This document shows positions 1 through 64,000 of a stretch of 64,000 nt of DNA, one piece after another. Made by a program: the position numbers and the translations under genes. The notes beneath the pieces were generated by a model, which was not told where the DNA came from, searched no databases, and worked only from the letters and a program-made list of their open reading frames with translations. Origin of the DNA: Archangium lipolyticum (lineage in GTDB: Bacteria > Myxococcota > Myxococcia > Myxococcales > Myxococcaceae); contig NZ_JANKBZ010000006.1 of NCBI RefSeq assembly GCF_024623785.1, positions 62,001 through 126,000 of the forward strand, read 5' to 3'. Position 1 is the first letter of the stretch. The number at the start of each line of letters is the position of its first letter.

Positions 1-2
1 CC

Positions 3-752
3 TTCTCGCGTTGGGACAACCTCCCCTACACCTCCAACCCACTCAACGGCATCAACACCCTGAAGGCGTGGGGGGACCTGAATGGAGTCCCCTACTCTCC
101 GCCGGTCAGCCACACGGACAACCGCCCCACCAACTCCATCACCACGGAGACGGCGGGCTTCAAGACCCAGTACAACACCTGGAAGGCGGCGATCGACTCG
201 GGCGTGAAGATGGTCCAGATCCTCACCTGGAATGACCATTACGAGGGTCACGCCCTGCGGCCCAACTCGGCCGTGCAGTACGCGTTCTACGACCTGACGG
301 CCTACTACGCGACCTGGTTCAAGACCCGCAGGCAGCCGGCCATCGTGCGCGATGTCCTCTACTACTCGCACCGCATGCACCTGAGCACCGAGCCCTACGA
401 TACGACCCAGCAGGCCAAACCCACCGCCTCGAAGAACAATGTGCCCCTCGTGGACCGGGTCTTCGTGCTGGGCATGCTGAAGTCGAGCGGGCGCGTGCAG
501 ATCACCTCGGGAGGCACCGCCTACGCCGCGGATGTTGCCATGGGCCCGCAGTTCTTCGATGCGCCGTTGAAGGCGAACAACCAGCCCTCCTTCCAGCTGA
601 GCAGGAACGGCGCGGCGGTCATCAACCTCACGAGCGCCTTCCGGACGCGCTCGCCCATCGTCTGGCAGGACCTCCTGTACCGCGCGGGAAGCTCCTCACG
701 CCCGGTGGTCTCGGGAGTGCAGAACAACCTGCCGCAGGATCGTCTCCCGTAA
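3..752 (+). CDS. Glycoside hydrolase family 71 (alpha-1,3-glucanase), 3' part
   Basis: This is the C-terminal 249 codons of a gene that begins before the window; the frame is open from the first bases. The stretch ILTWNDHYEGHAL followed by an aromatic-rich region (YAFYDLTAYYATWFKTRR) resembles the C-terminal part of the GH71 catalytic domain, in which a W-N-D/E-Y motif follows the barrel strands. GH71 enzymes cleave alpha-1,3-glucan (mutan, fungal wall). The last 130 residues look like a small beta domain. A predatory myxobacterium could use it against fungal or biofilm glucan; that role is inferred. The gene ends 12 bases before the convergent gene that follows. Confidence 0.6.
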   Translation, partial: FSRWDNLPYTSNPLNGINTLKAWGDLNGVPYSPPVSHTDNRPTNSITTETAGFKTQYNTWKAAIDSGVKMVQILTWNDHYEGHALRPNSAVQYAFYDLTAYYATWFKTRRQPAIVRDVLYYSHRMHLSTEPYDTTQQAKPTASKNNVPLVDRVFVLGMLKSSGRVQITSGGTAYAADVAMGPQFFDAPLKANNQPSFQLSRNGAAVINLTSAFRTRSPIVWQDLLYRAGSSSRPVVSGVQNNLPQDRLP

Positions 753-764
753 CGGCGCCGCGGC

Positions 765-2021
765 TCACACCGCCCAGTGGCTCACGATGCGGTCCGTGGC
801 CTCGACCTGCCCCGGCTCGGCCCGCATCTCCATGCCCATGCCCCGGGCTCCGAGCCGGTACATCCGCTCGCCCTCCGGCGCCGAGCCCGAGCGCACCTCC
901 TCGGCGAGCCACAGCTCCCCGCCGCTGGCGAGCACCGCCTGCCGCATCCGCACGTCGAACTCCGTCTCGGACAGCAGCCGCATCTGCTCCACCAGCAGCT
1001 CCACGGTCACGTCCGCCTCGGGCTTGCGCGCCTCCAGGCCCGCGAGGCTGCGGAACACCTCGGCGGAGCGGTGGGACGGAAGGAAGGCCGCGTACCCGGG
1101 CCTCAGCACCGCCACACCGGGCTCGGGCCGCGACCCGGAGCCCGCGGCATCCGGGGCGCGCCAGGCCGGCAGCACGGACACGTCATGCACCTTCCGCGTG
1201 CCATCCACCACCCCAAGGAACGGGGAGCGGCGGTGCAGGTCGAGCAACGCCGTCAGCAGGCCCGCCCGGCCCGCATGGCGCACCGTGAGGGTGCGATCTC
1301 CCTCGACGCGCACCTCGCCCCAGGCCGGCAGGGACGAGATGCCACCCGGGGAGATGGACTCCAGCGACACCTGCACCGGCTCGCCGAAGCGCGGCTGCCA
1401 CATCAGCCGCTTCGCGGTGAGCCAGAACCGTCCCGAGCACCGCAGGTGGAAGTAGAGGAGGAAGGCACCGCCCGCGGCGAGCAGGGGGACGGGGTTGCCG
1501 TAGCGCTCCAGCCCGTGGCGATTGGTGATGGCGAGCAGCACGAACACCCACGAGCCGGGCCAGGAGAGCAGGTGGCGCCAGCCCTGGGTCCCCTCGAGCA
1601 ACACCGGCTCGTCACGGCCGGGCGGCTGGGGCAGCGGCTCGCGCACCAGCGTCTCCAGACGGCCGAGCACCTCCACCAACGAAGCGCCACCCTGCCGGGT
1701 GAACTGGGCCAGCCGCTTGCGCGCGAGCACCTCCAACCGCGCACGCCGCGAGCGCAACGTCCGAAGCGAGCGCTCCTCTCCGCCCGTCAGCAGCGCGTCG
1801 ACGGAGGGCTCCAGCTCGCGAGCCTCCCGGAGCTGCTCCACGTGTGCGCGCAGCAGCCGCTTCCACCGCGGCGAGCGCATCACCCGCAGGAGCGAGGTGT
1901 ACCCGGCGAGCGCCCGCTCCATGGCCACCCCGGGACAGCGTGCTTCGTTCCCGGAAGGTTCCTCGAGCAGGGAGGAATCCATTCCGGGAGGGGGCACGCT
2001 GAGGGAGGTGGCCAGATTCAT
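765..2021 (-). CDS. Membrane protein with bacterial PH-like domain
   Basis: A 418-residue protein. The start chosen is the ATG at 2021, seven bases after GAGGAG; a longer frame begins 18 codons upstream but lacks a ribosome site. Residues about 30-150 are charged and helical (Arg/Leu/Glu rich). Two hydrophobic segments follow around 155-200 (GSWVFVLLAIT and PLLAAGGAFLLYFHL). Next comes a beta-rich segment, SGRFWLTAKRLMWQPRFGEP, that matches the start pattern of bPH/GRAM-type domains (W-L-T-x-K-R-L). The C-terminal 110 residues are not recognised. Function is unknown; membrane-surface sensing or scaffolding is a guess. It stands alone, convergent with the GH71 gene and transcribed in the same direction as the two-component pair upstream. 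Confidence 0.6.
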   Translation of the reverse strand: MNLATSLSVPPPGMDSSLLEEPSGNEARCPGVAMERALAGYTSLLRVMRSPRWKRLLRAHVEQLREARELEPSVDALLTGGEERSLRTLRSRRARLEVLARKRLAQFTRQGGASLVEVLGRLETLVREPLPQPPGRDEPVLLEGTQGWRHLLSWPGSWVFVLLAITNRHGLERYGNPVPLLAAGGAFLLYFHLRCSGRFWLTAKRLMWQPRFGEPVQVSLESISPGGISSLPAWGEVRVEGDRTLTVRHAGRAGLLTALLDLHRRSPFLGVVDGTRKVHDVSVLPAWRAPDAAGSGSRPEPGVAVLRPGYAAFLPSHRSAEVFRSLAGLEARKPEADVTVELLVEQMRLLSETEFDVRMRQAVLASGGELWLAEEVRSGSAPEGERMYRLGARGMGMEMRAEPGQVEATDRIVSHWAV

Positions 2022-2182
2022 GCGGGAACTCCTCGCGACGGTTTCCCTCCAAACTGCCCGGACCCGGGGTTTCAATCCAAGTCACGAGTATCTACCAGTC
2101 ATGCAACGCTTGGAGGTCGACCGGGAAAGCATACCCTTGACTGCTCGCTCTCCGCCAACCAGGGCTGTTCTGTATCAACCCC

Positions 2183-3508
2183 TCAGCTCGTGCGCCGCCG
2201 CATCCCCCCGTCCGAGGACGGCTCGTACGCGAGCAGCAGGGGCACCAGGGGCAGGCGCACGGAGAAGCACGTGCCCTTGCCCGGCTCGCTCCGCACCTCG
2301 ATGTGGCCCCCGTGGGACTTCACGATGCCGTGCACCACCGACAGCCCCAGCCCCGTGCCCTCGCCGGGCGGCTTGGTGGTGAAGAACGGCTCGAAGAGGT
2401 GGCGCTTCGTCTCCTCGGACATCCCCGTGCCGGTGTCCCGCACGTCCACGCGCACCGTGGACTCGTCGCGCGACGTGGTGACGCGCACCACGCCTCCGGC
2501 CGCGGTGGCCTGCCCCGCGTTCACCAGCAGGTTCACCAGCACCTGGACGATCTGCCTCGGGCGGCCCACCACCGTCCCCGTCCCGCCCAGCTCCTTCTCC
2601 ACCCGTACGTGGCCCAGCTGCCCGTGCGCGATGCGCACCGCCGTCTCCACCTCGGCGTCCAGGTCGAACCCCACGTAGGCCTCGGGGTCTCCGCGCGCGA
2701 AGCGCCGCAGATCCGAGACGATCGAGTTCACCCGCCTGATGCCATCCAGCGTGGCCGGGAGCACCTCGTCCACGTACTCCTTCATCGTCTCGGACAGCCG
2801 CGGCTCGTCCCGCAGGTCCCTGAGCATCGAGTTGACGTTGCTCGTCACGAAGCTCATCGGGTTGTTGATCTCATGCGCCACGCCCGCCGCCAGCATGCCC
2901 AGGCTGGAGAGCCGCTCCTGCTCGATGGCCCGCTGGTGCAGCTGCTGCAGCTCCTGGTGGGCCTTCTCCAGCTGCTCGCGCTGCTGCAGCACCTGCCCGA
3001 GCACCCCGCGCATCAGCGAGGCCCGCCGCTCGGACAGCACGAAGCCGAAGATGCCCAGCAGGTTGAACGCCAGGGCCATGCCCGGCTCGGCCCCCGTCGC
3101 CAACGCCACCGCGTCCACCAGCACCAGGTACATGGCCGCTCGGGCGCGGCTCCACCGGTCCAGACCGTAGAACCAGAGCAGGTTGTAGGGCACGAAGATC
3201 CACACCAGCGCGGGCCAATGGGTCATGACTCCGCTCACGGAGATGCCCACCACGTTGAGCAGGATCCGCACCGTCTCCGCCATGGAGCGGCCGAACCGCG
3301 CGGCCAGCCAATCGGAGACCACCAGGTTGCTGAAGGCGAGCACCAGCAGCAGGCCCAGCTGCACGGCCACCACGTTCCACTGGCCCCAGAACCAGGCGAT
3401 CAGCGCTCCATTGAACACGGCCGGCCCCAGTCCCACGATGGCCTGGATGCCCTGATGCACCTGCTCCGGATCCGCCTCCAGGCTCGCCTGCGTGAGTCGA
3501 GCGTCCAT
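2183..3508 (-). CDS. Membrane-bound sensor histidine kinase
   Basis: A 441-residue kinase starting at the ATG at 3508 (AGAGGTG upstream), 30 codons inside the longest frame. Residues 20-160 hold about six hydrophobic segments with no large periplasmic loop, so it probably senses within or near the membrane. A coiled coil (about 165-205) leads to the HisKA motif GVAHEINNPMSF with phospho-acceptor His212. The HATPase domain shows the N box (LVNLLVNAGQAT, 325-336), G1 (DVRDTGTGM), the F box (LFEPFFTTK) and G2 (GTGLGLSVV). The receiver gene lies 19 bases upstream on the same strand, so the two form one operon and are likely partners. The stimulus is not evident. Confidence 0.92.
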   Translation of the reverse strand: MDARLTQASLEADPEQVHQGIQAIVGLGPAVFNGALIAWFWGQWNVVAVQLGLLLVLAFSNLVVSDWLAARFGRSMAETVRILLNVVGISVSGVMTHWPALVWIFVPYNLLWFYGLDRWSRARAAMYLVLVDAVALATGAEPGMALAFNLLGIFGFVLSERRASLMRGVLGQVLQQREQLEKAHQELQQLHQRAIEQERLSSLGMLAAGVAHEINNPMSFVTSNVNSMLRDLRDEPRLSETMKEYVDEVLPATLDGIRRVNSIVSDLRRFARGDPEAYVGFDLDAEVETAVRIAHGQLGHVRVEKELGGTGTVVGRPRQIVQVLVNLLVNAGQATAAGGVVRVTTSRDESTVRVDVRDTGTGMSEETKRHLFEPFFTTKPPGEGTGLGLSVVHGIVKSHGGHIEVRSEPGKGTCFSVRLPLVPLLLAYEPSSDGGMRRRTS

Positions 3509-3527
3509 GCTCACACCTCTGGAGTGC

Positions 3528-3911
3528 TCAAGAGCCCGAGGGGACGGGGCCCTGGCCACCCAGCAGGGCGCGAACGTCGGCGACGAGCCGCTCATCATCC
3601 CAGGGCTTGCTGATGAAGTGGGAGATGACCCCGGGGTGCGAGCTGCTGCCGGAGGACAGGTCCGCGTGACCCGAGATGAGCACCCGGACGCACCTGGGCG
3701 CGATGCGCAGCACCTGCCCGAGCAGCTCCAGGCCGTTCATCCCCCGCATGCGGAAGTCGGAGATGACGACATCCGCCTCGAAGGTGGCGAGCTTCTCGAG
3801 GGCCTCCTGGCCGTTGAGCGCCACTTCGATGGAGAAGCCCTCACGCCGAAACAACCGGCGGAGAGCACCGACCACATGTACTTCGTCGTCGACGATGAGA
3901 ATCCTGGCCAT
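3528..3911 (-). CDS. Stand-alone response regulator (receiver domain)
   Basis: A 127-residue single receiver domain with the acidic pair Asp8-Asp9, phospho-acceptor Asp52 in VVISDFRMRGMNG, Ser80 and Lys102 in SKPW. There is no output domain, so it acts through protein contact, as in CheY-like or Rre-type relays. The ATG at 3911 is used because it sits just after GGAG and immediately before the first beta strand; eight in-frame codons upstream are probably untranslated. It is the first gene of a two-gene operon with the histidine kinase. The 240-base gap upstream (3912-4153) holds no gene and should contain the operon promoter; no clear sigma-70 or sigma-54 match was seen. Confidence 0.9.
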   Translation of the reverse strand: MARILIVDDEVHVVGALRRLFRREGFSIEVALNGQEALEKLATFEADVVISDFRMRGMNGLELLGQVLRIAPRCVRVLISGHADLSSGSSSHPGVISHFISKPWDDERLVADVRALLGGQGPVPSGS

Positions 3912-4153
3912 GGGGGCTCCGGGCCACACTGGCACGTTGACTCCACGCTACACCAGACGTCGAGGGTTCTTCGTGCCAGGACGTGGCATGGCAACGGAAC
4001 GAGCGCTCAATGGAGCGTCAGGTGAGCGAGCGGACGACCTGGTTCCTTCACGAAGGCGTGGAGTGCGAACGGCAGCGGGCGCGAATACATTGAAATCGGG
4101 GAATAGCCTGAACTCCGGAGCGATACCAGAAGTTCTTCGCGCCGGGGGCCGGT

Positions 4154-4720
4154 CTACGGGGCCAGCCGCAGCAGGTTGCGGAGGATGCGGCCGGTGGCCC
4201 CCCAGATGACGTGGGAGCCGTACGTATAGAAGTCCACCTCGTACTCCACTCCCCGCACACTGCGGCGCTCCGAGCGGCGGATGGCGGGGTTCATCAGCTC
4301 GGCCAGGGGCACCTCGAGGATGAACTCCACCTCGTCCGGACTGGGCCGGTACTCCACCCCCTGGGGGATGACGCCGACGAAGGGCTGGATGCGGAACTCG
4401 GTGAGGGTGGGCACCTCGTCCAGGGCGCCGAGCACGCGCACGCCGGACACGTCGATGCCCAGCTCCTCGCGCGTCTCGCGCAGGGCGGTGTGCAGGGGGG
4501 TGGGGTCCTCCGGGTCCCTGGAGCCTCCGGGGAAGGAGTACTGGCCGGCGTGGTGGCGCAGGGTGGTGGGCCGCTTGGTGAAGAGGATGTGCGGGGTGCC
4601 GTCGCGCACGAGGAGGGGCACCAGCACCGCGGCCTCGCGCATCACGAGCCCGGGCAGGTTCAGGGCGCGGGGAGGCCGGGAGGCCAGACGGTTCTCCAGG
4701 ACATCGAAAAGCGGATCCAC
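4154..4720 (-). CDS. CoA-type Nudix hydrolase
   Basis: A 188-residue Nudix protein. It has the CoA-pyrophosphatase subgroup signature ILFTKRPTTLRHHAGQYSFP directly before the Nudix box (GGSRDPEDPTPLHTALRETREELG), whose catalytic RE..EE residues are intact. Members cleave CoA or oxidised CoA to 4'-phosphopantetheine and 3',5'-ADP using Mg or Mn. The start is a GTG two bases past the stop of uppP, with GGAG seven bases ahead, so translation is probably coupled to uppP. The C-terminal HVIWGATGRILRNLL segment is typical of the family. Confidence 0.88.
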   Translation of the reverse strand: MDPLFDVLENRLASRPPRALNLPGLVMREAAVLVPLLVRDGTPHILFTKRPTTLRHHAGQYSFPGGSRDPEDPTPLHTALRETREELGIDVSGVRVLGALDEVPTLTEFRIQPFVGVIPQGVEYRPSPDEVEFILEVPLAELMNPAIRRSERRSVRGVEYEVDFYTYGSHVIWGATGRILRNLLRLAP

Positions 4721-4722
4721 GG

Positions 4723-5616
4723 CTACTCCGTCAGTTGCTTCTCCACGGGGACCTGGAGGGACTTCTTCTGGGTGTCCACGTTCTCCACTCCGGACAAGGG
4801 GTGGAGCACGCCCCTGTTCAACAGCACCAGCAGCACCACGCCCAGCACCACCCGGTAGACGATGAAGATGAGCGTGGAGCGGCTGCGGAGATAGCTCAAC
4901 AACCAGGCGATGGCGGCCATGCCCGAGACGAAGGCCACCAGCGTCCCCGTCCAGAGGGCCAGGGCCGAGGGGCGGTCGGTGGCCTCCAGCAGGTGCTTGA
5001 GCTCGAAGACGCCGGCCAGGGTGGTGGCGGGGATGGAGAGCAGGAAGGAGTAGCGCGCCGCGTCCTCGCGCCGCAGGCCCAGCGACAGGCCACCGGTGAT
5101 GGTGGTGCCCGAGCGCGAGGAGCCGGGGATGAGGGCCAACGCCTGCCACAGCCCCACGATGAGGCCGTCCTTCCAGCGCATGTCGTCCAGGGTGCGCTTG
5201 TGGGAGGCCAGGCGCTCCACGATGAAGAGGACGATGGCCAGGACGATGAGGCTGGCGGAGATGACGTGGAGTGAACGCAGGGAGCCCTCGATGCTCTTCT
5301 TGAAGGCCAGACCCAGGATGCCGATGGGGAGGGTGCCGATGAGCACGAACCAGGCGAGGCGCGACTCGGTGGTGCCGAAGGGGTCGCGCCGGGCCAGGCC
5401 CTGGAAGAAGGCCTTGCCCAGGGTGAAGAGATCCCTGCGGAAGTAGATGAGGACGGCGGCCACGGTGCCGAGCTGGATGACGGCCGAGTACGCGGCACCG
5501 GGGTCGGGCCAGCCGAGCAGCTCCGGGACGATGCGCAGGTGCGCGGTGGAGCTGATGGGCAGGAACTCGGTGAGACCCTGGACCAGCCCGAGGACGATGG
5601 CTTGAAGGAGACTCAT
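4723..5616 (-). CDS. uppP: Undecaprenyl-diphosphatase (BacA type)
   Basis: A 297-residue polytopic membrane enzyme that dephosphorylates undecaprenyl diphosphate so the lipid carrier for peptidoglycan and O-antigen can be reused. The two conserved motifs are present: QGLTEFLPISSTAHL near residues 15-30, with the (E/Q)xxxE and PISSxAH catalytic residues, and the second motif PGSSRSGTTITGGL around residue 165-180. The ATG at 5616 fits the usual BacA N-terminus (MSLLQAIVLGLVQG), although the ribosome site is weak. It is followed almost without gap by the Nudix gene, and is divergent from the YchJ-like gene. Confidence 0.95.
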   Translation of the reverse strand: MSLLQAIVLGLVQGLTEFLPISSTAHLRIVPELLGWPDPGAAYSAVIQLGTVAAVLIYFRRDLFTLGKAFFQGLARRDPFGTTESRLAWFVLIGTLPIGILGLAFKKSIEGSLRSLHVISASLIVLAIVLFIVERLASHKRTLDDMRWKDGLIVGLWQALALIPGSSRSGTTITGGLSLGLRREDAARYSFLLSIPATTLAGVFELKHLLEATDRPSALALWTGTLVAFVSGMAAIAWLLSYLRSRSTLIFIVYRVVLGVVLLVLLNRGVLHPLSGVENVDTQKKSLQVPVEKQLTE

Positions 5617-5696
5617 ACGTGTGGGGAAGCGGATGTATGCGCTACCCTCCGGGGCAGCAAGGGCCTTCGTATCGGCCCTGTCGTCCGGGAACGTCC

Positions 5697-6188
5697 ATGC
5701 CTCCAGCCCCACCCTGTCCCTGCTCGTCCGGCCTGCGCTACCGGGAGTGTTGTGCCCGCTACCACCGAGGTGAGGCGGAAGCACCAGACGCCGAGGCGCT
5801 GATGCGCTCGCGCTACAGCGCCTTCGCCCTGCGCGAGGTGGAGTACCTGTGGCGGACGCTGGACCCGGAGCACCCGGACCGGGCGAGGCCGAAGGAGGAG
5901 GTGCTGCGCGAGCTGCGCGCGGTGGCGAGCGGCCACAAGTACCCGAGGCTGCACGTGCTGGACCGGCGACCCCCGGACGAAACGGGGACGGCGGTGGTGC
6001 TCTTCTACGCGCGCATCTTCGAGAAGGGAAAGGACCGCTCGTTCGTGGAGCGGTCGGAGTTCCGGCACGACGGGACGGGCTGGCGCTACCTGACGGGAGA
6101 GAACCGAGCCCCCCACCAACTCTCCGTCCCCCCCGAGACCCTCACGCTCGCCACCTTCCCCTCTCCCTCCGGGAGAGGGACGGGGTGA
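5697..6188 (+). CDS. YchJ-like SEC-C motif protein (UPF0225)
   Basis: A 163-residue protein beginning PCPCSSGLRYRECCARYHRG, a SEC-C-type zinc-binding cluster (CxCxS...CC). This is followed by the conserved LMRSRYSAFALREVEYLWRT and the RDRSFVERSEFRH..GWRYLTG core of the YchJ/UPF0225 family. The biochemical role of the family is not settled; the SEC-C knuckle binds zinc in SecA. The ATG at 5697 is preferred because it directly precedes the cysteine cluster. The last codons (about 6158-6188) are read out of a copy of the dispersed palindromic repeat, so the tail PSPSGRGTG is probably an accidental extension. Confidence 0.85.
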   Translation: MPPAPPCPCSSGLRYRECCARYHRGEAEAPDAEALMRSRYSAFALREVEYLWRTLDPEHPDRARPKEEVLRELRAVASGHKYPRLHVLDRRPPDETGTAVVLFYARIFEKGKDRSFVERSEFRHDGTGWRYLTGENRAPHQLSVPPETLTLATFPSPSGRGTG

Positions 6189-6195
6189 GGGTATC
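6158..6195 (-). repeat. Dispersed palindromic repeat, copy 1
   Basis: Contains the palindrome CCCTCTCCCTCCGGGAGAGGG followed by CGGGGTGAGGGTA. Read on the - strand it is TACCCTCACCCCG then CCCTCTCCC-nnn-GGGAGAGGG. The same unit occurs near 23182, 31992 and 46079. It lies at the convergent ends of the YchJ-like gene (which it overlaps) and the HtrA gene, and could fold into a bidirectional transcription-end hairpin. Confidence 0.8.
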
Positions 6196-6206
6196 CCGTC
6201 CCCGTT

Positions 6207-7808
6207 CTACGGAATCGTGAGCGCGCGCAGCATGCGGTTCTCACCGATCTGGATGCGCAGCAGGAGCGAGGAACCAGACTTCGCGCCGCGGACGATCTGT
6301 GCGAACTCGGGAGGACCGCGCACCTGTTTGCCACCGGCCTCGACGATGACCATGCCGGGCTGGAGGCCGGCACGGTCCGCGGGCGAACCAGGGTCCACGT
6401 CGACGATCATGGCGCCCTGCTTGACACCCGGGGCCATGCGCGGGTCCACGTTCTGGAGGCGCAGCCCCAGCTTGCGGCCGGTGTCCTCCTCGCGCTCGTT
6501 CTGAGGGGGGGAGGAGACCCCCTCGAGGTCCGGGCGCTCGCCCAGCTTCACCTGCACCTCCTGCTGCCTGCCCTCACGGAACACGGTCAGCCGCACCGCC
6601 TCGCCCGGCGGGCGGAAGCCGATGTCCCGGGTGAGGCCACGCGAGGTCTCGACGGCGGTGCCATTGATGGCGGTGATGACGTCATCCTGCTTCAGTCCCG
6701 CCTTGGCGGCCGGGGTGTCCCCCTGCACATCGGTGACGATGGCGCCCTTGCGCACCGGCACGTTGAGGGCCTTGGCGAGATCCGCCGTGAGGTCCTGCAC
6801 CGACACGCCCAGCCAGCCGCGCTGGATCTTCCCCTTCTGAAGCTGGGGCAGGAGCGCCTTGGCCATGTTGGAGGGCACGGCGAAGCCGATGCCCGTGCCA
6901 CCGCCGACGATGGCGGTGTTGATGCCGACGACCTCGCCCCGCATGTTGAAGAGCGGCCCACCCGAGTTGCCGGGGTTGATGGCGGCGTCCGTCTGCAGGA
7001 AGTTGTCGTAGGGGCCGGCCTGGATGTCGCGGGCGCGGGCCGAGAGGATGCCGACGCTGACGCTGGAGGTGAGCCCGAAGGGGTTGCCGATGGCCACCAC
7101 CGGATCGCCCACGCGAATCTCGTCCGAGTCCCCGAGCCTGGCCACCGGCAGGTTCCCCACGTTGCCCTCGAGCTTGATGAGGGCCAGGTCGGTGAGCGGA
7201 TCCCTCCCGAGCACGCGGGCGTCGAACTCGCGGCCATCGTTGAGGCGGACGCGGATGTCGATGGAGTTCTCCACCACGTGGTTGTTGGTGAGGATGAGCC
7301 CGCTGGCGTCGATGATGAAGCCGGAGCCCTCGCCCTGCTGGATGCGCTCGCGGGGCTCGGCTCCGCCCAGCGGTCCGCCGGGCCCGCCGGGTCCGCCGAA
7401 GAAGCGCTCGAAGAGATCTTCCGGCATGCCCTCGGGAGCGGAGGGCGCGCGCGCCTGGACATCCACGTTGACGACCGTGTCCTTCACGGCGTCGACCAGA
7501 TCCGCGATGGACCGCGGCGCCTGCCCCGACCCACCCGCCGCGGCCGGAGGCTGGAGCTGCGGCTGCTGCTGTGCCTGTGGCTGCTGCTGCATCCCCGTGC
7601 CACCCGTGCCGGGCCCCGGATCCTGGGAGGACGGAGGAGGCGGAGGGCTCTTCTCCGGCGGAGCGTCCTGCACCACCGGGGCGGGAGCGGAGGGGGCGGG
7701 CCGGGCTTGGGGCTCCCAGGTGCGAGCCTCACACCCGCTCGCGACCGCGAGCATGAAGGCATTGAGCAGGACGAGCTGTGGCAGGAAAGCCGAGCGGGCG
7801 AGCTTCAT
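6207..7808 (-). CDS. HtrA/Do-type serine protease, lipoprotein form
   Basis: A 533-residue envelope protease/chaperone. The N-terminus is a lipoprotein signal (LAVASGC, lipidation at Cys26), then a Pro/Gln-rich linker (about 35-100). The trypsin-like domain has His177 (LTNNHVVENS), Asp207 (RDPLTDLALIKL) and Ser282 (INPGNSGGPLFN), so the triad is complete. Two PDZ domains follow (about 350-430 and 450-533). The start at 7808 lies downstream of GGAGG, at slightly long spacing, in a 125-base gap from the next gene. HtrA proteins degrade or refold misfolded envelope proteins. Most Do proteases are soluble periplasmic; lipid anchoring is less usual. Confidence 0.93.
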   Translation of the reverse strand: MKLARSAFLPQLVLLNAFMLAVASGCEARTWEPQARPAPSAPAPVVQDAPPEKSPPPPPSSQDPGPGTGGTGMQQQPQAQQQPQLQPPAAAGGSGQAPRSIADLVDAVKDTVVNVDVQARAPSAPEGMPEDLFERFFGGPGGPGGPLGGAEPRERIQQGEGSGFIIDASGLILTNNHVVENSIDIRVRLNDGREFDARVLGRDPLTDLALIKLEGNVGNLPVARLGDSDEIRVGDPVVAIGNPFGLTSSVSVGILSARARDIQAGPYDNFLQTDAAINPGNSGGPLFNMRGEVVGINTAIVGGGTGIGFAVPSNMAKALLPQLQKGKIQRGWLGVSVQDLTADLAKALNVPVRKGAIVTDVQGDTPAAKAGLKQDDVITAINGTAVETSRGLTRDIGFRPPGEAVRLTVFREGRQQEVQVKLGERPDLEGVSSPPQNEREEDTGRKLGLRLQNVDPRMAPGVKQGAMIVDVDPGSPADRAGLQPGMVIVEAGGKQVRGPPEFAQIVRGAKSGSSLLLRIQIGENRMLRALTIP

Positions 7809-7933
7809 CGAAAGGACATCCTCCCTGGTGGGAAGATGCGGACACCGCGTGGACTGACAACCACAGGGCACTCGATGGGAGCGGGCATCGAGGCTCACGC
7901 CCGCTCCCTCCCCTGCCCTGCAACGCGAGGGGC

Positions 7934-8575
7934 TCAGTGGTAGTTGAGGCAGCCGTTCGTATCCGCCTCTTCCACGGAGGCCACGGGCACGGGCTCGTCG
8001 GCGACGATCCGCAGGTCGTCGAAGCGGTTGCTCTCGGGCTTGCCCTCGGCGCAGATGCCGCGCGCCAGGTTGTAGCCGGGCTTCAGGTCGTCCAGGTTGA
8101 CGATGCGGCCCCACTCGCGGAGCGTCTCCTTGAGCTGCGGGGTGAGCTCCGGAACGAAGAGCACGATGTGCCCCGGCGCCAGACCCCGCATCACGTCGCC
8201 ATCGTCGGACTTGCCGTTGCCGTTCACGTCCTCGTAGACGGCGACGTAGGCCGTGCCAAACAGGCCCGTCTTGAAGTCGTTGAGGGCCCGGGTCTCGGGG
8301 TTCTCCAGGAGGCGGAGCTCGTAGCCGAACGGAGGATTCTTGCTGTTGACCTCCACGCTCTGGAAGAAGGTGATGTCACCGTTGCGGGCCCAGTTGTCCC
8401 AGGCGAGGGCGACGCGCGTCTTCCCCTTCTGCTCGACGGGCGAGAGCGACTGCACCTCGCCGGTCACCTTGAAGCGGGCCTCGCCGGTGTACGAGCCATC
8501 GGCGAGATCGACTCCGCAGGCGGCGGTACCACCGAGGGCGAGAAGCAGGGCGAGGCTCTTCAGGGGGCGGTTCAT
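7934..8575 (-). CDS. Secreted lipoprotein with Ca-binding-like loop
   Basis: A 213-residue protein with an N-terminal signal ending GGTAAC (lipidation at Cys20) and AGGAGA eight bases before the ATG. The body is mixed alpha/beta with no family I can name. The loop YEDVNGNGKSDDGDV has the Asp/Asn spacing of a calcium-binding EF-hand or dockerin-type loop. The C-terminus contains two cysteines (ICAEG, NGCLNYH) besides the lipidated one. It is probably transcribed alone; HtrA lies about 125 bases downstream and the caspase-like gene about 100 bases upstream on the same strand. Confidence 0.7.
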   Translation of the reverse strand: MNRPLKSLALLLALGGTAACGVDLADGSYTGEARFKVTGEVQSLSPVEQKGKTRVALAWDNWARNGDITFFQSVEVNSKNPPFGYELRLLENPETRALNDFKTGLFGTAYVAVYEDVNGNGKSDDGDVMRGLAPGHIVLFVPELTPQLKETLREWGRIVNLDDLKPGYNLARGICAEGKPESNRFDDLRIVADEPVPVASVEEADTNGCLNYH

Positions 8576-8676
8576 GGATTCTTCTCCTGTCATGGGGCGC
8601 GGGCTTCGGAGCCGCGCGCCGTGTTCTGTCCAGGAGACCCACGAGCCATTTTCCGCGGACAGCCGCGGTGCACGCT

Positions 8677-10269
8677 TCACCAGCGCATGCCGGCTCCCAC
8701 CGCGAAGACGGGAGTCACGGGCGTGCGCACGCTGGGGGCCTCCAAGGAGGAGACGCGCACATAGGAGGCGCGCAGACCGGCTTCCACGCCGAGGAAGAAG
8801 CCGCGCGTCGGGCGCACGTCGGCGCGCACCAGCGTGTCCAGGTGGGGCGAGAGCTGCCAGCGAGGAGGAGCGATGCGCCCGGTGAAGCGCTGGTCGAAGT
8901 ACGTGGCGCCCAGCCGCACGCCGCCCGACAGGGAGAAGGAGCCCAGGTCGAACACCTTGCGCGCTCCCGCCCGCAGTGCCGTGGCGGTGAGCCGGCGCTC
9001 GAGGCCCTCGCTGACGAGCACCGACCGGGCCAGCTCCACCTGCGCGTCCAGCGTGAGGGCCGCCGTGTCCAGGGAGAGCTGCACCGAGATGGCCGGGGTG
9101 AAGGGGAAGCCCTCCAGCACGCCGGAGCCACCGCCACCCCACACGCTCAGCGCAGAGGAGGTGCTCGGACCACCGCCCTTGCGCACGAGCTGGTCCAGCT
9201 CCACCACGCTCCACGGCGCCGCCGTCAGGTCCACCGACTGTTCTCCCCCCGCCACCACCGGGGCCTCGTAGAGCCGGTCCGGCAACCGGCGCTGGACGAA
9301 GTAGCGCCCGGGCATGAGCCGCGCCGTGCGCGCCTCGCGGGAGATGTTCGCCTCCAGCACCACCGCGCCCTCGCGCCGCTCCTTGCGGAAGAAGTACTGG
9401 CCCGGCTCGGACAGGCGCACCGACGCGAGCCCCCGCACCCGTCCGGGCCGCGTGAGCACCAGCTCCGAGCGTCCCTTCAGGTCATAGAGGTACGTGGGGT
9501 GCTGCACGCCGCCCATCGTCGCCACCGTGCTGGCCACGGTGCGGTCGGCGGCGTACTGGTACGCCTCGGCCAGGCTGACGAGCCCGTCCCCTCCATGGTC
9601 CGCCATGCCGCGCAGCGCGGCCACCAGGTGGTGGGTGAAGAAGGAGCCCTGGAGCGCATCCGACTCCTGCGCGTTCTCTCCGGCCGACGAGGAGGAGAGG
9701 ATGGCGAAGCCCTCGGGCATGCCGCGCGTCTCCACGTCCGGAGGCAGCGCGAAGGGCGCGGCCAGCCGGGTGCCCTTCACGCGCGTGGCCTGGCCGGAGC
9801 GGCACGCGTCCACCACCAGCAGCCGCGCCGCCGCGGCCGAGCCGGAGGTGAGGTTGCGCAGCTCCTCCCACGGCAGCAGCGTGCCGCCCAGGTGCAGCGA
9901 CTCGGCGTCCGCGTGGCCCGAATAGAAGACGAGCAGCACGCTGGAGCGGTCGTGCGCCACCTCCTCGCGGATGCGCGCGTTCATGCGCGCCAGCGCGGTG
10001 CGCACACGGTCCGCGTTCGGGTCGGCCAGCACCAGCACGTTCTCGGGCAGGAAGTCCCCGAGGCTGACGAGCACGTCGCGCAGCCGCTCGGTGTCCGAGC
10101 CCGCGTAGCGCAGCACCGGCTCATCCGCGTTTCCACGGTGGGCACCGATGAGCAACGCATAGCGCGACTCCCCCGCATGCGAGGGAGCCGCGGCCAGCAG
10201 CGCGAGCAGCAGCCCGGCGGCGGCGAGGCCCCGGGCTCCGAGGCTCAGGGCCCGCCCGACACCCGCCAC
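8677..10269 (-). CDS. Secreted caspase-like (C14) protease with beta-rich, barrel-like C-terminus
   Basis: A 530-residue protein starting at a GTG that overlaps the end of the anti-sigma gene by 25 bases; no other start precedes the signal peptide (LLLALLAAAPSHA, to about residue 32). The peptidase C14/metacaspase-like domain spans about 35-270, with catalytic His119 (VFYSGHAD) and Cys156 (LLVVDACRSG). Residues 290-380 are a beta-rich linker. Residues about 395-530 alternate hydrophobic and polar residues in several amphipathic strands and end in a terminal aromatic (VGAGMRW), as outer-membrane barrels do. It would therefore be a periplasmic or surface cysteine protease anchored in the outer membrane; the barrel is inferred. 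It is co-transcribed with the ECF sigma and anti-sigma genes. Confidence 0.82.
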   Translation of the reverse strand: MAGVGRALSLGARGLAAAGLLLALLAAAPSHAGESRYALLIGAHRGNADEPVLRYAGSDTERLRDVLVSLGDFLPENVLVLADPNADRVRTALARMNARIREEVAHDRSSVLLVFYSGHADAESLHLGGTLLPWEELRNLTSGSAAAARLLVVDACRSGQATRVKGTRLAAPFALPPDVETRGMPEGFAILSSSSAGENAQESDALQGSFFTHHLVAALRGMADHGGDGLVSLAEAYQYAADRTVASTVATMGGVQHPTYLYDLKGRSELVLTRPGRVRGLASVRLSEPGQYFFRKERREGAVVLEANISREARTARLMPGRYFVQRRLPDRLYEAPVVAGGEQSVDLTAAPWSVVELDQLVRKGGGPSTSSALSVWGGGGSGVLEGFPFTPAISVQLSLDTAALTLDAQVELARSVLVSEGLERRLTATALRAGARKVFDLGSFSLSGGVRLGATYFDQRFTGRIAPPRWQLSPHLDTLVRADVRPTRGFFLGVEAGLRASYVRVSSLEAPSVRTPVTPVFAVGAGMRW

Positions 10270-10964
10270 TCGTAGATGCGCTCGTGGCACGTCTCCTCCA
10301 GCGCGACCCCGGGCGGGGGCTTCGTGGGACACGTCAGCAGGCGCAGCCGCGTCCTCCCGTCCGGAGTGACGAGCGCGGCCACCGGCAACCAGCCGTCCGC
10401 GGGCACGGGTCCCTCGAAGTACGTCGTCCATCGGTCCTCCTCGTCTCCCTGAAGGATGAGCCAATCGGACGGGAGGGCGCCAGTCACGCGTGGCCGGAGC
10501 TGGTCGCCCGCGCGCAGGCCCTCGACCTCCTCCGCCGGGACGTCCTCGAGCGCGAGCACCCCGTCCCGCATCACCGCCACGTCGAGCGAGGCGGTGCCCT
10601 TGATGCGCTCCCCGGGCGGCGTCGCTCCGGGGACGTCCACGCCCATCATCGGGCGGACGAGCAGGAAGGCGGCGGCGGTCACGGCCGCGAGCGCGGGTGC
10701 CCACGTCCAGAAGGCCCACCCGCGGCGCGGAGGCCGTGAGGCGGCGGCCCGCTGGAGCTCCTCCGGAATCCGCTCCAACGCGGCGGCACGCACCTGGGCC
10801 CGCTCCTCGTCCACCCGCTGGCGGCAGTGCGCGCAGCCCGTCAGGTGCGCCTCGGCCGGGGCGACTTCCCCGGCGCGCAACAGCCCGAGCGCGAGCTGCG
10901 AGACGGACCACCCCGACAGGCAGTCATTGGAGGGCTTCGACCTGGGAAACAGCTCAGCCGGCAT
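10245..10964 (-). CDS. Zinc-finger anti-sigma factor (transmembrane)
   Basis: A 239-residue protein starting at the ATG at 10964, with AGGAGG six bases ahead. The cytoplasmic N-terminus has the zinc anti-sigma motif HLTGCAHC (His40, Cys44, Cys47), a single membrane segment lies at about 86-104 (WAPALAAVTAAAFLLV), and the rest is a periplasmic or external domain of 130 residues with no clear family. It should hold the co-encoded ECF factor inactive until an envelope signal arrives. It overlaps the sigma gene by 11 bases and the protease gene by 25 bases, so translation of all three is probably coupled. Confidence 0.88.
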   Translation of the reverse strand: MPAELFPRSKPSNDCLSGWSVSQLALGLLRAGEVAPAEAHLTGCAHCRQRVDEERAQVRAAALERIPEELQRAAASRPPRRGWAFWTWAPALAAVTAAAFLLVRPMMGVDVPGATPPGERIKGTASLDVAVMRDGVLALEDVPAEEVEGLRAGDQLRPRVTGALPSDWLILQGDEEDRWTTYFEGPVPADGWLPVAALVTPDGRTRLRLLTCPTKPPPGVALEETCHERIYEWRVSGGP

Positions 10965-11469
10965 GGGGAGCCTCCTTCCTGTGAACGCCTTGCAGCATCC
11001 GCTCGGCGTGCTCGCGGAACTTCTCGAGCCGCCGGCCCACGGTACGGCGGGGGATGCCGAGCAGTTCGGCGATCTCCTCGTGCTCCATGCCGTGGATGAA
11101 GTAGCAGGCGGCGATCTGGGCCTGCTCCGCATCCGCCTCGGCGAGCACCTTGCGCAGCGCCAGCCCATCCTCGGGCGAGTGGGGGCTCTCCGGCTCCCCC
11201 TGAGGCCCGTGAATCTGTTGCAGGCTGTCCCGGCGGCGCGCGTCGCGCAGCCGGTTGATGGCCAGGTGGGTGCTCGTCTTGTAGAGGAACGCGGCCGTGT
11301 CCCGCTCGTTGCCACTGCGGTCACGGTGCCGCAGGAAGCGGATGAACACCTCCTGCGCCACGTCCTCCGCGGCGGCGGGCTCTCCGAGGATGCGCAACGC
11401 ACAGTTGCGCACCAGCACGATGTGGCGCCGGTAGAGCGTGGAGATGTCGGGTTGGAGAGCGGGAGTCAT
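10954..11469 (-). CDS. ECF-type RNA polymerase sigma factor
   Basis: A 171-residue sigma-70-family factor. Region 2 is EDVAQEVFIRFLRHR..TAAFLYKTSTHLAINRLRDARRR and region 4 is the helix-turn-helix MEHEEIAELLGIPRRTVGRRLEKFREHA. Regions 1 and 3 are absent, as in ECF factors. The ATG at 11469 is taken as start; seven codons upstream are in frame but have no ribosome site. It heads an operon with the anti-sigma factor and caspase-like protease, and such factors usually drive their own operon. The 240-base divergent gap to 11712 should hold that promoter; no convincing GGAAC/GTC-type match was found. Confidence 0.92.
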   Translation of the reverse strand: MTPALQPDISTLYRRHIVLVRNCALRILGEPAAAEDVAQEVFIRFLRHRDRSGNERDTAAFLYKTSTHLAINRLRDARRRDSLQQIHGPQGEPESPHSPEDGLALRKVLAEADAEQAQIAACYFIHGMEHEEIAELLGIPRRTVGRRLEKFREHAERMLQGVHRKEAPHAG

Positions 11470-11711
11470 GGCGCTACAGCCAGAAGACACGCGAGCGCGA
11501 ATCCGCGGACACGGGGATTTTCACCCTCATTTTTTCCCAGGGTTCTTCCCAGCCCTGGCAAACCTCTTCACACCGGGGGCACCTTCCTTCCCACGAAGTC
11601 CCTCCAGGGTGAAGACCCAGTCCTCCAAGGCTGCCTTTTGACGGAAAAACCCCAGGGCACATCGGGTGCATGTCGGCCGCACGGCGGGTGAATCGCCCAG
11701 GGAGGCAGCAC

Positions 11712-14210
11712 ATGAAGTATCGGGGGTCGTCGAAAACGAGGTGTGCGGGGGGCGTCGCGGCACTGGTGTTGTTGACCCACTGCGCCGGCCCGGAGCCGGA
11801 GGCACGGGCAACGGACCTGGCAGTGCCCCAGAAGCCCGGCGTCTTGCGGCAGGAGGTGGCGTCACCCACGACGCTGACCTTCACGGCGAGCGAGGACGCC
11901 TACGTGAGCTACTCCGCCCAGATGGAGAACTTCGGCGGCGCCGACTCGTTGCGCGTGGACCTCTCGCCCGAGGAGTGGGGCTACCTGCGGTTCGACGTCA
12001 CGGGGGTGACGGGGACGGTGACGCGGGCGACGCTGCGGCTGTACGCGACGGAGAGCAGCGTGCTCGGGCCCCGGGTCTTCTCCTCCTCCAAGGAGTGGAC
12101 GGAGGAGGGCATCACGTTCCGCAATCATCCCGGCACGAGCGGCGGCGTCCTGGATGCCGCGGGGGCCATCTCCAGCGGCTCCTGGGTCGAATACAACGTG
12201 ACGAGCGCGGTGCGCGGCAATGGTCAGCTCGGCTTCACCCTGGTGGGCACCTCGAATGACGCGGTGAGCTTCGCCTCGAGCGAGAACAGCCGGGAGGATC
12301 GCCGGCCCCAGCTCATCCTCACCGTGGCGTCCGAACCCGACTGCATGCCGCGCACCGCCACGCGCATCTTCGACCCCCAGGCGACCTACGACGCACACGT
12401 CTCCCAGAGCCAGCCCACGCGCCGCTTCGGAAGCGAGCCTCGGCTGCTCGTGGACTCGGCACCCGACCGGCTGGAAGCCTTCGTCCAGTTCCGCTACGGC
12501 TACTCCGATGAGTGGCGGGTGCGGCAGACGAAGCTGCGGCTCTACGCCACCGATGCCTCCCCCGATGGCCCGCTGCTCTACCGCGTCAGCGATGACTGGC
12601 CCACCCCGGGGACCCAGGACTTCGATTGGAACACCCGCCCGGCACTCATCGGTGCCCCGGTGGGCAACCTCGGCGCCGTCGAGGCCGGCACCTGGGTGGA
12701 GTACGACGTGTCGAGCCTGGTGACGACCACCCACGGCATCTACAGCTTCGGCCTCGTTCCCGAGTCCACCAACGGGGTGGACTTCGTCTCGGCGGACTCG
12801 CCCTCGTACGAGCTGCGCCCCCGGCTGAACATCACCCTCGAATCCCCGCCCTACTGCTCCTACCGGGGCACGGGCGGCGGCCCCACCGGGTGGACACGGC
12901 ATTACGGCGGCGCGGGCACCGAGCAGTTGCATGCCATGGCCACCGACACGTATGGGAACTTCGTGGCGGCGGGCCAGTTCGGAGACGCTCCGTTCCCCAA
13001 CGGCAAGGGCTTCGCCCTCGCGCGCTACGCCGCGGACGGCACGCCCGTATGGACCCGTCAGGTGACCACGGAAAACGTGTGGGTGCGGGCCATCTCCCTC
13101 ACGCCCGACGGCAACATCCTCGTGGTGGGCTTCTACGATGGCGCTCCGGACCTGGGCACGGGCCCACTGCCCACCAGCTCCCAGCCCAATGCGCTCTTCC
13201 TCGCGAAGTTCTCCCCCACCGGACAGACCGAGTGGACCCGCGGCTTCGTCGCCACCTACGTGAGCCAGCCCGATGGAACACTCGAGCAATGGGCGATCAC
13301 ACCGTCGGTGGTGACCAGCGATGCCACGGGCGGCCTCATCGTCGTGGGCACCTTCTACGGCGAGGTGGACCTCGGGGGCGGAAAGCTCTTCGCGGGCTCC
13401 GCCAGCGTCTACCGCGAGGATCCCTTTCCGGGTGGCTTCGTCGCCAGATTCACCCGCGAGGGCCAACACGTCTGGTCGCGGGCTCTCGAGGCGAAGCCTT
13501 CCCAGGACCCGACGCGGATCCGCGCCGTGGCGCTCGACACGGAAGGCAACGCCCTCATCGGCGGCAGGGTGAACAAGGAAAACGACCTCGGTGATGGACC
13601 CGTGGCGAGCGCCGGGGCCTTCATCGCGAAGTACAGCGCCTCCGGAGCGTTCCAATGGAAGCGGCTGTTCCCCGAGGTTTACGGCGAGATCACCACCCTC
13701 CGGTACAAGCAGCCGCGCTTCGTGTACTTCGCCGCCAACCTGGGCGGAAGCTTCACCTTCGGAGGGCGGACGTACACGGGAGGCGATCCGGACGACCTGA
13801 ACTACCCGGACAACGTCAGCGGCTTCTTCGGCGCGCTGCACAACGATACGGGCACCGACCAGTGGATCCGCCAACCGGGGCTCGTCACCCTCAATGGGCT
13901 CGTCGTGGCGGACAACTTCGTCGCGGTCACCGGCAAGGGGCTCACCTATGATCTGGGCGGTGGAACGCTCGGGGGTTTCAACCCCAGTCCCTTCGTGGCG
14001 AGCTACACCGAGACGGGTGCCCACCGCTGGTCCCGCTCCTTCGACCCGGACCTCGGGGATGCATTCGGCCAGCCCCAGCTCTTCCTGGCGCCCCAGACCT
14101 CGGGACAGGTGCTGGTGGGCGGCAACTTCAGCACGCCCATCCAACACGACGGGACGACCTACACGCCGCGAGGCAGCTCCGACCTGCTCTACTTCCAGTT
14201 GAAGCCGTAG
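11712..14210 (+). CDS. Large surface lipoprotein with two DNRLRE/CBM96-like domains
   Basis: An 832-residue secreted protein. GGGAGG lies seven bases before the ATG at 11712. The signal peptide ends ALVLLTHC, a non-canonical lipobox because His precedes Cys24. Two copies of a DNRLRE-type beta-sandwich follow, about 55-205 (YLRFDVTGVTG...ATLRLYATES...WVEYNVT) and 214-385 (QFRYGYSD...KLRLYATDA...WVEYDVS). The rest (about 390-832) contains roughly six blade-like repeats, each with W-(T/S)-R and a following DxxGN, as in SBBP/beta-propeller surface proteins. Such proteins are thought to bind polysaccharide or act in cell contact. It is monocistronic and divergent from the ECF operon. Confidence 0.72.
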   Translation: MKYRGSSKTRCAGGVAALVLLTHCAGPEPEARATDLAVPQKPGVLRQEVASPTTLTFTASEDAYVSYSAQMENFGGADSLRVDLSPEEWGYLRFDVTGVTGTVTRATLRLYATESSVLGPRVFSSSKEWTEEGITFRNHPGTSGGVLDAAGAISSGSWVEYNVTSAVRGNGQLGFTLVGTSNDAVSFASSENSREDRRPQLILTVASEPDCMPRTATRIFDPQATYDAHVSQSQPTRRFGSEPRLLVDSAPDRLEAFVQFRYGYSDEWRVRQTKLRLYATDASPDGPLLYRVSDDWPTPGTQDFDWNTRPALIGAPVGNLGAVEAGTWVEYDVSSLVTTTHGIYSFGLVPESTNGVDFVSADSPSYELRPRLNITLESPPYCSYRGTGGGPTGWTRHYGGAGTEQLHAMATDTYGNFVAAGQFGDAPFPNGKGFALARYAADGTPVWTRQVTTENVWVRAISLTPDGNILVVGFYDGAPDLGTGPLPTSSQPNALFLAKFSPTGQTEWTRGFVATYVSQPDGTLEQWAITPSVVTSDATGGLIVVGTFYGEVDLGGGKLFAGSASVYREDPFPGGFVARFTREGQHVWSRALEAKPSQDPTRIRAVALDTEGNALIGGRVNKENDLGDGPVASAGAFIAKYSASGAFQWKRLFPEVYGEITTLRYKQPRFVYFAANLGGSFTFGGRTYTGGDPDDLNYPDNVSGFFGALHNDTGTDQWIRQPGLVTLNGLVVADNFVAVTGKGLTYDLGGGTLGGFNPSPFVASYTETGAHRWSRSFDPDLGDAFGQPQLFLAPQTSGQVLVGGNFSTPIQHDGTTYTPRGSSDLLYFQLKP

Positions 14211-14269
14211 GAGCCGCTGGCCTTCAGCCGCCCGGGAGGTGTGGGACCCCCTCCTTATAGTGCCCCGGG

Positions 14270-15214
14270 ATGGATTCCCGAGGCGCTCTCATCGCAAGTG
14301 GGCTGGTGCTCCTGTCCGTCCTGGCGGGGGTGTGGGTGCGGCGGCTCGCCGAGACCACGCCCCCGCCCGCCTCCACGCCTCCCCCCGGGTGGGCGCGGAA
14401 GGCTCCCGCCGCCGACGCGCCAGACGGCTCCGCCGACGGCTTCCTGGGGGTCATCGTCGCCAGGCAGTCCGTGGACCTCGCGCCCGTCATCGAAGGGCGG
14501 GTCGAGAGCGTCCGGGTCCAGGTGGGCGAGCGCGTCTCCCGGGGCGACATCATCGCCACGCTCGACACGCGGGCCATGGAGCGCGAGCTCGCCATCGCCG
14601 AGGCGGAGCTGCTGGAGGCCCGGGCCGACGAGCAGGTCGCCACCCATGAGCAGGAAGAGGCTCGCGAGCGCCTGAAGCGGCGCGAGCAGCCCCAGCAGCG
14701 CCTCACCGGCGCCGTCTCCGAGGAGGAGCTGGCCACGGCCCGCTACCAGGAGCGCGTGGCGACGGCGAAGCAGGAGCGCGCACGCGCCCAGGTCCAGCAG
14801 AAGGAAGCGCGCGTCAGACAGTGCCGGCAGCGCATCGAGGACGCGACCCTCGTGGCTCCTTTCGACGGGCTGGTGGCCAGCCGCCTCGTGGATCCCGGAG
14901 CGCTCGTGTCCTCCGGGCGCCCCATCATCCACCTGCTGCGCGCCGCGGGCCGCGAGGTGCGCTTCGCCATCCCCGAGCAGCGGGTGCTCGAGGTGCGGGT
15001 GGGCCAGCGCGTGCACGTGGCCGTCCAGGGCCATGAGGTGACGCTGGGGGGACAGGTCCACGACCTCTCCCCGGAGGTGGACGTGGCCGCCCGTGTGCTG
15101 TTCGGCACCGCCAGCCTGGAGGAGCCAGAGGGTTCTCCCCTGCCCTCGGGCACGGTGGTCCGGGTCTCCCTCGTCCGGGAGTCCGGGAACGACGGAGGAG
15201 TGACCGCCCCATGA
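14270..15214 (+). CDS. HlyD-type periplasmic adaptor protein
   Basis: A 314-residue membrane fusion protein: one N-terminal anchor (8-24), a split lipoyl domain (ARQSVDLAPVIEGRVESVRV...LVAPFDGLVASRLVDPGALV), a helical hairpin of about 90 residues rich in Glu/Arg/Gln, and beta-barrel and C-terminal parts. The length is typical of RND/MacA-type adaptors. It overlaps the second adaptor gene by four bases (ATGA), and the C39 ABC exporter follows, so the three form a tripartite exporter. No TolC-like outer-membrane gene is in the operon. A TATAGT hexamer ends eight bases before the ATG, but no matching -35 is seen. Confidence 0.88.
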   Translation: MDSRGALIASGLVLLSVLAGVWVRRLAETTPPPASTPPPGWARKAPAADAPDGSADGFLGVIVARQSVDLAPVIEGRVESVRVQVGERVSRGDIIATLDTRAMERELAIAEAELLEARADEQVATHEQEEARERLKRREQPQQRLTGAVSEEELATARYQERVATAKQERARAQVQQKEARVRQCRQRIEDATLVAPFDGLVASRLVDPGALVSSGRPIIHLLRAAGREVRFAIPEQRVLEVRVGQRVHVAVQGHEVTLGGQVHDLSPEVDVAARVLFGTASLEEPEGSPLPSGTVVRVSLVRESGNDGGVTAP

Positions 15215-16212
15215 GCCAGGACACCCCCAGCGGCCAGGCCCCGGAGGCGAAACCCGCTCCGGCGCCGAAACCCTCGGCCGCCAGCGTCTACCGGAAGGCG
15301 GCCCTGGACTTCTATCGCCAGGACCGGCGCGAGCAGGGAGACGTGCTGCACCTGTCTCCCGCCTGGGCGCGGTGGACGTACTGGCTGCTGACCGTCCTGC
15401 TGCTGGCGGGACTCCTTTATTGTCTGCTCGGCCGCGCGCACGAGTACGCCTCCGGCCCCGCCGTCCTGCGTGTGGAGGGGCGGACGGACCTGACGGTGCA
15501 GGCGCCGGGCGTGGTGGCCACCGTGGAAGTCCTTCCCGGCCAGCGCGTGGAGCGAGGACAGACGCTGGTGACGTTCCAGGCGCAGGAGGAGGCCGACGCG
15601 GCCGCCCGGCTGACGCGGGAGATAGAGCTCCACCTCGTGCGCTTCATGCGAAACCCCTCGGACGTCGCCGCGCACCAGGCGCTCACGACACTGAATGCCG
15701 AGCGGGAGCTGGCGCTCGCGCGCGTGGAGGCCCGCACCTTGAAGGCGCCCCACGCGGGAGTCGTGGGAGACGTGCGCATCCAGCCCGGCCAGTACCTGGC
15801 CGCCGGCACCCGTGTGCTCTCGCTCGTCGAGGAGGAGGCGCCGGTGTCGCTGGTGGCCATGCTGCCCGGCTACTACCGCCCCTTCCTGCGCCCGGGCATG
15901 CCGCTGCGCGTGGAGCTGGAGGGCTTCCGCTACGACTACCGCGAGCTGGTCATCGAGTCGGTGGGGGACCAGGTCATCGGACCCAACGAGGTCCGCCGCT
16001 TCCTGGGGCCGGACCTGGCGGATGCCCTCACCCTCGAGGGCTCCGCCGTCCTGGTGAAGGCCCGCCTGCCCTCGCACACGTTCGTCAACGAGGGCCGGGT
16101 GCTCGGCTACTTCGACGGCATGGTGGCGCGCGCGGAGGCCCGCGTCCGCACCGAGCGCATCCTCACCCTGCTCTTCCCCGCCCTGAAAGGACTGCTCCCC
16201 GATGACGTCTGA
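15211..16212 (+). CDS. Second HlyD-type adaptor protein
   Basis: A 333-residue adaptor with a cytoplasmic N-terminus of about 50 residues, one membrane segment (about 52-70, YWLLTVLLLAGLLYCLL), and a lipoyl domain split by a short hairpin (TDLTVQAPGVVATVEVLPGQ ... TLKAPHAGVVGDVRIQPGQYLA). A beta domain follows. The hairpin is shorter than in the first adaptor. Two different adaptors in tandem suggest they work as a heteromer or at different heights of the export channel; this is inferred. It overlaps both neighbours: ATGA with the upstream gene and 11 bases with the ABC transporter gene. Confidence 0.85.
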   Translation: MSQDTPSGQAPEAKPAPAPKPSAASVYRKAALDFYRQDRREQGDVLHLSPAWARWTYWLLTVLLLAGLLYCLLGRAHEYASGPAVLRVEGRTDLTVQAPGVVATVEVLPGQRVERGQTLVTFQAQEEADAAARLTREIELHLVRFMRNPSDVAAHQALTTLNAERELALARVEARTLKAPHAGVVGDVRIQPGQYLAAGTRVLSLVEEEAPVSLVAMLPGYYRPFLRPGMPLRVELEGFRYDYRELVIESVGDQVIGPNEVRRFLGPDLADALTLEGSAVLVKARLPSHTFVNEGRVLGYFDGMVARAEARVRTERILTLLFPALKGLLPDDV

Positions 16213-18415
16213 GCACAAGCCCGGGTTGCTGGAGCGCTTCCCTGGCCTTCAACGGCTCCGGCTCGGTGGCCGGCGGCGCCACATCCCCGAAATCCGCCAG
16301 ATGACCCTCACCGACTGCGGGGCCGCCTGCCTCGCCATGGTGCTGGGCTACCACGGCCGCGACATGAGCCTGGACGAGGTGCGGCAGATCATCGGCGAGG
16401 CGCGCGACGGTGTCTCCGCCCGCAGCCTGCTGACGGCGGCGCGCCTGCTCGGGCTGCGCGGGCGGGGCATCTCCATCGACCTGGACCGGCTCGAGTACCT
16501 CCCGCCCGCCACCATCCTCCACTGGCGCTTCACGCACTTCGTCATCTTCGAGAGGCTGGGGCGCAACTGTGTCCACATCGTCGACCCGGAGCAGGGGCGC
16601 CGGCAGGTCACCCTGGAGCAGTTCAGCCAGTGCTTCACCGGCGTGGCGCTGTTGCTCGAGCCGGCGGACGACTTCCAGGAGGGCGGTGTGCGGCGCCGTG
16701 GAGGCTACGCCCAGCTCCTGAGGCACCTGCGGCAGCCAGACACCCTGGCGCGCATCCTCTTCCTCTCACTGGCCCTACAGCTCTTCACGCTCGCCATCCC
16801 CCTGCTGACGGGAATGGTGGTGGACCGGGTCATCCCCCGCGGCGACCACCACCTGCTCCTGGCGCTGGGCCTCGCCCTGCTGCTCGTCTTCCTCTTCCAG
16901 TTCCTGGCCTCGCTCGTCCGCGGCTACCTGCTGCTGGAGCTGCGCACCCGCGTCGACGCCGGCATGACGCTGGGCTTCCTCGACCACATGGTCAGCCTGC
17001 CCTACCCGTTCTTCCAGCTCCGCCCGGCGGGCGATCTGATGATGCGGCTCAACGCCCAGGCCACCGTGCGCGAGTTCCTCTCGTCCACCGCCCTCTCCGC
17101 CCTGCTGGACGGGCTGCTGGTGCTCGTCTACCTCGCCGTCCTGCTCGCCCTGGACCTTCCCCTGGCGCTCAGCGTGCTCGTGCTGGGGACGGCCCAGGTG
17201 CTCATCTTCGTCTTCTCGCGCCAGCGGCAGCGCAGCCTCATGTCGCAGAACCTGGAGCTGGAGGCCAAACGGCAGAGCTACCAGGTGGCCATCCTCACCG
17301 GCATGCAGACGTTCAAGGCCTTCGGGGTGGAGGAGCGGGCGGTGCAGAACTACTCGAACCTCTTCATCGACGTGCTCAACGTGGCGCTCGCCCGGGGCAG
17401 GCTGACCGTCTGGGTGGATTCGATGATGAGCGCCCTGCGGCTGGGCTCGCCCCTCTTCCTCACCTGCCTGGGCGTGTGGCGCGTGATGGAGGGCGCGCTC
17501 AGCCTGGGCACCATGCTGAGCCTGACGGCGCTGGCCTCCGCCATCCTCGTGCCCCTGGCCAACCTGGTCTCCACGGCCGGGCAGTTCCAGCTGCTCGGCA
17601 GCTACCTCGAGCGCATGGACGACGTGCTCGTCACGCCCCCCGAGCGCTCCGCCCAACACCAGGGCACCCAGGTGACCCTGGCGGGCAACATCGAGCTGGA
17701 GAAGGTGTCCTTCCGCTACAGCCCGGCCACGCCGCTGGTGGTGCAGGACGTGTCGGTGCGGCTGAAGACGGGGCAGATGGTGGCCATCGTCGGCCGCTCG
17801 GGCGCGGGGAAGACGACGCTCGCCAACCTGCTGCTGGGACTGTACCTGCCCACCTCCGGCCGGGTGCTCTACGAGGGCAAGGACCTGAACGACCTGGACC
17901 TGCGCTCGGTGCGGAGCCAGGTGGGCATCGTCCTGCAGGATCCGTTCTTCTTCAACGCCACGCTGCGCGAGAACATCTCCCTGGGGGACCCGTGGATTTC
18001 GCAGGAGAGCATCGTCGAGGCCACGAAGCTGGCCCACATCCACGATGACATTCAAACCATGCCCATGCAGTACGACACGCTGCTGGCGGACCGGGGCACG
18101 TCGCTCTCGGGAGGACAGCGGCAGCGGCTGTCCCTGGCCCGGGCCCTGGCGCGCAAGCCCGCGGTGCTGCTGCTGGACGAGGCCACCAGCGCGCTGGACG
18201 CCATGACCGAGTCCAAGGTGCAGGCGTCGCTGGACGCCCTCCCCTGCACGCGCGTCGTCATCGCCCACCGGCTGAGCACCATCGTGCGCGCGGACCTCAT
18301 CCTCGTCATGGACGGCGGACGCCTGGTGGAGCAGGGCACCCACGAGGAATTGATGGCGCTCCACGGCCATTACGAGAAGCTCGTCCAGCACCAGACGCTG
18401 CTCAAGGCGTCGTGA
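16202..18415 (+). CDS. C39-peptidase ABC exporter (double-glycine leader type)
   Basis: A 737-residue fused exporter. The N-terminal C39 peptidase (about 25-150) has oxyanion Gln33, nucleophile Cys39 (QMTLTDCGAACLAMVLGYHG), His112 (THFVIF) and Asp128 (HIVDPEQGRR), so the protease is intact. The membrane domain (about 175-470) has six helices. The ATPase domain has Walker A GRSGAGKTTL (about 530), signature LSGGQRQRLSLARAL (about 635), Walker B VLLLDEAT and the H-loop VIAHRL. Such exporters cut a peptide leader after Gly-Gly while secreting the peptide. A candidate substrate is encoded on the opposite strand at 21150-21302. The gene overlaps the second adaptor gene. Confidence 0.95.
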   Translation: MTSEHKPGLLERFPGLQRLRLGGRRRHIPEIRQMTLTDCGAACLAMVLGYHGRDMSLDEVRQIIGEARDGVSARSLLTAARLLGLRGRGISIDLDRLEYLPPATILHWRFTHFVIFERLGRNCVHIVDPEQGRRQVTLEQFSQCFTGVALLLEPADDFQEGGVRRRGGYAQLLRHLRQPDTLARILFLSLALQLFTLAIPLLTGMVVDRVIPRGDHHLLLALGLALLLVFLFQFLASLVRGYLLLELRTRVDAGMTLGFLDHMVSLPYPFFQLRPAGDLMMRLNAQATVREFLSSTALSALLDGLLVLVYLAVLLALDLPLALSVLVLGTAQVLIFVFSRQRQRSLMSQNLELEAKRQSYQVAILTGMQTFKAFGVEERAVQNYSNLFIDVLNVALARGRLTVWVDSMMSALRLGSPLFLTCLGVWRVMEGALSLGTMLSLTALASAILVPLANLVSTAGQFQLLGSYLERMDDVLVTPPERSAQHQGTQVTLAGNIELEKVSFRYSPATPLVVQDVSVRLKTGQMVAIVGRSGAGKTTLANLLLGLYLPTSGRVLYEGKDLNDLDLRSVRSQVGIVLQDPFFFNATLRENISLGDPWISQESIVEATKLAHIHDDIQTMPMQYDTLLADRGTSLSGGQRQRLSLARALARKPAVLLLDEATSALDAMTESKVQASLDALPCTRVVIAHRLSTIVRADLILVMDGGRLVEQGTHEELMALHGHYEKLVQHQTLLKAS

Positions 18416-18434
18416 GACACGAGGAGTCATGTCC

Positions 18435-19775
18435 ATGTGGAAGAGGAGAAGCCGGAGCCGTACCGCCCTGGCCAGCCTGTTGCTCGCCTGCGGCGTGGGA
18501 ACGGGGTGCGCCTCGAGCTCCCAGACGAAGGCATCGCCCGTGGTGGAGCAGGGCTCGCGCCAGGGGGCCGACACCCTCGCCTTCACCGACGTGAACGTCA
18601 TCACCCTGGGGCAGGTGCCGGTGCTGGAGCACCAGACCGTGGTCATCACGGGAGGGCGGATCTCCCGGCTCGGGCCTCGGGACGGCACGCCGGTGCCCCA
18701 GGGAGCGCGCGTCATCGACGGAGCCGGCCGGTACCTGATGCCGGGGATGGCGGACATGCACGTCCACCTGCCCCAGGAGGCCTCGCCCGCGGAGCTGGAG
18801 CGGCTGTTGGAGCTCTACCTGGTCAACGGCGTCACCACCGTGCGCGCCATGCGAGGCGGCCCCACCCAGCTGGCCGTGCGCGACCGCATCCGGGCGGAAG
18901 GACTGGTGGCGCCCGAGCTCTACGTGGGCGGCCCCCCCGTGGCGGAGGAGCTCACCCCCGAGCGGGCCCGGGCGCTCGTCGAGGAGCAGCAGCGGGCGGG
19001 CTATGACTTCCTCAAGCCGCTCGGGGGCTTCGACGCGGCGGCGTACGAGGCGCTCGTGGCGCGCGCGGGAGAGCTCGGCTTCCCCGTGGAGGGGCACGTG
19101 CCCGCGGAGGTGGGAATCGACCGGGCGCTCGCGGCCCGGCAGCGCACCATCGAGCACGTGCAGGGCTATGCGGCGGCGGCGAAGCAGGGCCCCGAGGCGC
19201 TGGAGGCGCTGGCCCGCCGCACCCGGGAGGCTGGCATCTGCAACTGCCCCACGCTGGACTTCTTCGCCGTCGAGTACGAGCCGGACGAGTCGCGGCTCCT
19301 CCAACGCCCGGGTCTCGACCACGCCGCCGCGGCGGACCTGGAGGCCTGGCGCAAGCACAAGCGGGAGAAGGCGCCGCCGGCGGACCGGGAGCAGCGGCAG
19401 CAGCGGCTCCAGCGCATCGTCTCGGCCCTGTCCGACGCGGGCGCGCCCCTGCTGGTGGGCACGGACTCGCCCGGTGAGTTCCGGGTGCCAGGCTTCTCCT
19501 ATGTGGAGGAGCTCCAGCAACTGGTGCGGGCCGGACTGACACCGGCCGCGGTCCTCCGCGCGGCCACTCGCACCGCCGCCGAGTGCCTGGGTACCCAGGA
19601 GAGCGCCGGAGCGGTGGCCGAGGGGCAGCGCGCCGACCTGGTGCTGCTGGAGCGCAACCCGCTCGAGGACGTCCGCCACGTGGCCCGGCCCGCGGGCGTC
19701 ATGGTGCGGGGACACTGGCTGCCGCGCGAGGAGCTGGACCGCCGCCTCGCCGCGCAGTCCCGGCGGGAGCCGTAA
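18435..19775 (+). CDS. Lipoprotein amidohydrolase (imidazolonepropionase/prolidase type)
   Basis: A 446-residue metal-dependent hydrolase. Two in-frame ATGs exist (18429 and 18435); the second has GAGGAG at the proper eight-base spacing. A lipoprotein signal ends GVGTGC. Metal ligands are visible: HxH in DMHVHLP, Lys in FLKPLGG (probably carbamylated), His in VEGHVP and IEHVQGY, and Asp in VGTDSPGEF. Related secreted enzymes hydrolyse Xaa-Pro dipeptides, cyclic imides or similar amides. It begins 19 bases after the exporter gene, so it belongs to that operon and could trim or degrade exported peptide. That role is inferred. Confidence 0.82.
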   Translation: MWKRRSRSRTALASLLLACGVGTGCASSSQTKASPVVEQGSRQGADTLAFTDVNVITLGQVPVLEHQTVVITGGRISRLGPRDGTPVPQGARVIDGAGRYLMPGMADMHVHLPQEASPAELERLLELYLVNGVTTVRAMRGGPTQLAVRDRIRAEGLVAPELYVGGPPVAEELTPERARALVEEQQRAGYDFLKPLGGFDAAAYEALVARAGELGFPVEGHVPAEVGIDRALAARQRTIEHVQGYAAAAKQGPEALEALARRTREAGICNCPTLDFFAVEYEPDESRLLQRPGLDHAAAADLEAWRKHKREKAPPADREQRQQRLQRIVSALSDAGAPLLVGTDSPGEFRVPGFSYVEELQQLVRAGLTPAAVLRAATRTAAECLGTQESAGAVAEGQRADLVLLERNPLEDVRHVARPAGVMVRGHWLPREELDRRLAAQSRREP

Positions 19776-19810
19776 CCATGGTGCCCGCCTCCCGGGAGCC
19801 ACGGCTGGAG

Positions 19811-21025
19811 TCACGCGGCGCTGGCGGCCGGGGCTTCCGGGGGGTTGAGCTGGGCGAAGCGCTCGTAGCTGAAGTTGTAGGCCTGGTTGGACATGCCGTA
19901 GCGCATCAGGTCCGGCCGCTCGCGGCGCGCGTCCTCGAAGATCTGGCGGAACACCGCGAACAGCTCCTCGCCCTTCGGCGTGAGGAAGCCCTCGAGGGAG
20001 AGGTTCCGCTCGTCGATCTGGCTCTTCTTGAAGATGAAGGAGAGCCGGCCCAGGAGCTCGTGCCGCTGCTTCCCGGAGAAGAGGCCCCGCTCGTCACAGG
20101 CCCGGAGGCAGTCGATCATCATCGCCTCCGTGTAGACGCCGTGGAAGATGGAGTACAGGGAGCGCGTGTCGGTGGCCTTGCCGGTCACCTCGCGCAGCCG
20201 CATGTCCGGATCCTTCGCCAGGTAGTCGCGCCGCTGGACGGTGACGGCGTTGAAGATGACATGGCCGCACTGGTGGACGAGGTCGTCGATGAAGAAGACC
20301 TCGTCGTCTCCCTCTTTGACATTGAGGAAGGCGACCCCGTGGGCGGCCAGCGCGGCGCACGAGTTCAAATCCTCGCTGTGGAACAGCATCACCTGCTTCA
20401 CGGTGGCGGTCAGCTCCCGGTAGAAGTCGGGCTTCTGCTCCTGGAGGATGGCCAGGGCCCGCTGCAGGGAGTCCTGGAATGGCAGCACGTCCTCGTGGAC
20501 CCGCACGGCGACCTTGCCGCTCGTGGCGTCGGTGAGGATGAGGTCGTAGAGAGGATTCGTGTAGCGGCACAGCTCGATGGAGGTGCCGGGAAGGACGATG
20601 GGCGGCTCGAAACGGAAGTCCACGGGCGCGCCCCCATCCGTCAGGAGATAGCGCCCCGCCTCCGCGTCCCACTGGAGCACGAGGTTGCGCTCGCGCACCT
20701 CCGTCAGGAAATAGCCAATGCGTGGCAGGTAGACGCGGCCCTTCGCATCGGCATACACCTCGATGGCGTCGGGCCTGAGGGACGGCTCCACGAGGCCGAG
20801 GACGACCTGCGGCAGCCCGATGGGAGACGTGCCAATCTGACTCTTGCTGGCGCTGAACCAGGCGAAGAGGAGCGGCTCGAGGAAGGTGTCGTCCGGAGCC
20901 TCGCTCAACACCTCGTAGATGTCTGGATCGGTGCGAAGCAACAACGCGCGCAAGGTATTGGCGAGCTGGCGCTGGCCAGTGATGACCTTCTCTCTTTGCA
21001 AGCGGATGAACTGCTCACGATCCAT
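19811..21025 (-). CDS. Putative HxxxH peptide-modifying enzyme (aKG-HExxH-like)
   Basis: A 404-residue protein starting at the ATG at 21025 (AGGAG eight bases ahead). It has no signal peptide or membrane segment. Residues 240-260 read FFIDDLVHQCGHVIFNAVTV, an HxxxH element (His251, His255) on a predicted helix, followed by LYSIFHGVYTEAMM (about 290-303). That order and spacing recall the HExxH peptide-modification family, later described as alpha-ketoglutarate-dependent peptide beta-hydroxylases, but the Glu is replaced by Gln here. The assignment is by memory of motifs, not a search. It sits 124 bases downstream of a double-glycine-leader peptide gene on the same strand and converges on the C39 exporter operon, which supports a role in maturing that peptide. 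Confidence 0.5.
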   Translation of the reverse strand: MDREQFIRLQREKVITGQRQLANTLRALLLRTDPDIYEVLSEAPDDTFLEPLLFAWFSASKSQIGTSPIGLPQVVLGLVEPSLRPDAIEVYADAKGRVYLPRIGYFLTEVRERNLVLQWDAEAGRYLLTDGGAPVDFRFEPPIVLPGTSIELCRYTNPLYDLILTDATSGKVAVRVHEDVLPFQDSLQRALAILQEQKPDFYRELTATVKQVMLFHSEDLNSCAALAAHGVAFLNVKEGDDEVFFIDDLVHQCGHVIFNAVTVQRRDYLAKDPDMRLREVTGKATDTRSLYSIFHGVYTEAMMIDCLRACDERGLFSGKQRHELLGRLSFIFKKSQIDERNLSLEGFLTPKGEELFAVFRQIFEDARRERPDLMRYGMSNQAYNFSYERFAQLNPPEAPAASAA

Positions 21026-21149
21026 GACCCGCGCTCCTGGGGAGGTTTTCAATGCAATACAGACTGCGACCCGGCACCGGAGCCGGACGCGGCGAGCGCG
21101 TCACGGTCCGGGCCAGGCCCTGGTTGTTTCCCTGGGTATTCCCGGAGAA

Positions 21150-21302
21150 TCAGGAGATCGCGTCGCCCGTGTGGCAATCGCCCTTCGCGGCGACGCCACC
21201 CCAGATCTGCCCGAGCACGTCCTCGGACAGCGCGCCGTCCAGCTGCTCACGGGCGTCCTTCTTCTCGGTCTTCACGGGCTTCTTGTTCCAGGAGAGATTC
21301 AT
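21150..21302 (-). CDS. Candidate double-glycine-leader precursor peptide
   Basis: A 50-residue peptide starting at the ATG at 21302, with AAGGGA eight bases ahead. Residues 25-36 read LSEDVLGQIWGG, which fits the double-glycine leader pattern cut by C39 peptidases: Leu at -12, Ser at -11, Leu at -7, Ile at -4 and Gly-Gly at -2/-1. The core would be 14 residues, VAAKGDCHTGDAIS, with one Cys, one His and two Asp. The leader is lysine-rich at its start. It is the first gene before the putative modifying enzyme, with an IR-containing, relatively AT-rich upstream region. The reading frame stays open upstream to 21467, but that part looks non-coding. It could be a RiPP or a bacteriocin-like signal peptide; the product is unknown. 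Confidence 0.6.
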   Translation of the reverse strand: MNLSWNKKPVKTEKKDAREQLDGALSEDVLGQIWGGVAAKGDCHTGDAIS

Positions 21303-21415
21303 GACTACATCCCTTTCCGCGCCAGTTGGATGGTTTTGCGACCGACGCGAAAAGCATTTCACCAGAAACCAAGACATTTCACAGACCCTCACACGTGCTA
21401 CCACGAAGCCATATT

Positions 21416-21430
21416 CAATGCGTAGCATTG
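21416..21430. promoter_or_regulatory. Short perfect inverted repeat upstream of precursor peptide
   Basis: CAATGC-GTA-GCATTG is a perfect six-base inverted repeat with a three-base spacer, 114 bases before the start of the precursor gene. A weaker CAAC-GT-GTTG arm pair follows at 21431-21440. It lies in the gap between the precursor gene and the divergent MFS gene (21303-21643), which otherwise holds no gene. It could be a repressor operator; no regulator gene lies nearby. Confidence 0.3.
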
Positions 21431-21643
21431 CAACGTGTTGCGTTCCCGTAACACTGCCAACCTCCAACTGGGGGTCCGCGCGAGGAGCCCACCCACCGGG
21501 TGGCTGGCAATGAAAGCACGGGAGGGTTGGATTCCAGACGGTATGTCTTCCTGACGAGTCATGCCGGTCTCGCGGGATGAGAGGAACCCGGAGCCCGCAA
21601 TATCTGGAGCGGCCGGAGCAGTTGTGCAGATACTCCGCGCGCC

Positions 21644-22855
21644 ATGAATGACGAAAGCATCCGCGGAGAAGGAGTGAAGGTGACCCGGCCGAACCCCGTC
21701 CCCCTGCTACTCACCATCGCCTACCTGGCCTTCGTGAGCCTCGGACTGCCGGACGCGGTGCTGGGCGTGGCATGGCCGTCCGTGCGCGAGACGTTCTCCC
21801 TGCCGCTGAGCGGCCTCGGCATGGTCCTGGTGGGCACGGGGACGGGGTACTTCCTATCGGGCCTGCTCGCCGGAAGACTCGTCCAGACCCTGGGCGTGGG
21901 TACGCTGCTGACGGTGAGCAGCGCGCTCGTCGCGCTCAGTCTCTTCGGGTACTCGCTCGCCCCGGTGTGGCCCCTGTTCCTGCTGTGCACGCCGTTCATC
22001 GGCATGGGCTCGGGCGCCATCGACTCCGGCATCAATGCCTATGCGGCGAGCCACTTCCCGGTGCGGCACGTCAACTGGTTGCACGCCTGCTACGGCTTCG
22101 GCGCCATGCTCGGTCCGCTGGTGATGACGGGAGCGCTCGTCCGGAGCGGCTCGTGGCGCTGGGGGTACGTGGCCATCGGCGCGATGCTGCTGCTCATGGC
22201 CCTGGCCTTCGGATCCACCCGGGCCTCCTGGCGGACGGCGGGGGCGCCCGGTGCGGCCAGCGCGGAGGCACGGGTCGGTACCCTCCAGGCCCTGGGTCAC
22301 CCGATGGTGTGGCTGCAGGTCGTCATCTTCTTCGTGTACACGGGGTTGGAGGTGACGGCGGGGCAGTGGTGCTTCACGCTGTACACCGAGGCGCGCGGCG
22401 TGCCGCGCGAGCTGGCCGGAACGTGGGCGGGCCTGTACTGGGGGAGCCTCGCGGTGGGGCGGGTCTTCATGGGCTTCGTGGTGGAGCGGCTGGGGCCGGA
22501 TCGCCTGCTGCGCTTCAGCATTCTGAGTGCCGTGGCCGGCAGCGCCCTGTTCGCGTTCGGGCCGACGCTGGCGAGCTTTGGGGGGTTGCTGCTGATCGGC
22601 ATGAGCCTGGCGCCCATCTACCCCACGTTGATGTCACGGACTCCGGGCCGGCTGGGCGAGGGCTACGCGGCGCATGCGGTCGGCTTCCAGGTGAGTGCCG
22701 CGATGCTGGGAGCCGCCATCCTGCCGAGTCTGGCGGGAGTGCTGGCGGGGCGCTTCGGGCTGGGGATGGTCGGCTGGGTGACCGTGGCGGCGGCGGCGGT
22801 GCTGTGGCTGCTGCACGAGACGCTGCTGAAGCTCACGCCGCGAAGCGCCGCCTGA
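21644..22855 (+). CDS. Major facilitator superfamily permease
   Basis: A 403-residue protein with about 12 membrane segments. Conserved elements are LGLPDAVLGVAWPSVRETF in helix 1, the loop GTGYFLSGLLAGRLVQTLGVG, GMGSGAIDSGINAYAASHFP and NWLHACYGFGAMLGP. The last two resemble the FucP-like/sugar permease branch (helices 4-5). The substrate cannot be read from sequence. ATG at 21644 lacks a good ribosome site; a GTG at 21680 behind GGAGAAGGAG is an alternative that would give 391 residues. It is divergent from the precursor peptide gene and may or may not belong to that system; export or immunity is possible but unsupported. Confidence 0.85.
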   Translation: MNDESIRGEGVKVTRPNPVPLLLTIAYLAFVSLGLPDAVLGVAWPSVRETFSLPLSGLGMVLVGTGTGYFLSGLLAGRLVQTLGVGTLLTVSSALVALSLFGYSLAPVWPLFLLCTPFIGMGSGAIDSGINAYAASHFPVRHVNWLHACYGFGAMLGPLVMTGALVRSGSWRWGYVAIGAMLLLMALAFGSTRASWRTAGAPGAASAEARVGTLQALGHPMVWLQVVIFFVYTGLEVTAGQWCFTLYTEARGVPRELAGTWAGLYWGSLAVGRVFMGFVVERLGPDRLLRFSILSAVAGSALFAFGPTLASFGGLLLIGMSLAPIYPTLMSRTPGRLGEGYAAHAVGFQVSAAMLGAAILPSLAGVLAGRFGLGMVGWVTVAAAAVLWLLHETLLKLTPRSAA

Positions 22856-22925
22856 GTTTGTCCATTCGCGTCCCGTGAGCTAGAAAACGCGGACCCACCC
22901 GCAGTCCCAGAAGAAGGGGAGTTCC

Positions 22926-23168
22926 ATGTCCAAGCTCGTCGCGTTCTTCGCCGTGGCCATCACCGCAGCGGGTGTGCTCGTTCCGCTCGCCGCGTATGCC
23001 TATGGCATGGAGACCGGTCCCTGCGGTGTCTCCGTCCAGTGCCGTGGAGGCTCTACCGTCGCGTGCAGCGGGCAGACGGTCTGCTACTGGAAGGTGGATT
23101 CGCTCACGAGCCCCGGTTTCGTGGAGTGTGACAAACAGGGCCGCGTCTACTGCGGCCTCATCGAGTAG
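22926..23168 (+). CDS. Small six-cysteine secreted protein
   Basis: An 80-residue protein with AGGGGAG five bases before the ATG. Residues 1-26 form a signal peptide (VAFFAVAITAAGVLVPLAAYA). The mature part of about 54 residues has six cysteines (33, 39, 47, 53, 68, 76), enough for three disulfides, and is otherwise Gly/Ser/Val rich. I recognise no family. It starts 70 bases after the MFS gene and is followed by a copy of the dispersed repeat. Disulfide-stapled microprotein, toxin or surface-coat component are all open. Confidence 0.7.
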   Translation: MSKLVAFFAVAITAAGVLVPLAAYAYGMETGPCGVSVQCRGGSTVACSGQTVCYWKVDSLTSPGFVECDKQGRVYCGLIE

Positions 23169-23181
23169 CGGGCGCCTCCAT

Positions 23182-23217
23182 CCCATCTCCCGCTGGGAGA
23201 GGGTCGGGGTGAGGGTA
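23182..23217 (-). repeat. Dispersed palindromic repeat, copy 2
   Basis: ATCTCCCGCTGGGAGAGGG followed by TCGGGGTGAGGGTA, in the same orientation as copy 1. It lies between the convergent ends of the six-cysteine protein gene and a DUF4139 gene. The palindrome arms differ by one base from the others, so the hairpin is slightly weaker. Confidence 0.8.
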
Positions 23218-23242
23218 CCCGAGCCCGTACTCCACCCCGTGC

Positions 23243-24811
23243 CTACAGCCCGCTCATGTCGTAGCTGGTGGGCACGTCCACGTGGAAGGAGAGCACCACC
23301 GAGCGCTGCTCGGCGGGGGCGAGCGGCACCTTCCACGAGACGATGCCGTCCATCGAATCGAGCGCATGGCCGCCGGTGCTCTTCTCCCTGTCCAGCTCCA
23401 CCTTCACGTCGTCGAGCTCGGAGACGGGAATGTGCTCGGCCAGCTCCACCACCTCGGGGCGCTCGCGGTAGTTGGCGAGGTTGAAGCGGTAGGCGTAGCG
23501 GAAGCGGCGCCGGCCGCCGAAGAGGCCCTCGTCGCGGGCGATCTCCTCCACCACCACGCGCTCCACGCGCAGCGACTCCTCGACGCCGAAGGTGAGCTGG
23601 AAGGCGCCGCCCTGGGGCACCTGCTCCAGCACCTGCCGGCCGATGAAGCCTGAGGCGCGGAACATGTCCACGGGACCCGGCAGCAGCGGAAAGGGAGCGC
23701 CGTTGACGAGGCTGGCCACGCGGAACACCACCGGGTGCAGCTTGGGCACGGTGCTCCAGGAGAAGGAGGACTTCATCCTCGTGCGAGCCACGCGGAGCCG
23801 CACGGCCGTGCCATCGCCGGACACCTGCGCCAGCTCCGGCGCCAGGAGCTGCACGGAGACCCCCTGTGAGGCCGCGCGCAGCGCACCCTCCGTCTCCGCC
23901 AGGACCTGGCCGCCGGCGCGTGCGTGCTCCTGACGCTCGTCGCGACGGACCAGCACCTTGCGCTCATCGGGCCGCTTCCAGGCGCTCAGCGTCAGGGGCT
24001 CGAGCTCCGGCGGCTCCGCGTTGTCGCGCGACCGGGCGGTGGAGAGCACCAGCCGCACCCCGCTCCAGTCCTCGCCGGTCGCCTGGCGCACGGTGGCGAA
24101 GGTGGACAGCTCCACCTGCCCCCCGGCCTCGTCGGCACGAGCCTCATACACGGGAGTCCAGCCCGCGCCACCCACCACGTACTGCAACTCCACCCGGGCA
24201 TGGCCCTCGCTGGGGCAGGCCAGCCGCACCTCCACCCGGCGCTCCATGCGCGCGGCCGAGGACTCCAGGTACGTCGCCCGCTCGCGCAGCGAATCCAGCT
24301 CGCGCTGCACCTCGCGCATGCGGGCGGCCCGGGCCGCCACGTCGGAGGCGGCGCGCAGCCGGGTGTCCAGCGCGGCATCGAAGGCCGAGGCCCACGCACG
24401 GGTGTCCGGCTTCGGCTCGGAGAGCTCGAGCGTCACCCGCTGCACGGCCACGTCGGTGAGGCCCGCGCCCAGCTTGCGCAGCGCCTCCGCGCGCGCCCGG
24501 GCGTCCACCAGCTCCGCCATCTCGCGCTCCAGGGCCTCGCGCTTCTGGCGCAGCGCCTCGCGCTCGGGGCCGAAGTCCCTCGTCAGGGGGCGCTCCTCGG
24601 CCACGAGGCTCTCCACGGTGGCCTCGTCGGAGCGGGCGCGGAAGCTGGCCGGGTCCGCCGCGGGCGGCACCGATTCGAAGACGGCGAGCGCGTGGCCGGA
24701 GCACGGCACGGACTCCACCCGCGTCACCTGGGCACGGTCCAGGTAGACGACGACGGAGGACACCTTCGCGGGGGCGGCGAGCGCCAGCATCATCAGGGGC
24801 AGGGTGTGCAT
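23243..24811 (-). CDS. DUF4139/DUF4140 secreted protein (MuiA-like)
   Basis: A 522-residue protein with a short signal-like N-terminus (HTLPLMMLALAAPA). An N-terminal DUF4140-type domain starts VSSVVVYLDRAQVTRVESV, a coiled-coil region covers about 95-190, and the DUF4139 core includes VVGGAGWTPVYEARAD, TGEDWSGVRLVLSTA and a C-terminal beta domain ending HVDVPTSYDM. GGAGG precedes the ATG, 11 bases after the stop of the longer paralogue, so both are in one operon. The family includes the Azotobacter mucoidy inhibitor A; its biochemical role is unknown. Confidence 0.85.
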   Translation of the reverse strand: MHTLPLMMLALAAPAKVSSVVVYLDRAQVTRVESVPCSGHALAVFESVPPAADPASFRARSDEATVESLVAEERPLTRDFGPEREALRQKREALEREMAELVDARARAEALRKLGAGLTDVAVQRVTLELSEPKPDTRAWASAFDAALDTRLRAASDVAARAARMREVQRELDSLRERATYLESSAARMERRVEVRLACPSEGHARVELQYVVGGAGWTPVYEARADEAGGQVELSTFATVRQATGEDWSGVRLVLSTARSRDNAEPPELEPLTLSAWKRPDERKVLVRRDERQEHARAGGQVLAETEGALRAASQGVSVQLLAPELAQVSGDGTAVRLRVARTRMKSSFSWSTVPKLHPVVFRVASLVNGAPFPLLPGPVDMFRASGFIGRQVLEQVPQGGAFQLTFGVEESLRVERVVVEEIARDEGLFGGRRRFRYAYRFNLANYRERPEVVELAEHIPVSELDDVKVELDREKSTGGHALDSMDGIVSWKVPLAPAEQRSVVLSFHVDVPTSYDMSGL

Positions 24812-24822
24812 GGCGGCTCCTC

Positions 24823-27087
24823 CTACTGGTACTGCTCCAGGCGCCAGCCCTTGGGGTGGCGGACGGTGTACAGGAAGGACACCACCGTCTTCTCCGAGGG
24901 CGGCACCATCAGGCGCCACATCAACGTGCCCTTGTCCTTGTCCTGCTCGGCATAGGGCTCGGTGCGTACGAGCTTCACCTCCACGTCACCGCTGCGCGAC
25001 AGCGGCCACTGGTCGAGGATGCGCACCGGGAGGGCGAAGGGGTACGGGTTGGCCACCTCGATGGTGACGAGGTACTCGGTGATTTCGTCCTTGCCGATGA
25101 AGCCCTTCTCGGAGGTCATGAGCTTCACGTTGCGCACGGGGCGCACCGCGGAGTCGACGCCGAGCGGCAGGGTGAAGGGCTCGCCCGGCGACACCAGGGT
25201 GAGCCGGGCCTGTCCCGCGGGGTCCGCACCGACGAAGAGCTGCGCCTCGCCGCCGGGCATCACCTGCCGGGATGGGCTGCGCAGCTCCGCCACGAGGAAG
25301 GCATTCGGGGTGAGGGCGGGGTACAGCTTGCGCTCCACCTGCACGGGCCAGGTCTCGGTGAAGAGGGGGACGCGCCGCTCGCCCCCGCCGCTGCGCACCG
25401 TCTCGCGGCGCTGCGCGGGGAAGGACAGGGCATGGCCCCCGGCGAGCGAGGCGGGCAGGTTCGGCTCCAGCACGGGCCGCCGCCAGCCCTCCGGCGGCGC
25501 GAGGCCCACGGGCACGTCCACCGGAGGCGGAGACCAGGAGCCGCCCCCACTGACGGAGTACGCACTGGCCCCGGGGGCGAGCTCGGCGAGGCTCTCGAAG
25601 GAGCGCGTTGCGCCCCCCTTGCCGCCGGGACGGTTCACCGCGATGCGCTTGATGAACTCCTCGTCGACGTTGACCCCCGTCGCAGTGGAGCCCTCGTCGA
25701 GGGTGTGCGGCGCGGCCACCACGGCGATCTGCTCGGAGAACATCTCCGACAGCAACTCCGCGTTCACGCGGACGGTGCGGGACGCCCGCAGCTGGACCTC
25801 GGAGCGCACGAAGGGTTTGAACGCTTCCTTCTCGAATCGCAGGGAATAGACGCCGGCCGGCAACAGGGGAAAGCGGTAGTTGCCCTGCGCGTCCGTCACC
25901 ACCACCTGCTCGCCGGCCAGAACAGGCGAGGTCGCGGTGACGACCGCGTCCGCGAGGGGCTTCTTGTCGTCCGCGTTCACGAGGGTGCCGACGAGGGTGC
26001 TGTCACCCACCGGGGCTTGTGACGGAGTGGGCGGAGTGCGCGTCCGCTCGGCCTCTGCTGGGGGCTGCGGCGCCGGGGTGGTAGCCGGATTGGCCTGGAC
26101 GGTGAGAGCGAGGAGGCGGGAGCGGATGCGCTCGTCCTCGTTGGGCTCCTGGGGAGGAGAACGAGGCGTGGGCGGCGGGCCGCGCCAGGAGTCGGCGACG
26201 GGGGCGGGAGTGGGGATGAAGCGCTCGCGCTGGCCGATCTTCCAGGTGGTGGGCCTCGGCGCGGTGGTGGCGGTGGCGGGGAGGGCGGTGCTGAGCGTGA
26301 GCGCGGCGTCCTCCCAGTCCTCGCCGGTCTGCTGGCTGACGCGCCCGGAGAAGGCCACCTCCACGCGGTTGGACGCGGGATCGAGCCGCAGCTCATAGGA
26401 GGGGTACCAGCGAGCCCCCGAGGTGACGTAGGTGAGCGTGAGCGTCGCGGGGCCCTGGCCCAAGAGGGTGGGGATGACCTCCACTCCCGGGCGCGGAGGC
26501 GTGGCACCAAGCTGCCGCGCCTCCCGGACGCGCTGGGAGAGCTCGCGATCGAGCGACTCCTCGCGCTGGGACACCTCGCGCAGCTTCGCCTGGAGACGGG
26601 CAGTGGTCTCCACCACGAAGCCGGTGGCGGCGCGCCAGCCGGAGGCATCGAGCCGGGAGGGGCTCTGGGCGGCGGCCTTCCTCTGGGGGTTGGGGGCGGC
26701 GTCCTGGGTGACGACGGGCCGCACCTGGCCGAGCGCGGTGAGCTGGGCGGCGTAGGCCTCGTGCTCGGCGCGGGCCTGGGCGATCTGATCATCGAGCCGC
26801 TCCAGCTCGGTGACGAGCCGGCGGGCCTCGGTGGCGGGAAGGGCCTGGGAGTCCACGGAGCGGATGTCCACGCGGGCCACCTCGGCGCCCTGGGCCTCCA
26901 CGCGGATGCTGGAGGGGTCCACCGAGCCATACAGCGGGGGCAGCTCCACGCGCTGGGTACCGGAGAGCGTCACCTTCGCGGTGCGCACCACGCGGGCCCG
27001 GTCACTGTAGACGGTGACCGAGGTGACGGGCGCATCCACCGCGGCGAGCCACAACGCGCTCAGGGCCGACAGTCCGAGGACAGGCAT
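24823..27087 (-). CDS. DUF4139 protein with inserted TonB-receptor-like N-terminal module
   Basis: A 754-residue paralogue of the downstream gene. Residues 1-17 are a signal-like segment, DUF4140 lies at about 20-115 (VTSVTVYSDRARVVRTAKV), a coiled coil to 200, and the first part of DUF4139 to about 310 (GARWYPSYELRLD, TGEDWEDAALTLSTALP). An extra block of about 160 residues then interrupts it. The block has a carboxypeptidase-regulatory-like beta domain (STLVGTLVNADDKKPLADAV...GNYRFPLLPAGVYSLRF, about 360-430) and a stretch resembling the start of a TonB plug (ATGVNVDEEFIKRI...SFESLAELAPGA, about 465-505). DUF4139 resumes from about 550 to the end. No barrel follows the plug-like part. The start ATG at 27087 has a weak ribosome site. 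Confidence 0.8.
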   Translation of the reverse strand: MPVLGLSALSALWLAAVDAPVTSVTVYSDRARVVRTAKVTLSGTQRVELPPLYGSVDPSSIRVEAQGAEVARVDIRSVDSQALPATEARRLVTELERLDDQIAQARAEHEAYAAQLTALGQVRPVVTQDAAPNPQRKAAAQSPSRLDASGWRAATGFVVETTARLQAKLREVSQREESLDRELSQRVREARQLGATPPRPGVEVIPTLLGQGPATLTLTYVTSGARWYPSYELRLDPASNRVEVAFSGRVSQQTGEDWEDAALTLSTALPATATTAPRPTTWKIGQRERFIPTPAPVADSWRGPPPTPRSPPQEPNEDERIRSRLLALTVQANPATTPAPQPPAEAERTRTPPTPSQAPVGDSTLVGTLVNADDKKPLADAVVTATSPVLAGEQVVVTDAQGNYRFPLLPAGVYSLRFEKEAFKPFVRSEVQLRASRTVRVNAELLSEMFSEQIAVVAAPHTLDEGSTATGVNVDEEFIKRIAVNRPGGKGGATRSFESLAELAPGASAYSVSGGGSWSPPPVDVPVGLAPPEGWRRPVLEPNLPASLAGGHALSFPAQRRETVRSGGGERRVPLFTETWPVQVERKLYPALTPNAFLVAELRSPSRQVMPGGEAQLFVGADPAGQARLTLVSPGEPFTLPLGVDSAVRPVRNVKLMTSEKGFIGKDEITEYLVTIEVANPYPFALPVRILDQWPLSRSGDVEVKLVRTEPYAEQDKDKGTLMWRLMVPPSEKTVVSFLYTVRHPKGWRLEQYQ

Positions 27088-27158
27088 CGTCCATTTGTAC
27101 CGTTCCGGAGGAGGTGCCGTCACCTGCCGCCCCGGGGCATCGGGTATCCTCTCCAGCC

Positions 27159-27746
27159 ATGTCTTCCGCACGCCCCCCCGCAGCTTCCTATGTGCTCATC
27201 GACGCGGAGAACGTCGACTGGGCGGTGTCCAATGTCGTGGGACGCAAGCCCGAACCCCAGGACCGTGTGCAATTCGATCGGCTGGTGGCCTTCTGTGAGA
27301 GCCACTTTCCGACCCCCGTGCGCTGCGTGGTGGTGCTCAACGCCAGGAGCGAGCAGCTGCCGGATGTGATGATCGGCTTCGTGCGCGCCCTGAAGACCGC
27401 CGGCTGCGAGGTGGCGCTCCTCTATGGCCGGCCCGACCAGAAGGTGGTGGACCTGGGCATCCTCAAGCTCATGGAGGCCATCCGCACCCAGCGCCCCAAG
27501 GCCGCGGTCGCGCTCGCCAGCCACGATGGAACCGACTTCGCGGACGCCCTGCGCGCGATGCTCGAGGAGAAGCGGCGGGTGGCGATCCTCGGACTGCGCG
27601 AGTACATGAGCCAGCGGTTCCGCGAGCTCGTCCCGGCCGGGCTGGAGATCCTGGATCTCGAGATGAACGCCAAGGTGTTCCAGCGGCCACTGCCGCGCAT
27701 GTTGCCGGTTCGCGTGGACGAGTTCGACCCCACGCTCTTCCTGTAG
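27159..27746 (+). CDS. NYN-domain (LabA/PIN-like) protein
   Basis: A 195-residue single-domain protein. The acidic residues of the NYN/PIN-like nuclease fold are present: Asp15-Glu17-Asn18 in YVLIDAENVDW, a central KVVDLGILKLMEAI, and VALASHDGTDFADALRAML. Proteins of this fold are metal-dependent ribonucleases or RNA-binding regulators. The target is unknown. The ATG at 27159 directly precedes the first beta strand. It is divergent from the DUF4139 pair, with a 71-base gap, and convergent with metK. Confidence 0.82.
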   Translation: MSSARPPAASYVLIDAENVDWAVSNVVGRKPEPQDRVQFDRLVAFCESHFPTPVRCVVVLNARSEQLPDVMIGFVRALKTAGCEVALLYGRPDQKVVDLGILKLMEAIRTQRPKAAVALASHDGTDFADALRAMLEEKRRVAILGLREYMSQRFRELVPAGLEILDLEMNAKVFQRPLPRMLPVRVDEFDPTLFL

Positions 27747-27750
27747 GGGG

Positions 27751-27790
27751 AAAAACAAAACGCGCGTGAGCCACCGGGGCTCACGCGCGT
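27751..27790 (-). terminator. Intrinsic terminator of metK
   Basis: A 12-base perfect stem (ACGCGCGTGAGC / GCTCACGCGCGT, 27760-27771 with 27779-27790) with a seven-base loop. Read on the - strand it is followed by TTTTGTTTTT. This is the only textbook rho-independent terminator in the window. The stem can also stop the convergent NYN gene, although there is no T-run on the + strand. Confidence 0.93.
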
Positions 27791-27813
27791 CTGGACAGCG
27801 GATCCGCTTTCTT

Positions 27814-28983
27814 TCAGACAGCCTTCAGGCGGGGGCTCGCCACCGCCTCACGCAGGGCGTCCTTCTTGTCGGTGCGCTCCCAGGTGAACTCCTTCTCGGA
27901 GCGGCCGAAGTGACCGTACGCGGCGGTCTTCTGGTAGATGGGCCGCAGCAGGTCCAGGTACTCGGTGATCTCGCGCGGCTTGAGGCCGAACGTCTGCCGG
28001 ATGGCCGCCTGGATCTTCTCCTCGGGCACGGTGGCCGTGCCGAAGGTCTCCACCAGGACGCTCACGGGCTCGGCCACGCCGATGGCGTAGGACACCTGCA
28101 CCTCGCAGCGGCGCGCGAGACCCGCGGCCACCACGTTCTTGGCGATGTGGCGGCCCATGTACGCGGCCGAGCGGTCCACCTTCGACGGATCCTTACCGGA
28201 GAAGGCGCCGCCACCGTGACGGCCCATGCCGCCGTAGGTGTCGACGATGATCTTCCGGCCCGTCACGCCCGAGTCACCCATGGGGCCGCCGATGACGAAG
28301 CGCCCGGTGGGGTTGATGAAGATCTTCGTCTTGGCGTCGATGAGCTTCTTGGGCAGCGCCTTGGCGATGACGTCCTCGCGGATCGCCTCGTGGATCTTCT
28401 TGTTGGACACGTCGTCGGAGTGCTGCGTGGACACCACGACCGCGTCGATGCGGGCCGGGCGGCCGTTGCGGTACTCGACGGTGACCTGGCTCTTGCCGTC
28501 CGGGCGCAGCCAGTCGTGCGTCTTGCGGCGCACGTCGGCCAGGCGCCGGGTGAGCGCGTGGGCGTAGTGGATGGGGGCCGGCATGAGATCCGGCGTCTCG
28601 TCGCAGGCGTAGCCGAACATCATGCCCTGGTCGCCAGCGCCCTGCTCCTTCTTGTTGTCCACGCCCCGGGCGATGTCCTGGCTCTGGCCCTCGATGGCCA
28701 CCATGACGCCGCAGGTGTGGCCGTCGTAGCCCATGGAGCTATCGGTGTAGCCGATGCGGCAGATGGTGCTGCGGACGATCTTCGGGATGTCGACGTAACA
28801 GTTGGTGGTCACCTCGCCAGCGACGATGGCCAGGCCCGTCTTCACCAGGGTCTCCACGGCCACGCGGCCCTGGGGATCCTTGGAGAGGATGGCGTCCAGC
28901 ACGCCGTCGGAGATCTGGTCAGCGATCTTGTCCGGGTGCCCTTCAGTGACGGATTCGGAGGTGAACAGGTAGTCGGTCGGCAT
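27814..28983 (-). CDS. metK: S-adenosylmethionine synthetase
   Basis: A 389-residue enzyme of the usual length that makes S-adenosylmethionine from methionine and ATP. Signature motifs are present: [17 protein letters not shown] near the N-terminus, [15 protein letters not shown] (the ATP-binding hexapeptide region) and [18 protein letters not shown] (P-loop-like). It is monocistronic, with a sigma-70-like promoter upstream and a strong terminator downstream. No SAM or SAH riboswitch structure could be recognised in the short leader. Confidence 0.97.
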
Positions 28984-29037
28984 GTCTTCTTCAGAGGAGG
29001 GAAGTCGCTCGCCGCTGCTGCGGCGTCAAACGCGGGC

Positions 29038-29067
29038 ACACTAGACGTTGGGCTCTAAAGGAGTCAA
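29038..29067 (-). promoter_or_regulatory. Sigma-70-type promoter for metK
   Basis: On the - strand, TTGACT (29067-29062) and TAGTGT (29043-29038) are separated by 18 bases and lie 55 bases before the metK start. The -35 is close to consensus and the -10 is weaker. The match was made by eye and transcription was not tested. Confidence 0.45.
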
Positions 29068-29215
29068 ACCCGGAAGAGGCCCGAAAAATTCACGCCGCCC
29101 CCTCCTGGCAGGCAGCCCGCCCCCCGGGCCCTCCACAGGATGGCGCGTGAATTTCACGCGTCCCGGGCCGTTCCATTGGGCTACAGAGATTGCCCTCTCC
29201 TCAGGAAGGATCCGA

Positions 29216-29791
29216 ATGAACGCTCGTCTCCGCTCCCTCGCCGTGCTGGCCACCCTCACTCTCGCCCTGCCCGTCCTGGCCGCGCCCAACGAGACCGTGG
29301 CCAAGCCGGTGAAGACGGTCGTGCAGTCCGTGCGCTACAGCAAGGATGACCTGGCCATCAAGCAGCTCGCCAACGAGGAGCAGGGCCGCTTCCTGCTCGG
29401 CGAGGACTGGGAGAAGGGCACGGATGCCCAGCGCAAGGAGTTCATCCAGCTCTTCAACAAGCTCTTCTCCAAGATCGCCTTCCCCAAGGTGCGCGAGAAC
29501 TTCAAGAACCTGGCCTCCATCACCTACGAGGATCCCGTGCTCGAGGGGGACAAGGCGAAGGTGAAATCCACCGTCATCATCGAGCACCCGATGAAGAAGC
29601 AGGAGATGAAGCTCCAGTACTCGCTGGTGAAGACCCAGGGCGCCTGGAAGGTGCTGGACGTGGCGGTGCTCGGCGACTCGATGCTCACCGGCATCCGCGA
29701 TGACCAGGTGCGGCCCATCATGCAGCAGGGCGGCTGGGACCACCTGCTGGACCTGATGCGCAAGAAGGACGCCGAGCTGTCCAAGAAGTAA
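29216..29791 (+). CDS. MlaC/Ttg2D-like periplasmic lipid carrier
   Basis: A 191-residue protein with a Sec signal (LAVLATLTLALPVLA), GGAAGGA ahead of the ATG at 29216, and the MlaC-type fold pattern: KEFIQLFNKLFSKIAF, then KAKVKSTVIIEHPMKKQEMKLQYSLVK and GAWKVLDVAVLGDSM. MlaC-family proteins shuttle phospholipid, or in hopanoid producers related cargo (HpnM), between membranes. The other Mla genes are not nearby. It is followed by a Gcr-like membrane protein and an RND exporter on the same strand. Confidence 0.88.
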   Translation: MNARLRSLAVLATLTLALPVLAAPNETVAKPVKTVVQSVRYSKDDLAIKQLANEEQGRFLLGEDWEKGTDAQRKEFIQLFNKLFSKIAFPKVRENFKNLASITYEDPVLEGDKAKVKSTVIIEHPMKKQEMKLQYSLVKTQGAWKVLDVAVLGDSMLTGIRDDQVRPIMQQGGWDHLLDLMRKKDAELSKK

Positions 29792-29873
29792 CTCCCCCTC
29801 GCGCTCGGGGGCCGGGCGGACAGGCCCTCGTGGCGCCCCGGGAATGACGCGCATGAGGTAGAAAGACGGGCCG

Positions 29874-31970
29874 ATGTCCCGTCCCCTCCCCCAGCCCGCC
29901 CCCGTGCGCGAAGGGCGTTCCTCCCGCGAGGTGGACGCCTTCTGCGTCCAGTTCGCCCCACGCGCCCCGGGACACCCCGCCGTCAGGGACCTGCAGAAGC
30001 TCCTGGCCGACATACCCGAGGAGGGCCTGGAGGCCCGCCTGGAGTGGGTGGAGCGGTGCGTCGACTGGTTGAGAGATCCCAAGCCCGCCCTGGGGCTGAT
30101 GGAGCCCGCCGAGCCCGAGGCTCCCGCCGGGGTGACGCGCCTGGCCCTGCTGGTGCGCGTGCTGGAGACCCGGGCCTCGGCCCGCGAGCCCGTGGCCGCC
30201 CTGGTACGCGAGGTGATGGGCGCCACGAGCGGGTTGAAGCTCTTCTCCCAGGTGGGCCTGCCCGCCGGGTTGGGCTTCTTCGGAGAGGTGTTCGACCGGC
30301 TCGCGCACCGCCTGCTGCCCTCGCCCCCCGAGAACCACCAGCTCTCCGAGCTGCTGCCACGCCTCTTTCCCCAACCCGCGGACGCCGCCTGGGTGGAGGC
30401 CCTGCCTCCGGCACTGCTGGCACGGCTGTCCACGCTGTTGGGAGGCGGTGCCCGGCCTCCCGCGCGGGAGCCGGAGGCGGTGGTGCGCGCCGACCTGGTG
30501 GATGCCCTGGGCCTGCTGGCGGTGCAGACGGCGGCCCTGGGACTGACCGAGGACGTACGGGACCGCTGCCCGGAGGTGTCCTTCCGCGCCTCGCCCTTCC
30601 TCAAGCTGCGCCGGGTGTGCGAGGGCGTCCAGGCCCGCGACGCCGAGCCGGACTCCCTGCGCGAGCTGCGCGACGTGATGGAGGAGTGCCGGCAGGTGGT
30701 GGCCATCGTCTCCAGCCACCTCGAGCAGTACGGGGTGAGCGTGGACCTGGTGTACCGGCTGGAGCGCATCCGCCGGAGCCTGGAGCGCATGGAAGCCATC
30801 GCCCGGGTGCTGGGCGCCGATCCGGGCATGCCCCGCTGGCGGGAGGGACTCGCCCTGGTGGCGGACCTGCTGCGCCGGGCGCACGCGGACCACTCCATGC
30901 GCTCGCTGGTGGCGGGCAACGCGCGGCTGCTGGCGCGCAAGGTCATCGAGCGCGCGGGCCACTCGGGCGAGCACTACATCTCCACCACGCGGGCCGAGTA
31001 CCACCGCCTGGTGCACTCGGCGGCGGGCGGAGGGCTCATCACCGCCTTCACCGCCGGCATCAAGCTGTACTCCGCCACGCTCGCGCTGGCGCCCTTCTTC
31101 TACGGGCTGTCCCTGGCGGGCACCTACGTGGCCAGCTTCCTGATGATGCAGGTGACGGGCTCCACGCTGGCCACCAAGCAGCCCTCCATGACGGCGGCCA
31201 CGCTGGGGAGCTCCATCGGCCAGGGCAGCTCCAACGGGCGGCTGTCGCACCTGATGGAGCTGATTCCCCGCATCACCCGCTCGCAGCTCGCCACGGCCGT
31301 GGGGAACATGGGCACCGTGCTGCCGGCGGCGGTGGGACTGTCGATGGCCTTCGCCTGGTGGAAGGGGCACCCGCTGCTCAACCAGGCCCAGGCGCACTAC
31401 GTGGTGGACGCGCTGCACCCCTGGCGCAGCGGCACCATCGTCTACGCGGCGCTGACGGGCGTGCTGCTATGGCTCTCCAGCCTCGTGGCCGGGTGGTTGG
31501 AGAACTGGGCGGTGTATCGCCGCCTCCCCGAAGCGCTCGCGTACCACCGGGGGCTGAGGCGGGTGCTGGGCGACTCCGGGGCGAAGAGGCTGGCGGACGT
31601 CTTCTCGAACAACATCGCCGGACTGGGTGGCAACGTGAGCATCGGCGTCCTGCTGGCGCTGCCGCCGATCGTCGGCGCCTTCTTCGGGCTACCGCTGGAC
31701 GTGCGCCACGTGACGCTGTCCTTCGGGCAGCTGTGTCTGGCGGGTTATGCCCTGGGGCCCGACGCCATCCTGCGGCCGGACTTCCTCGCCGCCCTGGTCG
31801 GCATCGGCATCACCCTGGCCATCAACTTCGGCGTCTCCTTCTCGCTCGCCCTGGGAGTGGCCCTGCGAGCGCGCGACGTCCCCCTGGCCGAGGTGATGCG
31901 GCTGGTGCGGCTCATGTCTGCTCGCTTCCTGAGAGAGCCCCGCCTCTTCCTGCTCCCTCCCAGGACCTGA
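29874..31970 (+). CDS. Gcr-family polytopic membrane protein (annotated as site-specific recombinase)
   Basis: A 698-residue protein. The N-terminal 370 residues are soluble and helical (Leu/Arg/Glu rich). The C-terminal 320 residues contain about six or seven membrane helices, with conserved-looking GGGLITAFTAGIKLYSATL, TGSTLATKQPSMTAATLGSS and FSNNIAGLGGNVSIGVLL. This architecture matches the family named site-specific recombinase Gcr (SpecificRecomb). No catalytic Ser or Tyr recombinase motif is visible, and the many membrane helices make recombination unlikely. It lies 82 bases after the MlaC-like gene. Confidence 0.75.
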   Translation: MSRPLPQPAPVREGRSSREVDAFCVQFAPRAPGHPAVRDLQKLLADIPEEGLEARLEWVERCVDWLRDPKPALGLMEPAEPEAPAGVTRLALLVRVLETRASAREPVAALVREVMGATSGLKLFSQVGLPAGLGFFGEVFDRLAHRLLPSPPENHQLSELLPRLFPQPADAAWVEALPPALLARLSTLLGGGARPPAREPEAVVRADLVDALGLLAVQTAALGLTEDVRDRCPEVSFRASPFLKLRRVCEGVQARDAEPDSLRELRDVMEECRQVVAIVSSHLEQYGVSVDLVYRLERIRRSLERMEAIARVLGADPGMPRWREGLALVADLLRRAHADHSMRSLVAGNARLLARKVIERAGHSGEHYISTTRAEYHRLVHSAAGGGLITAFTAGIKLYSATLALAPFFYGLSLAGTYVASFLMMQVTGSTLATKQPSMTAATLGSSIGQGSSNGRLSHLMELIPRITRSQLATAVGNMGTVLPAAVGLSMAFAWWKGHPLLNQAQAHYVVDALHPWRSGTIVYAALTGVLLWLSSLVAGWLENWAVYRRLPEALAYHRGLRRVLGDSGAKRLADVFSNNIAGLGGNVSIGVLLALPPIVGAFFGLPLDVRHVTLSFGQLCLAGYALGPDAILRPDFLAALVGIGITLAINFGVSFSLALGVALRARDVPLAEVMRLVRLMSARFLREPRLFLLPPRT

Positions 31971-31991
31971 CCGGGGACGTAGGATACGGGA

Positions 31992-32029
31992 ATACCCTCA
32001 CCCTGGCCCTCTCCCAGGGGGAGAGGGGA
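31992..32029 (+). repeat. Dispersed palindromic repeat, copy 3
   Basis: ATACCCTCACCCTGG then CCCTCTCCCAGGGGGAGAGGGG, in the opposite orientation to copies 1 and 2. It lies in the 138-base gap between the Gcr-like gene and the RND gene, both on the + strand. It is the only copy not between convergent genes, so it could separate two transcription units. Confidence 0.8.
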
Positions 32030-32108
32030 TTGACGCGGGGCGGCCGAGCAGCCGAGGGCCTTCACCGTGCTTCTGGTGGGCTCGGTTCTCCTATAGGGTC
32101 CGCGCCGA

Positions 32109-34757
32109 ATGAGTGACTCGACCCACAAGCCTCCGCGCCTTGCTCTCGCCTATGCCGGACTGCTCGTCCGCAGGCCCGGGCTGGTCCTCCTCGCGATCCT
32201 CGCCCTCTTCGGCGTGTCGATGTGGGGAACCCTCAAGCTGACCATCAACTCCAACCAGCTCGACCTCATCTCGCAGGACCTGCCCGAGGTGAAGGAGGTC
32301 AAGCGCGTCATCGACATGGTCGGTGGCAGCGGCTACCTCATGCTCGCGCTGCGCGGTGATGACGAGGCCACGCTCAAGAAGGTCTCCGACGACATCGCCG
32401 CGAGGCTGCTGGCGGACAAGGAGCACGTCCGCTTCATCACCTACAAGGTGCCCGTCGAGTTCGTGCAGCAGAACATGGCCCTCTTCATCAAGACGGAGGA
32501 CCTGTCCGAGGGCAAGCGCCGCATCATGGCCTGGCTCAAGGATCAGCTGCGCCGCAACAACCCCTTCTTCATCGAGATCCAGAAGACCGAGCCGGTCAAG
32601 CTCGAGCTGACGGACCTCATCGACAAGTACAGCAGCGTCGGCAAGAAGAGCATCCGGGACGACTACTACATCTCCAATGACCGCAAGATGGTCCTCGTCC
32701 TCATCAAGCCGATGTGGGACTCCAACCAGCTGGGCAAGACGAAGGACTTCGTCGAGCAGCTGCGCAAGGATCTGGCGGAGTACGGCAAGTCCGGCGGCGT
32801 GAAGCTGACCGAGGACTACGAGAAGATGGGCAACACCCAGGAGGTCTTCTACGGCTTCACGGGCTCGTACAAGACGTCGGTGGACGACTCGTACGCCATC
32901 GAGGAGTCGCTCCAGCCGGTGTCGCTCATCGCCTTCGCGGCCATCTTCCTCATCACCATCCTGGCCTTCCGCAAGTGGGTGCCCACGATCATCGTGTCCA
33001 GCGGCACGGTCATCGGCACCATCATCACCATGGGCTTCACCTACGCCACCGTGGGTGAGCTCAACATGATCACCAGCATCCTCGGTGGTCTGTTGATGGG
33101 GTTCGGCATCGACTACGGCATCCACTTCATCTTCCGCACGCGGCTGGAGCTGGGCCAGGGCAAGCCCTACGACGAGGCCATCCGCGACGCGGTGGTGAAC
33201 GCGGGCCGGCCGGCGCTGGTGTCCGCGGTGGTGACGTCGGGCTCGTTCTTCGTGCTGATGATCAGCGAGTTCCGCGGGTTCAGCCAGTTCGGCTTCCTGG
33301 CCGGCTGCGGCACCTTCATCATCGGCGTGCTGCTCTTCGCCTGGAGCCCGGCACTGCTCGCGCTGGCGGGCCGCATCAACCCCGAGTTGCCCAAGAAGCT
33401 CATCGGCGAGATGAAGCCGCCGGCCACGCAGAGCGCCAGCACGGGCAAGGAGCTGCGCATCCCCCGGCCCGGCCTGGTGCTCGTGGTGGGCACCATCATC
33501 GTGGGCTTCATGTGCGCCTTCGCCATCCCCTGGAGCGACGTGGACGTGCCCACGGACAAGCCCGCCACCCTGGCGGAGCGCATCAAGGCCGGCGTGCGCT
33601 TCAACTACAACAGCCGTGCCCTCATCCCCGAGGGCCAGCCGTCGGTGAAGCTGCAGGATGAGATCAGCGCGCGCTTCAACATCTCCAGCGATCCCATCGC
33701 CGTCTATTCCAAGACGCTGGAGGAGGCGAAGGCCATCTACGACGAGCTCTCCGACCCCAAGAACAAGGAGAAGTACTCCGCCATCGACCAGGTGGTGAGC
33801 ATCTACACCTTCGTCCCGCCGCCGGAGACGGCCGCGGCCAACGCGAAGATCCTCCAGGAGTGGAAGGAGGAGCTGAAGGACATCGACGTGGAGGCGCTGC
33901 CTCCGGAGGCCCAGGAGAAGGCGGCCCTCTTCATGAAGATGCTGGAGGCCCGGCCCTTCGACGTGCACGGGGTGCCGGACATCTACGCCTCGCAGTTCGT
34001 CCACCTGCCGGAGACGAAGCCGGAGAACCACGGCTACCTGACGTTCATCTACCCGAACGTGGACCTGTGGGACGGCAAGAAGATGCTCACCTTCGTCGAC
34101 CAGACGAGCAACATCCCCACCCCCGAGGTGAAGGATGCGTCGGGCAAGGTGATCGCCGAGGCGCAGGTGCGGCGTGCGGCGGGCGCGGCGCCCCTGTTCG
34201 CGCGGCTGGCGCGCATCGTGCTCGCCGATGGCCAGCTGACGGTCATCCTGGTGACGTTGTGGATCCTGCTGATGCACTTCCTGGACTTCCGCAACGTGAA
34301 GCTGGCGCTGGCCTCCGTCATCCCGCTCACGGTGGGCCTGGCGATGATGCTGGGCATCATGACGCTGGCGGACCTGCACCTGAACTTCATGAACATCATC
34401 ATCCTGCCCATCCTCCTGGGCTTCGGGGTGAGCCACGGCCTGTACCTGCTGCACCGCTACCTGGAGGGCACCTCGCCCGTGGTGGCGCTGCGCAGCGTGG
34501 GCGCGGCGGTGGCCTCGTCCACGCTGACGACGGCCGCGGGCTTCGCCGCCCTGCTCGCCGCCAGCCACAACGGCCTGAAGTCCATGGGCATCGTGGCGTG
34601 CATCGGCCTCATCACCACCCTGGTGGTGTCCTTCACGGTGCTCGCCGCGGTGATGCAGGTGATGTGGGACCGGCTGCCGCGCAAGCTCCAGGAGGGCGTG
34701 CAGCACGCGTCCACCCCGGGGCAGCCCTCCGCCTCCGACAAGTCCGAGGCGGCCTGA
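32109..34757 (+). CDS. RND/MMPL-family exporter (HpnN-like)
   Basis: An 882-residue transporter: one helix near residue 25, a large periplasmic loop, a first block of about five helices (about 275-425, including the SSD-like FGIDYGIHFIFRTRLEL), a further helix near 465, a second loop, and a second helix block (about 705-860, with GVSHGLYLLHRYLEG). The paired GxDYGIH/GxSHGLY elements are typical of HpnN/MMPL-type lipid exporters. Cargo is likely a lipid; this is inferred from the family and from the MlaC-like gene two genes upstream. The C-terminus is short and cytoplasmic. Confidence 0.88.
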   Translation: MSDSTHKPPRLALAYAGLLVRRPGLVLLAILALFGVSMWGTLKLTINSNQLDLISQDLPEVKEVKRVIDMVGGSGYLMLALRGDDEATLKKVSDDIAARLLADKEHVRFITYKVPVEFVQQNMALFIKTEDLSEGKRRIMAWLKDQLRRNNPFFIEIQKTEPVKLELTDLIDKYSSVGKKSIRDDYYISNDRKMVLVLIKPMWDSNQLGKTKDFVEQLRKDLAEYGKSGGVKLTEDYEKMGNTQEVFYGFTGSYKTSVDDSYAIEESLQPVSLIAFAAIFLITILAFRKWVPTIIVSSGTVIGTIITMGFTYATVGELNMITSILGGLLMGFGIDYGIHFIFRTRLELGQGKPYDEAIRDAVVNAGRPALVSAVVTSGSFFVLMISEFRGFSQFGFLAGCGTFIIGVLLFAWSPALLALAGRINPELPKKLIGEMKPPATQSASTGKELRIPRPGLVLVVGTIIVGFMCAFAIPWSDVDVPTDKPATLAERIKAGVRFNYNSRALIPEGQPSVKLQDEISARFNISSDPIAVYSKTLEEAKAIYDELSDPKNKEKYSAIDQVVSIYTFVPPPETAAANAKILQEWKEELKDIDVEALPPEAQEKAALFMKMLEARPFDVHGVPDIYASQFVHLPETKPENHGYLTFIYPNVDLWDGKKMLTFVDQTSNIPTPEVKDASGKVIAEAQVRRAAGAAPLFARLARIVLADGQLTVILVTLWILLMHFLDFRNVKLALASVIPLTVGLAMMLGIMTLADLHLNFMNIIILPILLGFGVSHGLYLLHRYLEGTSPVVALRSVGAAVASSTLTTAAGFAALLAASHNGLKSMGIVACIGLITTLVVSFTVLAAVMQVMWDRLPRKLQEGVQHASTPGQPSASDKSEAA

Positions 34758-34780
34758 AGCACTCGCGGTGAGGTGGAAAG

Positions 34781-34807
34781 CCCGGCGAGGGAGTGAAGCT
34801 CGCCGGG
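34781..34807. terminator. GC-rich hairpin between convergent RND and ureG genes
   Basis: A nine-base stem CCCGGCGAG / CTCGCCGGG with a nine-base loop, 23 bases after the RND stop and just past the ureG stop. There is no T-run on either side, so it is a possible bidirectional hairpin stop rather than a canonical terminator. Confidence 0.5.
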
Positions 34808-34813
34808 TAGCCG

Positions 34814-35542
34814 TCAGGCGGCGCCCGTGGCCTTGCGCCACGCGGAGAGCAGGTGGTCGATGACCTCCTGCAGCCCCACGCCCTTCGTCACCTGGGTGAA
34901 GACGAAGGGCCCGTCCCCCCGCATCTTCCGCGCGTCGCGCTCCATCACCGACAGGTCCGCGCCCACGTGCGGCGCCAGGTCCGTCTTGTTGATGACCAGC
35001 AGGTCCGACTGCGTGATGCCCGGCCCGCCCTTGCGCGGCACCTTGTCCCCGCCCGCCACGTCGATGACGTAGACGGTGTAGTCCGCCAGCTCGCGGCTGT
35101 ACTGCGCCGCCAGGTTGTCGCCCCCGCTCTCCACGATGAGCAGCTCGGGCTTCAAATCCTCCATGAGCTCCTCGAGCGCCAGCAGGTTGTGGCTGATGTC
35201 CTCGCGGATGGCCGCATGCGGGCACCCGCCCGTCTCCACCGCCTTGATGCGCTCGGGCGAGAGCGCCTTGTTGCGCACCAGGAACTCGGCGTCCTCCTTG
35301 GTGAAGATGTCGTTGGTCACCACGCCCAGCCGGTAGTTGTCCCGCAGCGCCCGGCACAGCGCCAGCACCAGCGCCGTCTTCCCGCTCCCCACCGGTCCAC
35401 CGATGCCGATGGTGAAGGACCGGTTCGAGAAGTCCCGCGTCTGGGGCTTCTCGCGCTCGTGGTAGTGGCCCGGATGGTCCCACTCCTCGTGCGTGTGGTC
35501 GTGGTCATCATCATGGCCGTGGCCGCGGTGGTCGTCGTGCAT
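34814..35542 (-). CDS. ureG: Urease accessory GTPase with His-rich N-terminus
   Basis: A 242-residue nickel-chaperone GTPase. The P-loop is [14 protein letters not shown], the metal-binding motif is CPH in [28 protein letters not shown] is conserved, and the NKTD specificity motif is present. The first 32 residues are unusually rich in His and Asp ([20 protein letters not shown]), giving about nine His. That tail can bind nickel and may replace UreE, which is absent from this operon. GAGGTG precedes the ATG. It is the last gene of the urease operon, eight bases after ureF. Confidence 0.97.
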
Positions 35543-35550
35543 GGTTCACC

Positions 35551-36213
35551 TCAGGAAAGGAAGAGCCGCGAGTAGAGCCGGTCGTGCGTGGCGCCGAGCA
35601 GGTCCATCAGCGGTGACGTCTGGGCCAGCGACTCCACGCCCAGCCCGGCGCAGGCCTCGAGCACCTCGTCGAGCAGCGGGGCGCACTGGTGTTGGAGCTG
35701 GTGGGACTCGTGCGTGCCCACGATGCCCATCCGCACCGCCGCGGACAGCGTCCCCCGCAGCGTGAGGGACAGGAGGAGCTGCTGCGCGTCCGGCAGCTCG
35801 ACGTCCAGCGCGCGCAGCACCGCCCCGAAGAGGGGGGCGTGGTGGTAGCGGGACTTCGCGTCCCGGGCAGCCTGCCGCAGTGGCGCCACCGGCTCGGGGA
35901 AGATGCGCGCGCACGTGTCCAGGAAGGCCCGCCCCTGGGTGCGGCTCGCCCGGTTGGCCACGTGGTTGGTGAGGAAGGACTCCGCGCGAGCATCCAGGGC
36001 CACCAGCGAGGAGGGCTCGCGCCAGGCCGCGCTCAGCAGCGGCAGGGCCCCGTGTCCCGTCTGCCAGAGCAACTCACGGGCGAAGCGCTCCAGGCCCTCG
36101 CGGCCGCGCACCTCGCCGTGCTGCACCGCCGCCTCCAGTCCCCCCGAGTGCGCGAAGCCCCCGGTGGGAAAGCCCGAATCGGCCAGTTGCAGCACCCTCC
36201 ACGGGTAGCCCAT
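35551..36213 (-). CDS. ureF: Urease accessory protein UreF
   Basis: A 220-residue protein starting at the ATG at 36213, 11 bases after the ureC stop. Conserved UreF elements are LQLADSGFPTGGFAHSGGLE at the N-terminus, GNR-like and YHHAPLFGAVLRAL segments, and VRMGIVGTHESHQLQHQ. UreF works with UreD/UreH and UreG to insert nickel and CO2 into apo-urease and gates the UreG GTPase. Confidence 0.95.
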   Translation of the reverse strand: MGYPWRVLQLADSGFPTGGFAHSGGLEAAVQHGEVRGREGLERFARELLWQTGHGALPLLSAAWREPSSLVALDARAESFLTNHVANRASRTQGRAFLDTCARIFPEPVAPLRQAARDAKSRYHHAPLFGAVLRALDVELPDAQQLLLSLTLRGTLSAAVRMGIVGTHESHQLQHQCAPLLDEVLEACAGLGVESLAQTSPLMDLLGATHDRLYSRLFLS

Positions 36214-36224
36214 GGCCCGCCCCC

Positions 36225-37936
<1,712 letters not shown>

Positions 37937-37940
<4 letters not shown>

Positions 37941-38701
37941 GCGCCCTCCTCGTGTCCGAAGCCGCGCGAGGCCACCTGGGCCAGGGCCCGCTCCTGGTTC
38001 TCCGGCGTCACCGGGCCCGAGCCCAGCGCGTTGCCGCCCTGGACCACCCGCGCTCCCGCGATGGGCACGAGCGACACCGTCTTCTTCTCCCCGGGCTCGA
38101 AGCGCACCGCCGTGCCCGCCGGGATGTCCAGCCGCCGTCCGTACGCCCTGGCCCGGTCGAAGACGAGGCCCCGGTTCGTCTCGAAGAACGGGTAGTGGCT
38201 GCCCACCTGCACGGGACGGTCTCCCGTGTTGGTGACCTCCACGGTGACGGTGTCGCGGCCCTCGTTGAGCACCAGCTCGCCCGGTTGCACGAGCACCTCG
38301 CCCGGCCGCACCTCCTCGTGCGGTGGCCGTGCGAAGCGCTCCGGCGACGGCACGGGCAGGAAGCTGCCGTAGAGCGCCAGGGACAGATCGCCGTGCTCGG
38401 CCTCGATGGGGTGGTGCACCGTCACCAGCTTCGAGCCGTCCGGGAAGGTGCCCTCCACCTGCACCTCCGCCACCATCTCCGGCACGCCCTCCATCACCTG
38501 CGCGCGCCCCAGGAACTTCCGCCCCAGGTCCATCAGCTCCGCCACACTCCGGCCGTCACGGATGAACTCGAGAAGCTGGGTGGCGATGAGCGCCACCGCC
38601 TCGGGGTAGTTGAGCCTCACCCCTCGTGCCAGTCGCTTCTGGGCCAGGAAACCCGCGCCATGCAGCAGCAGCTTGTCGATCTCACGCGGCGACAGGTGCA
38701 T
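37937..38701 (-). CDS. ureAB: Fused urease gamma-beta subunit
   Basis: A 254-residue fusion. Residues 1-100 are the gamma subunit ([50 protein letters not shown]). Residues about 130-245 are the beta subunit ([60 protein letters not shown]). The same fusion is known from Helicobacter and some other bacteria; most have separate ureA and ureB. GGAGGGATGC lies immediately before the ATG. Confidence 0.95.
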
Positions 38702-38791
38702 GCATCCCTCCAGGGAGTCCCCAGGCCCGAAGCCGGGAACTCCCGACCACCCTAGCGCGATGCGTCATCCCCTACCAGAACAGGTTGGGAC

Positions 38792-39643
38792 TCACGCCCG
38801 GCGTGCCCAGGGGTCATCCCCGAGCATCGGGGAGAGGAAGGACAGCCACTCCCGGGCGGTGCGCAGCAGCACCTCGGCGGAGGTGGCCGCGGCCCGGAGC
38901 ACCAGGCCATCGGGCCCGAGCGGGCTGGCGGAGCAGACGAGCCCGGCGCGCGGGGTGACGGGCAGGGCCCCCACGTGCCCGGCGAGCGCCTCCCGGGCGG
39001 AGGCCAGGGCCGGTCCCACCAGGAGCACGGTGCCGAGCGCGTCGAAGCGGCCGAGCCGCTCGGGGAGGGTCCCATGGTGGGGGTCGAGCAGCCAGCGCTC
39101 GTCGAGCAGCGAGCGCCCCTCGCGGTGGACACGGAGCGCGGAGGAGTAGTGCGTGAAGGCCCAGCGCTCACCGTTGGCGCTGCGGCCGGCGGTGACGAGG
39201 TCCATCAACACGAGCGAGGCGCCCTGGGCGAGCTGGACGTCCTGGCGCTGTGAATAGCGGGCCCCCGCGAAGCACATGGTGGGGTCCGGCACGAGCGCGA
39301 GCAGCGCGCCCTCCGCCACCCGCGCGGACAGGTCGCTGCGGCAGCCACGAGGCGAGCGGTACACGCGATTGGAGCCCTGGCTCGACAGGAGCGCTGCGGC
39401 GCCCTCGGCCACGTCCAGCTCCACCGAAAGGTGGTCGCCATCCACCAGCCCCCCTCCGAGCGAGCTGGTGTAGACCCACGCGGCGTGCCCGTGGTTGCGC
39501 GGCGTCAGCAGCCGCAAGGGACTGTGCGCGAGCGCGGTGCGCACCACGGTGCGATTGCCCACGCGCTCGAAGGCGAGCCGCGCGTCTCCCGCGCGCCCGG
39601 TCCGGGCCATCCCAGGGGACTGGATGTGTTCGCCTCGAATCAT
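38792..39643 (-). CDS. ureD: Urease accessory protein UreD/UreH
   Basis: A 283-residue protein with UreD hallmarks: ARLAFERVGNRTVVRT, LLTPRNHGHAAWVYTSSLGG, GLVDGDHLSVELDV, LLSSQGSNRVYRSP and a DPTMCFAGARYSQRQDVQL segment. It is the scaffold that binds apo-urease and UreF. ATG at 39643 gives 283 residues; a second ATG at 39610 gives 272, and neither has a good ribosome site. It is the first gene of the operon, with a 90-base gap to ureAB. The 144-base gap upstream is shared with the divergent sugar kinase and should hold both promoters. Confidence 0.9.
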   Translation of the reverse strand: MIRGEHIQSPGMARTGRAGDARLAFERVGNRTVVRTALAHSPLRLLTPRNHGHAAWVYTSSLGGGLVDGDHLSVELDVAEGAAALLSSQGSNRVYRSPRGCRSDLSARVAEGALLALVPDPTMCFAGARYSQRQDVQLAQGASLVLMDLVTAGRSANGERWAFTHYSSALRVHREGRSLLDERWLLDPHHGTLPERLGRFDALGTVLLVGPALASAREALAGHVGALPVTPRAGLVCSASPLGPDGLVLRAAATSAEVLLRTAREWLSFLSPMLGDDPWARRA

Positions 39644-39787
39644 CAAAAAGCAAGACTGCCGCAGGAACGGAATGAATGCCACGAGCACAGCACCCTGGAG
39701 AGCGTGCTCCCATGGCTTTCCGATAGGAAACGCTCGCGGGCGTACGACACTGGCCCACGGCCTTCGTGGGCCCGTTAGATTACCTCC

Positions 39788-41398
39788 GTGCCCACCCCCA
39801 CCAACGCCTCCATTCTCGCCATCGACCTCGGGACCTCGGCCGTCAAGCTGGCGGCCGTCACCACCCGGGGGAAGATCCTCGGCGGCGACGTCGAGCCGCT
39901 GGAGCTCGACCTGCTGCCCGAAGGGGGCGCCGAACAGGACCCCGAGTCCTGGTGGACCGCCATCGTCCGCGGCACACGCCGCCTGCTGGACAAGGGCATC
40001 GTCCCCGCCAGCGACATCATCGGCATCAACGTCAGCTCCCAGTGGTCCGGCACCGTCGCCGTCGACGCGCAGGGCAAGCCCCTGCGGCCCGCCATCATCT
40101 GGATGGACTCGCGCGGTGCCCCCCACGTCCGGCGCGTCGCCAACGGCTTCATGCCCATCGAGGGCTACGGCATCGCCCGGCTGCTCACCTGGGTGCGGTT
40201 GACCGGTGGCGCGCCCACCCTCTCGGGGAAGGACCCGCTCGGCCACATCCTCTACCTCCAGAGCGAGCACCCCGAGGTCTACCGCAACACCTACAAATTC
40301 CTGGAGCCCAAGGACTGGCTCAACCTGCGGCTGAGCGGCCGGTTCGCCTCCTCCTATGACTCCATCACCCTGCACTGGGTGACCGACAACCGCGACCTCT
40401 CGCGCATCAACTACGACGACCGGCTCCTCCAGATGACGGGCATGCCTCGCGACAAGCTGCCCGACCTGGTGCCCGCCGCCACCGTGCTCGGCCCCCTCCA
40501 GCCCGAGGCCGCCCGCGCCCTGGGGCTCGGCGACAAGGTCCAGGTCATCACCGGAGCCCCGGACATCCTCGCCGCCGCCGTGGGCTCCGGCGCCGTGCGC
40601 GACCACGAGCCCCACCTGTGCATCGGCACGTCCTCCTGGCTCAGCTGCCACGTGCCCTACAAGAAGACGGACGTCCTCCACCAGATGGGCACCCTGCCCT
40701 CCGCGCTTCCCGGCCGCTACCTGCTCACCAACGAGCAGGAGTCCGCCGGCATCTGCCTGTCCTTCCTCAAGGACAACATCCTCTTCGGCCACGAGGAGCT
40801 CTCCAGCGGGAGCCAGGACGCACACGGCCCGGACTCGGTGGACCTCTACAAGGTCCTCGAGAGGGAGGCCGAGCGCATCCCCGCGGGCAGCGACCAGCTC
40901 ATCTTCATGCCCTGGCTCAACGGCGAGCGCAGCCCGGTGGACGACCAGCGGCTGCGCGGCGGCTTCTTCAACCAGTCGCTCAAGACGACCCGCGGGCACA
41001 TGGTGCGCGCCGTGCTCGAGGGCGTGGCCTACAACTCCCGCTGGCTCCTCACCTACGTGGAGAAGTTCGTCGGCCGCAAGCTGGAGCCCATCCGCATCAT
41101 CGGCGGCGGTGCCCGCTCCAAGCTGTGGTGTCAGATCGTCGCGGACGTGCTGGACCGGCAGATCCACCAGGTGGACGAGCCCGTGCTCGCCAACGCGCGC
41201 GGCGCGGCGTTCCAGGCCGCCCTGGCGCTCGGACACCTCACGGTGGAGGAGCTCCCCTCGCTCGTCCCCATCGCCAACACCTTCGAGCCCAACCCCAAGC
41301 ACCGCGGGCTCTACGACGAGCTCTTCCGGGAGTTCGTGAACCTCTACAAGTGCAACAAGGCCATCTTCGCGCGGCTCAACCGGGCCAGGAGCGCTTGA
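39788..41398 (+). CDS. FGGY-family carbohydrate kinase (xylulokinase-like)
   Basis: A 536-residue kinase starting at GTG. The N-terminal phosphate-1 motif is [16 protein letters not shown], the mid-domain is [11 protein letters not shown] with WMDSRGAP, the adenosine loop is [20 protein letters not shown], and [15 protein letters not shown] and [11 protein letters not shown] are typical of XylB-type FGGY kinases. The substrate is a pentulose or similar polyol. It is two bases from the next gene, a sphingosine-phosphate-lyase-like enzyme, so the two are co-translated; a direct metabolic link between them is not obvious. Confidence 0.87.
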
Positions 41399-41400
41399 CG

Positions 41401-42978
41401 ATGAAGAACGAGATGAACGCGTCAGAACGACCTTTGGATGGGAAGAACACCATGGATCTGCCCGAGCTCGGAACGAACCTCCTCAACCGCGTCCCTCCCC
41501 GGCTGCTGTCGGCGGCGGAGCGCTACCTCAAGAGCGTCCCCCTGCTGCGCAACCGGCTGGCGAAGGAGACGGACTCCATGCTGGCCGGGCTGGAGGGCGA
41601 CCTGAAGCCCTACCGCGGGCAGCTCCCCACCTTCGCCACGCTCCCGCCCAAGGGCCTCTCGCACGAGCAGGTGCTCAACGAGATGGGCCAGATGAAGGAG
41701 AAGGAGGAGCACCGCTGGAAGGACGGGCTCGTCTCGGGGGCCGTGTACCACGGCGATTCCGAGCACATCGACTTCCTCAACCGCGTGTACGCCATCAACT
41801 CGCAGAGCAACCCGCTGCACGCGGACCTCTGGCCCAGCGCCACCAAGTTCGAGGCCGAGGTGGTGGCCATGACGGCGCACATGCTCGGCGCCACCGAGGC
41901 CAACGCGGGCCGGCCTCCGGAGGAGCACATCTGTGGTGCCCTCTCGTCAGGCGGTACCGAGAGCATCATGCTGGCCATGAAGACGTACCGCGACTGGGCC
42001 CGCGAGACGAAGGGCATCACCCGGCCCGAGATGGTGGCCCCCTCCACCGCGCACCCCGCCTTCGACAAGGCCGCGCACTACTTCGGCATCAAGATGGTTC
42101 GCGTGCCGGTGGGGCCGGACTACCGCGCGGACGTGAAGGCCACGCGCAAGGCAATCAACCGCAACACCATCGTCATCATCGGCTCGGCGCCGTCGTTCCC
42201 CCATGGGACCATCGATCCCATCGAGGAGCTGTCGGAGCTGGCGCGCAAGCGCGGCATCGGCTTCCACACCGACGCGTGCCTGGGCGGCTTCGTGCTGCCC
42301 TGGGCGAGGAAGCTCGGCTACCCGGTGCCGGAGTTCGACTTCCGGCTGCCCGGCGTCACCACCATGTCCGCGGACACGCACAAGTTCGGCTACGCGGCCA
42401 AGGGCACGTCCGTGGTGCTGTACCGGGGCACCGAGCTGCGCTCGCACCAGTACTTCACCGCCACCGAGTGGCCCGGCGGCATCTACTTCTCCCCCACCTT
42501 CTCCGGCAGCCGCCCCGGCGCCCTCATCGCGGCGGCCTGGGCCTCGCTCGTGTCCACCGGTGAGGAGGGCTACCTGGACGCCACGCGCCGCATCCTGGAG
42601 ACGGCGGACGCCCTCAAGCGCGGAATCCGCGCCATCCCCGGTCTGCATGTGCTGGGAGAGCCGCTCTTCGTCATCGCCTTCGGTTCGGACACCGTGGACA
42701 TCTACAAGGTGATGGAGCGGATGGGCTCCAGGGGCTGGAGCCTCAACGGTCTGCACAAGCCCGCGGCGGTACACATCTGTGTGACCCAGCGTCACACCCA
42801 GCCCGGCGTGGCCGAGCGCTTCCTGGAGGATCTGCGGGCCGCCATCGAGCACGTGCGCGCCAACCCGGGCGAGAAGGGCACCATGGCGCCCGTCTACGGC
42901 ATGGCGGGCACCGTGCCCTTCCGGGGCATCCTGAGTGACCTGCTCAAGAAGTACATGGACCTGCTCTACAAGGTGTGA
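41401..42978 (+). CDS. PLP-dependent sphingosine-1-phosphate lyase-like enzyme
   Basis: A 525-residue pyridoxal-phosphate enzyme. Family motifs are [71 protein letters not shown] (PLP lysine Lys328) and [15 protein letters not shown]. These match the sphingosine-1-phosphate lyase branch rather than glutamate decarboxylase. The eukaryotic enzyme has an N-terminal membrane anchor, which is missing here. Such lyases cleave phosphorylated long-chain bases to an aldehyde and phosphoethanolamine. The ATG at 41401 has AGGAG ten bases ahead. Sphingolipids are known in myxobacteria, so catabolism of own or prey lipids is plausible. Confidence 0.85.
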
Positions 42979-42985
42979 GCCGGGA

Positions 42986-43010
42986 GGGGCCCGCGGCCTG
43001 GCCGGGCCCC
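42986..43010 (+). terminator. GC-rich hairpin after the lyase gene
   Basis: The stem GGGGCCCG / CGGGCCCC (eight bases, nine-base loop) begins eight bases after the stop codon. It has no T-run. It probably ends the kinase-lyase transcript ahead of the Pho-box region. Confidence 0.4.
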
Positions 43011-43019
43011 CGCCGGTAC

Positions 43020-43035
43020 GTCACGAAAGTGTCAC
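43020..43035 (+). promoter_or_regulatory. Pho-box-like direct repeat 1
   Basis: GTCAC at 43020-43024 and again at 43031-43035, exactly 11 bases apart, in the context CGTCACGAAAGTGTCAC. The spacing and core match the PhoB half-site pattern (TGTCA-type repeats at 11-base periodicity). It lies about 110 bases before the DUF47 gene. Confidence 0.6.
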
Positions 43036-43103
43036 AAGCGGTCGAATCTTCGTGCTGGGCGCTTTTACACAGGTGAGGTAGTTCACGCCCCGGTAACGGA
43101 CGG

Positions 43104-43119
43104 GTCACGCGCGTGTCAC
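43104..43119 (+). promoter_or_regulatory. Pho-box-like direct repeat 2
   Basis: A second pair, GTCAC at 43104-43108 and 43115-43119, again 11 bases apart (GGTCACGCGCGTGTCAC), ending 22 bases before the DUF47 start codon. With the first site, this gives four half-sites upstream of the phosphate uptake operon. A PhoB/PhoP-type regulator is not encoded in the window. Confidence 0.55.
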
Positions 43120-43141
43120 GTCCGGCCGATGGAGAAGCACG

Positions 43142-43768
43142 ATGCTCGAGAAGCTGATGCCCAAGTCGGACGAGTTCTTCGACGACTTCGATGCCCAGTG
43201 TGCCGTGACGGTGGAGGGGGCGCGCATGCTGCACGCCCTGCTGAGCGACTACCGGGACGTGGCCACCAAGGTGCAGGCCCTCAAGGACGTGGAGCACAAG
43301 GGCGACGAGGTGACGCACACCGCCTTCAACCGGCTGCACAAGCAGTTCATCACCCCGTTCGACCGGGCGCAGATCCACTCGCTGCTGTCGCGCATCGACG
43401 ACGTGCTGGACCTGACCAACGCGGCGGCGGCCCGGCTGCACTACTACGAGATTCCCTCGAGCCTGCCGGACGCCACCGAGCTGGCGCGGCTGCTGGTGCT
43501 CTGCACGGAGAAGGTGCAGGAGGTGGTGGCGGCGCTGCGGCTCATCAAGAAGCCCGAGCAGATCCTCGCCGGCTGCAAGGACATCAAGCGTCTGGAGACC
43601 CAGGCGGACGAGGCGCTACGGGCGGGTCTGGGCCGGCTCTTCAAGAGCGGCGCGGATCCGCTCATGGTCATGAAGTGGAAGGAGATCTACGACTTCATCG
43701 AGACGGCCACGGACAAGTGCCAGGACGTGGCCAACGTCATCGAAGGCGTGGTCCTGGAGCACTCCTGA
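43142..43768 (+). CDS. DUF47/PhoU-like phosphate transport regulator
   Basis: A 208-residue all-helical protein. Acidic metal-binding helices are visible (FFDDFDAQCAVTVEGARMLH, DVEHKGDEVTHTAFNRLHKQFITPFDR, IHSLLSRIDDVLDLTNAAAA), as in PhoU-like DUF47 proteins that accompany Pit transporters. The ATG has GGAGAAG upstream. It is separated by one base from the pit gene, so it is co-transcribed and probably gates Pit activity. Two Pho boxes precede it. Confidence 0.92.
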   Translation: MLEKLMPKSDEFFDDFDAQCAVTVEGARMLHALLSDYRDVATKVQALKDVEHKGDEVTHTAFNRLHKQFITPFDRAQIHSLLSRIDDVLDLTNAAAARLHYYEIPSSLPDATELARLLVLCTEKVQEVVAALRLIKKPEQILAGCKDIKRLETQADEALRAGLGRLFKSGADPLMVMKWKEIYDFIETATDKCQDVANVIEGVVLEHS

Positions 43769-43769
43769 G

Positions 43770-44795
43770 ATGCTGCTCACCGCTGTCATCCTCATCGTCG
43801 CGGTCGCGCTCATCTTCGATTTCATCAACGGCTTCCACGACGCGGCCAACTCCATCGCCACCGTGGTGTCCACGCGGGTGCTGTCGCCGAACCTGGCGGT
43901 GGCCTGGGCGGCCTTCTTCAACTTCGTCGCCGCGTTCGGCGGTGGGGTGAAGGTGGCCAACACCATGGGCAAGGGCATCATCGACTTCGAGATGCTGCGC
44001 GCCCAGGGGTCGGAAGCCGTGCTGATGGTCATCTTCTCCGCGCTGATGGGCGCCATCGCCTGGAACCTGCTGACGTGGTGGTGGGGACTGCCCTCCTCGT
44101 CCTCGCACGCGCTGGCCGGGGGAATGATTGGTGCCACGCTGCCGGTGCTCGGCTTCGCCGGGCTGGTGGGCTCGGGCATCGCGAAGATCGCCGCCTTCAT
44201 CGTGCTCTCGCCCTTCATCGGCATGGTGCTCGGCACGGCGCTGATGCTGGTGAGCACGTGGACGGTGCACAAGCAGACGCCCCTGAAGGTGGACACCTGG
44301 TTCCGGCGCCTGCAGCTCGTCTCCTCGGCCATCTTCTCCTACAGCCACGGTACCAATGACGCACAGAAGGTGATGGGCATCATCGCGGTGGTGCTCTTCG
44401 GCACCATCTGGCGGGACCGGACCTTCCACATCGACTGGTGGATGATCATCTCGTGCCACGCGGCCATCGCCCTGGGCACCTTCTTCGGTGGCTGGCGCAT
44501 CGTGAAGACGATGGGGCACAGCCTGACCAAGCTGGCCCCCATCGGCGGCTTCGCCGCGGAGACTGGCGGAGGTGTCACCATCATCGCGCTGGCGAAGCTG
44601 GGCATCCCCGTGTCCACCACGCACACCATCACCGGCGCCATCGTGGGCGTGGGCTCCACCAAGGGCTGGCGCGCGGTGAAGTGGGGCGTGGCCGGCCGCA
44701 TCATCTGGGCCTGGGTTTTCACCATCCCCGCCTCGGCTCTCATGGCCGTGCTGGTCTACGGGCTGTCCCGGCTGGTGGTGATGGTCCTGCGGTGA
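43770..44795 (+). CDS. pit: Pit-type inorganic phosphate transporter
   Basis: A 341-residue permease of about ten helices with the two signature repeats of the PiT family: GFHDAANSIATVVSTRVLS near the N-terminus and SHGTNDAQKVMGIIAVVL in the second half. SSSSHALAGGMIG and STTHTITGAIVGVG are the paired helix-entry loops. It imports metal-phosphate complexes driven by protons. The length is that of compact bacterial Pit proteins. It follows the DUF47 gene by one base. Confidence 0.95.
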   Translation: MLLTAVILIVAVALIFDFINGFHDAANSIATVVSTRVLSPNLAVAWAAFFNFVAAFGGGVKVANTMGKGIIDFEMLRAQGSEAVLMVIFSALMGAIAWNLLTWWWGLPSSSSHALAGGMIGATLPVLGFAGLVGSGIAKIAAFIVLSPFIGMVLGTALMLVSTWTVHKQTPLKVDTWFRRLQLVSSAIFSYSHGTNDAQKVMGIIAVVLFGTIWRDRTFHIDWWMIISCHAAIALGTFFGGWRIVKTMGHSLTKLAPIGGFAAETGGGVTIIALAKLGIPVSTTHTITGAIVGVGSTKGWRAVKWGVAGRIIWAWVFTIPASALMAVLVYGLSRLVVMVLR

Positions 44796-44803
44796 AAGGC
44801 CCG

Positions 44804-44832
44804 CGCGAGGGCATGCGATTCCAGCCCTCGCG
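44804..44832 (+). terminator. Hairpin after pit
   Basis: The stem CGCGAGGGC / GCCCTCGCG (nine bases, 11-base loop) lies nine bases after the pit stop. No T-run follows. It probably marks the end of the phosphate operon before the lipoprotein gene at 44893. Confidence 0.45.
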
Positions 44833-44892
44833 TGGTGTAGAACCGGCGCCCCCCTCCCGCGCCGGGAGCGGGACCGGGAGAGGAAACCGACG

Positions 44893-45486
44893 ATGAACCG
44901 ACTCGCGCTCGTGATGGCACTCGCGCTGCTCGCCGGCTGCGCCACCGTGAAGAACAGCCGCGTCCGCCCCGACTACGAGACCGTGGACAAGACCCAGGTC
45001 AAGCGCCTGGCCGTGGTCACCCAGCCGCTCCCCGACAACATCCAGAAGGTGGGCGAGCTGTGGAGCCTCATCGCCCGCCGCTACGTCAACCAGAACCGCG
45101 ACTTCATCGCCAAGGCCAACATCGCCATCAACGGCAACCCCGAGGACACCTCCTTCAAGGGCCTGTGCGTCGAGGGCATCGAGGGCGTCCTCTGGCTCTC
45201 CCCCTCCGTGACGCGCACCGGCACGGGCGTGGAGGCCGCCGTGAAGGCCCAGTTGCTCCGCTGCCGCGATGGTCAGGAGGTCTGGGGCGCCGAGGCCGCC
45301 GGCAGCTGGCCCTCCGAGGACGACCGCTACAAGGAGCTCACCGCCCAGTACTCCACCGAGCTCGGCCCCGACGTCACCCCCTACGTCGCCCCCACCTTCC
45401 GGCTCCTCAGCGCCACCCTCGACACCCTCCCCCGCCCGCAGCTCGGCGAGAGCGATGTCGAGGAGAAGATCGAGCTCGGGGAGTAG
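44893..45486 (+). CDS. Lipoprotein of a myxobacterial family
   Basis: A 197-residue lipoprotein; the signal ends LALLAGC (Cys16). The mature part begins with TVKNSRVRPDYE, then KTQVKRLAVVTQPLPD and SLIARRYVNQNRDFIAKAN. This pattern recalls the MXAN_6521/LA_1396-type lipoproteins, but I am not certain of that match. Function is unknown. The sequence GAGAGGAAACCGACG lies before the ATG. The MgtC-like gene follows after five bases, so the two are co-transcribed. Confidence 0.65.
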   Translation: MNRLALVMALALLAGCATVKNSRVRPDYETVDKTQVKRLAVVTQPLPDNIQKVGELWSLIARRYVNQNRDFIAKANIAINGNPEDTSFKGLCVEGIEGVLWLSPSVTRTGTGVEAAVKAQLLRCRDGQEVWGAEAAGSWPSEDDRYKELTAQYSTELGPDVTPYVAPTFRLLSATLDTLPRPQLGESDVEEKIELGE

Positions 45487-45491
45487 CCCTC

Positions 45492-46004
45492 ATGGTGGAC
45501 CAGGGCACCGCCGTCCTCCGGCTCTGCATCGCCTTCGGTCTCGCGTTCGCGCTCGGCCTCGAGCGCGAGCTGCGCGGGCAGGGGGCCGGGCTGCGCACGC
45601 ACATCCTCGTCAGCCTCGGCTCCTGCCTCTTCACCCTGTGCAGCCTCTTCGCCGCGCCACCGCTCGACGTGGACACGCCCCAGGAGGTCCGGGCCGACAT
45701 CACCCGCATCGCCAGCCAGGTCGTCGTCGGCATCGGCTTCCTCGGTGGTGGCACCATCCTCCGCCACGGCGCCACCGTGAAGGGTCTCACCACCGCCGCC
45801 AACCTGTGGCTCACCGCCTCCGTCGGGCTCGCCGTCGGGCTCGGGTTCCCTCTCGTCGCCGCGGCCACCACCGGGCTCGCCCTCTTCACCCTGGTCGGTC
45901 TCCGCTTCTTCGAGCGCGCCATCCTCCACGTCCGCAAGCGGTACCGGCTCACCGCCGACAGCGACACTTCCGCCCAGGGAGGGAATCAGAAGGAGGGAGA
46001 GTAG
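45492..46004 (+). CDS. MgtC/SapB-family membrane protein
   Basis: A 170-residue protein with four or five helices and the family elements LRLCIAFGLAFALGLERELR, GLRTHILVSLGSCLFTL, GIGFLGGGTILRHGATVKGLTTAANLW and the C-terminal FERAILHVRKR. MgtC proteins act in magnesium- and phosphate-limited growth and in virulence by modulating ATP synthase or kinases; simple SapB-type members like this one have no C-terminal regulatory domain. It begins five bases after the lipoprotein gene. Confidence 0.85.
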   Translation: MVDQGTAVLRLCIAFGLAFALGLERELRGQGAGLRTHILVSLGSCLFTLCSLFAAPPLDVDTPQEVRADITRIASQVVVGIGFLGGGTILRHGATVKGLTTAANLWLTASVGLAVGLGFPLVAAATTGLALFTLVGLRFFERAILHVRKRYRLTADSDTSAQGGNQKEGE

Positions 46005-46078
46005 GGCTCGCCAGGGCCCGGCACCTGGGCCGCCAGGGCTCACATCGGGTGTGACTCGGGGGCAACCCGGGAGGAGCA

Positions 46079-46115
46079 ATACCCTCACCCCGTCCCTCTC
46101 CCAGAGGGAGAGGGG
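46079..46115 (+). repeat. Dispersed palindromic repeat, copy 4
   Basis: ATACCCTCACCCCGT then CCCTCTCCCAGAGGGAGAGGGG, the most perfect copy. It lies between the convergent MgtC-like gene and ptsI, 75 bases after the former. The arms CCCTCTCCC / GGGAGAGGG form a nine-base stem with a three-base loop. Confidence 0.85.
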
Positions 46116-46144
46116 TTGTTGGGTGGATGGGTAGACAGGGCTCG

Positions 46145-47908
46145 TCAGTCCAGCGAGGCGAAACGCTTGTCCATCTCCGTCCGGATGAAGCGCTCGATTT
46201 CTTCCGCCGTCGTCAGATCCATCGCCGTCTCGAGCATCTGCTGCGCCTCCACCCGGCTCGTCTGCCGGATGAAGCTCTTCACCGTCGGAATCTGTCCCGC
46301 CGTCATCGACAGCTCGTCGAAGCCCAGTGCCAACAGCACCAGCGCGTACACCGGGTCTCCCGCCATCTCCCCGCACATCGCCACCGGGATTCCCGCGTCC
46401 TTCGCCGCCGTCACGATGCTCTTGAGCGAGCGCAGCACCGACAGGTGCAACGGCTTGTACAGGTACGCCACGTCCCGGTTCTGCCGGTCGATCGCCAGCG
46501 AGTATTGGATGAGGTCGTTCGTCCCCACCGAGAAGAAGTCCGCCTCCTGCGCCAGCCGGTCCGCGATGAGCGCCGCGCTCGGCGTCTCCACCATGATGCC
46601 CACCGGGAAGCGTTTGCCGAGCGGCACCCCCGCGCGCCCCAGCTCCGTGCGGCAGGCCTCCAGCTCGCTCCGCGCCTCGCGCAGCTCGCTCATCCCGCAG
46701 ATGAGCGGGAACATCATCCGCATGTTCCCGTGCACGCTCGCCCGCAGCAGCGCCCTGAGCTGCACCCGGAACAACTCCCGGTTGGCCAGGCAGTAGCGGA
46801 TGGCTCGCAAGCCCATCGCCGGGTTGGGCTCCTTCTCGTGCTTGCCCTTCCCCGGCACCTTGTCTCCGCCCAGGTCCAACGTGCGGATGGTGACCGGCCT
46901 GCCTCCCATCATCTCCAGCACCTGCCGGTACGCCCGGTAGTGCTCCTCCTCCGTCGGCGGGCTCTTGCGGTCCAGGAACATGAACTCGGTGCGGTACAGG
47001 CCAATGCCCTCCGCGCCGTGGTCCAGCAGCGATTGGATTTCCTCCGGGAACTCGATGTTTCCCACCAGCCGCATGCGGAAGCCGTCCGTGCTCTGCGCCG
47101 GCAGATCCTTCTCCGACAACGCCCGCGCCTCGCTCTCCTGGTGCCGGCGCATCGTCTCGTGGAAGAGCGCGAGCTGGTCCTCCGTGGGGTTCACCAGGAT
47201 GATGCCCCTGGCCCCGTCCATCGCCACCAGGTCGCCCGGGGAGATCTGCTCGCTGGCCCGGCCAGCTCCCACCACCGCCGGCGTCGAGCGGGCGCGCGCC
47301 ACGATGGCCGTGTGGCTCGTCTGCCCGCCCAGGTCCGTGACGAAGCCCGCCACCCGCCCGCTGCGCGCCATCAGCGCCGCGTCCGCCGGCGACAGGTCGT
47401 GCGCCACCACCACCGCGTGGTCCGGCAGCGTCACCTCCTCGTCCACCACCTGCCCCAGCAGGTTGCGCACCACCCGGTCCGCCACGTACTCCACGTCCGA
47501 GCGCCGCTCCCGGAAGTACTCGTCCGGGATGTTGTCGAAGAGGTGCTTGAGCTTGCGCGCCACCCTCCTCACCGCCCACTCCGCGTTGATGCGGTCCTCC
47601 ACGATGAGCCGGTTCACCTCGTCCACGAACATCGGATCGTGGAGCATCAACCGGTGCGCCTCGAGGATGAGCGCGTGCTCGGGGCCTTCCGTCTTGGAGA
47701 TCTGCTCCTTGAGCTCGGACAGCTGGCGGTCGGACAGCTCCAGCGCCGTCTTCATCCGCATGCGCTCGGGGTCGACCTCGGCCTCGGCCAGCCGAAGCTT
47801 GGGCGTGCGCACCCGCTTGCGATCCAGGATGTAGGCGTGGCCCACCGCCACGCCCGGGGAGGCGCCGATGCCCTTCAGACTCAACGTGGGGGTGGCCTGG
47901 CTGCTCAC
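46145..47908 (-). CDS. ptsI: PTS enzyme I (PEP-protein phosphotransferase)
   Basis: A 587-residue EI that transfers phosphate from PEP to HPr. Elements are the N-terminal KGIGASPGVAVGHAYIL, the phospho-histidine loop DLGGQTSHTAIVARA, the swivel GIGLYRTEFMFLDR, and the PEP-binding PGKGKHEKEPNPAMGLRAIR, GIMVETPSA, FFSVGTNDLIQYSLAIDR and VAMCGEMAGDP. The start is a GTG at 47908 just after AAGGAA; a longer frame upstream runs into HPr and is not coding. It is the last gene of the six-gene PTS operon. Confidence 0.97.
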   Translation of the reverse strand: MSSQATPTLSLKGIGASPGVAVGHAYILDRKRVRTPKLRLAEAEVDPERMRMKTALELSDRQLSELKEQISKTEGPEHALILEAHRLMLHDPMFVDEVNRLIVEDRINAEWAVRRVARKLKHLFDNIPDEYFRERRSDVEYVADRVVRNLLGQVVDEEVTLPDHAVVVAHDLSPADAALMARSGRVAGFVTDLGGQTSHTAIVARARSTPAVVGAGRASEQISPGDLVAMDGARGIILVNPTEDQLALFHETMRRHQESEARALSEKDLPAQSTDGFRMRLVGNIEFPEEIQSLLDHGAEGIGLYRTEFMFLDRKSPPTEEEHYRAYRQVLEMMGGRPVTIRTLDLGGDKVPGKGKHEKEPNPAMGLRAIRYCLANRELFRVQLRALLRASVHGNMRMMFPLICGMSELREARSELEACRTELGRAGVPLGKRFPVGIMVETPSAALIADRLAQEADFFSVGTNDLIQYSLAIDRQNRDVAYLYKPLHLSVLRSLKSIVTAAKDAGIPVAMCGEMAGDPVYALVLLALGFDELSMTAGQIPTVKSFIRQTSRVEAQQMLETAMDLTTAEEIERFIRTEMDKRFASLD

Positions 47909-47949
47909 GGTTCCTTCTTCGTCTGCGGCGACTCGCCGCGCGGGGTTGG

Positions 47950-48228
47950 TCACTTCGACTCGCCGAACCTGTTGGCGATGAGCTTCTGGATGTCCTGCAG
48001 GCACGCCTCGGCGTCCTCGCCCTTGCACGTCACCGTCACGTGCATGCCCTGTGCGGCCGCCAGCATCAGCACGCCCATGATGGACTTGGCATTGGCCTTC
48101 TGGCCCTCGCACAAGAGCGTCACCTCACTCTTGTAACGGTTGGCCACTTGCACCAACTGCGCCGCCGCCCGGGCATGCAGCCCGAGCGCGTTGATGATTT
48201 CAAATGTCCCTTCGGCCACACTCGACAT
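47950..48228 (-). CDS. ptsH: PTS phosphocarrier HPr
   Basis: A 92-residue HPr with the active-site His18 in NALGLHARAAAQLVQ and the regulatory Ser49 in NAKSIMGVLMLAAAQG. Because the Ser site is conserved and an HPr kinase gene lies upstream at 54640-55605, HPr(Ser-P) control is likely. It lies between the IID gene and ptsI. Confidence 0.96.
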   Translation of the reverse strand: MSSVAEGTFEIINALGLHARAAAQLVQVANRYKSEVTLLCEGQKANAKSIMGVLMLAAAQGMHVTVTCKGEDAEACLQDIQKLIANRFGESK

Positions 48229-48251
48229 TGCCAGTCCCTATTCTCCCTCTT

Positions 48252-49019
48252 CTAAAGGAAGGCTCCGGCCGCACAGGCAAGGCCCGCGGCGAGGTAGAGC
48301 ACCACGTAGTTGGGAACCCGACGCGACACCAGAAAGTAGGACAGTACCCCCAGGGCCAGGCAGCCCGCGGACAACAGGGGCGCGAACCGGCCCCCCGCGT
48401 TGGCGCCGAAGGTGACCGCCAGCCAGGCGGCCAGCCCGCCAGCACACGCCGCCGCCACCGCCCGCAGCCGGGCGCCCCGGGTGGGGAGGTTGGCCCGCGC
48501 CACCGCCTCCACCAGCCTGTCCCCCAGCGACAGTCCCAGCAAGTACAGCCGGGCGCGGAGCGTCAGGTGGACGAGGTTGTAGAGGAAGAGGAAGAGCACC
48601 GCCGCCCACGCCGCCAGCACCGGCACCAGCGCCGCGCACACCGCCCCCGTCGCCGGCTTGAGCGACAGCCAGAAGAAGCCGTCCCCCAGCGCCGCCAGCG
48701 GGCCCATGAGCGCCGCCTTGAAGGCCACCACCTTGTCCGGCGGCTCCTCGCCCCGGGCAATCCGCTGCTCGTGGTAGAGGACGCCTCCCACGATGGCCGC
48801 CGCCACGTAGGGGTGGGTGTTGAAGAAGACCAGGTGGCGGCGCACCGCCGTCTCCAGGTCCTGCTTCTCCGGATAGAGCCGCTCCAGGGCCGGGTAGAGG
48901 GCGTAGGCCAGCCCCAGGTTCTGCATGCCCTGCGGGTTCCACGAGGCCTGCAGGAAGAGCGAGCGCAGGAAGACGCGCAGCAGCACTCCCCGGCTGAGCG
49001 GCGGGCTGGCCACGCTCAT
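48252..49019 (-). CDS. Mannose-family PTS component IID
   Basis: A 255-residue membrane protein with the IID signature LFLQASWNPQGMQNLGLAYALYP and HLVFFNTHPYVAAAIVGGVLYHE, AALMGPLAALGDGFFWLSLKP, and a helical C-terminus. It starts at the ATG at 49019, which overlaps the IIC stop (ATGA); another ATG two codons earlier (49025) is possible. With IIC it forms the sugar channel. Confidence 0.92.
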   Translation of the reverse strand: MSVASPPLSRGVLLRVFLRSLFLQASWNPQGMQNLGLAYALYPALERLYPEKQDLETAVRRHLVFFNTHPYVAAAIVGGVLYHEQRIARGEEPPDKVVAFKAALMGPLAALGDGFFWLSLKPATGAVCAALVPVLAAWAAVLFLFLYNLVHLTLRARLYLLGLSLGDRLVEAVARANLPTRGARLRAVAAACAGGLAAWLAVTFGANAGGRFAPLLSAGCLALGVLSYFLVSRRVPNYVVLYLAAGLACAAGAFL

Positions 49020-49735
49020 GAACATCCCCGCAGGGTGGTGAGGAGGACGACCACCCCGGTGACGACGGCGGCACCCACGCCGGCGTACACGGGGGCGCGC
49101 CGGGCATGGCTGCCCTTCGCGGCGAGAGAGGCAGCCACCGAGGCCATGGCCGGGTAGGCCCACGCCAGGCCGCGCAGCAGGGGCAGGGGCATCCGCTCCA
49201 GCAGCGGCCCGATGAAGAAGCCCGCCAGCGCGCACGAGGCCGTCATCGCCCCGAAGAGGACGAAGTGGGGCCACATGCCCCAGAGGTTCTGCTGCATGGC
49301 CCGGGTGAGCTGGCCGGCTTCGGCCGAGGCCATGGCCTTGCGGGCCAGCCGCGCCGAGTAGCGCTCCAGGCCCCGGTCCACCCGCTGCCCCACGCGCCCC
49401 AGTCCCACGAAGAGGAGCACCGCGAGCGACCAGAGGGCCGGGGTGGAGCCCGCGCCAGTGGCCGCCGCCATGGTGGCCGCCGCCGCCGAGGTGCCGGTGG
49501 CCGACAGCGTGTCGTTGTCCGGCAACGAGGCGCCCAGGTTCGCCGTCCCCAGGTGGAAGAGCTCCAGCAGCATGCCCACGAAGAGGCCCGAGGGCACGTC
49601 GTTGAGCAGCAGCCCCATGACGGTGGCCGACACCAGGGGACGGGAGAACATGGCCTGGAGGAAGGCCTTGCGCTCCACCGCGACGAGGCCGCCCCAGACG
49701 CCAGCGAGCGCCACCTGGGTCCAGCCCACGCTCAC
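49016..49735 (-). CDS. Mannose-family PTS component IIC
   Basis: A 239-residue membrane protein, GTG start at 49735, four bases after the IIB stop. The elements VWGGLVAVERKAFLQAMFSR, TVMGLLLNDVPSGLFVGMLLELFHLGTANLGASLPDND and an even series of helices match the IIC (AgaC/ManY-like) family. It overlaps the IID gene by four bases. The sugar substrate cannot be read. Confidence 0.9.
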   Translation of the reverse strand: MSVGWTQVALAGVWGGLVAVERKAFLQAMFSRPLVSATVMGLLLNDVPSGLFVGMLLELFHLGTANLGASLPDNDTLSATGTSAAAATMAAATGAGSTPALWSLAVLLFVGLGRVGQRVDRGLERYSARLARKAMASAEAGQLTRAMQQNLWGMWPHFVLFGAMTASCALAGFFIGPLLERMPLPLLRGLAWAYPAMASVAASLAAKGSHARRAPVYAGVGAAVVTGVVVLLTTLRGCS

Positions 49736-49739
49736 GAAC

Positions 49740-50225
49740 TCACCCGGCCTTTCCCCAGCGCTCTTGCAGCTCCGGCAGCTCCACCGGCTTCTCCACCGGC
49801 ACCGCCCTCGCCTCCACCCGTACCCCCTCGCCCGCCAGCCGCTGCAACGCCTGCAGCTCCGACTCGGCCAGGAAGACGGACGGGGACACCTGCCGCCGGC
49901 CCGTCCCGAAGTGCACGTTGCCCAGGTTGAGCTGATCCACCTTCAGCCCGTGCGCCTGGGCGAAGGGGACCGCCGCCACGTCCCGCAGCAGCACCAGCGT
50001 CTTCACCGCATCCTTCGAGATGCCCGCGAAGTCCACCTGCGCCAGGGGAAGAATCTGCACCTCGATGGCGCTCTGCACCGCCAGGGCCATGGCGGCACGC
50101 ACCAGCGGGCTCGAGGCCGCCTCGTCGTCAGCGACGACGACGCGCGAGACCTTCAGGTGGGGGAGCCAGGCCTCGACGACCTGACCATGGATGAGGCGGT
50201 TGTCGACGCGGACCAGGGTGATCAC
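49740..50225 (-). CDS. Mannose-family PTS component IIB
   Basis: A 161-residue IIB with the phospho-acceptor His13 in VRVDNRLIHGQVVEAW and the conserved VVVADDEAA, LVLLRD and QLNLGNVHFGTGRR segments. It uses a GTG start at 50225. It passes phosphate from IIA to the sugar (usually during transport), or to a regulatory target if the system is not a transporter. Confidence 0.93.
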   Translation of the reverse strand: MITLVRVDNRLIHGQVVEAWLPHLKVSRVVVADDEAASSPLVRAAMALAVQSAIEVQILPLAQVDFAGISKDAVKTLVLLRDVAAVPFAQAHGLKVDQLNLGNVHFGTGRRQVSPSVFLAESELQALQRLAGEGVRVEARAVPVEKPVELPELQERWGKAG

Positions 50226-50258
50226 GGCAGACTCGAATCGCCCACCCTTGGGGGGCCG

Positions 50259-50705
50259 TCAAGTTCGCGGCACGTCCTGCTGACGCTGCTGGGCCTCTCG
50301 CAACAGGGCCGACGCACAGGTGATGTTGCGCTGACCATAGGAAGCCAACTGCGTGGCCATCTCCGGCAACGGCAGCTCCTCGGAACGCAGGGAGTTGGCC
50401 TTCAGGAGCATGGGAAGATTGACGCCCGCGAGCACTTCCAGCTTACCCGACTGGCAGCGCTCCGAACACATCATCAGCGACTCCTTGCAGGGAGTGCCGC
50501 CGAAGAGGTCGGCCATGACGATGACGCCATCGCCCTGGTCCACGCCGCTGACCGCCTGCCTCATCTTCACCCGGAGATCCTCCACCGAGGTCCCAGGCTC
50601 GATGTTGCAGGTCGCCACCGCGGGCAGCTTGCCCACGATCTGCTCAGCGGTCGCCACCAGCTCGTCCGCCAGACGTCCGTGCGATGCCACTACGAGGCCG
50701 ACCAT
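50259..50705 (-). CDS. Mannose-family PTS component IIA
   Basis: A 148-residue IIA with active-site His9 in MVGLVVASHGRLADEL and the conserved VIVMADLFGGTPCKESLM and VLAGVNLPMLLKA segments of the ManX-type fold. ATG 50705 has GAGAGG six bases ahead; a GTG two codons earlier is also in frame. It is the first gene of the PTS operon. The 344-base gap upstream (50706-51049) holds no gene and should contain the promoter; a TGGCAC-like half of a sigma-54 site occurs there but on the wrong strand. Confidence 0.92.
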   Translation of the reverse strand: MVGLVVASHGRLADELVATAEQIVGKLPAVATCNIEPGTSVEDLRVKMRQAVSGVDQGDGVIVMADLFGGTPCKESLMMCSERCQSGKLEVLAGVNLPMLLKANSLRSEELPLPEMATQLASYGQRNITCASALLREAQQRQQDVPRT

Positions 50706-51049
50706 GATCACCTCTCACCAGCCCCCCCGGGCTGCCTGACTACGCCTGAATGGTGCGATGCGCAACCCCCACCGAAAGTTTCCGCTGGCACCCAAGCCTG
50801 CTCCCTACCCCATCCCACCTCCCCTTGCAGGAAGAACGTAAGACAGGTCCCGCTCCACCGCCCGCAATTTCACCGCCCAGGAAACGAAGGGCTGTCGGCT
50901 GCCAGACGAGGAAGCAGTACGGGCAGGCGGGAAGGACCCTCCTTCCCCGCGCATCGTCCTCTCGACCAGAAGGAGCGCCATGGGCAGGGGTGTGAGGACG
51001 GAGGTGCAGGACGCGGGTGTGGCCCCCATGTCGGTGGGCGAGCGAGGGC

Positions 51050-53671
51050 TCAGCCAGCGGGGAACCACCAGCTCAGCTTGAGGGCGAAGGTGTGGCCACC
51101 GGGCGCGGCCAGCGCGTCCCCCAGGAAGCGCGGCGCCAGGGCGTTGCCCCGGAACGAGTCCGTGTACCGGTTCTGCTGCCATACCAGGAAGAGCGTGCTG
51201 CCCGGGCGCCACTCCCAGCGCAGCACCACGTTGCTGCGGAAGGAGCGCAGGTTGAAGTCCGGGTCATCCAGGCGGAAGGAGGTGCCGCCATCCACCAGCT
51301 GGAGGCCACCGTCGGGCAGGCGCGTGAAGGAGTCGTAGCGGCGCGGGGTGCGGCCCCCCGCCCGTTCCAGCTCGCCGAAGCCGCCGAAGGAGCCGCTGGA
51401 GGCAAAGGGCTCGGCGTAGGCCTCGATGCTCAGGTCCGGGGAGAGGAAGAGGTTGGCGCGCAGCCGCAGCGCTACTTCCCGGCGTTGCACGGCGCCGAAG
51501 ACGTAGCGGTTGCCGAACGTCTCCGCTCGGCCGCCCTCCAGCGTGTCCACGTACTGCACGCCGTCGGTGTAGAGCGACGCGGTGGGCTCGATGCCCAGGC
51601 GCAGGCGCCGGTGGGGCTGAAGGGTGAGCGAGGCGCCCACGTAGCCGCCACGGCTGCCCGTTTCGAAGGCCCAGGCCCCACCGTTCACGTTCCAGCGCGT
51701 GGTCTCGGAGAAGCTGTTGTCGAGGGAGAAGGACGTGTCCACGCCCTGCCCCGTCTGCATCAGCGGCCCGCCCCGGGTGAGCGTGTCGGAGAGGGCGCGC
51801 GGCAGGTACGTCACCCGGAGGTTGCCCGACCAGAAGTTGGGGAAGGTGGCGGAGCCCGTCAGCTCCAGGCTGCTGGCCTGGCGCGAGAGCCCGTAGTTCC
51901 AGTTGCTCGAGGCGGCCAGGCCCAGCTCCCAGTTGCGCAGCAGGCGGCCCGGGTTCGTCTCGCGGTAGCGCAGTCCCAGGTTGACGTCGAGGTTGTCCGC
52001 GTTGTCGAGCTGGCCCACGTCGTTGAGCTCGAAGCCGGGGGAGTCCGCGCCCACGCTGGCGTTCCACAGCCAGTGCTCGCCACTCACCCGCTCCAGCCGG
52101 GCCCCCACCGTGTAGCCGGTCATCGAGGTGGCCCTCGGGTCCACCCGCACGTGCTTCTGGTCCGGCCGCTGGAAGAAGTGGGCGCTGGACTCCTGGATGC
52201 GGGTGATGGCGGCCGGGTCTCCGCGCACCACGCTGCCGCCCGCGTAGCCGGAGAGGACGTACTCGCCGTCGAGCAGCCGCAGCCGGAAGTCCGCGCCTCC
52301 GGTATACGCCTCGCGGGCCAGCTGGAGCGTGAGCCCCTCGCCCGCGCCGATGTCCCGCAGCAGCGAGGTGAAGGTGGCGCCCACCACCGAGCCTCCAGGT
52401 CCCAGCTCCTGCTGTGCGCGCAACACGCCGAAGCCGGTGCGCGAGTCCAGCTTCACCCGGCCCTGCTCGCGGGTGGAGAAGTCATAGGTGTCCGCGAACG
52501 CGTCGCCGGTGAAGGCGCCCAGCGCGCCCAGCGACAGGCCCGAGGACAACCGCCCCGTGAGCTTCGCCGCGCCCCAGAGGGTGCTGGCCTGGGGGGAGCG
52601 GACGAAGTCGGCTTCCGCGGAGAGCCGCGGCGCGCCCCCCACCCGGCGCGAGTAGAAGTAGTTGGGTCCGTTGCCACTGTTGAAGAGCTGGCTGCCCTCG
52701 GTGAAGAAGGGGCGGCGCTCGTCGAAGACGGACTCGAAGGCGGTGAGGTTCACCTGGGCCGGGTCCGCGTCGAGCTGCCCGAAGTCCGGGTTCACCGTGG
52801 CGTCCAGGGTGAGGTTGGGCCCCAGGCCCACCTTGGCGTCCAGGCCCACGCGGCCCGCGTAGGGGCGCTGGTGCTCGAAGGGCGTGCCCGCCCGGGGGTT
52901 GCCGCCCGAGTCCAGTTGCAGGTCGCTCGACACGTAGGGCACCAGCTCGACGCGGTGCGAGGAGGCCACGCCGCGGATGCCGTGGAGCTCGCCAAAGTGG
53001 GAGGACCAGCCGGTGACGTCGCGCGGCACCACCACCCAGAAGTCATCCTCGTTGCGGCGGGGGATGTAGCGGTTGATGTTGACGCCCCACACCTGCTCCC
53101 CCTTGCCGTTGAAGCGCAGCTGCGAGAAGGGGATGCGCAGCTCGGCCACCCAGCCATCGGAGGTCCGCCGTGTGCGGGCCTGCCAGATGGGGCTGTAGGA
53201 GGCATCGCGTTGGTACTCGTCGTCCTCCGGGTGGTACCAGTCCACGCGCACGCCCGCGGCCGTGACGGCGAAGCTGTAGGCGGTGCGCCGGTCCCGGTAC
53301 GTGTCGAGTGAGATGATGAGGCGCTCGGCGGAGCCGCTGTCGTCGCGCCGGGTCATCACCGTCTCGATGTCCTCGGGCCTGTCGCTGGACATGCGCGCGC
53401 CCACGTAGAGGGCATCCGCGTCGTAGACGAAGGCCACCTCCGTGCGCAGCGAGGCGGGCCTGCCCTGGTGGGGCTCCTTCTGGAGGAAGCCGCTGGTGAA
53501 GGCGGCGTGCCTCCAGACCTCGTCGTCGAGCACGCCATCCAGCAATGGGCCCTTCTCCACCTGGAGGGCATCGATGCGCCGCTCTCCGGCCGGAGCGGGC
53601 TCCTGGGCCTGGGAGGGGGGCCCCACGGCGAGCAGGGAAGCGAAGAGGGCGGGCGCGAGAAGGAGGCGCAT
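51050..53671 (-). CDS. DUF5916 outer-membrane protein with CBM9-like N-terminus
   Basis: An 873-residue secreted protein. The signal peptide is RLLLAPALFASLLAVGPPSQA. Residues about 35-230 form a CBM9-like sandwich (LLDGVLDDEVWRHAAFTSGF, YVGARMSSDRPEDIETV, WVAELRIPFSQLRF). The rest is the DUF5916 region (DANGNP-like ALVPYVSSDLQLD, LTAFESVFDERRPFFTEGSQ, FYSRRVGG) with many amphipathic strands and a terminal aromatic segment (FALKLSWWFPAG). It probably forms a large outer-membrane barrel. Ligand unknown. It is monocistronic, upstream of the PTS operon on the same strand; the start ATG has no clear ribosome site. Confidence 0.82.
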   Translation of the reverse strand: MRLLLAPALFASLLAVGPPSQAQEPAPAGERRIDALQVEKGPLLDGVLDDEVWRHAAFTSGFLQKEPHQGRPASLRTEVAFVYDADALYVGARMSSDRPEDIETVMTRRDDSGSAERLIISLDTYRDRRTAYSFAVTAAGVRVDWYHPEDDEYQRDASYSPIWQARTRRTSDGWVAELRIPFSQLRFNGKGEQVWGVNINRYIPRRNEDDFWVVVPRDVTGWSSHFGELHGIRGVASSHRVELVPYVSSDLQLDSGGNPRAGTPFEHQRPYAGRVGLDAKVGLGPNLTLDATVNPDFGQLDADPAQVNLTAFESVFDERRPFFTEGSQLFNSGNGPNYFYSRRVGGAPRLSAEADFVRSPQASTLWGAAKLTGRLSSGLSLGALGAFTGDAFADTYDFSTREQGRVKLDSRTGFGVLRAQQELGPGGSVVGATFTSLLRDIGAGEGLTLQLAREAYTGGADFRLRLLDGEYVLSGYAGGSVVRGDPAAITRIQESSAHFFQRPDQKHVRVDPRATSMTGYTVGARLERVSGEHWLWNASVGADSPGFELNDVGQLDNADNLDVNLGLRYRETNPGRLLRNWELGLAASSNWNYGLSRQASSLELTGSATFPNFWSGNLRVTYLPRALSDTLTRGGPLMQTGQGVDTSFSLDNSFSETTRWNVNGGAWAFETGSRGGYVGASLTLQPHRRLRLGIEPTASLYTDGVQYVDTLEGGRAETFGNRYVFGAVQRREVALRLRANLFLSPDLSIEAYAEPFASSGSFGGFGELERAGGRTPRRYDSFTRLPDGGLQLVDGGTSFRLDDPDFNLRSFRSNVVLRWEWRPGSTLFLVWQQNRYTDSFRGNALAPRFLGDALAAPGGHTFALKLSWWFPAG

Positions 53672-53776
53672 TGCGGGGCGAAGAAACACGCCACACCGCC
53701 AATCCCAGCCCAGCCGACAGCATCCAACCCGGGGCCCCACGGCCCGTGCGTGGGGCGGGCGGCCTGGGAACCGCGC

Positions 53777-54639
53777 CTACTCCTTCTCGATGTCGCGATC
53801 CCAGAGCTGCACGCGCGGGTGATCCCCGGACAGACGCTTGCGCAGCTCCTCGGCGATGGCCACCGAGCGGTGCTTACCGCCCGTGCACCCCAGCGCCACC
53901 GTGAGGTACGCCTTGCCCTCCTTCTGGTAGCGCGGGAAGAGGAACTGGCAGAGGTCCACCACCTTCTCCACGAACTGCTGTGTCTCCTCGCGATCCAGCA
54001 CGTACGCGGCCACGCGCGGGTCCTTCCCCGTCAGCCCCTTGAGCTCCGGGACGAAGTAGGGGTTGGGGAGGAAGCGCACGTCGAGGACCAGGTCCGCCTG
54101 CGGCGGCACGCCGTGGCGGAAGCCGAAGCTCATCACCGACAGGGAGGGCCCGCTGGCCGGCTCCGGGTTGAAGCGCGCCTGCACCATGCGCTTGAGGTCG
54201 TGCACGTTCAGCGCCGACGAGTCGATGACCTGGTCGGCCATCTCCCTCAGGTCCTTGAGCGCCTCGCGCTCGGCGCGGATGCCCTCGGCCACGCTGCCCG
54301 TGGGGGCCAGCGGGTGGCGGCGGCGTGTCTCGCTGAAGCGGCGGATGAGGCTCTCGTCGCTGGCGTTCAGGAAGAGCACCTCCACGTGGTGCCCCGCCCG
54401 GCGCACCTCGTCGAGCACCCGGGGGGCCTCCTGCAGGAAGATGCCCTCGCGCGCGTCCACCACCAGCGCCAGGTGCTCGAACTGGCCGCCACCGGCCAGC
54501 TCGGTCAGCTTGGGCAGCAGCAGCACCGGCAGGTTGTCGATGCAGAAGAAGTTGACGTCTTCCAGGGCACGGATGGCGGTGGACTTGCCCGAACCGGACA
54601 TGCCCGTGATGACGACGATGTGCTTGGCCGGAGCGGTGC

Positions 54640-54643
<4 letters not shown>
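53777..54643 (-). CDS. rapZ: RapZ-type nucleotide-binding protein
   Basis: A 288-residue protein with a Walker A loop [10 protein letters not shown] at about 14-23, [11 protein letters not shown], and the conserved C-terminal [20 protein letters not shown] and [23 protein letters not shown]. In enterobacteria RapZ directs RNase E to the small RNA GlmZ and senses glucosamine-6-phosphate; its role here is not known. GTG start overlapping the hprK stop by four bases (GTGA), so the two are translationally coupled. Confidence 0.95.
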
Positions 54644-55605
<962 letters not shown>

Positions 55606-55654
55606 CGGCAGGGGTGGAATATCACCCGCCGGACTTTTTGCGTGGTGAACCCTC

Positions 55655-57121
55655 ATGTCCGCTCCCACTCCCACCCCCGGAGAATCCGCCGAGCGGCCCC
55701 TTGCTCGAGCCGTCCTCGTGCTGGCGCTCGGGGTGGGAGCCGCACTGCGGGTGTGGTTGGGCCTCTCGGAGGACGGCATCTACTGGCCGGACGAGGTCTA
55801 CCAGAGCCTGGAGCCCGCGCATCGGCTCGTCTTTGGCTACGGCCTGCAGGCGTGGGAGTTCATCGAGGGGGCGCGCAACTGGGCCCTGCCCGGACTGGTG
55901 GCGGCCCTGTTCGAGCTGGCCACATGGGTGGGGTGGGAGGAGCCGCGTGGGTACCTGGGTTTGACGCGGGGCGTCTTCGCCCTGGCCGGCGCGGCCACGG
56001 CCTGGGGGAGCTGGCGGCTGGCGCGGGCGTACGGGGCGTCGGCGCTGGCGGCGGCGGCGGGGGCCAGTCTCTTCGCGCTCACCGCGGTGCCCCTCTACTT
56101 CGCCCCCCGGGCCATGAGCGAGAACGCCTCGGCGCTGCCCGTGGTGCTGGGACTGGCCCTGGCGCTCACGCCGGGGGCCTCGCGGCGCGCGGGGGTGGCC
56201 GGGGCCTCGCTGCTGGGGCTGGCCGTGCTGCTGCGCCTGCAGAATGGCGTCTTCTGCGTGGGCCTCGTCGGGGTGCTGGCGGCCCGGCGCGACTGGCGGG
56301 GAGCGCGGGATGCGCTGGCCGTGCTCGCCGGGTGGGCCTTCCTCTTCGGGTTGCTGGACCGGCTCACCTGGGGCCGCTGGTTCCACTCGGCCATCGTCTA
56401 CCTGGACTTCAACCTCCTCCAGGGCAAGGCCGCCCTCTGGGGCACCGCGCCCTTCGAGTACTACGGCCGCGTCCTGCTGCGCTCCATGGGCGCCGTCACG
56501 GTGGTGGGAGGGGGGCTCTCGCTGCTCGCGGCGAGGAGGGCCCCGGGCCTGCTGGGCGTGGCCGCCGCCTTCTTCGTGCTCCACGCGCTTCAGCCGCACA
56601 AGGAGCTACGTTTCCTGGTGCCCGTGCTGCCGGTGTTCGCCGCGCTCGCCGGCGTGGGGCTGGACGTGGTGCTGCGCCACCTGCCGCCCTCGCCCGCGCG
56701 GCTGGCCCTGCCCCTGGCGGTGGTGGCGGTGGCGGGCTTCTCCGGCCTGCGCGTGGGGCGGCTCACCTTCGGTGACCTGGGGCAGTACGAGGACCTGAAG
56801 CCCCGGGCGAGCGCCTGGGACGACTTCGGTCCCCTCAACCGGCTGCTCATCACCGCCGGGCGGCTCCCGGACGTGTGCGGCTTGAAGGTGGAGGCGGTGC
56901 ACCTGGCCTGGACGGGTGGCTACAGCTACTTCCACCGCGACGTGCCCCTCTACGCTCACAACGGCCCGGGACACGCGTCCGGCCTCTACAGCCACATCCT
57001 CACCCTGCAGGGAGGGGCGGGCGCGGGCGAGGTGGTGGCCTCCGAGGGCCCGTTCGTCCTCGTGCGGCTGCCGAACACGCGCTGTGCTCCGGACCCGGCC
57101 TGGAGCTCGCGCCTTCCGTGA
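55655..57121 (+). CDS. GT22-type mannosyltransferase-like membrane protein
   Basis: A 488-residue protein with about ten membrane helices. Near the N-terminus GIYWPDEVYQSLEPAHRLVFGYG carries the DE motif of GT-C glycosyltransferases facing the periplasm, and RAMSENASALPVVL and the HKE motif LQPHKELRFLVPVLPVFA match the GT22 (Alg9/PIG-B-like) family. Eukaryotic members add mannose to lipid-linked donors in the ER lumen; in bacteria the acceptor is unknown, possibly a surface lipid or glycan. It is divergent from hprK and 63 bases from the HIT gene. Confidence 0.8.
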   Translation: MSAPTPTPGESAERPLARAVLVLALGVGAALRVWLGLSEDGIYWPDEVYQSLEPAHRLVFGYGLQAWEFIEGARNWALPGLVAALFELATWVGWEEPRGYLGLTRGVFALAGAATAWGSWRLARAYGASALAAAAGASLFALTAVPLYFAPRAMSENASALPVVLGLALALTPGASRRAGVAGASLLGLAVLLRLQNGVFCVGLVGVLAARRDWRGARDALAVLAGWAFLFGLLDRLTWGRWFHSAIVYLDFNLLQGKAALWGTAPFEYYGRVLLRSMGAVTVVGGGLSLLAARRAPGLLGVAAAFFVLHALQPHKELRFLVPVLPVFAALAGVGLDVVLRHLPPSPARLALPLAVVAVAGFSGLRVGRLTFGDLGQYEDLKPRASAWDDFGPLNRLLITAGRLPDVCGLKVEAVHLAWTGGYSYFHRDVPLYAHNGPGHASGLYSHILTLQGGAGAGEVVASEGPFVLVRLPNTRCAPDPAWSSRLP

Positions 57122-57184
57122 GCCGGACGCTCGTACGCGAGGGCCATTCCCTCCGCCGCGCCACGCTGCTAATCCGGACCGTCT

Positions 57185-57529
57185 ATGTCTGATTGCATCT
57201 TCTGCAAGATTCGCGACGGCCAGGTGCCCGCCAGGGCGGTGCACAGGGACGAGCAGTGCATGGCCATCGAGGACATCAATCCGCAGGCCCCCACGCACCT
57301 GCTCGTGATTCCCCTCGAGCACATTCCCACGGTGAACGACCTCACCGTGGACCACCGCGCACTGGTGGGCCACCTGTACCTCACCGCGGCGAAGCTGGCC
57401 CGCCAGCGGGGAATCGCCGACAACGGCTACCGGCTGGTGATGAACACGCACCGTGACGCGGGGCAGACGGTGTTCCACATCCACCTGCACGTGCTCGGTG
57501 GACGTCCGCTGGAGTGGCCACCAGGCTAG
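57185..57529 (+). CDS. HIT-family (HINT-type) nucleotide hydrolase
   Basis: A 114-residue protein of standard length with zinc cysteines CIFCKI at the N-terminus and the histidine triad QTVFHIHLHVLGG near the C-terminus. HINT proteins hydrolyse purine nucleoside phosphoramidates such as AMP-lysine. The Asn/Asp pattern (MAIEDINPQAPTHLLVIPLEHI) is standard. It lies on the same strand between the GT22 and DUF1275 genes. Confidence 0.95.
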   Translation: MSDCIFCKIRDGQVPARAVHRDEQCMAIEDINPQAPTHLLVIPLEHIPTVNDLTVDHRALVGHLYLTAAKLARQRGIADNGYRLVMNTHRDAGQTVFHIHLHVLGGRPLEWPPG

Positions 57530-57593
57530 CTGTCGGTGAAGCGCCAGGGCGTGGTAGAAAGACATCCGCCGTCTCTTCTGGGATGCCGTAGCC

Positions 57594-58349
57594 ATGTTCA
57601 GCGCCGCGACCTCGTCGCGTAACCGTCTGGCGTATTCCACACTCGCCCTTCTGCTGGCCGGAGCGGCGGGAGCGGTCAACGCCACCAGCTTCTTCGCCTT
57701 CGGCCAGCACCTCACCCACATGACGGGGCACGTCTCCGCGGTGGGCGAGGCGGTGGCGACGGGCCGGTGGAGAGGCGCGCTCGTGGCCGGCAAGCTGGTG
57801 CTCGCCTTCGTGGTGGGCGCCATCACCGCCGCGGCGCTGCTGGATGCCTCGCGCCATCGGCGGCGCGGCCGCCACACGCCGGCCCTCTTCGTGGAGATGG
57901 TGACCCTGGGCGCCATCGGCCTCTGGGCGCACGAGCACCCCGGGACGAACGAGCCCACGCTCATGTGGGGGCTGGCCTTCGCCATGGGCCTGCAGAACGC
58001 GCTCGTCACCCGCGTCTCGGGCGCCGTGGTGCGCACCACCCATCTCACCGGAGTGCTCACCGACATCGGCATCCAGCTGGTGCGGATGGTCGTCTGGGTG
58101 CGCGATGGCGTGCGCGAGCGAGGTCTGCTCGGCCTCTGGCACAAGGTGCGTGAGCTGCCCTCCGCCGAGCAGTTCGAGCGCACCCGGCTCCACCTGGGGC
58201 TGGTCCTCGCGTTCCTGAGCGGCAGCATCCTCGGCTCGGCCCTCTTCCTGCGCATCGGCGCGCCCGCCATGGTCACTCCGTGCGTGGTGCTGCTGCTGGT
58301 GATGGCGCTCGACGTCAGCCCCGCCGGGGCCCGCGCGCCCGCCACCTGA
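57594..58349 (+). CDS. DUF1275 (YoaK-like) membrane protein
   Basis: A 251-residue protein of six or seven helices. The family elements GAAGAVNATSFFAFGQHLTHMTGHVSAVGEAV, FAMGLQNALVTRVSGAVVRTTHLTGVLTDIGI and the C-terminal LRIGAPAMVTPCVVLLLVMAL are clear. Function is unknown. It ends 33 bases before the convergent cysteine-rich gene. Confidence 0.9.
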   Translation: MFSAATSSRNRLAYSTLALLLAGAAGAVNATSFFAFGQHLTHMTGHVSAVGEAVATGRWRGALVAGKLVLAFVVGAITAAALLDASRHRRRGRHTPALFVEMVTLGAIGLWAHEHPGTNEPTLMWGLAFAMGLQNALVTRVSGAVVRTTHLTGVLTDIGIQLVRMVVWVRDGVRERGLLGLWHKVRELPSAEQFERTRLHLGLVLAFLSGSILGSALFLRIGAPAMVTPCVVLLLVMALDVSPAGARAPAT

Positions 58350-58382
58350 CCGGGAGAATGTTCGAGGCGGGCCTCGTCCTCC

Positions 58383-59249
58383 TCAAGAGTCCGGTTCGCA
58401 CGTCCAGGGCTGCTCGTCCGAATCGCGGCGGCATTTCTGGTGGGGCTCACAGGCACCGGAGACGTTCGGGTCACACGGCTTCCGGCACATGGCTCGGTGA
58501 CAGACGAACCCCTCGGGACACGAGCGCCCGCCCGAGCCGCAGAACGTGACGCACTCCATCCAGGCTTCGCCTGGACGGTTTGGGGGCTCGCTCACCAGAC
58601 ACTTCTGTCCCTCGGGGCAAGGCCGCTGCTGACAGTTCTGGCCGTGAATCGCGGCGCACACCGAAACAAGCTTGTTGGCGCGGATGCACTGAAGTCCTTC
58701 TGGACAAGACCGGCCTTCGCACGTGGGCAGACACGAGGGACCGTAGAGGCTGTCGTTGCAGAAGAAACCCGTGGGGCAGCTCTCGGGCTCCTCCAACCGG
58801 CAGGGGCGTCCACACCGCCCCTGACAGGAGAGCCCCGGCCCACACCCATACTCACGTGTGTCGGACGAAGCCAGGCAGGGCTCCCCCTCCTTCCTGACTC
58901 CCACGAGCGCACAGATGCGGACCCGGGAAACGCCATCCCGTAGAGGCATGACGCGGCAGGCGAACCCCTCCGAGCAGTCCTGGTCCGTCACGCACCTGCT
59001 GTCCGTGCAGTAGCTCGCCATGAATCGCGTATTGAAGAGGCAGCCGAGCGGAGACTCACACTCATCGCTCCGCTGACATGAGCGGCCATAGGTCAACAGC
59101 CCCTGACGTTCCTCGGGAGAAAGCATCGGGATTACCCCTGGGTCTGAAGCCTGCCGTGGCCCTCGGTTGAACAACGAGTGGAGCAACCCGGCCAATGGCG
59201 CCACGAGGAGGAGCCCGAGAAGGAGGGCGAGCGGCATACGCCACTTCAT
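58383..59249 (-). CDS. Secreted cysteine-rich protein
   Basis: A 288-residue protein starting at the ATG at 59249 (a longer frame begins ten codons upstream). One membrane or signal segment (MPLALLLGLLLVAPLAGLL) is followed by about 30 cysteines in repeats of the type C-x(4-6)-C-x-(E/D)-G-x-x-C, for example SCPEGLQC, PCPEGQKC and SCPEGFVC. Such repeats are common in myxobacterial surface proteins and in eukaryotic EGF-like and disintegrin folds; no enzyme motif is seen. The start overlaps the stop of the small frameshifted lipoprotein gene by four bases (ATGA), so the two were translated together. Confidence 0.7.
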   Translation of the reverse strand: MKWRMPLALLLGLLLVAPLAGLLHSLFNRGPRQASDPGVIPMLSPEERQGLLTYGRSCQRSDECESPLGCLFNTRFMASYCTDSRCVTDQDCSEGFACRVMPLRDGVSRVRICALVGVRKEGEPCLASSDTREYGCGPGLSCQGRCGRPCRLEEPESCPTGFFCNDSLYGPSCLPTCEGRSCPEGLQCIRANKLVSVCAAIHGQNCQQRPCPEGQKCLVSEPPNRPGEAWMECVTFCGSGGRSCPEGFVCHRAMCRKPCDPNVSGACEPHQKCRRDSDEQPWTCEPDS

Positions 59250-59478
59250 GGGTAGGTGACCCGGCATTCCCGCGGGCACTCGAGCGACTCCCAGGATTCA
59301 GGATCTGAACAGCGAGCCCTCCAGGTGGATACATCCAGGGGCAATCCTCCTCGTGCAGCATCTCGTCGATGTCCTGCGCCGTGGCCCGATCGATGGTGCC
59401 TCCCCTCCCCCATGCGTGTGGGCATCCCGCGCAGACAGCCAACAGCGGCGTCAAGCAGACGGTCAGTCGCCAGTCCAT
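59246..59478 (-). pseudogene. Small lipoprotein gene with apparent frameshift
   Basis: The first frame starts at the ATG at 59478 (AGGGGGG ahead) and gives a lipoprotein signal MDWRLTVCLTPLLAVCAGC plus about 30 residues ending near CPWMYPPGG. The natural end, CSDPESWESLECPRECRVTY then a stop that overlaps the next start codon (ATGA), is in another frame. The length is 233 bases, not a multiple of three. A shift lies roughly at 59320-59350. Either the gene is broken or there is a base error in the assembly. The intact product would be about 77 residues with several cysteines. Confidence 0.5.
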
Positions 59479-59550
59479 GCACCCCCCTGGGAAAGACAAG
59501 GACTATAGGTCAACAGGAACAGGGTCGACGGACCTCTGTCGTAGAACCCG

Positions 59551-61611
59551 TCAACGCGGAATCTCCGTCGGAGTGAAGGGAGGCTCGGCCCTCGGCTTGT
59601 GCCGCTCCCCTCGCATGAAGCGCTCAAGCCCCTCGCGTGTCACCACGCCCACTTGCCCCTCGCCCTGCACCGGCAACGCGTCCACGGTCTGGGTGTCCAT
59701 GGCCGCCAACGCGTCCCCCACCTTCGTGTCCGGAGACACCGGACTCGCCACGTCCACCAGCGCGGCCACCGTGGCCCCGCCCTCCGCCTGCCGCCAGCGC
59801 TCACCCAGCGTGCTCGCCGTCACCACCCCGAGCAGCTGCCCCTCCGCTCCCCGCACCGGCAGCGCCGCCACCGGCGCGGTGAGCAGCCGCTCGCGCAGCT
59901 CCGAGACCGGCACTTCCGGCCCCACCGGCTCCATCCACACCACCATCGCCCGCACCGGCGTGCGCAGCAGCGTGTGCAGATCCACTCCCGCCTTGCGCTC
60001 CACCAGCGTGTGGCACAGCGCCGAGGCGATGGTGCACGTCACCATCAGGGGCAGGATGATGGCGTAGTTGCCGCTCAGCTCGTACACCATCATCAGCCCC
60101 GTGAGCGGCCCTCGCGTGAGCGCCGCCACCGCCCCGCCCATTCCCACCATCGCGTAGGCGCCACTCGGCGCGGTGATGCCGGGCATGGCCGCGTGCAGCA
60201 CCTCCCCGAAGGCGCCTCCCGCCAGTGCCCCCATCACCGTCATGGGGAAGAACGTGCCTCCCGAGCCTCCCGAGCCCAGCGTGAGCGCCGTGCCCACCAG
60301 CTTCAGGACGCAGCCCGAGGCCAGCAGCGACAAGGACAGCTCCCGCACCGCCGCCTCGTTGATGTATTCGTGCCCCGTGCCCCACACCACCGGGTGCACC
60401 AACGCCAGGCACCCCACCAGCAGCCCTCCCATCGCCGCTCGCAGCGGCAACGGCTGCCGTCCCAGGAAGGCGCTCAGCCGCCCCGCCTTCTTCCCGTGGA
60501 AGAGCTCCTCGATGTCGTGCATCGACCGGATGAAGGCGTACGCCAGCAACCCCGTCACCAGCCCCAGCACCGCGTAGAAGACGATCTCCCAGCCGCTCAC
60601 CATGGAGTAGGCCACGCGTTGAATCATCGCGCCGTTGCCCATGACGCCCCGGCCCACCATCGTGGCGGTGACGCTCGCGAGGATGATGGGCGAGAAGACG
60701 CGCAGCTGGAACTCGCGCAGGATGATCTCCATCGCGAAGATGGCCCCGGCGATGGGGGCGTTGAACGAAGCGGCGATGCCCGCTCCCGCGCCGCTCGCCA
60801 GGAGGATGGCCAGCTCGCGCCGCGAGAAGCCCAGGGTGAGCCCCACCTGCGAGCCGAAGGCCGCACCTCCGAAGACGATGGGGCCCTCGCGTCCAGCCGA
60901 GCCGCCCGTGCCGATGGTGATGGCGCTCGCCACCAGCTTCAGCACCCCGTCCCGCCCGGACAGCCAGCCCTCGCGCTCCACCGCCTTCACCACCTCGGGC
61001 ACGCCATGGCCATGCGTCTCGGGCCGGTTCTGCAACACCCGGCCCACCAGCGCGCCGCCCACCATGGGCAGCAGCGGCATCAACCAGGGCGAGAGCTGCC
61101 GGAGGCTCCGCCCCGGGTCCTCCATGTGGCCCAGCACGGAGTTCACCGCCGCCAGCGCCACCAGCGGGTAGTAGAGCGACAGGGCCCCCAGCACCAGCAG
61201 CCCCAGCACCTCCAACCGGCGCTTCACCTGGTCGCGCGGTCCACCGGGCAGGATGATGCGCGCGAGCACCAGCGCGCCCAGGCCCAGGGGAACGCCGACG
61301 ATGAGGTACTCGAAGTGCCAGCGAGCCCCGGCGAAGGCCCGGGCCAGCGCCCCCCGCGAGTCGGACTCCGGCAACAGCATGTCCATCAGCCGGGGGAAGC
61401 CCAGGGCCACCCCGCTGACGAGCGCGATGAGGTTGGCGAAGAGGCCCGCGGCCAGACCGCTGTAGAGGCCCACCACCGCGCCCGCCACCGGCAGCACCGA
61501 GGGCCCCGGCAGCCGGATGCGGTTGGTGACCGCCAGCAGCCTCAGCACCCACCGGTCCAGCCGCTTCAACTGGCGGCGCAACGGCCCACCCACCTGAGAG
61601 GAGGAATCCAT
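59551..61611 (-). CDS. CLC-family chloride channel/antiporter with CBS domains
   Basis: A 686-residue protein. The CLC core shows the selectivity motifs HGHGVPEV, GSAGREGPIVFGG (gating Glu) and GSGGSGGTFFP, and a second Glu in AIFAMEIIL as in antiporters. Two CBS domains occupy about residues 560-680 (TAPVAALPVRGAEGQLLGVV and DTQTVDALPVQGEGQVGVV), an unusual but known extension that lets nucleotides regulate the channel. Start at ATG 61611; the ribosome site is weak. The 229-base gap upstream is shared with the divergent lipoprotein gene. Confidence 0.94.
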   Translation of the reverse strand: MDSSSQVGGPLRRQLKRLDRWVLRLLAVTNRIRLPGPSVLPVAGAVVGLYSGLAAGLFANLIALVSGVALGFPRLMDMLLPESDSRGALARAFAGARWHFEYLIVGVPLGLGALVLARIILPGGPRDQVKRRLEVLGLLVLGALSLYYPLVALAAVNSVLGHMEDPGRSLRQLSPWLMPLLPMVGGALVGRVLQNRPETHGHGVPEVVKAVEREGWLSGRDGVLKLVASAITIGTGGSAGREGPIVFGGAAFGSQVGLTLGFSRRELAILLASGAGAGIAASFNAPIAGAIFAMEIILREFQLRVFSPIILASVTATMVGRGVMGNGAMIQRVAYSMVSGWEIVFYAVLGLVTGLLAYAFIRSMHDIEELFHGKKAGRLSAFLGRQPLPLRAAMGGLLVGCLALVHPVVWGTGHEYINEAAVRELSLSLLASGCVLKLVGTALTLGSGGSGGTFFPMTVMGALAGGAFGEVLHAAMPGITAPSGAYAMVGMGGAVAALTRGPLTGLMMVYELSGNYAIILPLMVTCTIASALCHTLVERKAGVDLHTLLRTPVRAMVVWMEPVGPEVPVSELRERLLTAPVAALPVRGAEGQLLGVVTASTLGERWRQAEGGATVAALVDVASPVSPDTKVGDALAAMDTQTVDALPVQGEGQVGVVTREGLERFMRGERHKPRAEPPFTPTEIPR

Positions 61612-61840
61612 CCGCTCACGAACACACGAGGTTGAAGCGGAAAGCCTCTCACGGCCGAGCGGCATGGACCCCCGTTCAATGCGGGAGAGTTCATCCGGCG
61701 GACATTCACGGACCCGGCGCGGCGCCCCCTCCGGCCAGGGCCGCCTGCCGGGCGGGCGATCCCTCCCGGCGTGGCCGCTCCCCTCTCCATCCCTACCTTC
61801 CATGAGAGGAAGCCAACGGATTTCCGCCAGGAGAGAGACG

Positions 61841-62224
61841 ATGAAGCGCTGGTTGGGATGGACGGTCGTTCTGGGCCTGGGAGGAGCGCTCGCCACGGGT
61901 TGCGTCCAGAATCAGGAGGAGGGCGCCAAGGAGATGGGCCCGCCCTACACGCCCATCCAGGAGAAGTACAAATCGCCCCCTGGCTCGGCCGCCGAGAGTC
62001 CCCAGGCAGGCACTGGCGGCGCGGGGCTCTCCACGCCCGATCGATGGCAGCCCCACCCGGACAACGCGGCTCGGGAAGACGAGGGGCCCTACATGCTCAG
62101 CCAGCCCCAACCGGTGCCCCGCGAGCGCAGGGAATCGCCCCTGGGCGTGGGCTCGGGCACGGACTCGGCCCGGAAGATGGCCATGGACCAGTTGAAGAAC
62201 CAGGAGAAGCAGGGGGAGCGCTAG
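61841..62224 (+). CDS. Small lipoprotein
   Basis: A 127-residue protein; AGGAGAG precedes the ATG, and the signal ends GALATGC (Cys21). The mature part is low in structure and rich in Pro, Gln, Glu and Gly (PPYTPIQEKYKSPPGSAAES), ending MDQLKNQEKQGER. Function unknown. The stop overlaps the stop of the convergent ABC gene (shared CTAG). Confidence 0.65.
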   Translation: MKRWLGWTVVLGLGGALATGCVQNQEEGAKEMGPPYTPIQEKYKSPPGSAAESPQAGTGGAGLSTPDRWQPHPDNAAREDEGPYMLSQPQPVPRERRESPLGVGSGTDSARKMAMDQLKNQEKQGER

Positions 62225-63018
62225 CGGCGCTCGGCGGGCGGGCGCGCGCGCGGGGCGAACAGGCGCGCTCCCGAGGGCGCGCTCGCCATCTCCATGGGCA
62301 CACCATAGAGGGCCTCGAGCCGCTCGCGTTGGAGCACGTCCGGCGCGGGGCCCTGGGCCAGCACCTCCCCATCGCGCAGCAGCAGCACGTGCGTGGCGAA
62401 GGCCGCCGCGAGGTTGACGTCGTGGAGCACCGCCACCGCGCCCAGGCCCGCGTCCACCCGCTCGCGCACGCGCTCCAGCGCCCCCACCTGGTGGGCCACG
62501 TCCAGGAAGGCCGTGGGCTCGTCCAGCAGCAACAGCCTCGGTTGCTGCACCAGTCCGCGCGCCATCAGCAGCATCCGGCGCTCGCCTCCGGACATGGCCT
62601 CGCAGGAGCGCTCCGCCAGGTAGGCCACTCCGAGATCCTCCATCACCTCCAGCGCCAGGGCCTCGTCGCTCGCCGAGGTGAGACCCCACAGGCCCAGGTG
62701 CGGGCTGCGCCCCATCAGCACCAGCTCCAGTCCGTTGAAGCCCTCGGCCGACTCGACGGTCTGCGGCACCCACGCCACCTGCCGGGCCAGCGCCCGCGCC
62801 TCCCACTCCTGCCTCTCGCGCCCCAGCAGCCGGATGACTCCGCGCGTCCAGGGCATCGCGCCGAGCACGCTTCGCAGCAGCGTGCTCTTGCCCGTGCCAT
62901 TGGGTCCGAGCACCGCCCAGAGCTCTCCGGCCCGTACGGAGCAGTCCACGCCCCGCAGCACGGGTGAGGGCCCATAGCCGGCGCTCAGTCCCTGGATGTC
63001 GAGGAGCGTATCCACCAC
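62221..63018 (-). CDS. ABC transporter ATPase (iron/heme/B12 type)
   Basis: A 265-residue ATPase with Walker A GPNGTGKSTLLRSVLG, Q-loop VAWVPQTVE, signature MSGGERRMLLMARGL, Walker B LLLLDEPTAFLD and the switch His in VLHDVNLAAAFATHVLLL. The closest pattern is the FecE/BtuD/HmuV group that serves siderophore, heme or cobalamin importers. The permease and binding protein are not in the window. A GTG start is used (two GTG codons in a row, 63018 and 63015). Confidence 0.9.
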   Translation of the reverse strand: MVDTLLDIQGLSAGYGPSPVLRGVDCSVRAGELWAVLGPNGTGKSTLLRSVLGAMPWTRGVIRLLGRERQEWEARALARQVAWVPQTVESAEGFNGLELVLMGRSPHLGLWGLTSASDEALALEVMEDLGVAYLAERSCEAMSGGERRMLLMARGLVQQPRLLLLDEPTAFLDVAHQVGALERVRERVDAGLGAVAVLHDVNLAAAFATHVLLLRDGEVLAQGPAPDVLQRERLEALYGVPMEMASAPSGARLFAPRARPPAERR

Positions 63019-63037
63019 GTGTCGGGAAGGCCTCGGA

Positions 63038-64000
63038 CTACGAGCCGCTCTTCTTCTTCTGGATGTCCCGGTACAGCGCCTTCACCTTACCGAGCACCTC
63101 GGCGTCCTCGACGTCTCCCAGGCCCACCACCTCGGCCTCCAGGTTCTCGTAGCGGCTGCACAGGAACTCGAGGCTCTCGCAGGCATGGATCTTCGTGAGC
63201 GCCTTGTAGGCGGTGCGCGTGCGTGCCCACTCCTTCTGCAGCATCGACTGGGGGGCACGCGAGGAGATGGTGTTGGTGCGCTTGCCACGCTGCGACGGAC
63301 GCTTGCCGGGAGCGGCCGCCGGCGCCTCGTCGGAGCCGGACGAGAGCGGAGCGGGCATGGGCAGCTCCGGAGCCGGCGTGCCCGCGAGGGAGCCCGTGTC
63401 CGGCTCCGTGTCGGGAGCCACGGCGAGCGTCCCCGCCGGAGCGGCGGCGGGCGTGCCCGCGTCTTCCGTGCCGGAGGTTCCCGCGTCAGCGGCCAGGGCC
63501 TCGAGCGGGGCGGCGCTGTCCGGCCCCCCAGCGGAGCCCGACTCCTTCGAGTCCTCCCGCGCGGAGTCCGCCAGGGAGGAAGGCTCCTCCACGAGGGGGG
63601 CAGGAGCGGCGGGTTCGCGGGGCGGAACCGAGCCCGTCTTGTTGCCCGGCAGCGACAACGGGCGAGGAGCCTGAGGCTTCACCTGCTCCTGCTGGCGCTG
63701 CATGAAGAAGAGGACGGCCGCCACGCAGCCCCCCAACAGCAGCAGGAGTCCCAAGACGAGCCACACCCGCGAGCGCCTGGGCCGCTGGGGCATGGCCGTG
63801 CGCTTCGTGATTTCCTGCGAAGGCAGCCGCGCCGCTTCCTCGGTGTTCTCCTCGTCTTCGTCCGTCCTGTTCCGGGAGGGAACGGGCGCCATCCTCGGAG
63901 AGGACTGCGGGCGCTGGGGGACGGCGGGGAGGCCCGTCGAGGTCGTGCGGCGGCGGGCTCCACGAGCACCGGGCCGTGGCCTGCCACCCTGGGACACCTC
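63038..64000 (-). CDS. Membrane protein with long Ala/Pro linker, 3' part
   Basis: An open frame that continues beyond the window edge, 320 codons visible. The visible N-part is Arg/Pro/Ser rich (cytoplasmic) with an acidic stretch (RTDEDEENTEEAARL), then one membrane helix (VWLVLGLLLLLGGCVAAVLFF), then about 130 residues of Ala/Pro/Ser/Glu-rich linker, then a folded tail with CESLEFLCSRYENLEAEVVG. This arrangement is common at the end of myxobacterial Ser/Thr kinases, but no kinase domain is visible here, so that is only a guess. It ends 19 bases before the ABC ATPase start. Confidence 0.6.
   Translation of the reverse strand, partial: EVSQGGRPRPGARGARRRTTSTGLPAVPQRPQSSPRMAPVPSRNRTDEDEENTEEAARLPSQEITKRTAMPQRPRRSRVWLVLGLLLLLGGCVAAVLFFMQRQQEQVKPQAPRPLSLPGNKTGSVPPREPAAPAPLVEEPSSLADSAREDSKESGSAGGPDSAAPLEALAADAGTSGTEDAGTPAAAPAGTLAVAPDTEPDTGSLAGTPAPELPMPAPLSSGSDEAPAAAPGKRPSQRGKRTNTISSRAPQSMLQKEWARTRTAYKALTKIHACESLEFLCSRYENLEAEVVGLGDVEDAEVLGKVKALYRDIQKKKSGS

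Follow-up and report, generated by a model that had tools for sequence, protein, structure and literature searches.

A probable self-contained RiPP island combines a double-glycine-leader precursor gene with a divergent aKG-HExxH-type enzyme and a C39 exporter

The 64,000-nucleotide stretch of DNA analysed here (the window) carries a 50-codon open reading frame that was proposed in the initial annotation to be an orphan peptide gene facing a C39 peptidase-exporter. The locus raises the question of whether this small ORF is a genuine gene and, if so, whether it stands alone. The analysis confirmed the small ORF as a real gene and showed that it does not stand alone: it belongs to what is probably a self-contained RiPP island, one that diverges from the known clusters of alpha-ketoglutarate (aKG)-HExxH enzymes. 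The gene, its parts, and its upstream region are as follows.

21150-21302, minus strand: precursor peptide gene, 50 aa, with a 36-aa leader ending in LSEDVLGQIWGG and a 14-aa core, VAAKGDCHTGDAIS
21195-21302, minus strand: leader peptide, 36 codons, ending in a double-glycine cleavage site (from the sequence and the C39 consensus in PMC6363468)
21153-21194, minus strand: core peptide VAAKGDCHTGDAIS, with an unmodified [M+H]+ of 1344.621 computed from the sequence
21303-21673, no strand assigned: AT-richer intergenic region and putative promoter region (57.7% GC versus 69.8% for the island)

The ORF runs from ATG to TGA and is translated as MNLSWNKKPVKTEKKDAREQLDGALSEDVLGQIWGG followed by VAAKGDCHTGDAIS. 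Its codon score, calculated as a log-likelihood against the codon usage of the clear genes in the window, was 0.465 per codon, against 0.43 ± 0.18 for 50-codon pieces cut from true genes, and only 0.06% of wrong-frame pieces of that length reached 0.465. The in-frame extension upstream of the ATG scored -0.72, and the ATG at 21302 is therefore the likely start. A 105-aa version starting at TTG was ruled out by its coding score. The 50-codon ORF is a genuine gene.

For the leader, the following positions of the C39 pattern were found: L(-12), S(-11), L(-7), I(-4), G(-2), and G(-1), which agrees with the Leu, Ser, Ile, and Gly-Gly positions claimed in the initial annotation; LSEDVLGQIWGG also satisfies a strict definition of such leaders (GG, GA, or GS at the end, L(-12), L(-7), and a hydrophobic residue at -4). 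Position -8 is occupied by Val and not by the Glu of the published ComA consensus (PMC6363468), a residue that is characteristic of many such leaders but not of all. Across the 64-kb window, this was the sole small ORF combining a strict C39 leader with a ribosome site and codon bias, and an average of 0.05 strict leader matches was expected by chance in order-2 Markov sequence of the window's length. The claims of a 50-codon gene with a C39-type leader, of its own ribosome site, and of a 14-residue core were thus borne out, and the core contains the stretch GDCHTGD, with two Asp and one His.

The upstream region was also described earlier as AT-richer, which is real (47-51% GC versus 70%), and as containing an inverted repeat, which did not hold as a meaningful element. 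The repeat has 9-nt arms lying 132 nt apart, and at least one such repeat occurred in 20% of shuffled sequences, which is not beyond chance. A sigma-70 consensus was looked for in 21303-21673 and was not found.

The genes accompanying the precursor were delimited by comparison with a genome of the same genus (G003). By blastn, window positions 8203-14211 and 21674-25602 were collinear with G003 (locus L138) at 93% identity, and the two blocks lay 58 bp apart there. The stretch between them in the window contains exactly six genes and the upstream region of the precursor; in addition to the precursor gene, the features are the following.

14212-21673, no strand assigned: 7462-bp island, replaced by 58 bp in G003 (blastn)
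14270-15214, plus strand: HlyD-family membrane-fusion (adaptor) protein 1, 314 aa (Pfam HlyD_3, HlyD_D23)
15211-16212, plus strand: HlyD-family membrane-fusion protein 2, 333 aa (Pfam HlyD_3)
16202-18415, plus strand: C39 peptidase-containing ABC exporter, 737 aa (Pfam Peptidase_C39, ABC_membrane, ABC_tran)
18429-19775, plus strand: amidohydrolase-family lipoprotein-like protein, 448 aa (Pfam Amidohydro_1)
19811-21025, minus strand: alpha-ketoglutarate-HExxH-type enzyme, 404 aa from its ATG (TIGR04267, alignment, AlphaFold2 model)

The left edge of the island lies directly after the stop of the DNRLRE-domain gene at 11670-14210, and the right edge directly before the GTG start of an MFS gene at 21674. 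The genes for the precursor, the modifying enzyme, and the export and protease functions are present as one unit. As the peptide and exporter operons are jointly absent in G003, albeit in this single comparison genome, the tie between them is firmer than proximity would make it, and the pairing of peptide and exporter, a guess in the initial annotation, is supported. The exporter was correctly placed about 2.7 kb away in a convergent operon (2738 bp). The orphan status was wrong, because the gene of a modifying enzyme, the next same-strand gene, begins 124 bp downstream of the precursor and had been overlooked. No further coding-like small ORFs were found in the gaps of the island by coding score.

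Since the other four genomes of the genus lack the flanking genes at the island site, a gain here and a loss in G003 are indistinguishable. These four genomes match the window mainly outside about 7900-23232, a stretch that looks like a variable hot spot. The DNRLRE/CBM96 gene (11670-14210) falls outside the island and also occurs in G003, and it was therefore ruled out as a part of the system. The start of the MFS gene is probably the GTG at 21674 and not the mechanically assigned ATG at 21644, and the GTG start is conserved in G003.

The enzyme encoded at 19811-21025 had no Pfam match. It scored 40.5 bits against the NCBIfam model TIGR04267 (IPR026337, aKG-HExxH-type peptide beta-hydroxylase), a marginal match that is 0.5 bit over the cutoff of 40 and covers model positions 2-174 of 177. 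In an alignment with 20 other family members, to which its identity was 14-21%, both motif His and an invariant Pro were kept. The motif itself reads H251-Q252-C-G-H255 (HQCGH), in which the Glu of HExxH is replaced by Gln. At least 90% of the aligned sequences have this Glu, Gln occurred in the window enzyme only, and the true motifs of the other members examined were HE..H, making HQCGH unique in that set. The island would work like an aKG-HExxH RiPP cluster, but since its enzyme lacks the defining Glu, we class it as a divergent variant rather than an ordinary member.

Other residues around the site appear to be retained. After realignment with a homologue from another genome of the phylum (G010), His295 shared a column with the His of 'SFHATF' in that protein; it matches by eye the His of 'LLHAIF' in ChlH, and Asp286/Arg288 match 'SDPRPL' and, in ChlH, 'EDLRP'. 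With the motif His pair, His295, and Asp286/Arg288 kept, the metal site may be intact, with putative ligand roles for these residues. The HExxH motif in alpha-ketoglutarate oxygenases of this type has been reported as iron-binding (PMC13060819).

The AlphaFold2 model had a mean pLDDT of 63.6 and was good only for about residues 180-375, the catalytic part. Compared with the PDB, it matched ChlH (8s5f) with Z 19.3 over 199 residues and SjiH (22ob) with Z 17.1, while the third match was at 7.9; Foldseek agreed on ChlH, and a profile of the family alignment run on PDB sequences found 22nu/22ob and 8s5f ChlH. The enzyme is thus predicted to have the fold of ChlH, 8s5f and 22ob being two solved enzymes of that type. 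No homologues were found on plasmids, in genome_contigs, or in viral_contigs, and among 195 genomes of the phylum no close relative was present, the only hit being a partial match of 28% in G010.

The exporter carries QMTLTDCGAAC at residues 33-43 (with Cys39), His112, Asp128, a Walker A motif at 531, and LSGGQ at 635, and it matched PCAT1 (4ry2) over its full length. The amidohydrolase showed weak similarity, below the cutoff, to Xaa-Pro dipeptidases, and its role is possibly extracytoplasmic trimming or protection.

The exporter belongs to a subfamily with many members of 53-65% identity in the same bacterial family, usually preceded by a HlyD pair; an exporter scan of genome_contigs returned only distant relatives (29-37% identity). 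We read the neighbourhoods of 64 exporter loci, including the window. Small double-glycine ORFs were present within 3 kb of the exporter in 30 of them, at 0.12 per kb versus 0.04 per kb farther out, and many of those listed are plausible RiPP precursors. LanM synthetases (DUF4135 with LANC_like) were found at 23 of the 64 loci, HExxH enzymes at four, and radical SAM enzymes at two, and no tested enzyme type was found at 36. HExxH genes are rare, with about 61 matches in 195 genomes, and four such loci within about 1 Mb of exporter neighbourhood amount, on a rough estimate, to about a hundredfold excess; three of the four were first met via the HExxH gene, though all are also in the exporter list.

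Candidate precursors were also noted at several further loci. In this genome, subfamily exporters at L066 and L087 (contigs C2 and C23) adjoin LanM synthetases and precursors with mersacidin-type leaders, and these are likely class II lanthipeptide clusters. At L043:10035-11024 (minus strand), three precursors that resemble one another, their cores following the pattern GTCG[SG]TY.SC.STYTAP, lie upstream of two HExxH genes and are divergent from the HlyD/C39 exporter. L115:288-2051 (minus strand) encodes six similar short peptides in tandem, whose leaders end in QLDGAVGG or alike; a C39 exporter belonging to the subfamily lies 5-6.6 kb away. At L104:9368-9562, L105:6678-6869, and L106:6664-6867, next to a subfamily exporter, double-glycine leaders (NLSDENLEQVAGG) precede cores that are very rich in Arg/Asp. 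The ORFs at L038:8191-8463, L039:8448-8714, and L041:8871-9191 (all minus strand), of about 90-106 aa, are located directly upstream of genes of the HExxH type. Their products have N-termini that look secretory, stretches of about 9-14 Gln, and the conserved C-terminus AG[VI]QFAPSD[SD]GFAV; these are possibly poly-Gln substrates, recalling the Gln hydroxylation by PflC/PosC.

It was only in 2024 that enzymes of the aKG-HExxH type came to be recognised as oxygenases of RiPPs, and several of those characterised act jointly with other tailoring enzymes. In RiPP precursors, known members of the family beta-hydroxylate residues of Asp, His, Gln, Pro, or Phe (PMC12636437, PMC13060819). We consider it rather probable that the island at 14212-21673 constitutes a minimal RiPP pathway, in which the enzyme would oxidise Asp/His of the core before C39 cleavage and export. 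After translation of the 50-aa precursor, the enzyme encoded downstream in the same direction, a divergent alpha-ketoglutarate/Fe(II) oxygenase of the HExxH type, would bind the leader and oxidise the core, most simply by beta-hydroxylation of Asp, His, or both within GDCHTGD. Cleavage after Gly-Gly would then fall to the C39 domain of the island ABC exporter, and the exporter, working with the HlyD adaptors and with a TolC-type channel whose gene lies elsewhere, would secrete the 14-residue product. Possible roles for the amidohydrolase are trimming of the product and protection of the producer. The earlier proposal of a small RiPP or peptide-signal system is supported by the island and by the RiPP context of the exporter relatives.

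Searches for homologues of the precursor peptide returned none, either in 39 related genomes (E 0.01) or in 195 genomes of the phylum (E 0.05), and this absence limits what can be stated on the core. The initial annotation had named a lack of homologues with a conserved leader as counting against its proposal, which formally applies; the evidence from the island outweighs it. The same lack would suit a chance ORF in an island whose exporter and oxygenase act on another substrate. Such a coincidence is extremely improbable, considering that the coding score equals that of real genes, that only 0.05 strict leaders per window are expected by chance, that the ORF lies directly upstream of the enzyme gene, and that the island gaps hold no other coding-like small ORF.

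The remaining alternatives concern what the enzyme does. A degenerate HQxxH protein, without oxygenase activity or serving only in leader binding or escort, would leave an essentially unmodified 14-residue product, either microcin-like or a signal. The replacement of Glu by Gln and the marginal TIGR04267 score are in keeping with such a loss, and the substrates of C39 exporters include unmodified bacteriocins and pheromones as well (PMC6363468). We nevertheless regard it as unlikely, because both motif His, His295, and Asp286/Arg288 are kept around a motif reported to bind iron, the reading frame is unbroken and has a codon score like that of genes, and the fold match of the model is strong. 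Alternatively, the cluster may be a RiPP cluster in which the altered active site catalyses desaturation, crosslinking, or oxidative backbone cleavage. PflC/PosC perform oxidative backbone cleavage besides hydroxylation (PMC12636437), and HQxxH occurs in no other member of the set examined, but hydroxylation is the commonest reported outcome, and a different reaction seems quite improbable. It is also rather unlikely that a natural HQxxH variant acts alone on the 14-residue peptide with a chemistry unreported for the family, which would represent a new, minimal class of RiPP restricted to one lineage.

Under the preferred reading of a minimal RiPP pathway with core oxidation, a single divergent enzyme with Gln at the family-defining Glu is apparently the sole tailoring enzyme for a very short core. 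The island offers a compact setting in which to examine the role of the motif Glu, and its two-gene system is easy to reconstitute. The exporter subfamily, which is common in this bacterial family, is also linked to RiPP enzymes of several types, so that unannotated precursors can be sought by using the exporter as a probe.

The island was compared with known systems. With the aKG-HExxH RiPP clusters (ChlB/ChlH, PflC/PosC, PesO, and BpmH), the island enzyme shares the domain, the predicted fold, the His pair, and a neighbouring precursor; it differs in having HQCGH in place of HExxH and in standing alone, without a radical SAM, MNIO, or other recognised tailoring enzyme. PflA is NHLP-like and lacks a typical GG site, whereas the island precursor has a short C39-type double-glycine leader. 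The class II lanthipeptide clusters from this bacterial family, which have LanM, a leader of the mersacidin type, and a LanT-like exporter, share the exporter subfamily (54-65% identity), mostly the HlyD pair, and the double-glycine leader. The island leader, however, does not have the mersacidin-type N-terminal part, and no LanM-like gene was found in the island or elsewhere in the window, which places the island outside class II lanthipeptides. In common with the PCAT/AMS exporters (PCAT1, ComA, and LahT), the island exporter has the C39 and ABC architecture, the Cys39 of DCG, His112, and Asp128, but the leader of its substrate lacks Glu(-8), and it represents a Gram-negative version with two HlyD adaptors. 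Two loci from the same family, L043 (G135) and L044 (G113), are like the island in combining double-glycine precursors, HExxH enzymes, HlyD, and a C39 exporter of 64% identity. Unlike the island, each has two HExxH genes of around 540 aa with the motif Glu present and cores rich in Cys/Tyr/Ser/Thr (GTCGSTY and ETCYSSY), and the peptide and exporter operons are divergent in these loci but convergent in the island.
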